Origin: Paracamarosporium sp. OC-R06-R3
Lineage: Eukaryota > Ascomycota > Dothideomycetes > Pleosporales > Didymosphaeriaceae
Length of the DNA: 64,000 nt
NCBI GenBank assembly: GCA_019828545.1
Contig: JACVRA010000050.1
Location: 124,001 to 188,000 of the forward strand
Reading direction: 5' to 3'
The translations under genes and the position numbers were made by a program. Under the pieces are notes generated by a model, which worked only from the letters and a program-made list of their open reading frames with translations, did no database searches and was not told the origin of the DNA. Position 1 is the first letter of the stretch. Every line of letters begins with the position of its first letter. Shown piece by piece: positions 1 through 64,000 of the stretch.

Positions 1-162
1 GATTTGTGTCCACGGGGCCTCCGAGCTTTCAGAAAAGAAAAAAAGGAATAAATACCTGTACTTGCCCCTACATCAAATATCTAAACCAACTCAGACAACC
101 AACACCACCATTCAAACACGCTGTCTAACCATTCTCCCGCCTTCGCTTACAATCCATTCAAC

Positions 163-626
163 ATGCACTTCCAAACCATTCTCACCACCGCTATCCTCCT
201 ATCCTCCGCTACCCAAGCCGGTCCGTCCATCCCTTCCCCTATCCCTGCTTCGCTATTGCTAACAAATCCTCAGCCCACATAACCTACAGAAAGCACTCCA
301 AAACCACCTGTGCGGACTCAGGCGGCCCCTGGCGTACGGCAACGCCCGACCAATGCCTGAAGCTCGTCGACAGCGACCATGCAGTCGAAATCTATGTTGA
401 TGACAGGAATTGCAATTGTAAGGTTTCCTCCCTACCTTCTTCTACCAAAGGGACAAGCGCAAATACGAGCCGAAGCGAAGAGGAGCAGAAAGCAGAATGT
501 ACTGATAGATGTCTAGTTGTTTCGTACCCGACGCAGGACTGCCAGGGTTCACCGGTGCAGAAGATTCATGGGAGGGGATGTCATTCTTTGCAGGGGAACA
601 ACTGGTCGTTGAGGATGGAGTGTTAA
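163..626 (+). CDS. Small cysteine-rich secreted protein (effector-like)
   Basis: Two exons, 163-220 and 274-626. The 53-bp intron (221-273) begins GTCCGT and ends CAG, with GCTAAC shortly upstream of the acceptor. The product is 136 aa. It starts MHFQTILTTAILLSSATQA, a clear signal peptide probably cut near residue 19. The mature part is about 117 aa with nine cysteines, including a close Cys-Asn-Cys pair, and a hydrophilic Ser/Thr/Glu-rich middle. I see no known enzyme motif. Small size, secretion signal and high cysteine content are typical of apoplastic effectors or antimicrobial-like proteins of fungi, but function cannot be read from the sequence. A possible 33-bp in-frame intron after the Cys-Asn-Cys region (GTAAGG...AAAG) seems too short and was left unspliced. 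The gene converges on the ABC transporter gene. Confidence 0.75.
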
Positions 627-1014
627 GCGATGGGTTGAGCCCCAGACGGGTGGTATGAGCGTGCGTTTATGCTTCAAGAGCCATTCGTTTGTCAACTCAT
701 TCACTTACCCCGTTGTCTCCATTTCGACGCCAGTCCCGGCTTTCCATACATATAGTTGTTTGTTCAAAGCTGCCTCACAACCTTATGTCTTATGTAGTAA
801 ACCAAGCGACACAATATATATACTAGTATCCTCAATCTGACATATTATAAATCTAATTAGACACATGGAACTGTTACAACACACACAACCTCAATGTCAA
901 ACTCGAATAGACTAGACATCTGTTCTAGTCTGACCGCTGTACTCAATATTAACTATAATACCATGCTAGAACTGCAGCCAGTGGCGGTACACTCGCACAC
1001 GCCTAAAGATACAT

Positions 1015-1054
<40 letters not shown>

Positions 1055-1226
1055 TACGAACAGCGACAACGACACACGCTCAAAATCCCGCCAACGCCAT
1101 CCAAAAAAAATCATACAAAAGAAAATTAAAGCAGAAATGCAGCAGAGCAGCCACCAGGCATGATACAATCATGTCAGAACAAAAGAGAAAACGAAAGAAA
1201 AGGAGGGCCATGCAACCCAGTCCGCT
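627..1226. other. Convergent 3' region between secreted protein and ABC gene
   Basis: 600 bp between two stop codons facing each other. It holds a CAG microsatellite and no supportable gene. The short open frames across the repeat (Ser/Gln/Leu homopolymers) are products of the repeat itself. Confidence 0.6.
1016..1051 (+). repeat. CAG trinucleotide repeat, 12 units
   Basis: Twelve uninterrupted CAG units (36 bp). It lies in the intergenic 3' region, downstream of the ABC gene stop, so it is probably in a 3' UTR or untranscribed. It is likely to vary in length between isolates. Confidence 0.95.
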
Positions 1227-4200
1227 CTACTCATCCCCCGCTTCTTTCCTCTTCCTCCAGGCCTTCTCCGCCTCCTCAACCAACACCTCCAACTCCCCAC
1301 TCATCTCACACATCCCCCTAAATACACCCTCATCCTTGACCAAATCGTACGGATCGCCAAACTGCACCACCTCTCCCCTCTCCAAAACAAGCACCTTATC
1401 ATAATCAATGATAGTCTGCAACCGATGCGCAATCGTGATGGTTGTATTCTTAATCTCGCGGATCGTCTCCTGAATTTTTGTGTCGGTCGTGTAGTCGATG
1501 GAGGCAGTTGCTTCATCCATGAGGAGGACTTTAGGTTGCTTGAGGAGTGCGCGTGCAAGGCAGAGAAGTTGGCGTTGGCCTTGGGAGAGGTTAGAGCCTG
1601 ATTCGGTCACGGGCGAGTTGAGGTTGCGGAAAGGGTTTTTGTTGTCGGCGTTTAAGGCGAGGGCCACGGCACCAGAGGGGTTGTTAGTTGCGGTGCCTGA
1701 CGGCATGATGATGACGGTGTCGTCGGGGGCTTCACCGTGCTCCCAGTCGCGGTTAGAAAGAATGGAAGACGGGTTTACCGTTGAGGCGGAGTAGCTGGCG
1801 TTGACGTCTGAGACAACAGCGCCCGTTGTAGGATTGGGGATTTCAATGGCATTTGGGGTTCTGGCACCTTCAGGTGTTCCAGCGCCCGAAGTCGCAGTCG
1901 ATGAGGTAGATATGAGGTGTACTTCGCGGAGGGCTTGAAAGATTTCCTCGTCGGTAAAGGCACCGAAGGGGTCGAGGTTGCTGCGGATAGTGCCGGTGAA
2001 GAGCGTGGGATCTTGCGGCACCATGACGATGTTCTTGCGCAGATCCTCCAATCCAATTAAACCGACGTCAATGTTATCGACGATGATCTTGCCTTCCTCT
2101 GCTTCCAGGGCTCGGAAGAGAGCGAGAGCTAAGGAACTCTTGCCAGCGCCTGTACGACCGACTACACCAACCTTCTCGCCAGGCTTGACTTTGAATGTGA
2201 CATTGCGCAGGACAAGGTCAAAGTCTGGCCGATACCTCGTGCTGTAATTGATAAACTCGACTGCGCCTTTGCTTGGCCAGTTTGTCGGCGGGCTATTCTC
2301 TGGAATCACAGCCGGTGCTTCCTGATCGACATCCAGGTACTCCTTCACACGCTCCACCGAGTTCATGTTCTGCTCATTCGCGGAGTAAAGTCGCACAAAC
2401 CACAGGACGTTCTCGGTGAACGTCACGGCGTAGGTAAGTGCCAGTCCGGCTGCACCCGCATCAATACGGCCAACGTTCCGGACCACAAAGACACCTGCAA
2501 AGAAAGACACCAACGCGCCGACAACATCAACTCGGAAAGCAAGCCATCTGTTAGCGGCCCACAGGTAGATGAATGGACGGTGCTGAGTGTTAATCTTGGT
2601 GAGGTTCTCGCGGATGAACCGTCGTTCGTCACCATAAGCTCGAATGGTAGTCATTCCAGAGAGAGTCTCGCCGAATTGTTGATAGAGCGGACTTCGATGC
2701 ACGGATTCCAACCGTTTGAGGTCTCGCGACGAGTTCAAATAAAACATACCAATCAAAGCGTACATTACGGTGATAAAGAAGCCTGCGATCAGGAAACCCG
2801 GGGTAATGACCGAGATCAAGATGACAATGGTGATAATCGATGCAAGACAATGCACAACACCAATCGCTACAGGAGCCACCTACGTTCAGTTAGCAATTGA
2901 ACCCTCATAGTAGGGCGCTAAAATTTCGAGAGTGCGGTGTATATGTAGACTGAGAGGAGACTGCCATCAACCTGCACCCAGACTCCTTACGTGTTATACA
3001 TGCTAAAATGTGAATACGTACCTCTTGATCAACAGACTCGATATCCTTCGAGAACCGATTCATCAGCTGGCCTAACGGCGTCTGATCAAAGAAGCGAAAC
3101 TTGGCATGCGTAATCTTCTGGATAAGCCTCTCATGAATCCGTTTCGAAGCCGCCAGCGAGCCCGCAAACAGGAAGCCCTCCCTCACAAACGTGATGAACA
3201 TGAAAATAACACCAAGAACAGCATATACAGCCAAGTAGTACGTAGAATCAACCTCAGCGTCTAGTTTTCCCAGGCTTGTTTGCATGAGGCTATACGAGTA
3301 GTCGTGTTGCGTAGATTGATTCTGGTTAAAGAAAGGGAAGTTCCAGCTGCAGGTGCCGCTGCTCAGGCAAGTGCCGACTCCGTTGAAAGTTGGGACATGT
3401 GTGATCGGTGACTTGTGGCGAGCTCCCATTAACTGCACGCTCTTGTCGGCATACGCATTGGCCCACGACCGGATCCAGATGTTGGTCGAGACAGAAGACA
3501 CCTGCTGGGCTGCGAAAGAGATAGCAGCGCTAACCCAGTAGTACCAAGGACCCATAGCCCTGAGGTACATCAAAATGATGCTCAATTTGACGCCGCCTTC
3601 AGCCTTGGATTCTTCTTGTGTGTTGGAAGCTGGAGTTTTCTTTGGATCTGCTAGGCCATTCGCACTCCCATTCGCGGTTCCGTTGGCGTGGTTGGCGTCC
3701 TCGGCTTCGTCACCTGGTACATTGATCTTCGAAGGTACTCTGGACGTACCTTGTGACACCGGTCTTGATTTTGAGAGATCTTCGTTGAGCTTCCCAGAGT
3801 CGATCACTTCGGTAGCTGTACCTTGAGCCTGGATTCTTCCGTTCTCGAGCACGGCGGCAAAGCCCGCCTGCGGTAAGCACAAGCTGACGTTGTGGGTCAC
3901 AAGAATGCATGTACGGTTGTACATGAGCGGACCCATCAATGCCTTGTCGAAAATCCATTTGGCCGTGTGAGAGTCCACAGCACTGAGAACGTCATCAAGT
4001 AGGACATGGCGTGCTTTGCTGTAAAGAGCACGAGCAAGCGATATGCGCTGTTTCTGGCCTCCTGAGAGTGTTACACCCTTCTCTCCAACAAGTGTTTCGT
4101 CTCCGGCATCCAGGATCTCCAAGTCGCGTTGCAGAGAGCATGCGACGATGACATCCTTATAACGCTTAGGATTCCAGTGACTTGCAAAAACGATGTTGTC

Positions 4201-7141
4201 TTTAACTGTCCCGTTGACGAGCCACGCTTGCTGCGCACAGTACGCAACGCTTTCCGTCAGTCCAGTCCCTGGATCGAGCTTTAAATCCTCGCGGCTACGG
4301 CCTCCAGGTAAGTAGACATCGCCCTTCAATTTGGTCATTTCGCCGAGCAATGCCATTAGTAACGAGGTCTTTCCAGAGCCTGTCGGACCGACGATGACGT
4401 TTAGATCTCCAACCTTGAAACGTAGGTTGAGATCCATAAGCTTGAAAGCCTCTGCAGCTGCCTTGTCTTGCAGATCCTTACTACCCCAGCTGAAAGTGCC
4501 GTTTTCGAACCCGATGTACGGTAGCCCATCTGCGTCCTTCTTGTGCGTGACTAGCTGAGCATATTTATCCGTCTCGGGCTCGTTGAGATACTCTTCGATA
4601 CGATCAACCGAGACCTTGGACTCTTGAACGTGAGCAACCATGTCAGCTAACTGGTCGAGCGGAATCCTGAGTATTTGGAAAAGGGATAACGCGGTGAAAG
4701 CAACAGACGGTACCAAGTCCCTCTTTTCCACCTTTGTATACACGAGGAAAGAAAGGAAGGTGATCAGGATCGGTGTCCCTGACCAGACAGTCGCGGCAAT
4801 TGCCCATAGGAGATATCGTTTCCTTAGGTGCTTGAGCTCTGAATACCGCTTCTCATTGACCATTCCGATGAACCGCTGCTCCCACGCGAAGAACTTGATG
4901 ATGCGAATGTTTGTCAAGACCTCGTTCGTAGTATGAATTCTAGCGTCAGTGGCCGCCAGAATCAACTTCTGGATGCTCGAGAACTGCTTCGAAACATAGA
5001 GGTTGATCGGGAGAAGGAACACCATCATCCCAATACCCGCAATAGAGCTATACCCAAGAATCGTATACAACAGAGTAACAGCACCAATGGTCATAACAGG
5101 AGTGTTCGCCCATAGGAAGTGTAGATAAGCGCAGATCTCGCTGACTTTGAACGCATCCACAGCCATCAGATTAATGATGGCACCGGTTGTGACTTGCGCA
5201 TCAGCCGGATTCTGCTCGTTCTCTTGCTGAGCTTGGTCCGCCTGAGTTGTCTTCTTCTTCCTCCGACCGAATGTCATCATCCTCTTCAACCGTCCAAGCT
5301 GTGGCTCTTTTTCGCTCTTCTTCTTTTCCTCGCCTAGGACTTTGTCGGCACCGGCACCGGCCCTTCGCTTGAGCGATTTGGCGTAGATTTCGCCGATGAC
5401 GATCGCGCGTAAACGAATGCAAATCTTTCGTCCAATCCATAATGCGTGACCATCAGCAAGAGCGGAAAAGCATCCTGAGACGAAGAGAAGGATAACGTAG
5501 AACCATGCCGCATTCTTTGGAGTGAACTCAGGCGCTTCAACGTACTCCAGTATAGCCTTCAAAAGCAGCGTTGGAGCAAAGGCAATGACGCCGGACAAGG
5601 CGCCCCACCCGCCCTGAATCAACAAGCCGCGTTTGAAATGCTTCAGAAGATGGAAAGCTAGAGAGGATGTTTTTTTAACTTGTCGATAATTTGCAATGAC
5701 TGTTGCGGCTTTATCACTGGGCGTTAAATTCCATACATCAGAGAGCTCGTATGTCTTTCTGTATCCCGTCCAAACGATGGAATCCACCCAAGACCAAGTA
5801 GCAAGAGAAAAGACACTTGCAACAGGTTCACGCGACGGTTTGATGTCGCCCTCATACTCGAGTTCCACGGCTTTGTTTCCTTTCCGCGAAGATAAAGCTA
5901 TAGTCAGCAGTACCGAGTTGAGAGCAAAATGAGCAATGGTCAGTCGTTGTTGGAGAGACGAGCGAGGGTGAATTATAGCGGATCGGAAAACGAGGATGGT
6001 TAAGATCCATTGGAAGCCATAGATGAAAGCGGTGTGGTACCAGAGCCTAGGAAACGATAGCCTGCTCGTGCTTGAGAGGAGGAGCCTTAACGAAGCCAAA
6101 GTCGCTATGTATGCCCAAACGGCAATACCGGCGATAGCAGCTATCCTGCCCTTGGGACCATATGCTTCGGTGAAAAAGATTGTCACATGCACCCCTAGTG
6201 TTGTCAAGACGGCCATTTCTTCTAGCACAACGACTGTGACTTCGCCGCGCGGTTTGGTGACGGCCATTGTAGACGCAGTTTGGCGACTGATAGTCGGGTG
6301 TAGAGCCAGCTGCTCGTTACGATCGAGCTCATCCTCGCTGGATTCCGTATCATCACCATCGTAGTGAGGGCTCTGTACCGACCATGGCTGGCGGGCATCA
6401 CCGAGTACGTGGTACGTATGGTAGTATTTGGACGCTTTCGCTTCTTGGAATAGCTGGAACGCGAGGTAAAGGAGCGACACCGCGCAGAGTACGAGGGGAA
6501 ATAATGTCTGAAGATAGCTGAACAAGTTAGCTTTTAGACATGATATATTCGCCTCCGTCTCTCATCCCAGTATTTTCCAGATAATAAGGTATGCAAGCTT
6601 TGGTTGTATAGGTTTCCTTGGTTTGGCCCAGCTCCAAACTATTACTCGCGCTGGTTTTTGAGTTTTCGTGCGCCATGTCGTCACTGCGGTCAAAATGGTG
6701 CGCACATGTTGGTGCGCACAACTTTGTCGGTGTAGTGATTATTCCCACAGACGGTACGAATGATCGCCATGAACACATGAACACCCCCCATGCGATACCG
6801 CCTGATTCGATGATTTGCGATATGGGTGGCGATTGGCGCATAGTCGAAGGTTGGGGGCAATGCGTCGTCGCAACGTCGCGGGCACAGCCGATGATTGAGC
6901 AAAAGCGTAGAGACGGTCGGTTCGCGGACGGGAAGCATGCTGGAGCAAAAGAGCGCATGTACTTGCGGAGCGACGGCAGTGGTGGGTAAAGCTCTGGAAA
7001 CAAGCCTCTTGTACATCTTGATTCCTGGAGTGATGCTGGGCGACGAAACAGTAAAAACAGAAAGAAAAACACTTACTCGAGCTCGAAGCAGGGCGAGAAA
7101 TCATCCAGGCCCCAGAGCGGGCCTTTGCAACGGGCGAACAT
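1227..7141 (-). CDS. ABCC-family (MRP/Ybt1-like) ABC transporter
   Basis: Three exons: 7141-7077, 6517-3022 and 2879-1227, giving 1737 aa. Exon 1 starts MFARCKGPLWGLDDFSPCF, like the start of full-length fungal ABCC pumps, and joins in frame (GA|C) to exon 2. Layout: N-terminal TMD0 with several helices; first core TMD; NBD1 with Walker A VGPTGSGKT (~729), signature LSGGQKQ (~839) and Walker B HVLLDDVLSAVD (~861); second TMD; NBD2 with Walker A VGRTGAGKS (~1423), signature LSQGQRQ (~1615) and Walker B VLLMDEATASID (~1637). NBD2 carries a long Ser/Thr/Asn-rich insertion before its signature, as in Ybt1/Vmr1-type proteins. NBD1 has the degenerate Asp of ABCC proteins in Walker B. It probably pumps conjugated or bulky organic anions across the vacuolar or plasma membrane; the substrate is unknown. 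Intron 1 is 559 bp, intron 2 is 142 bp. Confidence 0.93.
6518..7076 (-). other. Unusually long first intron of the ABC transporter gene
   Basis: Donor GTAAGT directly follows exon 1; acceptor TTGTTCAG is preceded by GCTAAC. At 559 bp it is several times longer than the other introns I could define here (about 45-160 bp). One minus-strand frame stays open through nearly all of it (6527-7072), but that product resembles nothing I know and uses no good exon signals. Confidence 0.8.
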
Positions 7142-8458
7142 GCTTCACGGCGAGGTCTCTTGCGCAGTCCTCGTGCAGCTGTCTCGAGTCGGAAGCAGTC
7201 CGCGGGCCAGGTTATGAGCGGCAATTGCGCATTTGTAGCAGCTCGCAGGCAAACAATAACAAACGGCTTGGTCGCCCGGCAGCAGGTGTGTCTGTGCCCA
7301 AGAGTGCGAGGCAAGCGTGCCCTGGGAAGATATAATGGCGAGCTCCACAATTGTCACTTGTTCGGCGGCCGCACTGACATTCCTCGCGCGCGTGTAGTGA
7401 TGTAACGGCCGACCCGCCAACCGCCTCCGGCGCCGATGGATGGTCGATTAGCCGAGGATCCGATGTCCAGAGAACTGGGGAACCGCATGCAGGGGCACCA
7501 CAGCCAGAATGCTCGACTATACTGCGGTATGGAACGCGAAGCAGCACACCGAGAGCAGAGGCAGAGCGAGCGTTGAGGTCGTTCCCGGCGCTGGTCCGCC
7601 CGCTTCACCGCTCTGAGTCACGCCGATGCATGTCGCTAGTGGTGCATGCCGTTCCCATGGTGCACGATAGGCAGTTCCCGTGCTGCTGCAGTGCGAATGC
7701 ACCTCCTGTCACCGTGCGGGAAGGTCGCCTGCAGATCCGCCGTCTCGTCCCAGCCCAATCCGTATAAACTCAAGCAGCAGCGGCTTCTACGCGTGTGCCA
7801 TCACTCATAGTGAGCAAACGCCACCTCCAGCGTCCGTCCAAGACCAGCGTGACCGTGCTGACGCTCGTCTGACGAGATCGTATCTCGCATCGGCAGGAAA
7901 TCTGGGGTAGCCGACTTCACTTCACAGATCCACATGTGCGAAACCAGCACCGTCCTCCAGAGCCCGACCTCCCTCGTCTGGCTAGCACGTCAACTTTGAT
8001 AGACATGGTGCTGTACACTATCAGCGGCCGCCAGCGCCCAAGTCCTTCGGGTGCCGCCCATCCGGGTAGCCATCGACCTGTCGCGGTCGCTTGATTATGC
8101 ACGTCGAACAGCGGTTGTATATTATCGTGCAGCCGTTATGTGGGGTATGCGAAGTCGGACGTCAACATAGAGACAGGGGTCCATGGAAGCGAGCCCCAGC
8201 GAGGGACGTATGCACGTGGGCACCGAGACAAAGACCGTTATTCAAATGTACCCAACGTTTCATTGGCTCTGCGAACAACATTGCAACCGCCTTCTCCAAT
8301 TTACTTCAGTGAATACATCGCACATATCCGGCAGACTTTGGACTTCGAGGGCGTGGCATGGACGCTAAACAAGCAAAGGGCGCAAGTCACAGAGGATGAT
8401 GCTTTAACTGGATCGTTGATATGTACAATGATGGCTAGGAAATTTCTCAGGGTCCAGT
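7142..8458. other. Intergenic, upstream of the ABC gene
   Basis: 1.3 kb, fairly GC-rich, between the ABC start codon and the stop of the complex I subunit gene. Many short open frames overlap on both strands, none with a recognisable family or consistent splice signals. It probably contains the ABC promoter. Confidence 0.5.
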
Positions 8459-9250
8459 CTACTGTCGGGCCTTCGCCACGGGTACCCATGGCGAGTACTT
8501 GTTCTTGACTCTGCACAAACTTAGAATGAGTCAAACGACGGGGCAGGCAAACATACGTGCTGTAGGGCTTGTAGCCAGAGCGGCTCCACGTCAACGTCGG
8601 GCGGTGCTCCTTAGGCTCCCACTCACGCACTTGTCTCTGAAGGATAGGGTCAACGGTCGGAGCCTTGTCGACCATGTACGACATCCAGGCGTGCCTGCGC
8701 TTATCAGATGCTGCTGCGGAGATGCTTCGGGGCGAGAACGTACCATCCGGGCTCGATCTGGGAACTGCAAACAATTAGCGTTACACGCGAGACGGTGCTG
8801 CCGTCGCTACTCACGGATCGAATTCATGGTCCTTGTAGTCTACCCATCGGGTCCTCACTGCGCCAGCACGTCAATTGACTGCACCAACAGATATCGGGTG
8901 CGTATCTACGTACGCGGCAGCTCCTCGGCCAAGTTTTCGTAGAACTTGTTTCCGTATTTGTCCGCTCCTATGTAGGTTCCGGCTTTGGTGTCGCCTGGGA
9001 CGCGTCAGTCCTATTGTATCTCCAATTTTCCTGCCAAACAAACATACCAATGTTCTGTAATCGCGGGCAGCAGCGGTTAGCGGTAAGTGCGGCGGAGAGG
9101 AGCGTGGGTGGTAGCGTACCGCCATCTGGTGGCCATATTCCTGCGATGGAAGGTCAATTGGTGTCGCAAATATCACACAAAGCTCAAGTGGGTACTCACC
9201 TTGAAGCCAATCCTGCGGAGATTCCGCAACGTCCTCATAAGCGTCGACAT
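8459..9250 (-). CDS. NADH:ubiquinone oxidoreductase NDUFA12/B17.2-type subunit
   Basis: Accessory subunit of mitochondrial complex I. Eight exons (9250-9200, 9140-9120, 9054-9048, 8994-8914, 8857-8815, 8764-8744, 8694-8557, 8519-8459) sum to 423 nt and encode 140 aa. The spliced protein reads MSTLMRTLRNLRRIGFK, EYGHQMA, NIGDTKAGTYIGADKYGNKF, EELPLRTRW, FDPSQIEPGWHAWMSYMVDK, EHRPTLTWSRSGYKPYST and ends SPWVPVAKARQ. These are the family's conserved blocks in order, at the usual length. All junctions use GT-AG with GTGAGT, GTACGC, GTATGT or GTACGT donors. Exon 3 is only 7 nt (AACATTG), which gene finders usually miss. The gene shares a 165-bp divergent promoter with the PGP synthase gene, another mitochondrial protein. 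Confidence 0.95.
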
Positions 9251-9380
9251 GGCGGCGGGGTTGTAGTGAGGACGGTTGGAGCTGCGAGCGACGAACGTCG
9301 TGATCTTGGCAGCGCCCGGACAGCGCCAACCCTAACGCAGTCTAGCTCGGGGGAGCTGCGAAACTTCACTGGTGCTCGAG

Positions 9381-9419
9381 ATGCTGCGAGCTCTCTTGCA
9401 TCGTCCCATTGCAGCATGA
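9381..9419 (+). other. Possible 12-codon uORF overlapping the PGP synthase start
   Basis: An ATG at 9381 opens a 12-codon frame (MLRALLHRPIAA) whose TGA (9417-9419) overlaps the proposed main ATG (9416-9418) as ATGA. It could be a reinitiation-type uORF. It could also be the real start if an intron that I did not find joins it to the main frame, since its sequence looks like a mitochondrial presequence. Confidence 0.4.
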
Positions 9420-11190
9420 AAATAAGAAGCTTGTTAAGAGTCCAAGGCTCTCGGGTTGCATTACGACGCAGCATACCTGTTCGAACGCGGCCGGCCCAAT
9501 GCGCGCGGAGATATTCGACAGCCAACGCCCCTTCGATGGGTTCACCAGCACCCCAATCTCAAGCTTCCATGTTGGCCACCATAACAACTGATCTCGATAA
9601 AATTGCACCTAGATTCGAGGTTCAGCCGGAGCAAATAGAGATCCTGAAGACACCATCAGAGTTCTATGAAACACTGAAGGTTGGTCTCACGTGCTTTTCC
9701 TACAATCGAACTCCCCTTCATCCGACGTGCGAAAATCATGTTCAGTTTTGTAGTCCTTGTTCCTTGTAGCTAGTTCTACTGTTCAAGGCTTCGATATATA
9801 TGTTAAAGTTGCCAATGTTCCCTAGCCTAACGCATCTTAGGACAAAATCTCAAAGGCTCAAACCCGCATCTACCTCAGCACCCTTTACATTGGCAAAACC
9901 GAACACGACCTTATCTCCACGATCCGCGACTCCCTCCAACGGAATCCTAACCTCCGCGTCTCCTTCCTCACCGACGCTCTCCGTGGAACCAGAGAGACCC
10001 CAAACGCATCATGTGCATCTCTCCTCGCACCGCTTATCTCAGAATTCGGCTCCAGAGTCGAAGTCCGCATGTTCCACACGCCCAACCTAACAGGACTGCG
10101 CAAGAAAATCGTACCCAAGCGTATCAACGAAGGCTGGGGCCTCCAGCACATGAAGCTGTACGGCGTCGACGACGAGCTCATCATGAGCGGCGCAAACCTA
10201 AGCACAGATTACTTCACCAACCGTCAAGATCGCTACCACCTGTTCAAAGACGCCCGACTAGCAGAGTACTTCTCCAAAATCCATGCCGGCGTCTGTGACC
10301 TCTCATTCTCCATCCAACCCGCTTCCACCCAAGCCGGCTACACCATATCCTGGCCGACTACTAACCCCGCCCCCTCGCCACTAACCTCACCCTCCGCCTT
10401 TAAGTCCTCAGCTTCGAAACACCTCTCGCACCTCCTCACGCCCTCAAACTCACCCCCACAAATCCCCGGCGGCTCAAAAACAACAGTCTACCCCGTCCTC
10501 TCCCTCGTCCCCTTGCTAAACACCTCCACCGAGCTTCCCGCCCTAACCACAGTCCTTACTTCCCTGGCGAAAGCCCCCTTCCACCCCTCAGCCTGGACCT
10601 TCACAGCCGGCTACTTTAACATGACGCCCGCCTTCCGCCGGCTACTCCTCGGCACGCGGCCATCCTCCGGCACAGTCCTCACGGCGCACCCCTTCGCAAA
10701 CGGGTTCTACGGCAGCAAAGGCGTAAGCGGCATGTTGCCAGACGCTTACACGCATCTTTCCAAAATGTTCCTCAGAAAAGTGAAATATGAGGGGTTGGCG
10801 GACGAGGTGAAGCTCAAGGAGTGGCAGCGTGGAAAGGTTAATGAAGAGGGCGGGTGGACGTATCATGCGAAGGGGCTGTGGGTTACGTTTCCGGAGGGGG
10901 CGTCCTCGAATGGTCAGGCTGGAGCTGAGGAGAAGGATGCAGGACCCAGCCTTACCGTCGTGGGCTCCTCGAATTACACGAAGCGCTCGTATGAGCTCGA
11001 TCTCGAGGCTAATGTCATCATCGCGACGTCTGATGCTGGGCTGAGGCGCAGGCTGGGCGAGGAGGTCAAGTGGCTGGGAGAACACGCAAAGACAGTTGAT
11101 GAGAGCGAGTTTGAAAAGCCGGAGAGGAAAGTTAGCGTGGGGGTGAGGTTGTCTATGTGGCTTGTTCGCGTGCTGGGTGGGGCTTTGTAA
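9416..11190 (+). CDS. PGS1: Mitochondrial phosphatidylglycerophosphate synthase (PGS1)
   Basis: Makes phosphatidylglycerophosphate from CDP-diacylglycerol and glycerol-3-phosphate, the committed step to cardiolipin. Two exons (9416-9679, 9841-11190) around a 161-bp intron; 537 aa. The N-terminus, MKIRSLLRVQGSRVALRRS, is basic and presequence-like. It belongs to the phospholipase D superfamily: first HKD motif HMKLYGVDDELIMSGANLS, second motif HAKGLWVTF followed by GSSNYTKRS. The block TRIYLSTLYIGKTEHDLI at the start of exon 2 is typical of PGS1. The start is uncertain: ATG 9416 fits the frame, but an earlier ATG at 9381 lies in another frame and stops across it. The promoter is shared with the divergent complex I subunit gene. 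Confidence 0.93.
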
Positions 11191-11580
11191 GAACTTGTGT
11201 ATATGTAAGAGAGGTGTACGATATGGGTGGCTGAAAAAACTCATTTACATGTTATAGTATAGAATATAGACATAGACAGGATCGGAGTATAGTTTCATCG
11301 GGATATAACAGCAATCAATATCCACACACGTTCTCACAAAGTTGATGATTGCAATGTCACCCCAATCACGAGCAGAAAGCAGAACATAATGGCTGAAGTA
11401 ACCCAAAGAGATTTCGGCCTTTGCCGAGCGTCAAACAGTGATATCTAAGCGTCCGTCTGCCCGTGCGCCCACCCTCTTTTGACACAATAAGATAGCCCAA
11501 TGCCCAGAATGCTAAATGCCAAACAAAACATGACCCACAGGCCCACTCCATCCTACCAGAAATCCACATCACGCACATGC
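11191..11580. other. Convergent 3' region, PGS1 and BAR-protein genes
   Basis: 390 bp between two facing stop codons. AT-rich just after PGS1; no gene seen. Confidence 0.6.
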
Positions 11581-12475
11581 TCAGACCGTCCCCGCAATGC
11601 TCAAATCTCGAATCTCCTGCAGCACCTCTTCCACCTTTGCGTCTAGCTCGCCCTGTGCGTACTGGTCTCTTGTGTCGGCGTCTAGATACTGCTGTACCTG
11701 CGCCATCCTCGAGTACGCCTCTGCGCAAAATCTGAGTTGGATCTTGACCAACGCCTCGAAACTGGGGTCCAGGTATGGTACTCGCAAGTCGATGAGCTGC
11801 GGTAATTCCGTGGTCAACATCTCGTTCAGCTGATCGTAGGCCGCCTTGGCCATCTGCTCGTCCTTCTCCGCGCGCGGCAGCTTGGTCACGTCCTTGTCGG
11901 GCTTGTCCGTCAGCTTCTTGACCTGGGCTCTCGTGCGGTCGTAGTCCAGGGCCTTGTGGTCGCGCTTCGTGATGCAGGCGTTGATATCGGGGAAGTAGGA
12001 GCAGAAGCGCTGGATGGGGTCGAGGACGGTGGTCCGGTAGGGGCCGTCCAGGGCTTTTATGGTCTCGGCATCGAGGTCCGTCACGGCTTGTTTGTAGGAG
12101 CGGGAGACGCCGTCTTTGGCACCGGCGTCGCCGTAGAAGGCGTCGATGGTCTCGGCGATGCGCATTTGCGAGGCCGTCATGGCGCGCAGTGAGTCGAGAT
12201 AGCCTTTGGCTTCTTTCTGGAGCTTATTGGCGGCGGTTTCCATGGTGCGGTAGCGGCTGAGATGGGGTCAGTGTCGTTGGTCGGCTCTGTGAGGGCCGGG
12301 TGGGCATACCGCAGCTCGGTCTCGTAGTCGCGGTCATTTGTGCGCTCGACTTGGCCCGTTTTCATGAGCACCTGCGTCGTTGCGCGGTTGACGCCTTTCT
12401 TGAAGCCTGCGCTGGGGTGAGCATCGTGTCCCTGTTTGCGGGGGAGGGGGCGTGAGACGGACCGGTCCAGGACAT
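11581..12475 (-). CDS. hob3: BAR-domain protein, Rvs161/Hob3 type
   Basis: Curves or senses membranes during endocytosis and actin-patch function, normally as a heterodimer with an Rvs167-like partner. Three exons (12475-12463, 12406-12310, 12256-11581), 786 nt, 261 aa, the usual length for the SH3-less Rvs161/Hob3 group. The start is MSWTGFKKGVNRATTQVLMK, the amphipathic N-BAR start, then RRYRTMETAANKLQKEAKGY. The rest is helical and highly charged. Exon 1 is only 13 nt (ATG TCC TGG ACC G). There is no SH3 domain. It faces the mitochondrial TrpRS gene across a 221-bp divergent promoter. Confidence 0.95.
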
Positions 12476-12696
12476 GGCGGGGGCGGTGGTACTAGACACT
12501 TAGCAATTACTGTGGTATATATGCGGTCGGTCGCTATGCGCAAAAGAAGCACGTCTGCGGAGGGTGGAGTTGGTGGGTTGGTGGTATGTCGGTGGTTCCT
12601 GGCAGCGTTCGCGGGCTCGACGTGGGCTGCCTGCGCCACACATGACGAAGCCGCCTGCTTTGCTAGTGGCTCGTCGACGCCCAAACTTCCGCGTCA
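12476..12696. promoter_or_regulatory. Divergent promoter, hob3 / mitochondrial TrpRS
   Basis: 221 bp between two outward-facing ATGs, so both promoters must lie here or overlap the genes. I saw no clear TATA box or factor site. Confidence 0.6.
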
Positions 12697-13948
12697 ATGC
12701 TCTCACGACAATCGCCGCGCGCCCTGCGGAGGGCCCAGTTGCTCCGATGGCCGCTCAATCCGGCCTCCCGCCGTGCCGAGTCGACGGCTGCGTCTTCTCC
12801 TCCATTCGACACTCGCAAAAAAACCATCTTCTCCGGTATCCAGCCCACAGGCGTTCCTCATCTGGGCAACTATCTTGGGGCGCTGCGACAATGGGTCAAG
12901 CTGCAGGATGAAGCCTCTCCCGACGATCAATTATACTACTCCGTCGTGGACCTTCATGCCCTCACCGTCCCCCAGGATCCCCAAACGCTGCGACAACGGG
13001 TAAGAGAGACGTATGCCTCCCTGTTAGCTATCGGCCTACAGCCCAAAAGGAGCGTGATCTTCTCGCAACAGGATGTCCCACAGCATGCTCAGCTTATGTG
13101 GCTCTTGAGCTGTCACGCGAGTATGGGCTATTTGGGGCGAATGACCCAATGGAAGGTATGCAGGGCCCTCTCATATTGTATGCAACAGCTCACAATTTCA
13201 GAGTAAATCCGGATTGGCCGATGACGCGGACCCTTTGGAGTCTTCTGCTCCGAACAAGCCCGCTCTCAAACTTGGCCTCTTCTCATATCCCGTCCTCCAA
13301 GCCGCCGATATCCTCGTCTACCAAACAACTCACGTTCCCGTTGGTGAAGACCAAGCACAGCATCTAGAATTCGCGCGTGAGCTCGCAAACACCCTCAACC
13401 ACACCTATTTCAAAAAAGCGGGCCCTTCCCAGCCGCCCTTCCGCCTGCCGCTGCCCAAGACAATCCACTCTCCCGCTAAGCGTATAATGTCGCTTCAAGA
13501 CCCTACCAAGAAGATGTCCAAATCAGACCCAGACCCTAGATCCCGTATCCTTGTCACTGACTCGCGTAACGAGATACAAGCAAAGATTAAGCATGCTCTT
13601 ACTGACTCCATTCCTGGCGTCTCTTACGACCGGGCACTGCGACCCGGTGTGTCCAACTTGATAGACATCATGTATCATATGGACGAAAGCAAGTATGCAT
13701 CGCCCAAGCAGATCGCGGACGACATGTTTGGCCAGAACCTCAGTATGAAAGCCTTGAAAGAACAGGTTGCAAAGACCATCGCCGATGAGCTTGAGCCGAT
13801 AAGCGAGCGGTACACGGAGCTCATGGCAACACCGCCCGAGCACATCAACCGGGAGATGCACAACGCTGCAATAGCAGCAAGAAAAAGGGCGGCTGAGACC
13901 CTGGACAAGGTGTCCACGGCCATGGGGTTGGGCCAAACTCTATCATAA
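12697..13948 (+). CDS. MSW1: Mitochondrial tryptophanyl-tRNA synthetase
   Basis: Charges mitochondrial tRNA-Trp. Two exons (12697-13155, 13202-13948) around a 46-bp intron; 401 aa. N-terminal residues 1-33 are Arg/Ser/Ala-rich, a mitochondrial presequence. Class I synthetase signatures: IFSGIQPTGVPHLGNYLGAL holds the HIGH-like HLGN, and KKMSKSDPDP holds KMSKS. The Trp-specific blocks YPVLQAADILVYQ and VPVGEDQAQHLEFAREL are present. The exon join is TQWK|SKSGLADD. The length matches organellar and bacterial TrpRS with a presequence added. The cytosolic enzyme would be a different gene. Confidence 0.96.
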
Positions 13949-15874
13949 GTTCATGCACAAGCCGTCCATAATTCAGGGACACCCGCAGCGCGGTCAATTC
14001 GTGGTCCATCATTTTGCGATGTAGTGTGTAAAAGAGGAGAATTTGTATTATATGTAAAAATCTGTGTATATACTACATGTATCAAAACAAGAATTCGAGA
14101 TGAGACGTCTCGGCTGTACAATGTGATCTATCTGTCCCTCTCTACTTTGCAGAATACTCTCCTCGTTCAACAGTCAATGAAACCAAAGGTTCCCTCTATT
14201 CACTCCGAGGCGTTTCGAGTACAAATCCTACCTCTAGTACTTCCCTGCGGGACCGCGTTATGGGGCATTCTAGGTAGAGAGATGATATTAGAGATTGCTT
14301 TAGTGAAAAGGTGCAGGTGGGCATGGGCATGGGTGTTGTTCTCGGTGTACGTTTGAGCGTTGTTTGGAAGCCAGATTTGTATATATATAAAGAACTGCCT
14401 GAAATCCCTACCTGTTGCTCTGATATTCATGGTTCGTTGAATTAGATTAGCCAGTTATAGGGCTATGTAGCTGCAGCTATTTCATTTCTTCAAACCGGGA
14501 CACATCAACTGAGAAACATGTTCGTGAGGAGCTTACCATAGTCGGATGGAATTGCGTAGCGAAACGTAGAACAACAGATAGAACTATACAAGATACTCTT
14601 CGATCAAGGATATTTCCGCATCTTGAAGAGCTAAACAGGGAGGCGTTTGTGCTTAGACTTACATCCTACTATTGGCAGCCCCTATAATTAGACAATTAGA
14701 ATTCTATCAGTGTGCGAGCTCTTCCTTTCTCGACGAATGTCTAGTATTTCGAGTCACCACATAGGAAACAATCTTTCGAACGTCTTCGACCATTCGCATG
14801 CTCTTCAACGTTTACAAGTAGTGTCTCATTGTAAAAGATCTTGGGTTTAATGGCTTTAAATCATGGATCGACTGGGCTTAATTTCCACAGTACGGCTGAT
14901 AAATGGAGTGGATCCACAACGCAAGTAGATCTCAAGTTTCGGGGGATTCTAGTAAGGCTACCATTGTATGGTGTTCTTGTCTATGTGATACGAATCTTGT
15001 GATAGAAGAGAGAGCACGGGGTAAACCTCGTTTAGAGTTTAAATATACATGGATAGTAAGCTAGTGTTCATTCTATTCAAACTCAAGAAATCTGACATTG
15101 AACAAGTAACGAACACACTTTTTACCCACTAACATTAATCGATGGTTTTCTAGCCCAGGCCTGGGGAGCTTATCTAATCGTCATATAGAAAGTCAAGAAG
15201 CATTAAAGTGATTCTAGTAATCATAGTACTTACAAGACTGTAGGAAAGTATAGGCTGTATAAGTTGCGAATCCAATATCTCTTTCTATCTCCAACTTACC
15301 AAAACTCAAACCAAGATATTCTTATATTGGGAACGATTATTGAAAGATCCAAGTCACCGAGCTTGATATTGAATCGAGGTTTATACTTCGATAGCACACT
15401 TTGTATCTCTCTGCACATACTTTCCCTAAACCGATACAAAAATTGTGTTAGCACGTGCGAGACATACCTACTACCATGTTCGCTAGAGCTGGTACTATTT
15501 ACCTATTAGTTAGTGGTATCTTGCAACACGGCCTTGATAGTGCTGGACTACATAATCTTGCACATGTCCGTGAATACGTACAGAACTTTAAACATAATTC
15601 TCACGATGCCTGCACCTATGGCTCATTATTTAGTAGCGTAGTGACCACGTCTTGATCGTGGTAGGTACATCACATCCAATACTTATACATCTGCTAATCT
15701 TGTCAGGTGACCCTATCATCGTCAAAAAATGTGTGGAGAAACCCGCAACACCTCGCTCTCATGAACAATGCTCCTACACCAGTACACATATCCCGACATA
15801 GCGCCCTTGAAATGCGACGCCGCGCGATGCAACCCATAAAATGCCCAAAATATCTCGACAAGCAACGCTAAAGC
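13949..15874. other. Gene-poor, AT-rich convergent region
   Basis: 1.9 kb between the stops of the TrpRS and CDF genes. AT-rich, no open frame longer than about 110 codons, none recognisable. It may be old transposon sequence, but I found no terminal repeats or protein remnants. Confidence 0.5.
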
Positions 15875-17251
15875 TTATTCGTTCTCTGCCGCATGTCCTG
15901 CTGGCCCTTGAGATGTATAATCCATCGTCACAAACGCACGGTCGACCTCTTTCAAGCCCTCAGTGCAATACTGCAGCGTCTCCGCAATATCGTGACACCT
16001 ACGCAGCGGATCTTTCTCGTTCATCAAAACATCCATCTCCACCCAGACACCATCTCCTGCATGGTAACTCTTAATCGACTTGTAGCCTTCTACGAGCGGA
16101 GCAAAACGCCATGCCATGTACATCATTTTACGTGCGGTGCGGTCGTCTGCGGCTTCTCCAGTTAGACGAGTGACATTTTCGAGCATAGTGCCGGCCCAGT
16201 CGTAGATAATGAAGAGGGAAAGAATAGTTGCGCCGACGGGGTCCAGCCACCACACATCTAGTTGGCTTCCAATGAGGGGAAATGCGAGGGACAGCGTGTT
16301 GAAGTAGACATCGGTTTTGCAGTCTTGTGCGAGAGCTTGCACTTGCGTTGTCTTGATCCTGGCACAACCTATCCAAATTGTACCTTTGACGACGATAGTG
16401 GCTACCATGGCGCCTATCGCTGCAGGTGGGAGTTCGGCAGTCTTGTGCTCCCCGCTGGGAAGCAGCTTCTGCACACTTTCTTGGAGAATTTGGAGAAATG
16501 ATACGATCATGATGATGGAGAAGACGAGGATTCCGATGGGTTCTAAGCGGCGCCGTCCGACGGGGAATCGTTTCTTGAGCCTGTCAAGTTTCCAGCCGAC
16601 GAGCTTGTTGGTGGACCAGATGATGAGGGTGCAAAGGAGGTCGAGAGCGGAGTCGACGAGCGAGGCGATCAGAGAGAGCGAATTGGACCAGATGGCTGCA
16701 ATGGCCTTGGCGGCGAGAAGCAGGATGTTGACAACGACGTTGATGTTGATTGCCCATTTCACATTCCTGGCAGATTTCCGTCTCCGTTCGCGCTCTTCAT
16801 CAGGCAGAAAACACTCGACACGATCTTCACTCACACCCAAAGGGCCTCGATCCTCTGCAACGCCATCATGGTCCAGATCACGCGGCGCCATACTGTCGAG
16901 CACGTCGTCAGCAAGCGCCGAAACAATAGAATCGACCTCAAGCCAGTCGTCCAAACGGGTGTTCTGGTCCTCGTAGAAGTGTCGGAGCTTTTTGTTCGTT
17001 ATCTTCTTTATATCTTCGTCGCTTTTTCTGAACTTCTCGAGCGCGTTGTGATCCACATTTTCGAGTAGTTGCTTCTTCAACTCCATGGCATGCTTCTTGG
17101 TCATTGTGGCGTCAATAGCATCGCGGAAACGCTGTCGTGGATGTGGTGCATAAGGCTGTCCATTGCCGTTCTCCAAATCTAAATGCCGATAATTCTGCTG
17201 ATCGCGTCCTGAAGTATTACGGAACAACTCTCTGTGTCGTGAAGCAACCAT
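15875..17251 (-). CDS. CDF-family cation transporter (Mn-type), paralogue 1
   Basis: Moves divalent metal, probably Mn2+ (possibly Fe2+ or Zn2+), out of the cytosol into an organelle by proton exchange. Single exon; 458 aa from MVASRHRELFRN. An upstream open extension exists, but this ATG matches the start of the conserved part. Residues 1-170 are a hydrophilic cytosolic tail; then about six helices. The metal sites are DxxxD in TM2 (SLIASLVDSALDLL) and DxxxD in TM5 (ALAQDCKTDVYFN), the pattern of the Mn-CDF group rather than the HxxxD of Zn-CDFs. VGRRRLEPIGILVFS is the conserved TM2-TM3 block, and the C-terminal cytosolic domain contains YHAGDGVWVEMDV. A second member is at 37605-39375. Confidence 0.92.
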   Translation of the reverse strand: MVASRHRELFRNTSGRDQQNYRHLDLENGNGQPYAPHPRQRFRDAIDATMTKKHAMELKKQLLENVDHNALEKFRKSDEDIKKITNKKLRHFYEDQNTRLDDWLEVDSIVSALADDVLDSMAPRDLDHDGVAEDRGPLGVSEDRVECFLPDEERERRRKSARNVKWAININVVVNILLLAAKAIAAIWSNSLSLIASLVDSALDLLCTLIIWSTNKLVGWKLDRLKKRFPVGRRRLEPIGILVFSIIMIVSFLQILQESVQKLLPSGEHKTAELPPAAIGAMVATIVVKGTIWIGCARIKTTQVQALAQDCKTDVYFNTLSLAFPLIGSQLDVWWLDPVGATILSLFIIYDWAGTMLENVTRLTGEAADDRTARKMMYMAWRFAPLVEGYKSIKSYHAGDGVWVEMDVLMNEKDPLRRCHDIAETLQYCTEGLKEVDRAFVTMDYTSQGPAGHAAENE

Positions 17252-18410
17252 GCTGGATAAAATACAAAGGCGAAAGCTTGATGTGATACAGACGATGGAG
17301 AAGAACGCTCTACAAACGGTGGAAAAGGAAACAAGTGATCCAAGAGAAATTGAGGTGGAGTGATGCAAGCTGTAAGATGACGATCCGGGGATAGCGTGCC
17401 GGGAGAGGTGAGCTTGTTTGAATGAGGTGGAACCTGGCAGGGGAGATGACGTCACGATTTCCGGAACGCGAATCGCGCGCTCACGTGCAGCCTCGTTATG
17501 ATCGCCTTCGACGATTTAGGACATATCAAATGCCGCCTTTGCCGTCCCCTTCTAGGGATAGTGTCAGGATACAATCTGAGTACTCGCTAAGCTGACAAAG
17601 CACACTTGTACGAGATTGCTACATGAGAGCAGGGGGATAAGCCCTCCTTAAGAGCTCTAGTAGCTAAATCCTACACTTTCAGATTGGAGCTACGTTACAG
17701 TTAATCTATGCTGCCGAAGATCTACGCTTTTATTCCTCCACTAGAATTCGACGCAGCGTATCTCACGGCAGTACTAATCACAGACGACAGTTCTGTCGAC
17801 CACACAATAACACTATTTATGCAGAAACAAACTAGAATAGCTGATGTATCTACAAGCTGCCAAACCCACGTAAAATTTTAGCATAGCCCGCAGCAAACAG
17901 TTCTAAAAAGCCGCCCACCGGCGCAACGTACCTTAATCATACTAGGCGATGAACAATAGTCTGGAGACACAGATAAAAAAGAAACAGATAGATCTACGTC
18001 TACAAAAGCATGCTATATCTAAATAAAATTCGATATGCGACACAACACTTTATGTCCGACCGTGTGCTTTTCGAAGAGAAAGGAACACATGAGAGAGAAC
18101 GACAGCGTATCAGGCGTGTTCGTATTCGCTTCCCCACGAGATTGAACGGCCAAGGTTATAGCGGTAGTCAAAACAAGGTATCGGGATTCATGGTATGGAT
18201 TGGCGTGGCACATAGTTCTTGTATTCCGCGAGTCATGCTTGGAATGACTAGTTGATAATCCCACGTATCTGTTTTACTCAGGAATCGTCTAGAACGTGCT
18301 GTATTTAAACAGGTAGACTGGAATCTTCGTGTAGATGACCACCGACAGATACAATGCCGAATGCCGTACGTGTTTCCTTCCTTCCATACCTCCCCTTTTC
18401 TACCATCACT
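17252..18410. other. Intergenic, CDF promoter side
   Basis: 1.16 kb upstream of the CDF start and downstream of the P5C reductase stop. No gene seen; AT-rich toward the P5CR side. Confidence 0.5.
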
Positions 18411-19387
18411 TCAGTGCTTGCCCGTATTCTCCCTCGTATCATTAACATGCAACTCATCCCTCTCGCTTCCCATCAACCTCGCCAGCGTAACTGCTTCCCT
18501 CAGCGCCTTCCCCAACGCCCCCCTCACGCCCGCTTCCTCCATCACCATGATCCCACCAATCGTGCATCCCTCTGGGCTCGTCCCCATATCCCTCAGCTCA
18601 CCCGGCGAAAGCCCACTCTGCAGCATCTCTGCAGAACCCTTCATACTCTGGTAAATCATCTGCTGTGCGGATCGTCTTGGGACACCCACAGCGACAGATG
18701 CATCGATGAAGGCGTCGCAGATGATGGCCCAGAAGGCGGGGGTTGAGCCGCCTACTGCGGACGCAGCAGGCATGAGACGCGGCGCGAGTTGTACTGTCCT
18801 GCCAAGTTGGGAGAAGATGGCTTCGCAGGTTTTAATGTGCTTATGGGGTGTATCTGGATCAGGATCTTCAATTGCTGTGAGTGACTGTGAAACCAGCGCT
18901 GCGACATTTGGCAGCGTGCGGAGAACCCATGTTCTTTCTTCAGCGCCCGTTGAGCCTTGGCCTGAAGAGATGATTGCTTCAAGGCTCTGTCGTGCCCAGC
19001 CTGCTGCGATGCTGATGATGAGTTTTCCCTTCAAGGCCGCCGCGAGGCCATCTTGTTTCAATGTTGCTTCGATGTCGGCCGGGTCTACACCGAGAATCGT
19101 AACAGATGCATCGCCTACGGCTTGGACATTTTGCCCGTGCGAGATGACTAGTTTCCCAGACTCTTTCTGCTTGGAGAATTGTTTTGATAATCTTTCTTCT
19201 GAGGCAGCGCTGTGCACGCAGGCTATGAAACGAGTAAAAGGGATTCCAGATCCTTCTGGAGCCTCGATCAGGCTTTTTAATATAGCAGTTCCTAGGTTAC
19301 CTACGTATCGATGTCAGGTGATTGAGGAGGGTACTAGTGGGGCATCAACGTACCGCAGCCGAGGATGCAAAGGGTAGAGTCTGCCAT
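18411..19387 (-). CDS. Pyrroline-5-carboxylate reductase
   Basis: Reduces pyrroline-5-carboxylate (P5C) to proline with NAD(P)H. Two exons (19387-19354, 19300-18411); 307 aa. Exon 1 encodes MADSTLCILGCG; the join gives LGCGNLGTAIL, the dinucleotide-binding Gly-rich loop. The C-terminal dimerisation and catalytic domain includes RTLPNVAALVSQ and LMPAASAVGGSTPAFWAI, where the family has a GSGPAY-like block, and SPEGCTIGGI, corresponding to the usual TSPGGTT block. Some of these blocks differ from the housekeeping consensus, so this may be a specialised paralogue. It stands next to proline dehydrogenase on the same strand, at the edge of a proline-related cluster. It could close a proline/P5C cycle or act on a related cyclic imine. 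No PTS1; C-terminus TGKH. Confidence 0.9.
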
Positions 19388-19886
19388 GTTTCGCTGTCGA
19401 TTTCAGTGAAGTGATTTTCTCGTGTAAGAAGAATTGAAATTCTGCCGTTGAAATTGTCAACTGTTATCACTGTTGATGCTGTGAGCCGTTGCTGCTCTTG
19501 TGCCGAAGTCGGGACGGGTGCCTTGCCGATTGGGTCTTTGGTTCCCCCACTTCGCGCTACGTCACTACTACCTTCTTTACTATGACCACAAGAATCGTCT
19601 GTCGTATCGATACGGCGATTTGATTCTGTCTCTATGCCGATAGAGAGGCATCGAAGATCCACAATTTTGACTGTGCAATGTGGGAACTTGCACAATGCTT
19701 GAGTAAAACAATCATTGCTCGATGTACTTAGAGTGTATTCGAGTCTCAAGAGTTATTCGAAGTTACAAGAGGAAATAGAAGAAAAGAATCCAGTCTTCCC
19801 TAAACTAAGGAAACAATACCAGAATACTCATCATAATATCTGTTCATGGATTCATCTGATCATGCTCGTACCGTTCATCCCCTAAA
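19388..19886. other. Intergenic, P5C reductase promoter
   Basis: 499 bp between the P5C reductase start and the proline dehydrogenase stop, same strand. No gene seen. Confidence 0.5.
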
Positions 19887-21418
19887 CTAAGCCCCAAATC
19901 CCACTCTCCTCCAAACCTCCTTCTTCAACGCATTGAACTCATCCTTCGTCCTCAGAACCGCATCTCTGTTCTCCACCGCCCTCCTCAAAAGGTATCCCAC
20001 GCACTCTCCCATGCTACCCCAAGTAGAACATTTGAACACCTCCGGCGCCTTCCCGTCCGCACCCTTCTCCTTCAACAGCGAGAATCCAACCTCATCAGAC
20101 ATACCGTGAAGCTGCGCAAAGCAAACAGGTACAGTTGGTAATCCGTCCTTTTCCCGCTGGGCGTGTAGTCTTTGTGCCGTAATGACGCTCTCCTTATTGT
20201 GGCTGGCGAGAAGCAGGTTAGTGGCAGGGAACGGCCGCGAAACGCCAAAGTCGAAGAGTTTCTGATGGAGAGCACCTTGTGCAATACCATTGTATGCTTT
20301 ATCCGTGTCTTCCTTGGTGTCGTGGATCAGGGAGCGGTCGTCGGAAAGAATGTATGCGCCACGGACGAGCTTCAAGCCCAGGGTGAAGCCATCTTTCTGT
20401 GCCTCGGCTAAGTGTGATTCGAGTACCTTGGGGGTTCCCTTGAGGTAGGCTTGGTATGTATTATAGATTACGACGTCGGGCTGGCGGTTGAACTTGCGCA
20501 TGAGCTCCAGGGTCGTTCGGGCAATGCCCTTCTGGAAGTGCTGGGATTCGGCATCGACAATAATCTTGATGCCGCGCTCTTTGCACCTGGTTGCTACCTC
20601 ATCGAGAGCATCCATCATCTGCTGCGGAGGGAGCTCGCCACGGTGGAATGCCTCGCCCACGGCGACCCCGCCACCGGTGGTCTTGATAGCGAGGATGTCG
20701 CCTTTGCCGATAAGGTCGACCGTGGCGAGGGTGCCAACGCGCCACTCCTCGATCGTAGAATCATGTGCTGATGCAGTCTCTGCTTGCTTCGCCTCGTCTC
20801 CGGGCAATTCCGATGCTGAAGCTTTGTGGTCAAAAACAATCTCCTTTGCGTATGTGAGGATGACGCCCTTGAACCCGAGGTCGGTCAAAGACTTGCAGCA
20901 CGCCTTTGTCTCAACCTCGGACTCGCCTGCACAAAATTGGTTGTAAAGCGTCTTCTTGAGAAGACCGTGGAGGACGGGATTCCGGTCCACGTTGAAAAGG
21001 TAGCTCCGGTCTGGTTTTGCGAAGAAGGATAATAACTTGAGTGAGGGTATCAAAAGGTACTTCTTGGAAGAAATGGTAGCAATGAAAAAAGACCGGAGGA
21101 GCATTTGCAGCGGCATTACTGATCTAGAAACGGAGTCAGAAAAGGTTCGATGTGTCTCCTTTACTAGTACTGCTAGTCAGGTGGCGGGTTAACTCACAGT
21201 GGTGCATCTGATGCTGCTGCCTCTGGGGGCAAGACTTTCGTCGTTCGTGCAGTCGTTATCGTATCGTTACTCGTGGTTGTGTTCGTAGGTGCTCCTACGC
21301 TCCTCGACGGTGGAATAACGCCCGAGTGCCACCGTACCTGGAAGTAAGATACAGTGGCGAGGCCATCCTTTGGTATTATTCTCCGTGAAGTTGCAGTGCC
21401 GACGCGGTATGGTAGCAT
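19887..21418 (-). CDS. prnD: Proline dehydrogenase (proline oxidase), mitochondrial
   Basis: FAD enzyme that oxidises L-proline to P5C at the mitochondrial inner membrane, passing electrons to quinone. Two exons (21418-21198, 21123-19887); 485 aa. Exon 1 is a mitochondrial presequence starting MLPYRVGTATSRRIIPKDG with a Thr/Asn-rich linker. The 74-bp intron uses GTGAGT and TTCTAG, which keeps the frame across LSVMPLQMLLRS; a nearby CAG would not. The TIM-barrel blocks are LGFKGVILTYAKE, IIVDAESQHFQKG, VVIYNTYQAYLKGTP, LGLKLVRGAYI, LLLASHNKESV and VCFAQLHGMSDEV. The C-terminal helix YLLRRAVENRDAV has the RRxxEN motif. Cluster context (regulator, permease, P5CDH) matches Aspergillus prnD. Fungal PRODHs could also act on hydroxyproline; specificity is not visible. 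Confidence 0.96.
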
Positions 21419-22428
21419 GGTTACTCAGGGAACTGTTTCTCGGTGCTCGAGTGTCGAAACGTTCAGTGAGCAACAGCAATAGCAAGAGTGACAGCAAGAG
21501 CAACTGTAAGATATTCAAATCCTCATGTACCCTCTGCAACTATCTACTACGCCCCACTCAAGTCTCCGAACGACCATGACCCCGCATCTCTCGTCAAGCG
21601 ATCTCGGTCGTTCCGTAGACACCGTAGCCCACCCCGTGACCTTCGCATAGTCCTCCCGATAAGCGGCCATACAACGGACAGCCAGCCGATTCGCACACAG
21701 TCCGTTCGTTAGCGTACCGAGCGCATGACACGTGTAGTGTGCGATCGATAATGGAATAACTATCCGGGGATAACAAGGGAGCACCAGAAGTGATGTGGAC
21801 CCTGTGTAGGAGCCGATGGTAGCCTTGCTGACCTGTTTATCGAGCCCCGGGTTATGGCGGGGCATCCTGCATGCGACGACCACTGCCATAGAAGCTCGAT
21901 AGCAAGAGGATGCATTGGCGCTATTGGCACTTGAAGCTTGCGATAAGGTGCTTCGAATTAGATGTCATGGTTTGTGTTGTTTTGTCACATTGGGCAGTGG
22001 CATTGAGGGTGGCAGATCGGAGTGATGGTGATGCTTACAGCATGCGTGCTTTGATTGGCTGCCCGTAATCGTATTCAATTGCCTAATCAAGACTTCGCTT
22101 AAGTATGTACGTTTCGGTGAATGTTGTCTCATTCGCCACCGTTGGACTGGTAATTACTGTGTTGTGTGTGCTTCGTATCGGCAAGTCGGCAAGAAAAGCC
22201 TCTCTGCTATTTACTGAAAACAACCACATGTTTGCCAGGCGATTCAAGATAGCTTGAACAACATGGTATCATGAATCTATTGATCTTCTATGTCTCGGCT
22301 CGTCACTGAAAGCTGACAATCCGTTGAAATGCTACCAGAAACATGTTGGAAGCCTTAATGCATCCAACCCTGTAGTCCATAGAACAACATCCATCTAATC
22401 TCACGCCCAAACTCCAAACCCACCCTCC
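21419..22428. promoter_or_regulatory. Proline dehydrogenase upstream region
   Basis: 1.0 kb between the PRODH start and the stop of the membrane-protein gene. Contains GATA-core sequences such as CGATAAG near 21940 and CGATAATG near 21746, the kind bound by AreA-type nitrogen regulators. Such short sites occur often by chance. No gene seen. Confidence 0.3.
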
Positions 22429-23398
22429 CTAAGCCTTCCCTACCCGTTCACTTCCCTTGGCCTTTTCCATCCCTACCCCACCATCCACTTTCCCATGAAA
22501 CCACTCCCTCAACCCTGTATTAACAATCCCACCCACGCCGAATGCCGGCACGATTCTCGCACACCTCACCGCCGTCGTCCCCAGCAGCCCCCTCCTCAAC
22601 CTCTTCGCTCTCTCTCCCCTCTCCCCCTTCTGCGGATTAGAATATAGATCTAAGCCAAGAAGATGCACAGGCGTAGCCACCACCTGCGAGAGCACTGGAA
22701 CCAAGAGCTGCGCGGCGGCCATCTGCGCGGCGGGATCCGCAATCGGAAACGAGTGCGAGACCATGGGAGGTAGCGTGATAGAGCCTAGGATGGTGATCGC
22801 GTCGCGGGCGAGGAAGGTTGCGGCGACTGATCTGGGGAACTTTGTTGGGCTTTGAACTGGGGGTGGTGCCTTAGCGGGAGGGTTGTTGACAGGGCCTGTG
22901 GGCGGTGTTTTGGTGCGCCCGAAGGTCTGCACGAAGCGTATGTCTTTCCATACGCCCAGCGGAACGTTGACGATGCAGGTTGCAAAGAATGTGAGTGAGT
23001 TTGCGAGAACCTCGTGCGATCTGTCCATGAAAGTGCTGGTAAGGCTGTTCACACTGTTTGCGGTTGTATATGTGGCTGCATAAAGGGTCCACATGTAGAG
23101 GAAAGGTTTTGCGACGAAGAAGCGTCGTGGGTAGCGGAAGGTGCAAAGTATGTTTTCTTTCAGGGCGGTCGATAGAGGCCGGGTTGTTGAGGCGACATTT
23201 TCGACAACGGCTCTGTACAAGGTTATGCTATGGTCATGTAACAATGCAATGAGATGCACACCTGTCTATCGCCGTGAGAACAGGTGATATGAGTGTTGCG
23301 GAAATGAAAGCTGCAGAGACATCGCTCGCAAGGTAGCCGGGGAGAGCGTTGTTTCGCCAACCTCGATTGAAACTCCGAGACTCGACTAGCTCCGTCAT
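22429..23398 (-). CDS. Membrane protein of unknown function in the proline cluster
   Basis: Two certain exons, 23398-23262 and 23212-22429, joined across a 49-bp intron as TAIDR|AVVENV; 306 aa from the ATG at 23398. Several hydrophobic stretches (for example the helix before NVPLGVWKDIRF, and SVAATFLARDAITILGSITL) suggest a multi-pass membrane protein. Other blocks are VLSQVVATPVHLLGLDLYSN and IVPAFGVGGIVNTGLREWF. I recall similar uncharacterised fungal proteins, but no function. The 5' end is unsettled: the open frame extends upstream to about 23485, and an ATG at 23607 encodes MRFWNEAIEPGRT, which looks like a plausible family start. No canonical GT-AG pair that I could find joins the two in frame. 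It is not a mitochondrial carrier (no PxDxxR repeats). Confidence 0.7.
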
Positions 23399-23607
23399 GA
23401 GAAAGGTGATGGAAAAGAGAAGGACCAGCCTCTGACTTCCAACAATATCAAAACAAATCGTTCGCAACAGTCCAGGCGCATGCACCTAGTCGCCGCAGTG
23501 TATGTGTACGTAACGCAAACAAAGCCTCGTCACCAACCGATGTCTTGAGATTGTCGGCAAAGCAGTCGCGTCCTTCCAGGCTCTATTGCCTCGTTCCAGA
23601 AGCGCAT

Positions 23608-23921
23608 CGTGACCTCCGTTAACGGTATGCTATCATGCAGACAATACGAAACTCAACGGCAAGCCTTCCGTTGGCGCAGATGTGCGCATCGGAAGCCCAA
23701 CCGTGCCCCACCACTAGCGCAGCCAAACCCCCTCCATATCGATACCACAGGATCCATATTCCGATTATTCCGATGCCGGTCATCACAGCATGGCCTGATG
23801 ACCATTGAAGCTCTTGTAATATCTCTGCGTCTTGCTGCCGTTCAAGTATCCTACATTCCGTAGCTTCAACGGCCACTCTGTACCCAGCTTTCCATCCTTG
23901 CATTTACATCTGTTGTTAGCC
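23608..23921. promoter_or_regulatory. Divergent promoter, membrane protein / FAD oxidase
   Basis: About 310 bp between outward-facing starts of two cluster genes, suggesting shared control. No convincing individual site. Confidence 0.4.
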
Positions 23922-25291
23922 ATGACACTCCCCAAGAGCGAACCCATTGCCATCATTGGCGGCGGTGCTTTTGGTCTATCTACTGCTCTCGAGCTCTCCA
24001 GAAACGGATACACGAACATCACTGTTTTCGAGAAAGATGAGGAGATTCCTTCGCGCTGGTCTGCTGCGAACGATTTGAATAAGATTGCGAGAGCAGAGTA
24101 CGAGGATGATTGGTATACCGACCTTGCTATTGTATGTCTTGGACCCAGATTTTCTATATAGGAAACAATGGCTAATGAAGAATTTAGGAAGCGATGAAAG
24201 AATGGCAAACGCCCTTCTATGCGCCTTACTTCCACCGTGTGGGTTTCCTGAACTGCTGCTCAGAAGCTGCACCCCAAAAGGCCGTCGACACAATGAAGCG
24301 GTTTCAGGCTGCTGCAGAGCGGAGTTCAACTATGAAGCCTTTCGTTTCCAATGTCAATGACCGCAAGGATCTCCTTCAAGCATGCTGGCAATTTACTGGC
24401 AAGCTGCCCGGATGGAGAGGTTACCTCAACAGTTACGACGGATACGTGCACTCTGCAAATGCCCTTCGCGGCGTCTACCGAGCAGCGCGGTCCAATGGTG
24501 TCCGGTTTTTCCTCGGCGAAAAGGTTGGCGCCGTGAAGGAGGTTGTGTACGAGAACACAAGCCGAGGACGGAAGAGCACCGGTATTCGAACCCAGGACGG
24601 CCGTGTCCACGCCGCGTCCCTTGTCATTGTAGCTGCAGGAGCAGCCGCCCACAAGATCGTTCCTGAGATTGGCACCAACGTATCAGCCAAATCATGGTCA
24701 GTCGGCCATGTCCGTCTTACTGACGACGAAACCGCTGCGCTGCGCGGCATCCCTGTCGTATATGCGCGTGATCTTGGATTCTTCTTCGAGCCGGACCCGA
24801 AGACTAATCTGCTCAAGTTATGCCCTATGGGTGGCGGCTATGTCAACACAGATCCTGCAAGTGGTGTGTCAAAGGCGCCGGAAGCAGTCAATCGATTTGT
24901 GCCGTACGAGGACGAGCTAAAGATGAAGGAACTACTTCGACAAACACTCCCGCATCTTGCGGATAGGCCGCTCGTGGAGAAGTCACTATGCTGGTTTGCT
25001 GATACCGACGACTCTGACTTCATTATCGACTATGTTCCCAAGACATCGTCCTCCGTCATGATAATGACAGGTGACTCGGGCCACGGCTTCAAGATGTTCC
25101 CCATCGTGGGCCGCTGGGTTCGTGACCTATTGAACGCTTCTGGGGATCAGCAGCCAATCAAGAGGTGGCGATGGAGGGAACCAAAGCCTGTAAATGGCCA
25201 GACTAGTCAGGATGCGGATGTCAGTTGGCGTGTTGGCGATGTGAGGGAACTTCGCGATCTATCGGAGAGTCCCGTGAAGGCGAAGTTGTAA
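23922..25291 (+). CDS. DAO-family FAD-dependent amine/amino acid oxidase, PTS1-tagged
   Basis: Flavoenzyme that should oxidise the C-N bond of an amino acid or secondary amine, producing H2O2. Two exons (23922-24131, 24188-25291); 437 aa, the length of fungal amadoriases and pipecolate, saccharopine or sarcosine oxidases. The N-terminal Rossmann motif is PIAIIGGGAFGLSTALELS with acidic VFEKDEE; then SAANDLNKIARAEY, typical of amadoriase/pipecolate-oxidase-like members; near the C-terminus GDSGHGFKMFPIVG. It ends KAKL: AKL is a peroxisomal targeting tripeptide, as expected for an H2O2-forming oxidase. Within the cluster it may handle a proline-related amine (pipecolate, N-methylproline, a D- or epimerised hydroxyproline, or fructosyl-proline); the substrate cannot be told from sequence. 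Confidence 0.88.
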
Positions 25292-25682
25292 TGACGTGAG
25301 CAATGTAGTTATGATTGCATAATGCAGATTAGAGCGTGTGGTAGACAACCAATTTCTTGGTCTCTTTGAATTTTGACCCGTTATAATGATCATTTCAGCC
25401 AAGGTTGCATTTCGCTGTCTGGTGATTGATATCACTTTCTGTACCGCTTCATACCGCTGCAGTACGTTGTCGAGGTTTCCCGAATGCTGATATTTCCAAA
25501 AAGAATTATGAAAACACCTTAGCGTGATGCCTATGGAACATCCCTCAATACCAGATACATCATAATCGACCTCTGCATAATACGTGCTGAGGTAACACAG
25601 AGAGGGACACGCGAGTAAAGCTCTACCAAGACTGTATTCGGTCAATTGGCTGCTAATCCCGACTCATAAAGATATTGACTGT
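25292..25682. other. Convergent 3' region, FAD oxidase and regulator
   Basis: 391 bp between two facing stop codons; no gene seen. Confidence 0.5.
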
Positions 25683-28570
25683 CTAGATTGGGTGTTGCGG
25701 GTCTACCATCTGATAGGTATCCATAGTCGCAAACGTATTGAACCAATCAGTACCACCTAGATCCATTGATTCTGCAACAGCAAGGATCTGCTCAGCACTC
25801 AAATCGTCGCCGAACCCGCTGCTTTCGTCGCTGAATGCAGTGTACATTCCCATAGCTTCGGGGTTCATCATCGTTCTTGGTGATTGGGTATCCGGAGGCA
25901 TAAAGTATCCGTCCGGTGGTGGTTGGTGCGGTCCAACAGCTTGTTGATGTGGGAGGGGCGCGAGGGGTTGGAGTGGCGGGTACTGCTGTGGAGTTCTGTT
26001 CGCTGAATATTCTGACAGCATCTCTTCCAACTTGCGCAGCTCTGCGCATCTAAATTCGGCGATTTTATTCCCGTTAGACGTCATCGCATCTAAGAATGCA
26101 AAGGCTTTGTTTAACCAAGCAGAACTGTTCTCGGATAGGGAATCGTCAACAAATCGAATGAGAACGAGGATCATCGTGGATACGAAGAGCGCGTCTAAAT
26201 CCCAAGGGAGAAATGTTTCTGGTAGCTTCGTCAGCTTGTGGTCAATAATCATCCATCACTCATCTATAATACCTAGTAAGTCTTGATCTTGCAGGCTCTC
26301 AAGTATGTTCAGAATCTTCTGTGATGCGTCCAGCGACATGGTCAACAGAGGTCTAATTTTTCGAGATGACACCAGCGCTCCAACCTCTTTTGGAGATTCA
26401 AAAGCCTTCTTTAGACAACAAAACAGCAATGGTCTCGTCGTCACGACGATGGTCTATGTGTTTTTGTTAGCAAGGAACGATATGCAGGATTCTGTGTGTG
26501 GCTGCAAACTGCGCTTTTATGGGATGCGCTGCTACGCCCCTCGATAAGTGCAGCGCTTCAAAACTGATATGTGCGGTAATCGTAATGTTTGCCACACGAA
26601 CAATTGACGTACCTGATAATACATGAGATGTAGATGCGCAGGCATCCTTGATATGCCCCCGAATCGTTCATCCGAGTGCAAAGGAAAAGAATTCCGTAAC
26701 TCTTCTGCAATTGCTGCCATGTCGTCGAGCACGGATTTGATGCTGATGACAAACTTCTTACGAAGACGGCCTTTCGAGCCATAAACACCTGCATTGTGTC
26801 AATCAATCGACCGACACTTGACGCGATTAAATGACTGTGTATTCCCCGGCAGGATAAAACGACCTTGAGTATGATCCTTGAGACCTCGAAGGCACACACA
26901 TAATAGCGAGCTTGACTTACTCCGCGCTATGTCCGCATATATACGTGCGAGCTTGATCTGCATTCTAAGTGCTGCAGTTCTCTGAGTAGATCCAGGAAAG
27001 TGCGTGAGCTGGCACGTTATATCGTCATCTCGTATGGATTGTGGAACTCCCATTTGCGAACTCATCTGTCGGTCAAGAATGTAGATGGACCACCATATCC
27101 TGCGACATCGCTGAACGTATGCATCTCCAAGTTCTGAGACCGGCATATCGGTGTGCATGCCCTCGGCTAGTGCTATTCGCATTGCTTGGCCTATCTGCGT
27201 ACTGTTCAGCGAGCGTGATATATGGGAAGGAAGGGGCACCATACAGTTACATGTGCTGCGTTACGAGAATCTAGTGCTTGCAAGTAAAGTGCGATACCGC
27301 ACAGTATCTCGGTTGCTACAAGCGGTTCTCGGCACAATCGGTTGGTATCGGGGAGTAATTGGAGTGCATGAACAAAAAAGTCGGCACCAGGCGGTTTAGA
27401 TTCTCGGTGTTTGCGTTGTACGAGCGTCCTTCCGAATGCAATGATAAGTAGAAACTGAATGTACCACAAGCTACCGTTCAGCCTATTGGGTTCTGTATTC
27501 CCGTAGAAGGCATGCAGCTTAGCGTTGAATTCCTCCTCGTCAAACAAATGTACCAGTTGGCCGCAATGGAATTTAACGGCGTTCAAGAGGAATATAGCGT
27601 AGTCGATACTTGGAATGACAGGCGCTGCCGTTTCCGGGAGACTGCGGGAGCCGTCCTGAATTCGCAAGTCAGTAAAGCACAAATGGGGAACATGCGACCG
27701 TACCCATGGAAGATCATAGGCTGAGCCATCAAAAAGCATGTCGGCTCCTGGTAAAGGAGTACTACGAATATGTTGGTGAACTACATTCAACACCTGACCA
27801 TGGAAAGACCAATTCGATGAAGTGCCGAGATAGACTTTTTTTCGTCAGTGATCTCCTAGTCTTGATGAGATCTTCGAGACTCACAAGCCTTCCCTGAAGA
27901 GGATGACATGAACTTAGACGGTGACTCAAGTAGAGGGTTCGTCAACTCATGACCCTCCTGATTTCCTTGATCGGTTTTTGGAGAATTCTCTCGTGTTCCT
28001 GCAGGACTCGATCGAGACGTCTCGCGGGTATCATGACCGCCAGGCCGAGGGAGTTGTAAAGGATGCTCCTGGCGTGAGCTGCTAGCTTGAGCTTGTTCTG
28101 CAGGGCCATGTTCTCGAGAGTCTTGAGGTTGCCCAGGGGTAGTCTCTGGATTGCTTTGACTTCGCTCGAAGCGGGCGAGTTTCTGTTGCAAGTCGGAGAG
28201 GTAGCTGGGAATAGTCAGCTTGGATAAATAGAAAGACAATGCCGAATCAATGTCACGGGCATCTGCATTCGCATCATGCATCTTGATGGGATACAGGTGT
28301 GCGATCCTAGGCAAGGTTCGAGGAGTGGCACTTACCCCTGTGTGACTAACACCTTGTTATCCCGATCGTCGAAAACGCAGCTTAGGCTGCGCTTGGTGCA
28401 GTTGGCGCAAGGTTGCAGACCTGAACACTTGATCTTTTGTCGTCGACATCGTGAGCACCTTGATCCAATGATAAGCGTCTAGTTAGAGAGAGCACAATTG
28501 TCAGATGAGCCATACGCGTTGGATGATCGCTTGGATGCGCGTCGCTGTTCACCGGAGTTTGCCATGGCAT
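25683..28570 (-). CDS. Zn2Cys6 transcription factor (candidate prn-cluster activator)
   Basis: Nine exons (28570-28553, 28478-28336, 28204-27885, 27834-27704, 27655-27245, 27194-26921, 26788-26613, 26453-26273, 26218-25683) sum to 2190 nt, 729 aa. Binuclear zinc cluster near residues 14-40: CSRCRRQKIKC-SGLQPC-ANC-TKRSLSC, spacing C2C6C5C2C6C. A short heptad-like linker follows (YLSDLQQKLARFE), then a Ser/Gln/Pro-rich stretch, then a fungal_trans middle region (FYLGTSSNWSF, CRRIWWSIYILDRQMS). The C-terminus is Pro/Gln/Asp-rich, a likely activation region. The first exon (18 nt, MPWQTP) rests on splice signals alone, so the start is the weakest part. Its place inside the cluster parallels PrnA of Aspergillus, which activates proline-catabolic genes; orthology is inferred from position only. 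Confidence 0.85.
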
Positions 28571-28990
28571 GCATTGTAGATGTCCATCACCAGCAACGGC
28601 TTGGACTCCGTTGACTGTATACGGCTATAGACGGTCTGATCTGATGGGAATGGCGTGAATGTCGAGGTCAGGCGTCACGGATTTGCGGGGAAGGCGCTAG
28701 TGAGCGCTTTGACAGAAGGCACACGACTCATCGTATCTTTTGACCTACGTACGTCTATCTCTGTATCCTTCAACATCCGTATGCTCGCAACACTTGTTCC
28801 TTCAGACCACATGAAGTCTCCGCATTGTGCAAATTCGTATTCGGAACTTGTGGAGCCCTATCGCCGCCACAGGAAGATGTATCCTAATCGAGTCTAGTAT
28901 GAAGTGAATACGCACATCGGCCCAGCCGAAAATCCATCGGGACCCTACCCGACCTCCAGATATCGCGATGGCAAACGACCCAGCAGATGT
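28571..28990. promoter_or_regulatory. Upstream region of the regulator gene
   Basis: 420 bp between the regulator start and the aminotransferase stop, same strand. No gene and no clear site seen. Confidence 0.35.
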
Positions 28991-30370
28991 TCACAAGTGC
29001 GATGACGGCGCACTCGTCACTTTGACGAGGGCCGAGGCTACACGCTCCAAGTTGGACTGATTCAGACCCGCTACGTTGATGCGCCCGTTCTGCAGCATGT
29101 GGATGTGGTGTTCGCTGGCGAGACGCTCGCACTGCTGTGGGTTCAGAGGCAGGAAGCAGAACAGCCCGTTGGATGACAGAATCGAGCTCCAATTTCCTTG
29201 GGCCTGATTACAAGTTAGCAACGCTTATCCAGCAGAGCATAGAAATACTCACCTTGCGCTTGTCGACCAGTTCCGCGTGCAGTGCCTTTCTATTGTCCGC
29301 AAGACGCCTCTGTATCGTCGCCAGCTCCGTCTCCCAGTCTTGCCTCAGCTTGTCATCGCTCAGTACAATATCGACCAGTCGTGATCCATACGCCGGACTT
29401 GACGAAAACTCCCACCGGATCAAGCAGCGCAACCGCTCGTACACTTTAGAAGCGACCTCTTTATCCTCGCTCACTGCATGGAGCACCCCAACTCTTTCGC
29501 CATATAGTCCAAAGTTCTTCGAAAAGGATTGACAAGCGAGTAGTTCGAAGCCTTTACTTGCGAACAATCGCAGCCCGTATGCATCTTCGTCTAGAGAAGC
29601 CCCAAGGCCCTGGTATGCCATGTCAAATAATGGGAACAACTTTTTCTGCTTCATTACATCAGAGAGCTTGTCCCACTGTGAAGGCGAGAAGTCAGCGCCA
29701 GAAGGGTTGTGGCAGCAGCCTTGCAGCACAAAGATGCTTCCTTCGGGTGCTTGTCGTGTCGCTTCCAGTACAGACTCAAAATCAACGGTTCCGGTTGACG
29801 GGTCGTAGTGTTTGTAGTTTACCACCTCGAGACCCACGAGGTTGAAGAGCGGCACGTAGTTTCCCCATGCTGGTGTGCCAACGTACACCTTCTTGTTCTC
29901 GAATGCGGGGGTGCGCGAGAGGAATAGCGCACCGAGATGTATAGAACCGGTGCCTGATATGGCCTGGACAGACGTGACTTTCCCAGAGTCGAGAATCGGT
30001 GCGTTTGATCCGAACAGTACGCGCGCGGCATTCTTCAAGAACTTTGCATTTCCGGTCGTGACTTCGTACTACTCTTTGTCAATATACGAACTCAGCTTGA
30101 ACTGTTTGCTAGGAACATACGTCGTGGTTTGCATCTTGCTGTGCTAGGATTTGCTTCGCCTGCGCTCAATTAGCTAAACGCCTTTGCTATAGTCTCTAGT
30201 CAGATCAAAGTACATACCGCCTTCAACGCGCGAAGCTCATGATATTGCGCCTGCTCATTTCTATACACGCCAACACCAAGATCGACCTTCTCAGGCGAAG
30301 TATCCGCGCGCACCCTCTGCGACAACAAATAGACTGGGTCAGCAGGGCTGGGAGCAACGGTGTGAAACAT
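28991..30370 (-). CDS. Aspartate-type aminotransferase with peroxisomal C-terminus
   Basis: PLP enzyme of the aspartate aminotransferase family. Four exons (30370-30218, 30159-30121, 30068-29253, 29203-28991), 406 aa. It starts MFHTVAPSPADPVYLLSQR with no presequence, then VDLGVGVYRNEQAQYHELRA. Other family blocks: ISGTGSIHLGALFL, VYVGTPAWGNYVPLF, VLQGCCHNPSGADFSP (where typical family members have CAHNPTG), FPLFDMAYQGL, and the PLP-lysine loop SFSKNFGLYGERVGVLH. It ends SSHL*, and SHL is a PTS1-type tripeptide, so it is probably peroxisomal. In known hydroxyproline degradation an aspartate aminotransferase converts 4-hydroxyglutamate to 4-hydroxy-2-oxoglutarate. A neighbouring aldolase and P5CDH make that the natural role here. 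It could also be an ordinary peroxisomal Asp/oxoglutarate transaminase. Confidence 0.93.
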
Positions 30371-30854
30371 GACTGCTGAATATACTGAAAAGTAAACGAA
30401 GATGAAGACGAAAGCAATATGGTGAGATTAGAACTTTGACTTCACTATGTTGCCATACACTTGCATGTATACATGTCTGCTTGGATATCCTGCTCTAGCC
30501 GCGTTGGGAGCAGGCCGTGGGGCTAGAGCTGTACGGCCGGGACATGTCCCGATTTCTGGGATGTGCGCGTCTCGGTGGCGAAATCTGGGGACGCGAGCGG
30601 ATGCTCTGGCTGCGGTTCGACTGGCGCCCGCTAATTCTCCAGCGGAAGCCCTACGCATAGTATGACCGAGACTACACCGCGTAGTGCGATGCTGCACGGA
30701 CTGACCGGAAAACTTGAGAACACTGACATGCCTGATGGAGACTGTATTCCTCTAGGAAAGTCTATCGTCTTCTCTAAGTTTGGGACTGCTCCACATCTCT
30801 GACTCGGCAGTTCCTATGTGCCCACCATCCTCTTCACCTCACCATCCTATCCGC
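30371..30854. other. Aminotransferase upstream region
   Basis: 484 bp between the aminotransferase start and the permease stop. GC-rich centre, no gene seen. Confidence 0.4.
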
Positions 30855-32795
30855 TCACTTCTCCTCATCCACCTTCTTTCCTCTCCTAAAGCACCCCCCA
30901 AACATATTCCCGACATCCCTCCAAAACCCTACATGCTCCTCCACAAGCGAATCCTCATACGCATCAATGACCGGCTTATCCCAGATCAAATCCGCCTCAC
31001 TCGCCTTGATAAACTTCGTCTTCTTCCAGAGTTTCCAGCCAAGGAACAACACCGGATCAACCAACAGCATCATGTAGTACGTGAAGAAATCATCGACGGT
31101 GAAATTGCCCGGCAAGAACGTAGTATATCCGTAGCATGTAACCACGCAGGTGAGGAACGCAAGAGGGATGTATGCGCTCCAGGGCTGGAAGCGCCCGAAG
31201 TAGGGAAGCGTCCGGCGATCGAGGCCCTGCGCCTTGCACGCGCGGTAGAAGAAAATGAAGTTGATGCAGATGACGATGTAGTCTATGATTTGCGCGCCGG
31301 TGATGATGTTCGTGAGCCAGGTGAGGACCTTGGAGGACCCTGAGGAGGCGTTTAGGAAGGCGAGGAAGGGGAATAGGATCACGATGCAGAGGCAGTAGAT
31401 CGGGACGCCGGCTTTTGTGCATTTGCGGAGGAAGCGCGGGGCTTGGCCTTCGATGGCAAGGCCGTAGAGGGACCGCGTGCCGTAGTAGGTGTAGGCGTTT
31501 CCGGCGGAGAAGATGGAGGTTACGAGGAGGGCGTTTGTAAGGTGTGGGAGGCCTTCAATGCCGAGGTCTTGGGGGTGATTAGTTGGTTCAATGGTGTATA
31601 GGGATGAATGGGGAGACGTACTGTTCATGGCGATAACGTAGGGCGATGCGGCGGCGGTTCCGGCACCGCCTGCCTTGCCGCTGAAGATCTCGACGAGAGT
31701 GGTGTTGTTGTATGGGATCACGATGCCGACGCACAGCGCGCTTCCGATGAAGAATAGACCGAAGCGGGCATACGTCGCCTTGAACGCCTGCTTGAGATAC
31801 TTCCTTGGGCTCTTGACCTCACCGGCGACCATGGACACATACTCTGGTCCGACGACGGTAAACGCCGCACTCCACAGCGCTCCAAGGAACCCTTCGAACC
31901 GACCCAAAGGCCCAGTCGTAATGTGCTCTGCGAACGACCCGGGATTTTTCCAGTATCGGAAGCCGTACTTGTCGTGCTTGGGGTTTCCGCCGACCATGGT
32001 GATGAACGTGAATGAGAAGAGCATTATCAGGAGAAACACTTTTCCTAGGGCAAGCCAGAACTCGCATTCTCCGTACCACTTCACTACGAAGGCGTTGATG
32101 CAGAAGTACAAGACGATGCAGGCAGCTACGACGGCTTCAACGGGTATATCATCGCGCCAGTAAGATAAGACGAGGTTCAGTGCCGTAATTTCAAAGGGGA
32201 CGAGAATAGCTTCGTAGATGAAGAAGTCTAGGGGTTGTTAGTCTCGCCGGATGGATGCGTGTTGGGAAGATGAAGACTCACTCCACCCGATCATAAAGCC
32301 TAGTGCTTCGTCGACCCATTTTCCAGACATGCGAATGAAGCCACCGGTCACGGGCATGTACGAGCTCATTTCGGCCTGACAGTTGTTGACGAGGCCGAGC
32401 ATGCACGTGTAGATTGTATAGGCGAGGAACAGGCTGCCTGGCCCGCCTTTGAGCAGGCCGCTCGAGATGGAAACGAAGGTTGCGGTGCCGATAGAGCCAC
32501 CTAGAGTATATCGTCAGTACGTGTGCATGGTGCATGTCTCTCACGTGGTGAGTAACCCCTGAAGGGTGAAGAGGCTTGCATCGGTCGATGCGAAGACAAT
32601 CTTCGGAGTAAATATGGATAGATCAAACTCACCGATGGCAATCAACTGCAGCTGACGATTACCCAGGTGCCGTTGCAGCTCATCTGCGTTGCCGACATGG
32701 CCCTGGTATACGCTCTGGTCGGCGACGGTATCGACAGGATAAAGATCCGCATCGGCCGAGACATCGACGACCTTCTCGTTCTTGTTGCCGTCCAT
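30855..32795 (-). CDS. prnB: Amino acid permease (AAT family, prnB-like)
   Basis: Plasma-membrane proton symporter for amino acids. Four exons (32795-32633, 32500-32282, 32227-31622, 31567-30855), 1701 nt, 566 aa. The hydrophilic N-terminal tail starts MDGNKNEKVVDVS and ends LQRHLGNRQLQLIAIG. It is followed by GSIGTATFVSISSG (TM1 loop of the family), TYYGTRSLYGLAIEGQAP and twelve predicted helices. The C-terminus is IDAYEDSLVEEHVGFWRDV. The third intron (GTACGT...CAAG) is 54 bp and its frame is open, so an unspliced form would also read through. Located between the aminotransferase and aldolase, it is the expected uptake step for proline or hydroxyproline; specificity is inferred from context. 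Confidence 0.93.
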
Positions 32796-33367
32796 TGTCA
32801 ATGAAAGGCCTCAGAACGATTGTTCAGAGATGAGAGAAAGATGAAAGGTGAGGGTTGAGAGTGGAGATGAACAGCTGGGGAAAGCGGTCGCACGCCTGGT
32901 ATACATACTGTTCACCCTCCCGTGTAGAGCACCGCCATGCACGGGCCTGGCCCAGACCTGGCACATGGCGATTTGCCCAAATTTGGTAAAGACTAGCTGG
33001 TTTAGGGTGAGAGTGTAGGGATGGCTGTGGGGTGGAAGGGATCCGGGGGTGGGATCCCAGTCTTTTGGCGTTTGGTATCAGATGCGGGGATCGGCGGCGG
33101 ACCCGGTGAAAGGGTTGGTGGTGGGTGGCAGATAGAGAGATGGTTGCCGGCAACGGACCCGCTTCATCAGCACGGCGACATAGTTTGGATGGACGATTAG
33201 CCACTGACGTAGCGTGCTGGGCTGGGGTCTGGGGAAGATAGATCGAGACTCTTTTAATGCGAATAGTGGAGAAATGGTATCCAATTGTTCAACTGTCTAT
33301 TTACATGTTGGTCTAGGCAGATATCTAGAAAAAAAACAAAAAACGATGAGAAGCCTAAGACACAAAT
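32796..33367. promoter_or_regulatory. Permease promoter region
   Basis: 572 bp between the permease start and the aldolase stop. G-rich patches such as CCGGGGGTGGG resemble CreA-type (SYGGRG) carbon-catabolite sites, but the match is short. No gene seen. Confidence 0.3.
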
Positions 33368-34342
33368 CTACAATCGAGCCGCTATTTTTGCGGGCGACCC
33401 GCCCAAGCTCTGCTCAATCTTAGCCACCTCAGCCATGGTAGACTTGACCCGCTCCTTGATAGGAGATGCAGGTTCAAGATAAGGCCTGCGCGGCCGCAGC
33501 AGCGCAACGGCGTTATCAATTCCCGCGTATCTAGCACTGTGTATCGCAGCCGCGTACTTTGTCGCGGCAATGCCGGCCTTGATGGGCTGTTCCGCTAATG
33601 CAGCCTTCTGATGCAAGGCCAGAGCCTCATCGTGCCGGCCCTGCTGCCACAGGGCGTATATGTGCGAAATGGTCCTAGGGAAGACATTGGCGAACGCGGC
33701 AATGCACCCGCTCGACCCAGAGGTCAGGCCGCCGAGGATAAAGTCGGATTGCCCGCCGAAGACTGCGAAGCGCTCCTTGGGAAGAGCAGCCGCCAGGCGC
33801 GTGATCTTGGCGACTGAGCCGCACGTCAGCTTCACGCCGACGATGTTGGAGTGACGCTGGGCAATGGTGGCGATGAAGTCGGACTGGAGGTCGACGCCGT
33901 TGCAGACGCCGGGGAAGTTGTAGATGACGATGGGCAGCTGGCTCTTCCTCGCAACATCGTCGTAGAAGGCTTCCAGAACCTGGGGCGTGGTGGCGGCTCC
34001 AAAGTAGGCGGGCGGGAGCAGCAGGACGGAGTCTGCGCCGGCATCTGCAGCGTCGGTCACGTGCTGCAGGACCTGGCGGGTGCTGTGGCCGCCCACGCCA
34101 GCCATGATGGGGAATTTGGGGCCGACGGCGCGTCGTGCAGTTGCGACGAGCTGCTTGCGCTCTTCTCGTGTCAAGAGAAACGTCTCTGCATTCGTGCCCA
34201 GGACGACGAGCCCAGCGAGGCCCGTCGTGGAGAGGTAGTGGAAGTACCGCGCCTGCGCATCCAGTGCGAGCTCGTCTGTGTCGGGGTCGAAGAAGGTGAC
34301 GGCTGGGCACCAGACGCCGCTGGGGGGGACGATGCTGGGCAT
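33368..34342 (-). CDS. DapA-family aldolase, candidate 4-hydroxy-2-oxoglutarate aldolase
   Basis: Class I (Schiff-base) aldolase of the DHDPS/N-acetylneuraminate-lyase family. Single exon, 324 aa from MPSIVPPSGVWCPAVTFF; the upstream open extension is not family-like. Motifs: GTNAETFLLTREER (GTxxE phosphate-loop-like motif), catalytic Tyr at ~141 in IVIYNFPG, and Schiff-base Lys at ~171 in VGVKLTCGS. Fungi make lysine by the aminoadipate route, so true dihydrodipicolinate synthase is unlikely. Context (P5CDH, aminotransferase) points to 4-hydroxy-2-oxoglutarate to pyruvate + glyoxylate, as done by HOGA1 of the same family in animals. The main alternative is a 2-keto-3-deoxy-sugar-acid aldolase such as GaaC. 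The protein ends KIAARL; ARL fits the PTS1 consensus, suggesting peroxisomal location. Head-to-head with P5CDH. Confidence 0.9.
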   Translation of the reverse strand: MPSIVPPSGVWCPAVTFFDPDTDELALDAQARYFHYLSTTGLAGLVVLGTNAETFLLTREERKQLVATARRAVGPKFPIMAGVGGHSTRQVLQHVTDAADAGADSVLLLPPAYFGAATTPQVLEAFYDDVARKSQLPIVIYNFPGVCNGVDLQSDFIATIAQRHSNIVGVKLTCGSVAKITRLAAALPKERFAVFGGQSDFILGGLTSGSSGCIAAFANVFPRTISHIYALWQQGRHDEALALHQKAALAEQPIKAGIAATKYAAAIHSARYAGIDNAVALLRPRRPYLEPASPIKERVKSTMAEVAKIEQSLGGSPAKIAARL

Positions 34343-34831
34343 GATTTGGCTGGCAGATGGACTTGGGGCACTTGGACGGGTAAGAAGAGCAGGGCAAGAT
34401 GAATGGCAAGACGGATAGCAAGGCAAGGCAGCGTCGGCGGGCACTCTTCAAGAAAAGACAGCACAGTGCAAACATTTCATTTCTACATCCACCGTGGATT
34501 TCCGCGATGCCGTGCTGCGGTGCCCGTTGCGAGCTGCTTGACGACATTCGGCTTCCCTCCCGATGGTTAGCGACCTGGGGTAAACACGATAACCCCCAGC
34601 CGGCTCCACTTCCTACGCTACGGACGCCCGACCGAGCGTGCAGCCACCCCTGCGAACACGTCCTGGCGCATCAAGTGGAGTGAAGGAGGGGTTGCGAGCA
34701 TCCCGGGCACTGATCCCGTCGCTTTCCAACGGCACCGCGCTGCGACTTCGGCTCGTCAAACGGCTGGCCAGCAATGAATACTTCAATGGCTCTGCGCTGC
34801 TCACAATGGCCCATCACTATACCCGCACATC
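34343..34831. promoter_or_regulatory. Divergent promoter, aldolase / P5C dehydrogenase
   Basis: 489 bp between outward-facing ATGs of two genes of the proposed pathway, so co-regulation is likely. It holds a CTGGGG...CCCCAG inverted repeat around a GATAAC core and another GATA core near 34411. Confidence 0.6.
34575..34599. promoter_or_regulatory. Inverted repeat with GATA core in the divergent promoter
   Basis: Arms CTGGGGT and AACCCCCAG face each other over 25 bp and enclose GATAAC. CTGGGG fits the CreA consensus SYGGRG in both orientations, and GATAAC fits a GATA factor. This is the architecture expected for carbon/nitrogen control of proline catabolism, but binding is inferred. Confidence 0.35.
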
Positions 34832-36621
34832 ATGTCTACCTCTCTTCTGCGATTGAGGCCTATTGCTTCCCGGAACGCTTCTCTGCGTCTCCGCCCCTCA
34901 ACCCAGATCCGCACAAAGACCACGGCGAATGCCACAGTCCCATTCCAGCTCCCCCCGGAGCGGAATGAGCCCAACCCTACCTACGAGAGGGGCTCACCCG
35001 AGCGGGCTGAGATCGAGAAGGCCTTGAAGGAGCTTCAGGCCCAGATCCCCCTCAAGTCCAACGTCTTCATCAACGGCACAGCACAACAATCATCCAAGTC
35101 ATGGGACCAGGTCTTGCCTGCGGAGCACAAGACCGTCTTCACCAACAACCCTCTGACCTCCAAGGAGCAAGTTGCCGCTGCCATCGATGCCGCTCTCAAG
35201 GCCAAGAAGTCATGGCAAGACACTCCCTTTGTGGACCGTGCAGCTATCTTCATCAAGGCCGCTGAGCTCGTCACCAAGAAGTACCGCTACAAGCTTATTG
35301 CCGCGACCATGCTTGGCCAGGGCAAGAACATCTGGCAGGGTGAAGTCGACGCCGCCGCCGAGCTAGCTGACTTCTTCCGTCTCAACACCAACTACGCCGC
35401 CGAGCTGCTAGGCAGGCAACCCTACCGCGGCAGCGACGGTATGTGGTCTCGTTTGGACTACCGACCACTTGAGGGTTTCGTCTACGCTGTTTCCCCCTTC
35501 AACTTCACTGCTATTGGCGGTAACCTCATTTCCGGACCCGCCATCATGGGCAACGTCGTTCTCTGGAAGCCTTCCCCCGCCAACGTCTACGCCAGCCAGA
35601 TCGTATACGAAATCCTCCTTGAAGCCGGTCTTCCTCCGGATGTTATCCAGTTCATCCCCGGAGACCCAGAAGAGATCAACGAAGTCATTCTGAACCACCG
35701 CGACTTTGCTGGTCTCGGCTTCGTCGGCTCTTCAGATGTCTTCCGCCAGCTTCAAGCCCGTGTTGGCCAGGGAATCGGTAACCACACTTACCGCGAGTTC
35801 CCCCGTCTTGTTGGCGAAACCTCCGGCAAGAACTTCACCCTTATCCACCCAACGGCCGATATCCCCTCGGCAGTCAAGCACACCATCCGCGGCTCCTTTG
35901 AGTACCAAGGCCAGAAGTGCTCTGCCACGTCTCGTCTCTACCTCCCAGAGTCTCGATCAAAGGAGTTCCTCGACGCCTTCCTGGCAGACGTAAAGACCAT
36001 CACTCAGGGCAACCCGCACAAGGACCTTGCGGCCTTCATGGGCCCCGTCATCCACCGCCGCTCTTTTGACAAAATCAAGGCTGTTATCGACGAGAGCAAT
36101 AACGACTCCTCGCTCAAGCTTCTCGCTGGTGGAACCTACGATGACTCGGAAGGCTTCTACGTCAAGCCCACTGTCTACCTTGCTGACTCGCCCGACCACA
36201 AGCTTTTCAACTACGAGATCTTCGGCCCTGTGCTCGCGATCCACGTCTACCCCGATGCCCAGTGGCCGTCCATCCTCGAGAAGGTCGACCAGGCTGGCGG
36301 CGGTTTCGCGCTTACCGGTGCGGTATTCGCCAACTCACGCACGGCCATCCGTGAGGCCGAGGATGCGCTCCGCTACTCGGCAGGAAACTTCTACATCAGT
36401 AAGTTGTTCGCTCATTTACATTCCAGTCCAACTTCTAACATCCAACAGACTGCAAGACCACCGCCGCACTCATCGGCCAGCAGAGCTTTGGTGGCAGCAG
36501 AGCCTCGGGCACCAACGACAAGGCCGGCAGCCCCAACACGCTCCTGCGCTTCACGACTCCTCGTCTCATCAAGGAGGAGTTCTTCCCTCAGACCGAGTTC
36601 TGGTACCCCAGCAACAAATAA
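34832..36621 (+). CDS. prnC: Delta-1-pyrroline-5-carboxylate dehydrogenase, mitochondrial
   Basis: NAD-dependent aldehyde dehydrogenase (ALDH4 type) that turns glutamate semialdehyde/P5C into glutamate. The same enzyme handles the hydroxylated form, giving 4-hydroxyglutamate. Two exons (34832-36398, 36449-36621), 579 aa; the phase-1 junction reads FYI|NCKTT. The N-terminus MSTSLLRLRPIASRNASLRL is a mitochondrial presequence. Motifs: VYAVSPFNFTAIGGNL and NVVLWKPSPANVYAS (NAD binding), LVGETSGKNF (the general-base region), SFEYQGQKCSATSRLY with catalytic Cys, and NYEIFGPVLAIHVY. The C-terminus is WYPSNK, with no PTS1. It is divergent from the aldolase gene, and is the prnC counterpart of the Aspergillus proline cluster. 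Confidence 0.97.
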
Positions 36622-37604
36622 GTTACTTGCGAGTAATGGTTATGTGACATGACTATATTAGGTTAGATTAGATTACCACAGTCTGTATGTGGACGATGCA
36701 TTTCGGGCGTTTTTCTTCTTCCTCGTCTTGAGACTGGCATTTGTTCCTACTGAAGCCGGGCGCTGGGGTCTTGGGAACGACCAAAAGGGATCTGCTCGAC
36801 AACTTTGTAGACTAATTCACAATGTTTTTCATATTCCTTCAAGGTGGACAGTGCTCAATAACTGGTTTCAGCTAATGTGATGTGATGTTTCCGTTTCACC
36901 GTCTGGTGCGATCTGCAGACAACGGGAAAGTTTGCAGATGTGATGCTGCACAATTTTCTCTCGTCACATTATCGCTCACCGGGGAGTGCTGGATGGTGAT
37001 CAGGCTGCTAATGCATGTGCGGAGCGACTCCGCTCGGCTCGAAGCGAGGTTTTGCTCGGCGGTGCGCTTTGTAGACTGCCATTGCAAGAGAAGGGAATGA
37101 GTTTTCGTCTTTCCTGTTATTAATGACTGCAGTAAGACTACCTCTACAATACATGGCGTAGGTTCTGTTTCGGCCTTCAGGAGATCCATGGTATAGCCAA
37201 GATCTGATAAGATCAAATTTTCGTCTAAGGTAAGATAAGCGAGGAAGCTATGACGCGCAACAAGGATGTGCCGCCGGTGACGTCCGCCGGTTCGTTCACA
37301 AGGTAATTGAGCTAAAGAACCTCGGGGCTCCATCATGGCGGCGGCGCTCCTGAAAAATGCAAGTTCCTATTCCCACAATGTGAAACGTCTGCGGTCGGGC
37401 TGTCCCTTCATTCTTCTCTCGTTCAATTGCTGTATTCTTGTGTGTTTGTTTCGCATCGCTACCGCCCATCACTCCGACCACGCGCCTTGCAGCAGATCCG
37501 AAACGACATAAGAGGCACGATTGCTTCCGTTCAGCGCACTCCACGCTTCTCCTACCTGTTCGCGCGACTCCAGCGATCGTATCCCGCGGCATTATATCGC
37601 GACC
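36622..37604. other. Intergenic at the right edge of the proline cluster
   Basis: 983 bp between P5CDH and the second CDF gene; no recognisable gene. Probably holds the P5CDH 3' end and the CDF promoter. Confidence 0.5.
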
Positions 37605-39375
37605 ATGACCCCCGGAAGCTCGCCGTCTCGGTCCTCCAGCCTCCCTCGGTCCAGGAGCTTGTCGCGTCTCGCAAATGCCAAGGGCTATCTTCCTCTAACC
37701 GCCGAGACGAATCTCTTGTCTCCACGCAGTGGACAGCTACAGAGCCTCATCTCGAGGCGCCCATCTACTTTGCGAAGCAATCGATCTGGAAGGGAGCGGC
37801 GCGGAAGCGCTTCCAGTGACGATGACTTTGAGGAGTTCAGGAACAGCCTGATGGCTCAGGACCTTGCTTCGGAGCGAAGAGCGAGTATCGGCGCGCATGC
37901 CCTTCACACACCACAGATGCGAAGCCAGCGCCTGATTGGCAACTCGAACCCGCGGTACAAATGGGAGCGATACTTCAAAACAGAAAACGAGCTCGGAGAG
38001 TACAAGAACAAGGACGTACGGCAATACTACGAGCGCAACAACTACCTCATACAGAATTACGACTACATAGACCGCCTTCTCGACTCGTCACTTCCGCACC
38101 ATCTCATCCAAGAGTACAGCCATCTTGAGTCCGGAAATGTAAAAATCCCGACTACCATCACCGAAGAATCACCGTCCATCCCTTCCACCCCCGCCGCGCA
38201 TACTCCCGCTAGCTATAGCGATATTGGCACAAACCTGACCAGTGCGACCACAATGGCCAGCAACGGCTCACAAGTGAAGCTAAAACGGACTCCAAAGAAC
38301 TTGTACAAGGTACCTTTAGCAGATGAGAATACACCTCTACTACAGTCAGAGACATATGACGAGGAGGAAGAGATAGGCTCGCTAGGCAAGAGCATGCCAG
38401 ACTGGGTACCAGAAGAAGACGAAGACACCGAAAGCCCCATTGTGAAGTTTGCTCTCTACGTCAATCTCGCCGCAAACACCATCCTCCTCGTTCTCAAGAT
38501 CATAGTCACGGTTCTCACCTCTTCGCTCTCCGTCGTAGCTTCCCTTGTTGACGCGGCGCTCGATTTCTTGTCCACGGCCATAGTATGGGTCACGAGCTGG
38601 ATGATCGCCCGTCCACAAAACAAATACGCATACCCCGTAGGCCGTCGGCGCCTCGAGCCCATCGGTGTCCTTGTCTTCAGCGTCATCATGATAACCTCTT
38701 TCTTCCAAGTCGCCATCGAAGCCGTCTCGCGCCTAACCGGCGATGACCACACCGTCGTGGAGCTCACCATCCCCGCCATCGCCATCATGTCCTCTACGGT
38801 CCTCGTCAAAGGCGGATGCTGGCTCTGGTGCCGCCTCATCCGCAACTCCTCGGTGCAAGCCCTCGCCCAAGACGCCGAAACCGACGTCGTCTTCAACATC
38901 TTCTCCATCCTGTTTCCCCTCATCGGCTTCTATGCCAAGATCTGGTGGCTCGATCCCCTAGGCGGCTTGCTCCTCTCGCTTTTCGTAATCATAAATTGGT
39001 CGCGTACTTCCGCGACGCATATTCGCAATCTTACCGGTGCAGCCGCTACCGCTGACGAGCGGAATATTTTGTTGTATCTTACGATGCGGTTCGCGAAGAC
39101 GATCAAGCAGATTCAGGGCCTCGAAGCATACCACGCAGGTGATAAGCTAAACGTTGAGGTCGATATTGTCGTCGATGAGAGTATTAGTCTGAGGGATAGC
39201 CATGATCTAGGGGAGTCGCTGCAGTATGTTTTGGGTAAGTGATTAGCCTTCTATATGTTATGAGAAGTCACAATGCTAACAAGATACAGAGAGTGTCCCG
39301 TATGTTGACCGCGCATTCGTGCATATTGATTATACGGGGTATAATCTGCCGACGCATATGTCGCAACAGGAGTAG
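37605..39375 (+). CDS. CDF-family cation transporter (Mn-type), paralogue 2
   Basis: Two exons (37605-39234, 39290-39375), 571 aa from MTPGSSPSRSSSLPRSRSLS; an upstream in-frame extension lacks an ATG. A long Ser/Arg-rich cytosolic tail (~300 aa) is followed by about six helices. The metal motifs are DxxxD in SVVASLVDAALDFLSTA and in ALAQDAETDVVFN, with VGRRRLEPIGVLVFSVIM between them. The C-terminal domain includes YHAGDKLNVEVDIVVDES. Both DxxxD motifs place it in the Mn-CDF group with the gene at 15875-17251. The two differ in the N-terminal tail and in introns (this one has a C-terminal intron, the other none), so the duplication is not recent. It probably supplies Mn2+ to, or stores it in, a secretory compartment or the vacuole. 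Confidence 0.93.
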
Positions 39376-39988
39376 GTAGAGAAGGCTAATCGTGGGGGCG
39401 AGGGAAGAATTGGATAGATGGATAGGAATATATTTATTGATGGTTAGCCGTTGAGTTGATTTGGTTGTTGCATCTTGAGTTCCCTTATGCGAATAGCGAA
39501 TCGGCTTCACACAAGTTTGGTAGACCAGGATTATCTCTGCAGCGCTTATCTCCATCTCTACATGCGGCTCTTATCTCAGCATCGTTCCTCGACTGTAAAC
39601 TTCCAGGTACTGCCAGCCCACACCCCTGCACGTGAGGCCGATCCCCCTCATGCAAAGGCGCTAACCCTCGGAGAACCTCCTCATAGGGCAATCCGGGCCA
39701 GGAACACATCGAACCGGAGCAATCCACACACCGCCCGGCGCGACGTCACGGTAGGAATGTAACCTGACCGTGTACTTTACCTGCTTTGCCAGACTATGAC
39801 CGACAAACGGAGATCACCTATCGGACGCTTGCTTCGGTAGAACATTACCGAAGCGGTACCTCTCGAGAAGTGGGATGCACTCACGCTTGCTAAAAAAAGG
39901 CGATTGGCGCTGTAGATTAAATAAATAAGCAGATAGGTATAGAGGGAGGGGAAAGTCCCACGAGTATCTCATCGTGCGCGTCGACAAA
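39376..39988. other. Intergenic, fucosidase promoter
   Basis: 613 bp; no gene seen. An AT-rich stretch (AAATAAATAAG) lies about 65 bp before the fucosidase start. Confidence 0.45.
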
Positions 39989-42542
39989 ATGGTCAGCACG
40001 CGTATATGGCTCCTCGCGCTAGCCTCGTCTTCGCCATTCGCCATCCACAGTACTCTCGCGCGCTCGATCCCCCTCAATCTAACACCCTACTTCAACAACC
40101 AAGCGTTTGGCACGTACCCGGGTGAAGCTGCATTCGATGCTCTGAACCAATCGTATCCGGCTTCTGTATCGTCGCACGGACGGGCAAACGAAACGTTTAT
40201 TTCAAGTACGGGCATAGAGTACGTCAAGCCTGGGTATCGGGGTGCGTCAACACCTGATAATGTTGTTTGCGCCGGGCAGACGATTGAGCTGGAGAGGCCG
40301 AGAAGGGCGTTCGCGGTGTCGGTGTTGCATGCGTCGGATGTGAGAAAGAAGACTGTGCTGGGGAATGTTACGTTTTGGTATGGTGATGGGTCGACGTATG
40401 TTATGTTTCGTTCTCGTCTTGTCGAATATATTCCCCTCAAAACAAGTCAAGTCAAGATGGAATTTGCCTCGTCTACATGCTAATTCAGTTGGATGAAGAT
40501 CCATAGCAGAGCTGCGAAGCGAGCCGTGGTGGTCGTTTCTGGCCATTAACAGGGGAGAAATCGTGTATCCTTCGTTTTATACGAGGAATGGGACGAATTT
40601 TAATAGTAGTCATATTTTCGAGCTGGAAGCTACGTTGGTTCCTGGGAAGGAATTGACGGCTATTACGCTGCCGAATACGACGAATGCTACGACGGGACGG
40701 ATCCATGTCTTTGCTGCTTCGCTTTGGGAGTATGAAGATGGAGTGGGCGTGGGTGTGCAGAGTGTGAAGCCGACGCAGAAATGGATTGACCACGGCGATA
40801 AGAGGGGCCAGGTCGTTGAAGTGATTGTCAATAATGCGGGGACAGAATGTGTGCGTGGTGATGGGCTGAAGGTGTCTATTGAGGGGGAAGAGGTTCAAAC
40901 GGTGGAATCTGGCCGTATCAAGCGACTTTGTCCTGGAGATCAGAAGAACGTACGTGTTTCTGTGACGGGATCAGGACGCTGTGCCACCAACGCGAAGATC
41001 ACTTACCAAAATACCACCACGGTTCGCACATTCAACGACCTTGAATTCGGATTGACAAACTGGACCGACTCCAACGATAACCTAGCAAGGCATGAATCCC
41101 CGCAATGGTTCGACGACGCCAAATTCGGAATTTTCATTCACTGGGGTCCGTACTCCGTCCCAGCCTGGGGAAACTCAACACCCTACGAGTCGTATGCTGA
41201 GTGGTTCTGGTGGTACACGACGCACCCGGAAGGCGACAAATCCGGCTTCAGAGACTACCGACTGCGCACCTACGGCCCCGACCTCAACTACGACGATTTC
41301 TTTGCCAACTTCACTGCTGCCAAGTATGAGCCAAAAGACTGGGTCAATCTCATCGCTGACGCAGGAGCAAAGTACTTCGTCATCACGACCAAGCATCATG
41401 ATGGATTTACGCTGTTCGACGCAGGAAACACTACAAATCGCACGAGCATGCACTATGGTCCGCGCAGGGACATAGTCAAGGAGCTCTTCGATGCGGCAAA
41501 GACGTACCAGCCGGATCTCAAGCGGGGGACGTACTTCTCGATACCCGAGTGGTTCAATCCCTCCTGGGGAAAGTACGGCTTCGCGCAATACGGACCTGAG
41601 CGACCAGACGGAACAACGCATCCAGGAATCATCGCACGCAATCCTTTCACCAACCAAACAGAGCCATACACCGGGTACATCCCAGTGGAGGACTTTATAA
41701 CGGACGTTATGGTCCCTCAGATGGATATTCTGGCCTACGAGTATGAAACAGAAATCATGTGGTGCGACGCGGGAGCCTCGAACGGCACCGCAGCCTTCGC
41801 AAGCAAATGGTGGAACTGGGCGCGGGATCAGCAAGGCCGCGATGTAGCGATAAATTCGCGCTGCGGGACCGCAGAGGTAAACGACTTCGATACACCCGAG
41901 TACGCTACTTTCGCAACTGCGCAGCGTCGTAAGTGGGAAAGCAACCAGTAAGTCTATTTTCATCCTGGCTTGCCCTCACCCTATCTGTCGTACAACCCAC
42001 CTTGTACTAACCTAATAACCAGGGGAATGGACCCCTTCTCCTACGGCTACAACCTCGCAACCCCCGACTCCTCCTACATGAACGCCACAACCCTCATAAC
42101 AACCCTCATCGACATGGTCAGCAAAAACGGAAACCTCCTGCTTAACATTGGGCCCCGCGCAGACGGGACAATCCCCCAGGCCGAAATTGACAACCTTCGT
42201 GAAGCAGGGTCTTGGATTGAGGCGCATGAGGAACCTATTTTTAATACTACGTATTGGTTTCAGAGGGCTGAGGTGAGGGATGGGAAGACGAATGTTAGGT
42301 TTACGCAGACAGATGACGCGTTATATGTGCTCAGTTTAGAGAGGCCTGTGGGCGGGAAGTTGCGGATCGAGGCCCCGGTGCCGATACTAAAGGGGGATAG
42401 GGTGAGCCTTTTGGGGTCTGAGGGTAGGGGAGAGGATCTAGAGTGGGAATTTGAGGGGGGCGTGTTGGAGATTAGGTTTGAGGAGGGGGTTATTGCAGAT
42501 GTGGAACATGCGTGGGTTTTTAAGATTGAGTATTTAGCTTGA
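39989..42542 (+). CDS. Secreted alpha-L-fucosidase, GH29
   Basis: Hydrolyses terminal alpha-L-fucose from glycans, for example plant xyloglucan or glycoproteins. Three exons (39989-40395, 40499-41947, 42023-42542), 2376 nt, 791 aa. The signal peptide starts MVSTRIWLLALASSSPFAIH. An N-terminal beta-rich region of ~330 residues precedes the GH29 barrel, which begins PQWFDDAKFGIFIHWGPYSV. Further GH29 blocks: YFVITTKHHDGFTLF, EIMWCDAG with the likely nucleophile Asp, and NGNLLLNIGPRADGTIP. Many N-x-S/T sites fit a secreted glycoprotein. The intron 1 acceptor was chosen as GATGAAG at 40498 because only it keeps the frame (TSIAELRSEPWW); two nearer-consensus AGs do not. Confidence 0.94.
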
Positions 42543-45297
42543 GGTGTGGGGAAATTTAAGCAAGCATCAAGACAGCAGTTTTTACATTGACAATGTATGG
42601 GGTTGGTATCTTGTCTGATGAACAGCTTGGATCATATTCCACGTCACCATTACCCCCCAGCAATGCACACACCCCTACTCTCTACTGTTCTACAACGATC
42701 AAGCACCAAGCATACACTACTCTGGCTACTGTTCCTCCGTAAGCCGCCATATGAAAATACCCGCGGTTTTCTTCACAATCTTCAAAGCACTGCACAAAGC
42801 CACTTAAAGAAGAAATAAACAAAACAAACTGGGCAAAGATGAGTCCATCAAAGAGCCTTCGTACTTCTGCCCTCCTTTCTTCAGTGCAGTGCTATCTCGT
42901 ATAGTTTGTGAGAGTATCGCTTTGCGGGGAAAAGAGGGAGAGTTATGGCAGGGATGCTACGGGGATGGTTGTCCTGCTACATTGATGCTCTTCTCTCTGA
43001 TTTACTCTCAAATATCTTTCAAGATCCGATGGTGCTTCGTGGGTGGTTTCGCTTCGTATGTATACAGCGACGGTATGCTTGCGTGGAAACCGGCGGATGT
43101 ACGTAGCAGCTAGCTTAGTAGTTCTGCTTGTTTATCGTGGGGAGTGTATCGAGTGTTCTAGTTGCGGGCTTTCAATGACGACTTGTGTTTCCATATTTCC
43201 CCTCTCGTGGACTCGTGGTAATCATTTCTTTCGCTGAGAGTGCATGAAACGGTGGTGTTCGGCTTGCTGTCTGCGCATGGCATTTGATTGCTGGCAGGTG
43301 CTTGAGGTTTGCTCTTCAATGCGTGGCACGGTTATGGTGAAGCGAGCTTGTACGTGTCTGTTTGACTGTTGGATTATGGCGGTGTGATGCTGGGACGACT
43401 CAGCTCTCCTTTTGGTTCTAGGGTTCAATGCTATATTGGGAGCTGCTGCGCAACTTTGAGCTAATTAAGAAGCGTAGCGTAATGGCTGGGGTAGGTGTAC
43501 GAGGTGAGGTGGGATTGGATGAGCGGGGTGATATCTCATCCGTGGATGCATAACAATGACAGACGCTGGCTAAGAAAAACTCTGCAAGGGGAAGCGGAAT
43601 AGGAGAACTCAAATTTGGAGCCAATCGACGATGAAATGACAAGAGTAACTAGTAACTTCTCTTTGTATATTGTAAGAGGGTCGGATTTCTCAAGTAGATA
43701 TGTTCCGAATACGAAGTGACGATACGGGAGTAATAACAAACGCACACCAAGCTCTCACTGTTGGCAGCTTCGGAGGATAATTGGGATGGTCTGTCTCATG
43801 GTCCAGCAGACTGGTGGCTTTGATCAAGCGCGGGTAATGCTGGGCGTAAGCTGTCAAAGTGGTTGCGTAATTACAATGCACATCTATCCGTACATGTAAT
43901 GGAAGATAATCCAGCAGTAGGCCTTTCTGGATGGCGTTGGCCGATTATGACGAAGCTCTCCTGCTTGGGCTGTGCAAATCAAGATCTTCAGATCCGTCTC
44001 CGCAATTGCTCCATATTGTGGAGGCTGAGTAGAAAGAAGGCTATACAGTATGAATGGCGAGCGAAAGCAGTATGATCACGTCAATAGACCAGGGTATTCA
44101 CGTTAGACGATGTGCAGGAACGTGGTCGAGGCTTACCAAGGATAGTTATGAGGGTTCGTCATCATCTACATCAGTGCAGTGAAAGAACTCGTTCTGGAAA
44201 TGAGGCCTTTTCGCTTCCAGATCCGAACAAGGGATACCCTAGGAGAGTGCTCTAGGAGAATAGTATCTTGTTCGTCAATCACTTCAAGCAATTCGTCAAG
44301 TTTGGGCCGAGACTCTTTTCAACTGTGTCATAAGGAAACACCGCCTACTGTTGAGCAATGATTAAAGCTGGCTTCAAGCCAATGTACGCGCACATTTTCG
44401 ACGTATGATAATTTGGACGAAAGTTTAGTGGGTGTGCAATCGGCCAAACATCGGCCGAATGGCGTGAATCGTGAGCCAGCAGCAATGATCTTTTCCTCCT
44501 GTCTGCAACTCCTGCAATGTTGAACGCCATGGACGAGCAATAGACTCTATTCAATTGACATCCCACTATTATGTTGCTATTCTTACTGATGTAGATTGCA
44601 TTTTCGCTGTTGCGGTTGTGCATACGCTAGTCGATCGCGACCAGCCTCCAGCCACGACAGGTCGTCATGCAATCCACAAAGCTTCTCCACACATCTCAGC
44701 GCATGGTGAAGAGCTGTTCCAGCTTAAACCGCTCAGCCAAGCTTGGACACCGGCGAGTCAAGGCCTGTCAAGCCTCCACGGCATGTTCCAGCATGCTTGC
44801 GTTGTCCGCGTCATGACGCGCAAGCGGTGGAGTCTCGGCCTTTTTGCATCACCTGGTAACGAAACGAAACATCCGTACGGCCAATCTTTACCTAAAGACC
44901 TCACTGAGGCTCTGAATAATGAAACATGGGATGGACGACAGTGGTGGGCAACATGAAACGTTGTACGCAAGCTCAAGATGAACGTCGTGGCCTCAGGTCC
45001 ACGTACACGCTGGGGCTTGTTTCGCCGCGTCATTGCTAACACTGACCACAAACACCGCTCTTCTTAAGCAGTTTTATGAATATAAAGGTGAGTTGAAAGA
45101 AGCTATTGAATCCACCATCACTCTCTTGATCGATCATCCTCTTCCCTTACTACTTTGTTTTGTCGGCTTCATCTGTTTTGCTTGCTTCTCAGTTTTGACA
45201 AATATCTTTCACTTGGTTCCAGTTAACAACACCGTCTTGTCGTCTATTTCGGATCGTCTTCAACACGCAAGCGAAGACCTCGATCCAAACATTCATT
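42543..45297. other. 2.75-kb gene-free stretch upstream of the repeat protein gene
   Basis: The longest stretch without any recognisable gene between intact genes in the window. Short open frames only, none with family motifs or a signal peptide. A TATA-like TATAAAG lies at about 45080, some 220 bp before the repeat protein ATG. Confidence 0.5.
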
Positions 45298-46756
45298 ATG
45301 GTCAACTTCAACCGTCTCGCCTGCGCGTTGGCTGTCGCCAGTATCGCTTCCGCCCAATCTTTTGGAGGCGCTGCTCCAAGTGGACCCCCTCCTAGCGGTG
45401 CTCCAAGCGGCCTTGCAAAACCGTGAGTGTTGTTTCTGTTCTAGAGTCTCACTATGTGCTAATTCGAATTAGGACCGGCCCTCCTCCATCTGGTGTGCCT
45501 TCAGGTGCCAGACCAACTGGTCCGCCACCTTCAGGTGCTCCTCCAGCTCCTTCAGGTCCTGTAAACCGCCGTGCCCGCCGTCAGAACGCGTCTGGTCTTC
45601 CTCCACCGCCAAGCGGCACTGACCGCCCAACTGGGCCTCCACCCTCAGGCACCCCTCCGTAAGTCTCAAACACTGGGTTTTTGAACTTGGAACTCAACGC
45701 GAATCTAGTCCTCGCCCCTCGGGTACTGGTAGGCCAAGTGGACCTCCGCCTTCAGGTGCGCCTCCAGCTGCATCTGGTGCTATACAGAACAATGCTCGTC
45801 GTCAAGAGTCTGATCTTCCTCCGCCACCAAGTGGTTCGGATCGTCCTACTGGACCACCTCCATCCGGAACTCCTCCGTAAGTGTTCACATGTACCAATCC
45901 GTATTGAATTGAGACCGACACAACATCAGTCCTCGTCCTTCTGGAACTGGCATACCAACCGGCCCGCCTCCATCAGGTGCACCTCTAGCACCATCGGGCG
46001 CCGCGCAGAACAACGCTCGCCGTCAGGACAGTTCCGCTCCCCCAGCTCAACCCTCCGGCTCACCTCCTGCAAGGCCTTCAGGTGCCCGACCGTAAGTCCC
46101 GTTCTGGTTACTCATTGGCATACCCATCGAATGCTGATTCAATACAGTTCCGGTCCTCCTCCGTCTGGTTTTCCTTCCGGTTTCCCATCCGGGTTGAAGC
46201 CTACTGGACCTCCCCCATCTGATGTTCCCATCCCATCTAGTGCTGCCAACGGTAACGCTCGTCGCCAGGATGCTTCTGCTCCTGAACCTTCTGGTACTCC
46301 TCCTCCCAAGCCTTCTGGTGCCCAGCCGTAAGTCATTTCATCCCAACTTTTATTGACGTGTGCTGATTCAATGCAGTTCCGGTCCTCCTCCATCCGGTTT
46401 TCCCTCCGGCTTCCCATCTGGCTTCCCATCAGGCTTCCCATCAGGCGTCAAGCCCACCGGTCCACCTCCATCTGATGCTCCCGCGCCCACAAATGCCGCT
46501 AATGGCAATGCCCGTCGCCAGGACGCTTCGGCTCCCGTTCAGCCTTCTGGCTCACCTCCCCCTAAGCCTTCTGGCGCTCGACCGTAAGTTTCTTTACTCT
46601 CGAAGAGCGCAAAAATTTATGCTAATGGGGTATAGTTCCGGTCCTCCTCCGTCTGGTGCTCCGCCTTCCGGTATCCTATCGGGTCCCGCCCCAACCGGTC
46701 TCATCCCTACCGGCCAGCCCGCTCCTTCAGGCTTCATCACGAGCGCCCGCGCTTAG
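45298..46756 (+). CDS. Modular secreted Pro-rich protein with repeated RRQ processing sites
   Basis: Seven exons (45298-45422, 45473-45658, 45709-45876, 45930-46091, 46148-46327, 46377-46583, 46636-46756), 1149 nt, 382 aa. The signal peptide MVNFNRLACALAVASIASA is followed by QSFGG. The rest is Pro/Gly/Ser repeats (PTGPPPSG, FPSG) with five copies of Arg-Arg-Gln in NARRQ or RARRQ contexts, Gln at residues 79, 136, 192, 254 and 322. RR is a Kex2-type site; cleavage would release peptides of 57, 56, 62, 68 and 61 aa, each beginning with Gln. All six introns are phase 2 inside the same Pro codon (CC|N), and five start GTAAGT, so each exon is one symmetric module. This fits Kex2-processed repeat proteins (KEPs), the class of many fungal peptide precursors. 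It has no cyclisation partner genes nearby, so it may instead be a wall or adhesion protein. Confidence 0.85.
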
Positions 46757-47886
46757 AGGATGAATCTAGCATTTGCGACTGCGCTCTTGAACTGCTACGG
46801 TGGCAGTTCAATTGACGCGCGGCGCGCAGCTATCTTAGCTGGATAACTGAAGAACGCAGGCGTCATTGCTGAAGCCACTTTAGAGAGAAGAAAATCCGAC
46901 ATTTCTTTCGGTTCACCTGTTTCTCATACTTGTTGCACCATCATACCCACTGTTACACTCATTCACCAGGCGTTTTTGATTTTACTAGGCAGCATGGAGG
47001 GATAGACATGTAGAGATATGTAGACAGACCTTGTTTTCAGGGTTGTTTGAATATATGAATTTCGAGGAAGGCATACTACGCTTGTGTTGACATTGCATCT
47101 CGAGTGATATGCTCTTATGTACTTGCATTCGGAATCGGTGCAACGAGCGCAAAGGGAATGGAGGTGAGTGCTCCTTTTTACAGGAGCTATGTGAGCCATT
47201 CTGTAACATTATGAAATCATCGTCGATGGCATAGACTTTCAATGCATCCTGACTTCCTCTAATATGGATGCTTGAAATAATAGTCTTTAGTCGTTGAGTA
47301 TTTGAATTAGGCAAGGCCTGGGTAATCTGAGTGCAACAGTTTGATATTGCTGAAAGTACACGAAAGTAGTATTACCGCGCGTAGGAAGGGATTTTTGCTA
47401 GTACTCGGGCCTCTTTATGTTCAAATTAGCGATTTCCGGGGGCAGTGCTACAGACGTCTCGATGGAAGCTTGTTGTTGGTACCTATGATATAGAACATAG
47501 AATACTCACAGATGTCTCACAATGATAAAGCATCTGTAGTCGTTCGAGAATAGCCATGGGTCAAACGAATACGAATGTCCGAGGTGAACGAGTTCGCATA
47601 GAGAGTATCAGTAGAAAATCATACGGTGATGCTCTGAGTATTTTATAACGCTTCAAGCCCACTCGCTTGTTACCTCGCTTTCCATCTCAATATGATTTCA
47701 AAGCTGTGACTCAAGTTTATGATTGACGCGAGGCCGCGCTTGTGTAGGGTTCAGGAACCCCTGACATGGCGGTCTTGGCAAGGGTCCAAGCTTCCGCTCC
47801 TTCCCCACGCCCGCGGAAACGACAACCTTCAAGCGCATTTGATAATTACGAATCCCTCCTCCCCGCCGAATTCGTTCGCTTTCACC
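46757..47886. other. Intergenic
   Basis: 1.13 kb between the repeat protein stop and the AP-2 mu start. No gene seen. Confidence 0.5.
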
Positions 47887-49310
47887 ATGCTCTCCGGTAT
47901 TCTCATATTCAATCAGAAGGGTGAGAACCTCATCTTTCGCGCCTTCCGTAACGACTGCCGCCCCCGCCTCGCCGACGTCTTCCGCATCCAAGTAATATCG
48001 AATGCCCAAGTGCGGTCGCCGATACTGACCCTCGGCTCTACCACCTTCAGCCATGTAAAACACGAGAATATATACCTGGTCGCCGTGACCAAGAGCAATG
48101 CGAACGCGGCATTGGTTTTCGAGTTCATATATCGGTTAATAGGGCTGGGAAAGGCGTACTTTGGCAAGTTCGACGAGGAAGCTGTTAAGAACAACTTTGT
48201 GCTCGTATACGAACTACTAGACGAGATATTGGACTTTGGGTATCCACAGAACACAGAGACGGACACATTGAAGATGTATATCACGACTGAGGGGGTGAAG
48301 TCGGAAAGAGCAATGGTATGCGCTTCATTGGCAGGGCGTGATCAATTCAAGTTTGCTAATTCAGTTACAGGAGGATTCCTCCAAGATCACCATGCAAGCG
48401 ACTGGCGCGACGTCATGGCGGCGAAGCGACATTAAATACCGCAAGAACGAAGCTTTTGTGGATGTTATTGAAGACGTAAACCTGCTAATGTCAGCAACGG
48501 GGACGGTGCTGCGGGCAGATGTCAACGGCCAGATCATAATGCGCGCATATCTTTCGGGGACTCCAGAGTGCAAATTCGGGCTCAATGACCGATTGACGCT
48601 GGGTGATGACAATCTCCAAGGACCATCTGGCAACAAAGCGGGTGCAAAAGCGACAAGGGCAGCGGCGGGGAGTGTTTCATTGGAAGACTGTCAATTCCAT
48701 CAATGCGTAAAACTCGGCAAGTTCGATGCGGACAGGATAATATCCTTTATCCCGCCAGATGGCGAGTTCGAGTTAATGCGGTACCGAGCAACGGAAAACG
48801 TCAACCTGCCCTTCAAAGTACACGCAATTGTCAACGAGGTTGGAAAGACCAAGGTTGAGTACAGTATCGCAATTCGCGCAAATTATGGCTCGAAATTATT
48901 TGCAACAAATGTGGTTGTGCGGATACCCACACCTCTCAACACAGCGCGCATCACAGAACGAACATCACAAGGCAAAGCAAAATACGAACCCGAACATAAT
49001 AACATCGTCTGGAAGATTCCCCGATTTACCGGGCAAAGCGAATATGTGTTGAGCGCTGAAGCCAGTCTGACCAGCATGACGAATCAGAAGGCTTGGTCAA
49101 GACCGCCATTAAACCTCAGCTTTTCGCTATTGATGTTTACGAGCTCAGGATTGTTGGTGCGTTATTTGAAGGTGTTTGAGAAGAGCAACTACAGCAGCGT
49201 GAAGTGGGTGCGGTACATGACTAGGGCGGGCAATTATGAGATACGGTAGGTTCATTGTCTCTTAATGCGGGTTCACTGATCTCGGTGCTAACACTTGGCA
49301 TAGGTTTTGA
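47887..49310 (+). CDS. apm4: AP-2 clathrin adaptor complex, mu subunit
   Basis: Cargo-binding medium chain of the plasma-membrane endocytic adaptor. Three exons (47887-48315, 48371-49245, 49304-49310), 1311 nt, 436 aa, the standard length. The N-terminal longin-like domain starts MLSGILIFNQKGENLIFRAF and contains NNFVLVYELLDEILDFGYPQ. The linker and mu-homology domain contain SWRRSDIKYRKNEAFVDVIE, LSGTPECKFGLND and VKWVRYMTRAGNYEIR. The last exon is just seven nucleotides (G TTT TGA): splicing adds Phe and the stop, whereas reading through the donor would stop at once after Arg. The start at 47887 matches the family; an open extension upstream does not. Confidence 0.96.
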
Positions 49311-50715
49311 TCGGTACAACGTTTAAGTTTGGCCATAGGCGAAATGTGTCGTGATTGCATTGCGGGCGTTTACTGGAATACAATTGCAAGATATCCGTGC
49401 GGGTGGACGAACAACTCTTAGGAGATGGAAATCTGTATATACGATAATGTACGACTTAACCTGCGGCGATGCGGCACCTTCCCCATGTTAAAGTTGCTCT
49501 CACAGCTCGTCGTCCTCAACCTAGCTCTAAGCGTGAACTTTCCGTGCAAGAGACTTCAATCCTCCTTTTGTTTTCAATTCTCGCTCCGTCCCTGCCAGTA
49601 TATACGAGCTTTCACCACAGTCTACTTGAGCATGGACCTTAAATACTATGTAACGCAGCATCTACCAGTATACTCAGATCACGCTTCCTACATTGTCGTA
49701 CAGTATTCAATCCATTTTTATCTATCTACTAGTAAAATATGTCCTTAAAGCTTAACAGGAAAGCTTATAGTTATCTTTTTAGTACCTATACTATAGATTA
49801 CTACGCTGCGTTATGTATCGTAGTATATGTATCGGCGCAGGTAGTCAAAAGGTCTGTGCTAGGTNNNNNNNNNNNNNNNNNNNNNNNNNNNNNNNNNNNN
49901 NNNNNNNNNNNNNNNNNNNNNNNNNNNNNNNNNNNNNNNNNNNNNNNNNNNNNNNNNNNNNNNNNNNNNNNNNNNNNNNNGTTTGAGCTCCTGACGATCA
50001 TAGCCCAACTGAGCCCCTAAGGCTCGATATGATCAGTTAGTCCCAAGCCTCGTTACAGTATAATAGTTATAGTTTTAGTGTAGTCTTAGCTAAAGGGCGT
50101 TACTCGCTGTTGGAATCTAAGATCTACCATGAGGGAAAGCACCCATTTGTATCCAGCCAGGGCACGGGACGCGTAACCGGCCCCGGAAACGCTGACCCAT
50201 GGCCAGCGTTTAAGGAGGTCACGTGGCCGTTCATCAGGAGAACGCTCAGGAGCGAGCGCACAAGACGAAAGTATATAGGGACAGAAGAATCGCCTCTGAT
50301 TCTTGTGTCAACCTGTTTCATACAGTAATGACCTATTAGCAATCTATCGTTTGGATCTCTAACTGCTTCTATTGTATCACTCACGTGACACAATATCTTT
50401 CGACCTTCTACTAGAATTCTTGCCTGAGAATCAACCCTAATTGCCCCTTTGTGTCCAGCTAACCTTAGGACTTTAACACTCGCCTGGTAATGTCACTTGC
50501 CCATAAAGTACGTTAAGTAAATGTGCTATTTTAATATATAGTATGTTGAATACTCTTATCTCCATTTGCTATCTATGCTAGTCTCGGTCCTTCCTTTAAG
50601 TGGGACCGTCTAGACTATACCACTATCTTACTAGCATGGAATTACCCGTAGAATCCTTTGCAAATGCAAGGAAACCAACGCTCTAGGATATTGCTTGGCT
50701 AACAGAAAAAGAGGT
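49311..50715. other. AT-rich region with assembly gap
   Basis: 1.4 kb after the conserved AP-2 gene, with an N run in the middle. TA-rich flanks (for example near 49735-49815 and 50525-50600) look like RIP-mutated repeat DNA. A 72-codon open frame at 50110-50328 resembles nothing I know. Confidence 0.5.
49865..49980. other. Assembly gap (116 N)
   Basis: A run of undetermined bases, probably where a repeat stopped assembly; its true length is unknown. Confidence 0.99.
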
Positions 50716-51753
50716 TTAACTATGCTCTAGTTCGAATATAACGGACCTAGACGGCGACTCTAGGAGATGGGTTTTCCGACAACGCCAACCTCCCTCGGCA
50801 AAAACACCTTCCCAGTCTTCCATAGTGGGTAGATATACACCCATCATTGCGTGTCCAAACTCGAATCCCAAGGTAAAAGTAGGTACATCAGACACTTTGA
50901 CAGCGTAGGAAGATCCGGCAGTGTTGAGCAATACCCGGGTAGCATCACCCATAAGAAAGCGACGGGCTTTGGGAAACGCCTCGCGTAATTGCTTCAGGGA
51001 GGCAACACAGTTCTCTCGTGGCCAGAAATCATGCCCCATTAAGAAACAGGTCAAGAGATCGACCTCAGCAAACTCCTCACGGTAGGTCAATTTGCGGGCA
51101 TCGCCCTCCACAAATGATAGGCGGTCCTTGTATCCCCGGGACGCTGCGTCAGCTGCGGCCACTTTGAGTGCAGGGCCTGCGACGTCAATGCCGATGCCGG
51201 TAGCTGCAGGATATCGGTCCAGGATCTGCATGAGTCGCTCACCGCTGCCACTGCCCAAATCCACAACCGAATTGACGCTAAAATCTAGACCATCCATTGC
51301 AGTCCAGAAGGCGGGGTCGAAATGAAGGCTGTTGATATCGTGGCAGGCGTACGCAATGGCTACTGAGTCGCGCTGATAGAAAGCCCCTGTACGGTTCTTG
51401 TTTTTCACAACGTATGGTATCTTTGAGAAGAGTTCACCTGAACCGTTTGTGAGCCAGTGAAATAGCGACTTGTTCGTGTACGCTTCCTCGAGCAATCTTC
51501 CTGGGATAATGGTTGACCAGTCTTCTCCGCTCTTAGCAACAATATCAGCAATCTCTAGAGCAGTAACGAGCCCTTTCATCGAGTCCTTGTCCAGATCATG
51601 CTGAGAAGAAAACTCTTCTAGGTCGACTGTTTTGCGGTTTCTTAGTTCATCAAGGAAGCCCAATTCCCATGCGGCACTTAGAGCTGAAGCAGCAATAGCC
51701 GAGTTGAATATGGCTGCAACAGCTTGCTTCGGGTTCTCGATATGTGAAGGCAT
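50716..51753 (-). CDS. SAM-dependent methyltransferase, small-molecule type
   Basis: Single exon, 345 aa from MPSHIENPKQAVAAIFNSAI (the open frame starts three codons earlier, without ATG). The N-terminal helical dimerisation-like domain (ASALSAAWELGFLDELRN) is followed by a class I methyltransferase fold: motif I SVVDLGSGSGERLMQIL, acidic motif II TGIGIDVAGPALK, then FVEGDARKL and EVDLLTCFLMGHDFW. The architecture matches O- or N-methyltransferases of secondary metabolism. No PKS or NRPS backbone gene is visible here; the neighbours are a membrane protein and two monooxygenases in a TA-rich accessory region. The substrate is unknown. Confidence 0.88.
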   Translation of the reverse strand: MPSHIENPKQAVAAIFNSAIAASALSAAWELGFLDELRNRKTVDLEEFSSQHDLDKDSMKGLVTALEIADIVAKSGEDWSTIIPGRLLEEAYTNKSLFHWLTNGSGELFSKIPYVVKNKNRTGAFYQRDSVAIAYACHDINSLHFDPAFWTAMDGLDFSVNSVVDLGSGSGERLMQILDRYPAATGIGIDVAGPALKVAAADAASRGYKDRLSFVEGDARKLTYREEFAEVDLLTCFLMGHDFWPRENCVASLKQLREAFPKARRFLMGDATRVLLNTAGSSYAVKVSDVPTFTLGFEFGHAMMGVYLPTMEDWEGVFAEGGWRCRKTHLLESPSRSVIFELEHS

Positions 51754-52411
51754 AATAGACAAGTTGAGTGTTTAGGAACAGTTATCAGGCCAGAGTTTGA
51801 CAGGAGCTCCTTATTTATATACATGCGAAGAACCCCCCTGCCTCCAAACAGTGCTAGGGCTTCCGCCAAGAGCAACCTTTCAGTTCCATTCAGTTCCATC
51901 CGACTCCATCAATGTCCGGAGAAACTTTACGCTAGGTATTGTAGAGGTCGCACACAGCAAAGTGTAGAGGCAGTATCGCCAGCTGTCACAAGCTGTTAAC
52001 GATTAAGATTTCATTCACTATAAAAACAAGACCAAACCAACGGAAAATTCTGGGTAGGGCTAATATACATGAAGAGGACAGATTAGTCAGTGATACCATC
52101 ACATGACTGTAAGTATCCCAGGCTTACAGATTTATATTTGGGAAGGTTCTCACGCGTGACGCTGAGAGAGTATACCGTATATACCGTCCCTTTCTTTTTA
52201 TAGTCACAACGTGATTTTACATGAAGGTATACGGAGCCTCAAGCCCGACATTGTCTTACCAAAGACCATGCGACAAGACAGAACTTTCCATGACCGAAAG
52301 CTAACGACCCTGCGTGACAAAAGCCAACGCCCAACACTAAGCCTTGCTTTGGAAGAGAACTATCACCGAAATGTCTCACCAGGCATGGTTCGAATACATA
52401 ACAGCCGCCAT
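51754..52411. other. Methyltransferase promoter region
   Basis: 658 bp between the methyltransferase start and the rhodopsin-domain protein stop. A TTATTTATATAC element about 60 bp before the start could be its TATA region. No gene seen. Confidence 0.4.
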
Positions 52412-53727
52412 TTACACAAATCGCCAGTTCGATTGCTGAGGTTGGTCGCCGTAGCTGGACGAGACGTTGACTTCTTGTGTGACATGAATGGCATCCTTTT
52501 GGGTGGGTCGAGTTGGCATGTGGTGCGCACTGGAGGGTCCCAGTGTTGCTCTTCCCGCAGCTTGCTCTACGTCTTTATTGATTATCTTCTCCTCGCTTTC
52601 GTTGGCCTTGGTCTCGAGCACACTCATGCCATAGGGGTCCTTGACTTTCCGGAAGCCCATGCGATACGCCGTTGATTGGGACTGAGAGGCGTTGCGATCA
52701 GACAGCTCGTGCGATACGTATTTGTTGGAGTTGTAGCCTGTGCTAGAGGCGGTACCGTTGGTCCAGAATCGGCGGGTGAAGACGGGTCGGATCATGGTAG
52801 CTTGTCCGACGACAATAGCGACAACATCCTCTCGGCAAGACCAAATGGCTGCAGTCTCTCCTCTTTGAAGCTATCTATATGTTAGACATCATGGACGTGA
52901 AATGCTGCAAAACACGGGGTTCGCTTACCGATAAGACGAAGTACACGCGCAAAATAGCTGCAATCATAACGAAGATGCCGGCGCAGAACATCAGCAGCAG
53001 ACCAAGCCTGCGAGCCAGGGAGATCTTGAGCGCCCAAATGATGGGAATCGGGATCAGAATGATGATCAGATCGGTGCACAGATTGAGAACGAGAACGGTG
53101 ATTAGGAAGGCAGGGCTCTGCGGCATGCAGTATTCTATTCAGGTTAGTTTCGTCCATTAGTAGGTTGCTAGCCACTCACTGCCAGGATCAGGAAGAATCT
53201 GCCACAGCTTGTGGAATGGCCTGCACGCCGACGCGAAGAGGATCCAAATGGACACGCCACTGATGCCCACGACGATCATTGCAGGAAGAAGGAATTTCTT
53301 CACCCAGACCACGCTCACAACGCGCTTGTACAATAACAACATGTTGAGCTTAAGGGTCCAGATGAGGCCAATGTATGTGAACCATCCGACCATGAACCAT
53401 TTTGTTCCGCTTTGGCGAGCCGCAGCTTCCTCAGGAGTGAACGCCAGACGCTGCGCCATAGTCAAATGTGAGGTGTCACCTGTGCCGCCAACCATGTGAG
53501 CAGCCACTGTCATGGTAGTATAGCATGCCTGTTTGCCATCAATGCTGTGCCTGTTTGTGCGAGGCTGAAAGACTCACCCAAGCAAAAAAGATGGTGTAGT
53601 CATCTATACAGTAACCAGAAACTCCCAGCTTCGCGCGAGAGAAGATGCGAAGCATGAAAGCCACTGTACCTATACCGTACAGAGTCCATGTCTCAATGAG
53701 AGCTGACTCGAGCGGCGAGATAGCCAT
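52412..53727 (-). CDS. Seven-helix rhodopsin-domain (PTH11/SAT5-like) membrane protein
   Basis: Four exons (53727-53578, 53528-53180, 53134-52929, 52870-52412), 1164 nt, 387 aa. It starts MAISPLESALIETWTLYGIG and contains the family blocks DDYTIFFAW (loop before TM2), MLLLYKRVVSV, ASACRPFHKLWQILPDPG, YCMPQSPAFLITVLVLNLCT, IPIPIIWALKISLARRLGL, GIFVMIAAILRVYFVLS and AIWSCREDVVAIVVGQATMI. The long hydrophilic C-terminal tail is Ser/Thr/Gln-rich. These fungal rhodopsin-domain proteins include GPCR-like PTH11 relatives and proteins in toxin or pigment clusters; ligand and role are unknown. It sits between the methyltransferase and the monooxygenases. Confidence 0.9.
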
Positions 53728-54937
53728 GGCGGTACGGATGTGATAGTAAGAGAACGAGGTTATCAGAAAAAACAATTCTTTGAGTATTTGAAAACCAACT
53801 CTTTGCAACAGACAATCACCAATCCGTATCCTGGTGCAGTAGCTCCAAAAAAAAAAAGGGCACCCAAACGTCACGAAGAGGACATGACTGCGCAGGAGTA
53901 ATATATATAAGCATTCGAGTCCATGCACAATCAACAGCGCACGGAGAGGCTTGTTCCCTTCGAAGATTGCCGTGAGAAAGAGGCAGTGAGACGGGGAAGG
54001 GGGATCGCTGGCCTTGAGCCGCTCATCTTTTCTCCGTTTGGCCCGGTAAGCCAGCAACCAGGGTGTGAACAAAAAACCACAATCGGCCTGTCAACGATCG
54101 AGACCAATTTGATCTCGGGCGGTGATGAATAAAGCCAACGACACCCGTGCCGCATCGTCTCACCTTTGCTTGGCCGCAGACGGGCCGTTGCTGTTGCGCC
54201 GTTGTGACACTGACCCCCAAGAGCTCCTTTTTCGCTAGCGTTCATGCTGGGTGAGGCACACCGCGAATTCACCCCTATCAGCCGCCTTTTGCACAGGGTA
54301 TGACTTACAAAAGGAGAAGCCCAAGTTGCAGATCGGCTAAGTTATAGGGTCATGTACAGCGCATGTATGCTGGTGACGACGTCCTTGGCCACGCTTTCCC
54401 TCGAACGGTATTCGAAGGAGTTAGCGTGGGCTCGAGTTAACGACAGAATGCGGAGCTTCCCCGGTGGGATTCGTAGCCTATGCTTTTACTGTAGTTGCAG
54501 CAGTAAATATTGTTAGTGCGGTTTTCTTGCAGGGGTTTGACCGACCAATCAACGCTGATTTACCTCTCAAAGACCCCTATAAGGGCCGTGCAAGGCTATG
54601 ATACGCCGTTTTTTGTAGGATCTTAATGCTAGCAAGGTAGAAAAGGCCTCTTTTTGGTCTGTGGGAGTTCATTTAACCAATCAAGAGCTATACGGCCGTA
54701 CTGAAACACCTACTGCTGCAACCACCCAGTGACATGCTCGCTTGGCTAGTTGTCTAGCTAGACTACCGGGGCCCTCTTCAATTGTCCTCACGAGGGGATG
54801 ATCCCAATATGAAACTATCGATAACGAGCTTGCGCTCGGTCCTTGTACAAGCTCGAGAGTATATCTGGATTTTATCCCGGTAGAAATGTTGCAGCTCATT
54901 CCCCTCCACCCTTCTTCTGTTGTCAGTTTATGCAAAC
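53728..54937. other. Intergenic between divergent accessory genes
   Basis: 1.2 kb between the rhodopsin-domain protein and the first monooxygenase, which point apart. No gene seen; several short open frames on both strands overlap and lack splice support. Confidence 0.45.
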
Positions 54938-56765
54938 ATGCCTTTGATCGAAGAACAACTCAAGCAACTTTCGCTGAATGGAAATACCCAAAAGCCAGTT
55001 AATGGCGATGCGGTCCAAGAACTCGACGCTCTTATTGTGGGAGCGGGGTTCGGAGGAGTCTGGCAGCTGAAGAGGCTTCGCGACGAGGGTTACAAAGTTA
55101 AGCTGGTCGAGTGCGGCACTGACTATGGCGGCGTATGGTACTGGAACCGTTACCCAGGGGCCCGAGTCGACAGTGCCATTCCGTTTTATGAATTTTCTGA
55201 TCCAGCCTTGTGGCAAGAATGGACCTGGAAGCAGAGATTTCCGGGCAGTGCTGAGCTGCGTTCTTACTTTGCTTTTGTAGCCGACAAGTGGGACCTCAGA
55301 AAGGATACCGAGTTCGAGACTTTTGTTTCGTCTGCCAATTGGGATGATACTGAGGCCAAATGGACCATCCACACAAAGGCCGGGAAGGTCTTCAAGGTCA
55401 AATACTTCCTGCTCAACACAGGATTCGCTGCGAAGCGGTATATTCCTGACTGGAAGGGCATCGACTCATTCAAAGGTGAATATACTTGTTGCTCCTTTAT
55501 AATAACCTTGTCTGATTACTTGTAGGAACATTCCTTCACCCCTCTTACTGGCCACATGAAGAGCCAGACCTCAAGGGGAAACGGGTGGCCGTTGTAGGAA
55601 CAGTAAGTAGATCCGGAACCCCACAGCTGTATTCTCTCGCTAACGGTACGCCCAGGGCTCTACCGGAATCCAGATTGCACAAGCACTAAGCAAGGTCGCA
55701 GGGCATCTGACAGTGTTCCAGCGAACATGTAACATGTCTATGCCTATGCGACAAGTCGAGTACAATGGCCCTAAGCAGTACTTCCCTAAGGCCGAATACC
55801 CATCGATCTTTAAGCACCGCACAGACAGCTTCTCAGGCTTTGCCTTCCACTTCCTGCCACGCTCCACCTTTGATGACGATGAGGAGAAGCGTCGTCAGAC
55901 GTACGAGGAGCTCTGGGCCAAAGGCGATTTCAGCTATTGGCTCGCCACATACTATGACATGTTGTTCACCAAGGAGGCCAACAGGGAGGCGTACAACTTC
56001 TGGCGTGACAAGACCCGGGCCAGGATCAACGATGAGAAGGTTGCGGAGATCCTTGCGCCCATGGAGCAGCCATATGCTTTTGGATGCAAGCGTATCTCTT
56101 TGGAGGAAGGCTACTTCGAGATCTTTAACCAGCCTAATGTAACCCTTGTCGACATCAGCGACAAAGGCACACCCATCTCAGATGTTACTCCTAGTGGCAT
56201 CAGAACCTCGGAGAAGGAGCACGAGTTTGACTACATCATCTGTGCTACTGGGTACGATGCCGTTACCGGTGGTCTTACACAGATCGACATCAAGGGCCCC
56301 TCTGGCGAGACGTTGAGCGAACACTGGAGTAATGGCGCAATGACATATCTTGGTATTTCTGTTTCTGGTTTCCCGAACATGTTCTTCACCTATGGGCCGC
56401 AGGGTCCGACGGCGCTGTGCAACGGTCCAACGTGCGCGCAATTGCAGGGCGATTGGATCCTCAATGCTATGAACTACCTGAAGGAGAAGGACCTCAAGAA
56501 GATTGAATGCACCAAGAAGAGTGAGGACGACTACAAGAAGCTAATCTGGGAGCTAGCGAATGCTTCCTTGCTGCCAACTACTCACTCGGTAGGTGATTTG
56601 ATATCTGTCTCGAGAGAAGCTTACTGACTGTCCTAGTGGTACATGGGTACCAACATCCCAAACAAGCCTAAGGAGCCTTTGATCTATCTCGGTGGTGTCC
56701 CGACATACTACAAAACTCTCACTGACGCGGCTACCAATGGATATGAAGGATTCGAGTTGTCTTGA
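54938..56765 (+). CDS. Baeyer-Villiger-type flavin monooxygenase 1
   Basis: NADPH- and FAD-dependent class B monooxygenase that would insert oxygen next to a ketone (ester or lactone formation). Four exons (54938-55475, 55526-55602, 55656-56588, 56637-56765), 558 aa. Motifs: FAD Rossmann LIVGAGFGGVWQLKRL (~33), YGGVWYWNRYPGARVDS, the BVMO fingerprint FKGTFLHPSYWP (FxGxxxHxxxW, spanning the first intron), NADPH Rossmann VAVVGTGSTGIQIAQAL, and IICATGYDAVTGG. The N-terminus is short, as in cyclopentanone/cyclohexanone monooxygenase relatives. A second BVMO follows 261 bp downstream on the same strand. Probably part of a secondary-metabolite or xenobiotic pathway. Confidence 0.94.
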
Positions 56766-57026
56766 TTGCACCTCAGGTCACCTGCAGAATTAGTAGCAAA
56801 AATTAATGAGCATTCATGTTTGAAAGACCCTCTTTAATGCCCGTGAAACCAGGGGAGAGTTCTTGTTGGCCATCAATGGAATAGATAGTCCAAAAGTAGT
56901 GCATTACGCGACCTGGTGCATTAGTTGCGCACTAACGTTATTCCCATGCTATAAAAGATAAGGCTATCGCTGCTTTTGAATCATAAGATTCTAAGATTGG
57001 ACTCTTGTTTTTCCCCCACTCTAGCA

Positions 57027-59035
57027 ATGGATCTCTCTCAAACCACAAACGGCACCTCCACCAACAGCACACACCCAGACCAAGCAACCACGCAAGCCGT
57101 CTTCGAGAAATATGAACAAGAGCGCCTGAAACGCATCCGACCCGAAGGCTTAAACCAATATATTGTCACGCCACCTTCCAAGGAATACGAAGGTTTCTAC
57201 AAAGACATCTGGGTCGACAACACAGCTACCGATCCTGGTCTCAACGCCATACTCGACAATTCCTATCACGACTTCCTCATCGTCGGCGCTGGGTATGGAG
57301 GTTTATGCGTTGCCGCTCGACTCATTCAGGAAGGTGTTGATGTAAAGGATATTCGTTTGGTTGACTCTGCGGGTGGGTTTGGTGGGACGTGGTATTATAA
57401 TCGGTTCGTCCATCATCGTCCTTCTCCTTAAAAATGCCTTCTCAGTAGTTGCACAGATATCCAGGCCTCATGTGCGATGTTGAGAGCTATATTTACATGC
57501 CGCTTTTGGAAGAGCTCTCCTACATGCCCAAGCACAAATACTCATATGCGCCCGAGCTCCGCCAACACGCAGTGAACATAGCCTCTCATTACCATCTGCA
57601 CGACAAAACTCTATTCCAAGCCCGGGTAATCGACATGCACTGGGACGAATCACAGAAACACTGGGTCACCAAAATCAAACACCTTCGCCCTGGTTCGGAA
57701 GGGGAAATCCTTACCACGCAATCTCGCTTTGCTATCCTGGCCGGTACTAGCATCGACTGGCCCAAGTTGCCCCGAATCTCCGGACTTGAGAAGTTCAAAG
57801 GGCATGCGTTTCACACGTCGAGATGGGACTGGACGTATTCGGGCGGGTCGGAACAAGACTACGAAATGGAGAGGTTGAGGGATAAGAAGGTTGCTATTGT
57901 CGGTACAGGAGCAACTGCGGTACAAGTTGTTCCTCAGCTGGCCAAGTGGGCGCAGCATCTCTACGTATTTCAGCGCACGCCTTCGTCCGTCGATGCACGG
58001 AATCAGCGCGCGACGGATCCTGACTGGTGGAGCAAAGAGCATACAGGGAAACCCGGTTGGCAGAGAGAGCGACGGAAGAATTTCAGTTCTTTCATGGGAA
58101 ACACGGGAAAACAGCCTGAGAAAGACTTAGTCGACGATGGCATGACGCACATGCAGTCATATGCCGGTATCGTGGGCAACGAACAAGCGCCACGATCCGC
58201 CGACGAAGCAGGCGCCTATGTTGACATGATGAAGAACCTCGATCTGGTGCGACAGAGCAGGATCCGGGGGAGAGTAGACAGCATCGTGCAAGACAAACAG
58301 ACTGCGGAGAAACTCAAGGCATGGTATCCTGGCTGGTGTAAGCGGCCCTGTTTCCACGATGAATATCTGCAGAGCTTCAATCAGTCCAACGTTACGCTCG
58401 TGGATACCAACGGCAAGGGTTTGAACAAGATAACTGAGAATGGTCCCTTTTTCGACGGCAAAGAATATCCTGTCGATCTATTGGTCTTCAGCACAGGCTA
58501 CAATGTCACTATCGGAGCAACACCCGCAACACGCCTCCGAATCAACTTGGTAGGCGCAAACAACAACACCTTCGACACAAAATGGACCCACGGAATGCGT
58601 ACACTCCACGGCGTGCAAACCAACGGCTTCCCCAACCTCTTCTGGCTCGGCCCCTCACAAACCGGCGCCACAGCCAACACCGTCGCCATGATCGATGAGT
58701 GCTCGCGTCATGTTGCCTTCATCATCGGAGAAGCTATACGAAAATACAAGTCTAAGGCTCTGACTATTCAACCCACGGTCGAGGCCGAGGAAGCCTGGAC
58801 AGAAAAGATTCTGGACGGCTCGTCTGCGTTTGCTACTATGGGTGTTTGTCCTCCGAGCTATTCGACGGCTGAAGGCGATTTGTTTAGAAGGGCTAGACAG
58901 AGTCTAGAGATGAAGAAGAAGGTGCAGTCGGCAGGGCTCTGGCCTAAGGGCTGGAATGATTTTAATCGCGTGATTGATGAGTGGAGGAGAACGCAACCGC
59001 TCGAAGGATTGCAGATTGAGCGGGTATTGAACTGA
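57027..59035 (+). CDS. Baeyer-Villiger-type flavin monooxygenase 2
   Basis: Two exons (57027-57403, 57457-59035), 651 aa, junction [14 protein letters not shown]. An N-terminal extension of about 80 residues, Thr/Gln-rich then charged (MDLSQTTNGTSTNSTH; TQAVFEKYEQERLKRIRPEG), precedes FLIVGAGYGGLCVAARL. Next come [20 protein letters not shown], the BVMO fingerprint FKGHAFHTSRWDW, NADPH Rossmann VAIVGTGATAVQVVPQL, and VFSTGYNVT. The longer N-terminus and different intron positions put it in a different subgroup from its neighbour (phenylacetone/steroid-monooxygenase-like length), so the pair is not a simple tandem duplicate. It is the last intact gene before the TA-rich and DUF3435 relic region. 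Confidence 0.94.
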
Positions 59036-60349
59036 AGCTGAATTTTAGTGGTAGAGGTAACGAAGCTATACACTCATTATATAGAAGACAAAGGAATTCT
59101 AAATTTTCTATTCAATTTATAAAAGAAAAGTTCTTATATCTTATAAAAAACACTAAAAAATTATAGTTCTATAGCTAACGTACTTCCCAGGCGAGTGGAC
59201 ACCCTAGGCGAGTGGACAGGTTTTGCCAAGAGCACAACAAAACAATACTACCTATGCAATGCCTCAACATAATAGCACACAAACTGGTGAGACGTGATGT
59301 CATGCATACATATCCGCCCAACAGTGATAGTGAGTCAGTGCCTTATGCTGCCTACTACTATAGTAGGTGTACCTTGCTACTGTCCCTTTTCCGGTAGGGA
59401 CAACTTAGCTATTAGAGTGTAGGTCTACAGGCCCTGTTGTCATACAGATATAGTTAAGAGTCGTAGTATATAATACAAAGGGGCGGCCTTCTAGCTACCC
59501 CGAAACTGTGTCGTTAGATACCAAGACTCTAGCGCCTAATAGCGTCTGATAGCGTCTGGTAGTAGAAACGCTAGTACTAGTATAGCGTAGAGTAAGGTAA
59601 GGAGAGTAAGAATGTAGAGATAGAGATAATAGAGGAATAACGTGAGGAGATAGATTGGGGTGAAGAGTGGGTGGCAGATCTGGGTGACGGACACACTGAG
59701 CAGGGGCCAAAGGGCTTCTGGTAGAACTAGCGCATGCTACCTTTCCTTCCTCTTATATTGAATAAGGGCATGCTTTCTTCGCAAGGTTGTGGTTGGAGCG
59801 TGTCGGCCGTCCTCCCTAATGTCCGCTATTACATTAATACAGGTAAATGGCATGATCGAAGGCGTAAAGGCACGAGAAATAGGTCAAGCTATAGATAGTA
59901 TCCATTATATACACTACTCTATACAGTTCGCTTCCAGTAATGAGCCACGCCATGCACATCTAACACGTGCCTCTTGGAAATGCATCATGTCATCTAGGCT
60001 TGTCGAACATTCGGGATGGCGGCATTCGAAAGGTCTTTGATACTCAGGCGCTCAAAGTAGGTCTCCACATGCTTCGTTAGCACGTCCTTCCGTGCTGTGT
60101 GGCGTAGATGTTTTTGGTGTGTAACTCCGGCTTCGCCTATGCAGATAAGGTACACTGAATGAGGGAGCACTATAGAATATAGATGCTGATGCTAATGCTG
60201 ATGCTGATGCTGATGCTGATGCTCTGCACGGTCTTCGCAATTTAACACATTAGGGTGCTGAATGACAACCTCGCTACTTGAACCCTTGTTGCTTTTCCTC
60301 GGAAGGCATGTTTTATAAGCGTAGGGAATAGAGACCACAGCTTCTAGCT
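59036..60349. other. TA-rich decayed region
   Basis: 1.3 kb with very TA-rich parts (59080-59180), a direct repeat of GGCGAGTGGACA (near 59189 and 59208), and TAGCG-rich low-complexity sequence near 59520-59590. It looks like RIP-degraded repeat DNA; no gene can be supported. Confidence 0.5.
60182..60223 (+). repeat. GATGCT hexanucleotide repeat, seven units
   Basis: Seven 6-bp units, the third being AATGCT and the others GATGCT. Not in a supported gene. Confidence 0.9.
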
Positions 60350-62340
60350 TCTTTCATTTTAAGGCCTTCGGCCGACGCGTCTCCTGTCGCTGGTATATTT
60401 GAGCCAAGGCGTAGATGAATTGGACGCGAGCCTTCTCGCCATTAAACGGCTTTAGAAGCATGCCGGCCATGGTCGCCCGCTCTTGTAGCTTAAACTCGAC
60501 GGGTGGCAGTGTTAAGACTTTAGTCGCTACCTTTCCGCTAAACTGCTTGACTATCTCAATTCAATTAATAGAGTCATGGAACGCACAGGTCGTCTCATCC
60601 AACTTCTTCTGGTGTCACTCCGGATATGCGCTGCTGATCTTTCTACTTGTGTCCTAGTGTTTCCCGTGCAAGCCAAGCCTACGGCTTGTGCGTTCGAACC
60701 CTGGTTCAGTCAACCCTTTTGCTCTTTTTTGATTATGCTCCCTTTTTTTGTACCGATTCCCAGGGAAATGACCTTTTTTGTATCATTTTTGTACCAAGGG
60801 GTATGCCGAATTTTCGTCAAAAAGAATATTCCACATTTCCCGTGCAAAGGAGTTCCCTAGGCAGCAGAGAGCGGATAAACCCTGCGATTAAGGAGCTCCT
60901 ATTTGCACGCTTCTCGTTTTTTTGCGGAGGGCTACGAGTTTGAGATTGTTCTGCACCTCTTGTTGTTGATTGTTGTTGTCCTCCGTAGGTGGGCGTCGAT
61001 CCCGTGACAAGCTTATGCTCACAACCGGTTGGACGAGTTCTTCTTGTAAAGGGGTTTCAAAATAGATGGCCTCGAAGTCGCGTGCGATATGTGTTGGTGG
61101 GTAGTATTTTTTGTACATGCTCCTGAGATGGCTCATCGTTTGATTTCGCTTTACTGGATTGAGAGCGCTTGGCAGATTTCATGAGTTGGAGCGTAGGATG
61201 GGTGGCAGTGCTACTTACTGTTGATGTTATCCCCAGAAGCTCGCCGTATCGAGTGCAACTCTGCCGGGTCTTTGAACCCCACAACACATCCAAAGCGAAC
61301 AACTTCGTCTCGGTATCTCCAATAGGTGAAGGCGCGGTCATTTAGGATGCGAGCACCCCCGGATGTATGCTTGACGTCGCAGAAGAAGGGTTAAGCCAGC
61401 AATTTGTCCTCCTGATTATTATAGAGTATGTTGCGTTTTACCGATATAACAAGGTCGAAGATCTGTTGGATGCTCGTGAAGTTGTCTTTGAATGCATTTC
61501 GGGCTTCGCCAATGCCGACTACATGCGAAACGATGCAGTACGCAGGGTGCCCTTCCAGATGAAAGGTGAACTTGTTCCCAGCATACCATCAGTGCCGTGC
61601 AATGGATTCACCGTCGCGGTAACGTACCGTCTGCCATCTTTATGTTTGTTCTTCACGTTCTCCAAGTTCACGTTCACCGCAACCGTGCTCTGCTTTGGGT
61701 CTTCGGTGTTACGAACCTTGATAGGCTGAATATCCTTGAACCCGAGCGCTTTGCTTCCTTTGTTGCCAGCACTCTCGGCAGGAGCTCCTGGTCAAGTGCC
61801 AGTGGCTGCGCTGAGGAGCAGGAGGACCGAAATCTGGACTCGTATAAAGCTATAGAGGGACCTGGTATCATCGACACAGAGCGTAGAAGATGGTGTATAG
61901 GTCCTAGACGTACATCGTAGGCTTTCCCTTTTTGGTCCTAGCAAGTCTGACAGTTGGCAGGAACTTCTCTCACGGTCAGTATCAAAGCTCTGCTGGAGGT
62001 GCCTATAGTGACATACATTGCGGATATCTTTCAAAATTTCGATCCCCATTGCATAGCCTGTAACATAGTTGAAATATGCACAAGCGTTTCCAATATGCCT
62101 CTAAGGAACTCTCCTCATGTAGTCGCGCATTTTTAGTCCTTCAGCAGAAAGATCCCTTAAAGACGGCTGAGTCACATTTACGTAGCTGTTCCTCTAAACG
62201 AAGTTGCTCTGGAGACAAGTGGCGCTCTTTCCGGAGCTTGTCGCAGTATCTGGTTCAAGCTGGTTAGGGGGGTGTAATGATTGTAGGAAGAGAAATGCCA
62301 AGAGCTCGGGGGAATCTTACCTGATCTAGAAACCTCTCTT
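60350..62340 (-). pseudogene. Broken DUF3435 (tyrosine-recombinase-like) gene
   Basis: Fragments of one DUF3435 (FluG-domain) protein follow in order on the minus strand but in shifting frames: RLEEQLRKCDSAVFKGSF (~62200), LEAYWKRLC and AYFNYVTGYAMGIEILKDIR (~62090-62017), VQISVLLLLSAATGT (~61810), LGFKDIQPIKVRNTEDPK (~61730), FTFHLEGHPAYCIVSHVVG (~61550), VGFKDPAELHSIRRASGDNI (~61260), YKKYYPPTHIARDFEAIYF (~61100) and PPVEFKLQERATMAGMLLKP (~60480). Stops interrupt these blocks: TGA after KGSF, TAG in MYV*DLY, and TGA where the family has Arg in TRPGA. At least two frameshifts occur (after WKRLC and before VDDT). An apparent intact intron remains (61947-62016). CGA-to-TGA changes fit RIP. DUF3435 proteins include the captain recombinases of Starship elements, but many members are free-standing. 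Confidence 0.8.
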
Positions 62341-62807
62341 GCCCATAGGTGAGTAGTTCGAGGAGTGTGGTTAGGTTTTACAGAACCAGCCTTCCTGAGG
62401 GGGACGATGTCCCCCGCTAACCCATCCGATTCAGATTCTGATCCCACATTTGATCTTTCATACGAGCCAGTATCACGCTCTCTCAGCGGCTGGCTCGGCG
62501 CTCCTCCCCCACTGAGCATCGGCATCGGCATCCGACCCGGAATCCGGATTCGTTCCCAGCTTGAGGCTCGGTCCTTCATCCGAAGAGGGAGTGGCGGGGT
62601 AGTTGAACGGGTTTTGATCGAGGGTGGTGCTTAGAACAATGACCGTACGTTTCCTACGTTTCCCCTTCCTTAACCCAGAACAACACTCTAATTTAAAAGG
62701 GTATCACATTCGTACAAACACCACTCACCTACCTACACCACACCTCCACGCCTAGACAAACCCCTCCTCCCTTCCCACCCCACCACGCACACCAGCCACA
62801 AAACCCC
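62341..62807. other. Region upstream of the DUF3435 relic
   Basis: 467 bp. It may contain the decayed N-terminal part of the relic on the minus strand, since frames stay open but recognisable motifs stop. The right end is C-rich 3' sequence of the last gene. Confidence 0.4.
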
Positions 62808-63632
62808 TCAAAAATTCTTCGAAATATCCGCCTCCCTCGCGCTTTCCCTCCTCCCTCCTCCTTCCCCCGCAGCAGGCCCCGGACCCCACAAATCCCCCAA
62901 CCGCGCAAAACTACTCTTCTTCCCTAACTTCCTCTCATCGTCATGGGACTCCTCTCTACCCCTAAGCTCAACCCCGCTGCTCTTTCTCCTCACAATGCCC
63001 GAAACAGCGTACTTTGCTTTCTCCAGGGGATTCGGTATTTCAGCGTACGGGCTGATAGGCTGCTGCACGTGGACGATGTTAACTTGTCTTGCGTGCAATT
63101 CGGCAAGGGAATTGTGGCGGCCGGGCTGTGCGGGAATAGGGTAGGTCCCAGGACGGTGAGTTGAGCGTTTGCTAGCGCCGGAGTTGGAGCGGGAGGCAGT
63201 TGTCGTGGAGAGGGAGGTGGCCGATGTGAAGTTTGATTTTGTGGAGGATGAGCGGCTGGGGCTGTAGATTGGGCCATCGTGTGAGGAAATGGTGTTTGTC
63301 GAGGGAGTCTTCTTTAAAGAGCTGAGAGGAGAGGCTGGTATTGGGGACATGGGCCGTACAGGTAACGTAGCTGATCTGGAGGAAGGAGGTCGCTGTGGGG
63401 TCCGTGAACGTGGAGGCCGGAATGTAGGACAGTGACCTTCGAATGGCGTAGTGGAAGTCAATGGTTGTCCAGTACCAGGATGCAGTAATGGCCGGTTCAG
63501 GACGGGTTGGGCATCCAATTCCTTAAACAGGTCCTCATAATTGCCGCAAAATTCGTCATGACGCTGCGATGAACATTCTAAATCGCGGTGTGGCTTTGCT
63601 GCAACAGGAGGGTCCGATTGCTTATTGGGCAT
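62808..63632 (-). CDS. Disordered Ser/Pro-rich protein of unknown function
   Basis: 274 aa from MPNKQSDPPVAAKPHRDLEC; the frame stays open 41 codons further upstream, but this ATG begins the less odd composition. Not recognised. It contains HDEFCGNYEDLFKELDAQP near the N-terminus, then long Ser/Thr/Pro/Arg-rich stretches (SRSATLPVRPMSPIPASPLS), and a more ordered piece EIPNPLEKAKYAVSGIVRRK and SSFARLGDLWGPGPA near the C-terminus. No signal peptide or helix is evident. Many SP and RSxS sites suggest phosphorylation. It marks the return to ordinary sequence right of the accessory region. An upstream exon cannot be excluded. Confidence 0.6.
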   Translation of the reverse strand: MPNKQSDPPVAAKPHRDLECSSQRHDEFCGNYEDLFKELDAQPVLNRPLLHPGTGQPLTSTTPFEGHCPTFRPPRSRTPQRPPSSRSATLPVRPMSPIPASPLSSLKKTPSTNTISSHDGPIYSPSRSSSTKSNFTSATSLSTTTASRSNSGASKRSTHRPGTYPIPAQPGRHNSLAELHARQVNIVHVQQPISPYAEIPNPLEKAKYAVSGIVRRKSSGVELRGREESHDDERKLGKKSSFARLGDLWGPGPAAGEGGGRRESAREADISKNF

Positions 63633-64000
63633 GAATGATGAGTTACAAGCGGCGCTATCGGGGTAGGCACGTAGTCGTACAATATCAGTACGCGAGCCTC
63701 TGACACAGAAGTGAATGCGGATGTATCGTGGGGACCCCAAGCAGGTCGCGTGCACAAATTCGGAAGAAGTCGGCCGAAAGTGGCAACTTCTGTGCTAGCT
63801 TTTATTTTGTCTGAACGAGCGATCCATTCTCTTTTCGGAGACACACCATTTCGGCCCGCAAATAGGGGCAACAGGATCGTAGATCTGTGGAGCTATACGA
63901 GCGTTCCACTTGGCAGTGTTCGTCTCCATTCGTTCAAAAACCCTCACGCTTCACAACGGTCGCGCTCAAAGTGTGGTACAGACCCGAGTAAACATTATAT
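63633..64000. other. Upstream region of the last gene
   Basis: 368 bp to the window edge; no separate gene seen. It may hold a 5' exon or promoter of the disordered-protein gene. Confidence 0.35.

Follow-up and report, generated by a model that had tools for sequence, protein, structure and literature searches.

A nine-gene cluster of the fungus Paracamarosporium that probably encodes 4-hydroxy-L-proline catabolism

We analyzed a window of 64,000 nucleotides from Paracamarosporium sp. OC-R06-R3 (contig JACVRA010000050.1, positions 124,001 to 188,000) and rebuilt the genes at window positions 18411–36621, setting the intron positions of all nine models manually from the sequence alone. The nine neighboring genes of the original prediction were all recovered as complete models, with GT..AG introns and a single terminal stop, and the families of eight were supported by Pfam. 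In order, they encode a protein of the pyrroline-5-carboxylate reductase family (P5CR; 18411–19387, minus strand, 307 aa, one intron; PF14748, P5CR_dimer, 106 bits); a (hydroxy)proline dehydrogenase (PRODH; 19887–21418, minus strand, 485 aa, arginine-rich N-terminus; Pro_dh); a membrane protein with a predicted mitochondrial-carrier fold (MEM; 22429–23398, minus strand, 306 aa); a flavo-oxidase resembling fructosyl-amine and sarcosine oxidases (FAD; 23922–25291, plus strand, 437 aa; DAO); a Zn2Cys6 regulator (REG; 25683–28565, minus strand, 731 aa, eight introns; Zn_clus and Fungal_trans); an aspartate-aminotransferase-like protein (AAT; 28991–30370, minus strand, 406 aa; Aminotran_1_2); an amino acid permease (30855–32795, minus strand, 566 aa; AA_permease); a DapA-family aldolase (ALD; 33368–34342, minus strand, 324 aa; DHDPS); and a glutamate-gamma-semialdehyde dehydrogenase (P5CDH; 34832–36621, plus strand, 579 aa, arginine-rich N-terminus; Aldedh). 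The four enzyme classes said to fit a 4-hydroxyproline route are present: PRODH and P5CDH, together with an aminotransferase of the aspartate type and an aldolase of the DapA family.

In alignment to mitochondrial aspartate aminotransferase, AAT keeps the PLP lysine and both carboxylate-binding arginines, and its best solved matches are enzymes of this type; it also passes the NCBIfam model NF006719, a subfamily named "aromatic amino acid transaminase" by NCBI. We propose that it serves as a 4-hydroxyglutamate:oxaloacetate (or 2-oxo acid) aminotransferase. P5CDH passes TIGR01236 (685.7 bits against a cut-off of 613.6) and scores low on 2-oxoglutarate-semialdehyde models. P5CR falls slightly under the TIGR00112 cut-off (194.4 vs 196.75 bits) and has a second copy on contig C85, while the substrate hints for the flavo-oxidase are limited to fructosyl-amine and sarcosine oxidases. 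Neither of these two proteins has a clear place in the route proposed below.

ALD keeps the Schiff-base lysine, the YxxP tyrosine and a T-N-x-E loop resembling the S-N-x-E of HOGA1. Its identity to human HOGA1 is 30% (103.9 bits), and two chains labeled as DHDPS score slightly higher (114.9 and 110.7 bits). A function as DHDPS was rejected, as the DHDPS arginine is absent and the score of 126.6 bits lies far under the NCBIfam dapA cut-off of 206. The protein shares 67% identity over 309 aa, and the same active-site loop, with PDB 3qfe, a putative dihydrodipicolinate synthase family protein listed without a reported function, whose chain stops before the ARL extension of ALD. The whole genome contains nine DapA-family matches. 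Scans for bacterial relatives of ALD found none. We propose that ALD is a 4-hydroxy-2-oxoglutarate aldolase.

Tyr540 of PutA is cited as the residue making PRODH prefer proline (PMC3718742), and the aligned position in the window PRODH is Cys439. A search with an alignment of three paralogues gave, among the 120 matches listed, window-type proteins throughout, with Cys at this position in 118, Ser in two and Tyr in none. Among these matches, the Cys type is widespread in Pezizomycotina (for example in Aspergillus, Penicillium, Colletotrichum and Fusarium), frequently under the name proline oxidase, so that a cysteine at this position may be normal for a fungal proline enzyme. The missing gate tyrosine is a clade-wide trait of PRODH and so weak as proof of hydroxyproline use. 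A paralogue on contig C76 of the same genome has Tyr at the position, and animal PRODH2 presumably has Ser there.

Pfam gave no hit for MEM with the threshold relaxed to E ≤ 1, and the predicted structure of the protein shows a mitochondrial-carrier fold with three repeats and six helices. Read by eye, the sequence lacks the canonical SLC25 motifs PX[DE]XX[KR] and contains only degenerate P-containing repeats, of which P39, P130 and P227 are invariant across 46 sequences. The protein models as a divergent mitochondrial carrier, and we propose (hydroxy)proline or 4-hydroxyglutamate as its cargo.

Using the manual gene models, we delimited seven promoter regions, in total 4.0 kb, and found 11 sites of the form CGG-N8-CCG, with at least one in each of the seven. 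The sites lie in the promoters of P5CR (19515–19528), PRODH (21675–21688), the regulator (28597–28610 and 28938–28951), AAT (30538–30551) and the permease (33092–33105 and 33148–33161), and in the divergent promoters of MEM and FAD (23657–23670 and 23690–23703) and of ALD and P5CDH (34549–34562 and 34621–34634). Their density was 2.75/kb, compared with 0.22/kb in the remaining window; six more sites were found within coding sequence of the nine genes (0.42/kb) and none at 25295–25682, the 3′ region of FAD and REG outside the seven promoter regions. None of 1,000 dinucleotide shuffles matched the 11 sites or the occupancy of all seven promoters, the best of 48 motif classes reached 11 sites in none of 1,000 shuffles, and no set of random real segments equaled the result in 5,000 draws. 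Other CGG spacers between 0 and 20 had at most four sites each in the cluster promoters, and no 8-mer was common to five or more of them. The presence of CGG-N8-CCG in all seven promoter regions, those of AAT and ALD included, gives the nine genes the appearance of a single regulon and supports the suggested control by one regulator.

AAT, ALD and FAD end in SHL, ARL and AKL, respectively, all of which fit the PTS1 pattern [SAC][KRH][LM]. A C-terminal tripeptide of this kind directs import into peroxisomes. Among the matches listed, ALD homologues of at least 320 aa had a PTS1-like end in 46 of 50 cases (26 of 50 with the strict pattern) and those shorter than 320 aa in 5 of 70, while such ends were found in none of the 120 homologues of MEM and none of the 120 of PRODH. 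The pattern suggests that the last steps of the pathway have probably moved to the peroxisome.

To study conservation, we searched relatives with MEM, ALD and PRODH only, obtaining lists of at least 120 matches each, and deduced the sharing of contigs by hand, from identical lengths of the longest contig in the entries of different lists. Among the matches listed, at least 29 contigs of relatives carried two or more of the three genes and at least seven carried all three, and ALD was found on the same contig as MEM or PRODH in at least 15 relatives. Matches of MEM and ALD shared 13 contigs; nine of these came with species names, and the names agreed in all nine. In Paraconiothyrium brasiliense, the locus tags of ALD and PRODH are six apart, as in the window. 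MEM and PRODH shared a contig in at least eight entries of Aspergillus and Penicillium, for which the matches listed contained no ALD entry. The original prediction had raised adjacency only by chance as grounds for abandoning it; the block was found to be conserved in Pleosporales, with shared contigs for MEM, ALD and PRODH. The nine-gene arrangement is more than chance: members of the cluster also occur together on contigs of relatives, and one promoter motif runs through the cluster.

The Aspergillus nidulans prn cluster (prnA, prnX, prnD, prnB and prnC; PMC5983819) similarly links a regulator, PRODH, a permease and P5CDH, and the available text of that review has no mention of an aldolase, an aminotransferase or hydroxyproline. 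PrnA sites are described as CCGG-N-CCGG (inverted) or CCGG-6/7N-CCGG (direct) (PMC5983819), and CGG-N1-CCG, the core of the inverted site, has no occurrence in the seven promoter regions. The Put3 regulon of Saccharomyces resembles the control proposed here, with a Zn2Cys6 activator of the PRODH and P5CDH genes and CGG inverted repeats; its site, CGG(N10)CCG (PMC5729217), is also absent from the cluster promoters. Contig C24 also carries another set of PRODH, permease and P5CDH genes. The description of the cluster as a prn core plus two enzymes was not supported by these comparisons.

The closest likeness is to the animal route (PRODH2/HYPDH, ALDH4A1, GOT2 and HOGA1), in which the four enzyme classes and the order of the chemistry are the same. 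P5CDH and an aminotransferase perform its middle steps. HYPDH oxidises trans-4-hydroxy-L-proline, and the route ends in glyoxylate (PMC13155685). The gate tyrosine is absent in the animal hydroxyproline PRODH and in the window PRODH alike. Unlike the animal genes, the fungal genes are clustered, probably under one regulator, AAT and ALD have peroxisomal-type ends, and the cluster has as extras a carrier, a permease, P5CR and the flavo-oxidase.

From the directly established genes, families, key residues, motif and shared contigs, we infer the substrates, the flow, the compartments and the binding of the motif by REG. The permease would take up the amino acid, and PRODH would convert 4-hydroxyproline to 3-hydroxy-pyrroline-5-carboxylate in the mitochondrion. 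P5CDH would then produce 4-hydroxyglutamate, AAT would transaminate it to 4-hydroxy-2-oxoglutarate and the aldolase would split this to pyruvate and glyoxylate. AAT and ALD would work in peroxisomes, which can make use of glyoxylate, and MEM would transport either a substrate or a product through the membrane of an organelle. The flavo-oxidase may also be peroxisomal and act on a related secondary amine, and REG is predicted to bind CGG-N8-CCG in all the promoters, including that of its own gene. If P5CDH and a dicarboxylate aminotransferase are followed by a retro-aldol step, their substrate must carry a hydroxyl on C4, which only a 4-hydroxylated proline is known to supply. We consider it likely that these genes form a single regulon for breaking down 4-hydroxy-L-proline, and probably proline too, with the route and compartments as described; the cluster itself appears real and the earlier 4-hydroxyproline reading probably correct. 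Hydroxyproline occurs in large amounts in the extensins of plants and the collagen of animals, and fungi are known to use it: PMC2526178 reports that it supports slowed growth of A. fumigatus, and the supplementary tables of that study list clusters co-expressed on hydroxyproline. No fungal hydroxyproline gene cluster was found in the literature passages searched.

Alternatively, PRODH, P5CDH and the permease could serve proline, with AAT only converting glutamate to 2-oxoglutarate and ALD acting on an unrelated (sugar-acid) substrate. The Cys-type PRODH throughout Pezizomycotina, often named proline oxidase, the presence of P5CR and the nine DapA-family matches in the genome are consistent with this, as are, weakly, the Aspergillus and Penicillium contigs with MEM and PRODH and no ALD among the matches listed. 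We nevertheless find such a proline cluster unlikely: the ALD and AAT promoters share CGG-N8-CCG with the other genes, ALD accompanies MEM or PRODH in relatives, and the Tyr-type PRODH is located elsewhere, on C76. It is further opposed by a sister cluster on contig C67, in which paralogues of REG and AAT lie beside an unrelated aldolase of the HpcH/HpaI family.

The same chemistry could also act on another 4-substituted proline or glutamate, such as the cis isomer or plant 4-hydroxyglutamate. The enzymes specify the 4-hydroxy group and not its stereochemistry, and the sister cluster also contains an oxoprolinase and could start from pyroglutamate; we take trans-4-hydroxyproline to be by far the commonest form in plant walls and animal tissue, and regard a different substrate as improbable.

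Bacterial trans-4-hydroxyproline clusters consist of an epimerase, a D-hydroxyproline oxidase, a deaminase and a 2-oxoglutarate-semialdehyde dehydrogenase, and unlike them the fungal cluster has P5CDH and AAT. DapA-family and DAO-family proteins are common to both, with the bacterial deaminase and hydroxyproline oxidase in the same broad superfamilies as ALD and FAD. Genes of the Pro_racemase family, to which hydroxyproline epimerase belongs, occur in the whole genome only on contigs C306 and C245; the best paralogue of REG adjoins the former, and the latter gene presumably encodes a trans-3-hydroxyproline dehydratase, judging from its Cys/Thr pair. A bacterial-type route, with the flavo-oxidase acting on D-hydroxyproline and the DapA-family protein as 1-pyrroline-4-hydroxy-2-carboxylate deaminase, is highly improbable and was rejected as the main reading, given that none of the nine genes encodes an epimerase, the aldehyde dehydrogenase is of the P5CDH type, and PRODH and AAT would be left unexplained.

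With 4-hydroxy-L-proline catabolism as the preferred reading, the cluster offers enzymes open to assay, a possible organellar carrier encoded next to PRODH, and a regulator for which a binding site can be predicted. A natural comparison is with human hydroxyproline breakdown, the source of glyoxylate in primary hyperoxaluria. More tentatively, it is possible, if rather doubtful, that Pleosporales moved the end of an animal-like pathway into the peroxisome, releasing glyoxylate where it is used. The connection to the mitochondrial steps would then be made by a carrier family not recognised before, which goes together with PRODH throughout Pezizomycotina. The pathway would have been rewired by a duplicated regulator–aminotransferase–aldolase module, with the regulators distinguishing their targets via the CGG spacing (N8 vs N9). 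In the 19.8 kb of the sister cluster, all six CGG-N9-CCG sites are located in its three divergent promoters, the boundaries of which were set approximately and with the sites already known.

All nine genes that the original prediction placed side by side are present as complete reading frames at 18411-36621, with GT..AG introns placed by hand, and eight of the nine products match the expected families. Two gene pairs are divergent: the carrier-fold membrane protein and the FAD flavo-oxidase, and the DapA-family aldolase and glutamate-gamma-semialdehyde dehydrogenase (P5CDH). The cluster is real and conserved and appears co-regulated; we consider it probable that 4-hydroxyproline is its substrate. 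The host genome comprises 337 contigs (43.1 Mb), and the nearest named matches among those listed come from Karstenula, Paraphaeosphaeria and Kalmusia, with identities of 78-82% for the membrane protein and, to the Karstenula match, 90% for the aldolase; Karstenula and Paraconiothyrium belong to the Didymosphaeriaceae, Pleosporales. Paralogous cation-efflux (CDF) genes flank the cluster at 15875-17515 (-) and 37512-39242 (+), 43% identical over 299 aa and both oriented away from it.

Conservation of the block was studied by pairing contigs of equal length across the best 120 matches each of the membrane protein, the aldolase and the (hydroxy)proline dehydrogenase (PRODH). Within these lists, two or more of the three occurred together on at least 29 contigs and all three on at least 7; membrane protein and aldolase were paired on at least 13, membrane protein and PRODH on at least 21, and aldolase and PRODH on at least 9, the aldolase having one or other partner in at least 15 cases. 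Some of the shared contigs are short (23.8, 51.3 and 30.3 kb for membrane protein with aldolase; 30.3 kb for aldolase with PRODH). The aldolase and PRODH of Paraconiothyrium brasiliense (SLS60_003064 and SLS60_003070) are as many steps apart as in the window, Paraphaeosphaeria minitans has adjacent tags for membrane protein and PRODH (002790, 002791), and Kalmusia carries the aldolase (N0V90_001802), the membrane protein (001808) and a fused model (001809) of PRODH with the pyrroline-5-carboxylate reductase family. Such double-domain models, found for 11 of the best 120 PRODH homologues, are expected where neighbouring genes are annotated as one. One PRODH homologue, from Fusarium circinatum, bears the source name "aspartate aminotransferase cytoplasmic"; this might be no more than a naming error, or it might point to an aminotransferase gene next door.

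Of the 48 classes of CGG pair compared (inverted, everted or direct, each with a spacer of 0-15), CGG-N8-CCG alone stood out: the 4.0 kb of promoter sequence contained 11 such sites, at least one in each of the seven regions. Dinucleotide shuffles (n=1000) gave a mean of 0.81 and a maximum of 5, and the top of all 48 classes never attained 11; random sets of real segments (n=5000) gave a mean of 1.35 and a maximum of 8. The density was 0.22/kb elsewhere in the window and 0.37/kb at 16 other genome loci. The seven regions contained neither the N10 spacing of the yeast regulator Put3 (as given in an excerpt of PMC5729217) nor the core of the inverted site of PrnA, regulator of the Aspergillus nidulans proline (prn) cluster. 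We infer that the Zn2Cys6 regulator of the cluster binds CGG-N8-CCG and that the nine genes most likely form one regulon.

The chemistry originally proposed, a hydroxyproline route, is probably right. Against solved structures, the aldolase scored 463 bits with 3qfe, followed by DHDPS chains (6t3t, 115; 4i7u, 111 bits) and HOGA1 (104 bits), and it retains the loop T-N-A-E, Tyr141 and Lys171, which vary little or not at all among 24 relatives. A paralogue on contig C54 (62% identity) is without the C-terminal extension and branches outside 120 aldolase homologues (FastTree, HOGA1 root; support of the excluding node 0.96). The best solved matches of the aminotransferase are mitochondrial aspartate aminotransferases (308 bits). 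Its top paralogue (54%) sits in a cluster on C67 (121101-140900) alongside the second-best regulator paralogue, an HpcH/HpaI-family aldolase, an oxoprolinase, a D-Glu_cyclase-family protein and, by eye, an MFS transporter. A related regulator and aminotransferase are paired here with a different kind of aldolase, which argues that aminotransferase plus aldolase would form a functional unit. All six CGG-N9-CCG sites in these 19.8 kb fall inside the three divergent promoters, whose limits are approximate and were set after the sites were seen, a placement matched by 0/2000 mononucleotide shuffles; CGG-N8-CCG occurs twice. The top regulator paralogue, on C306 (662000-679000; 45-49% identity in its best two exons), adjoins a short-chain dehydrogenase and a Pro_racemase-family gene, the latter with a Ser/Cys pair and a best score, below cut-off, on a trans-3-hydroxyproline dehydratase model. 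The suggested origin of the cluster, a prn core plus two enzymes, is hypothetical.

The C-terminal tripeptides of the aldolase (ARL), aminotransferase (SHL) and flavo-oxidase (AKL) are presumably PTS1 signals; PRODH and P5CDH have, by eye, arginine-rich N-termini. In aldolase homologues the last stretch varies freely and the terminal end is kept: 46/50 of those with a length of 320 aa or more have a final [SAC][KRHN][LMI] (26/50 the strict [SAC][KRH][LM]) and 5/70 of the shorter ones do, as do 13/15 (strict, 6/15) of those sharing a contig with the membrane protein or PRODH. Among control homologues the count was 0/120 for both membrane protein and PRODH.

Position 439 of PRODH corresponds to Tyr540 of E. 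coli PutA (alignment E 0.0036; the paralogue alignment agrees), a residue enforcing proline over hydroxyproline, as cited in an excerpt of PMC3718742. The window protein has Cys here, the C76 paralogue Tyr and the C24 paralogue Ser; the best 120 homologues have Cys in 118 and Ser in 2 (109 Cys and both Ser by pattern, the other nine, mostly fused models, by separate reading). Judged from sequence, a Cys gate would fit a hydroxyproline-tolerant PRODH, but it is equally a feature shared throughout a clade of fungi whose annotations include proline oxidases.

A search of titles and abstract openings of open-licence PubMed Central papers found no fungal hydroxyproline cluster; an excerpt of PMC2526178 reports that A. 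fumigatus grows slowly on hydroxyproline as sole nitrogen source. In TM1 of the amino acid permease (32600-32800) we read, by eye, the motif GTA versus GTG in an excerpt of a yeast amino acid transporter review, and the protein may represent an uncharacterised permease branch. The Ser-gated PRODH on C24 (548001-567000) is part of a further set with a permease and P5CDH and, by eye, RidA-like and Zn2Cys6-like frames. On C245 (117500-127400), an OCD/mu-crystallin protein, whose best model is the pyrroline-2-carboxylate reductase family (below cut-off), adjoins a Cys/Thr Pro_racemase-family gene, and the two look like a trans-3-hydroxyproline pair.
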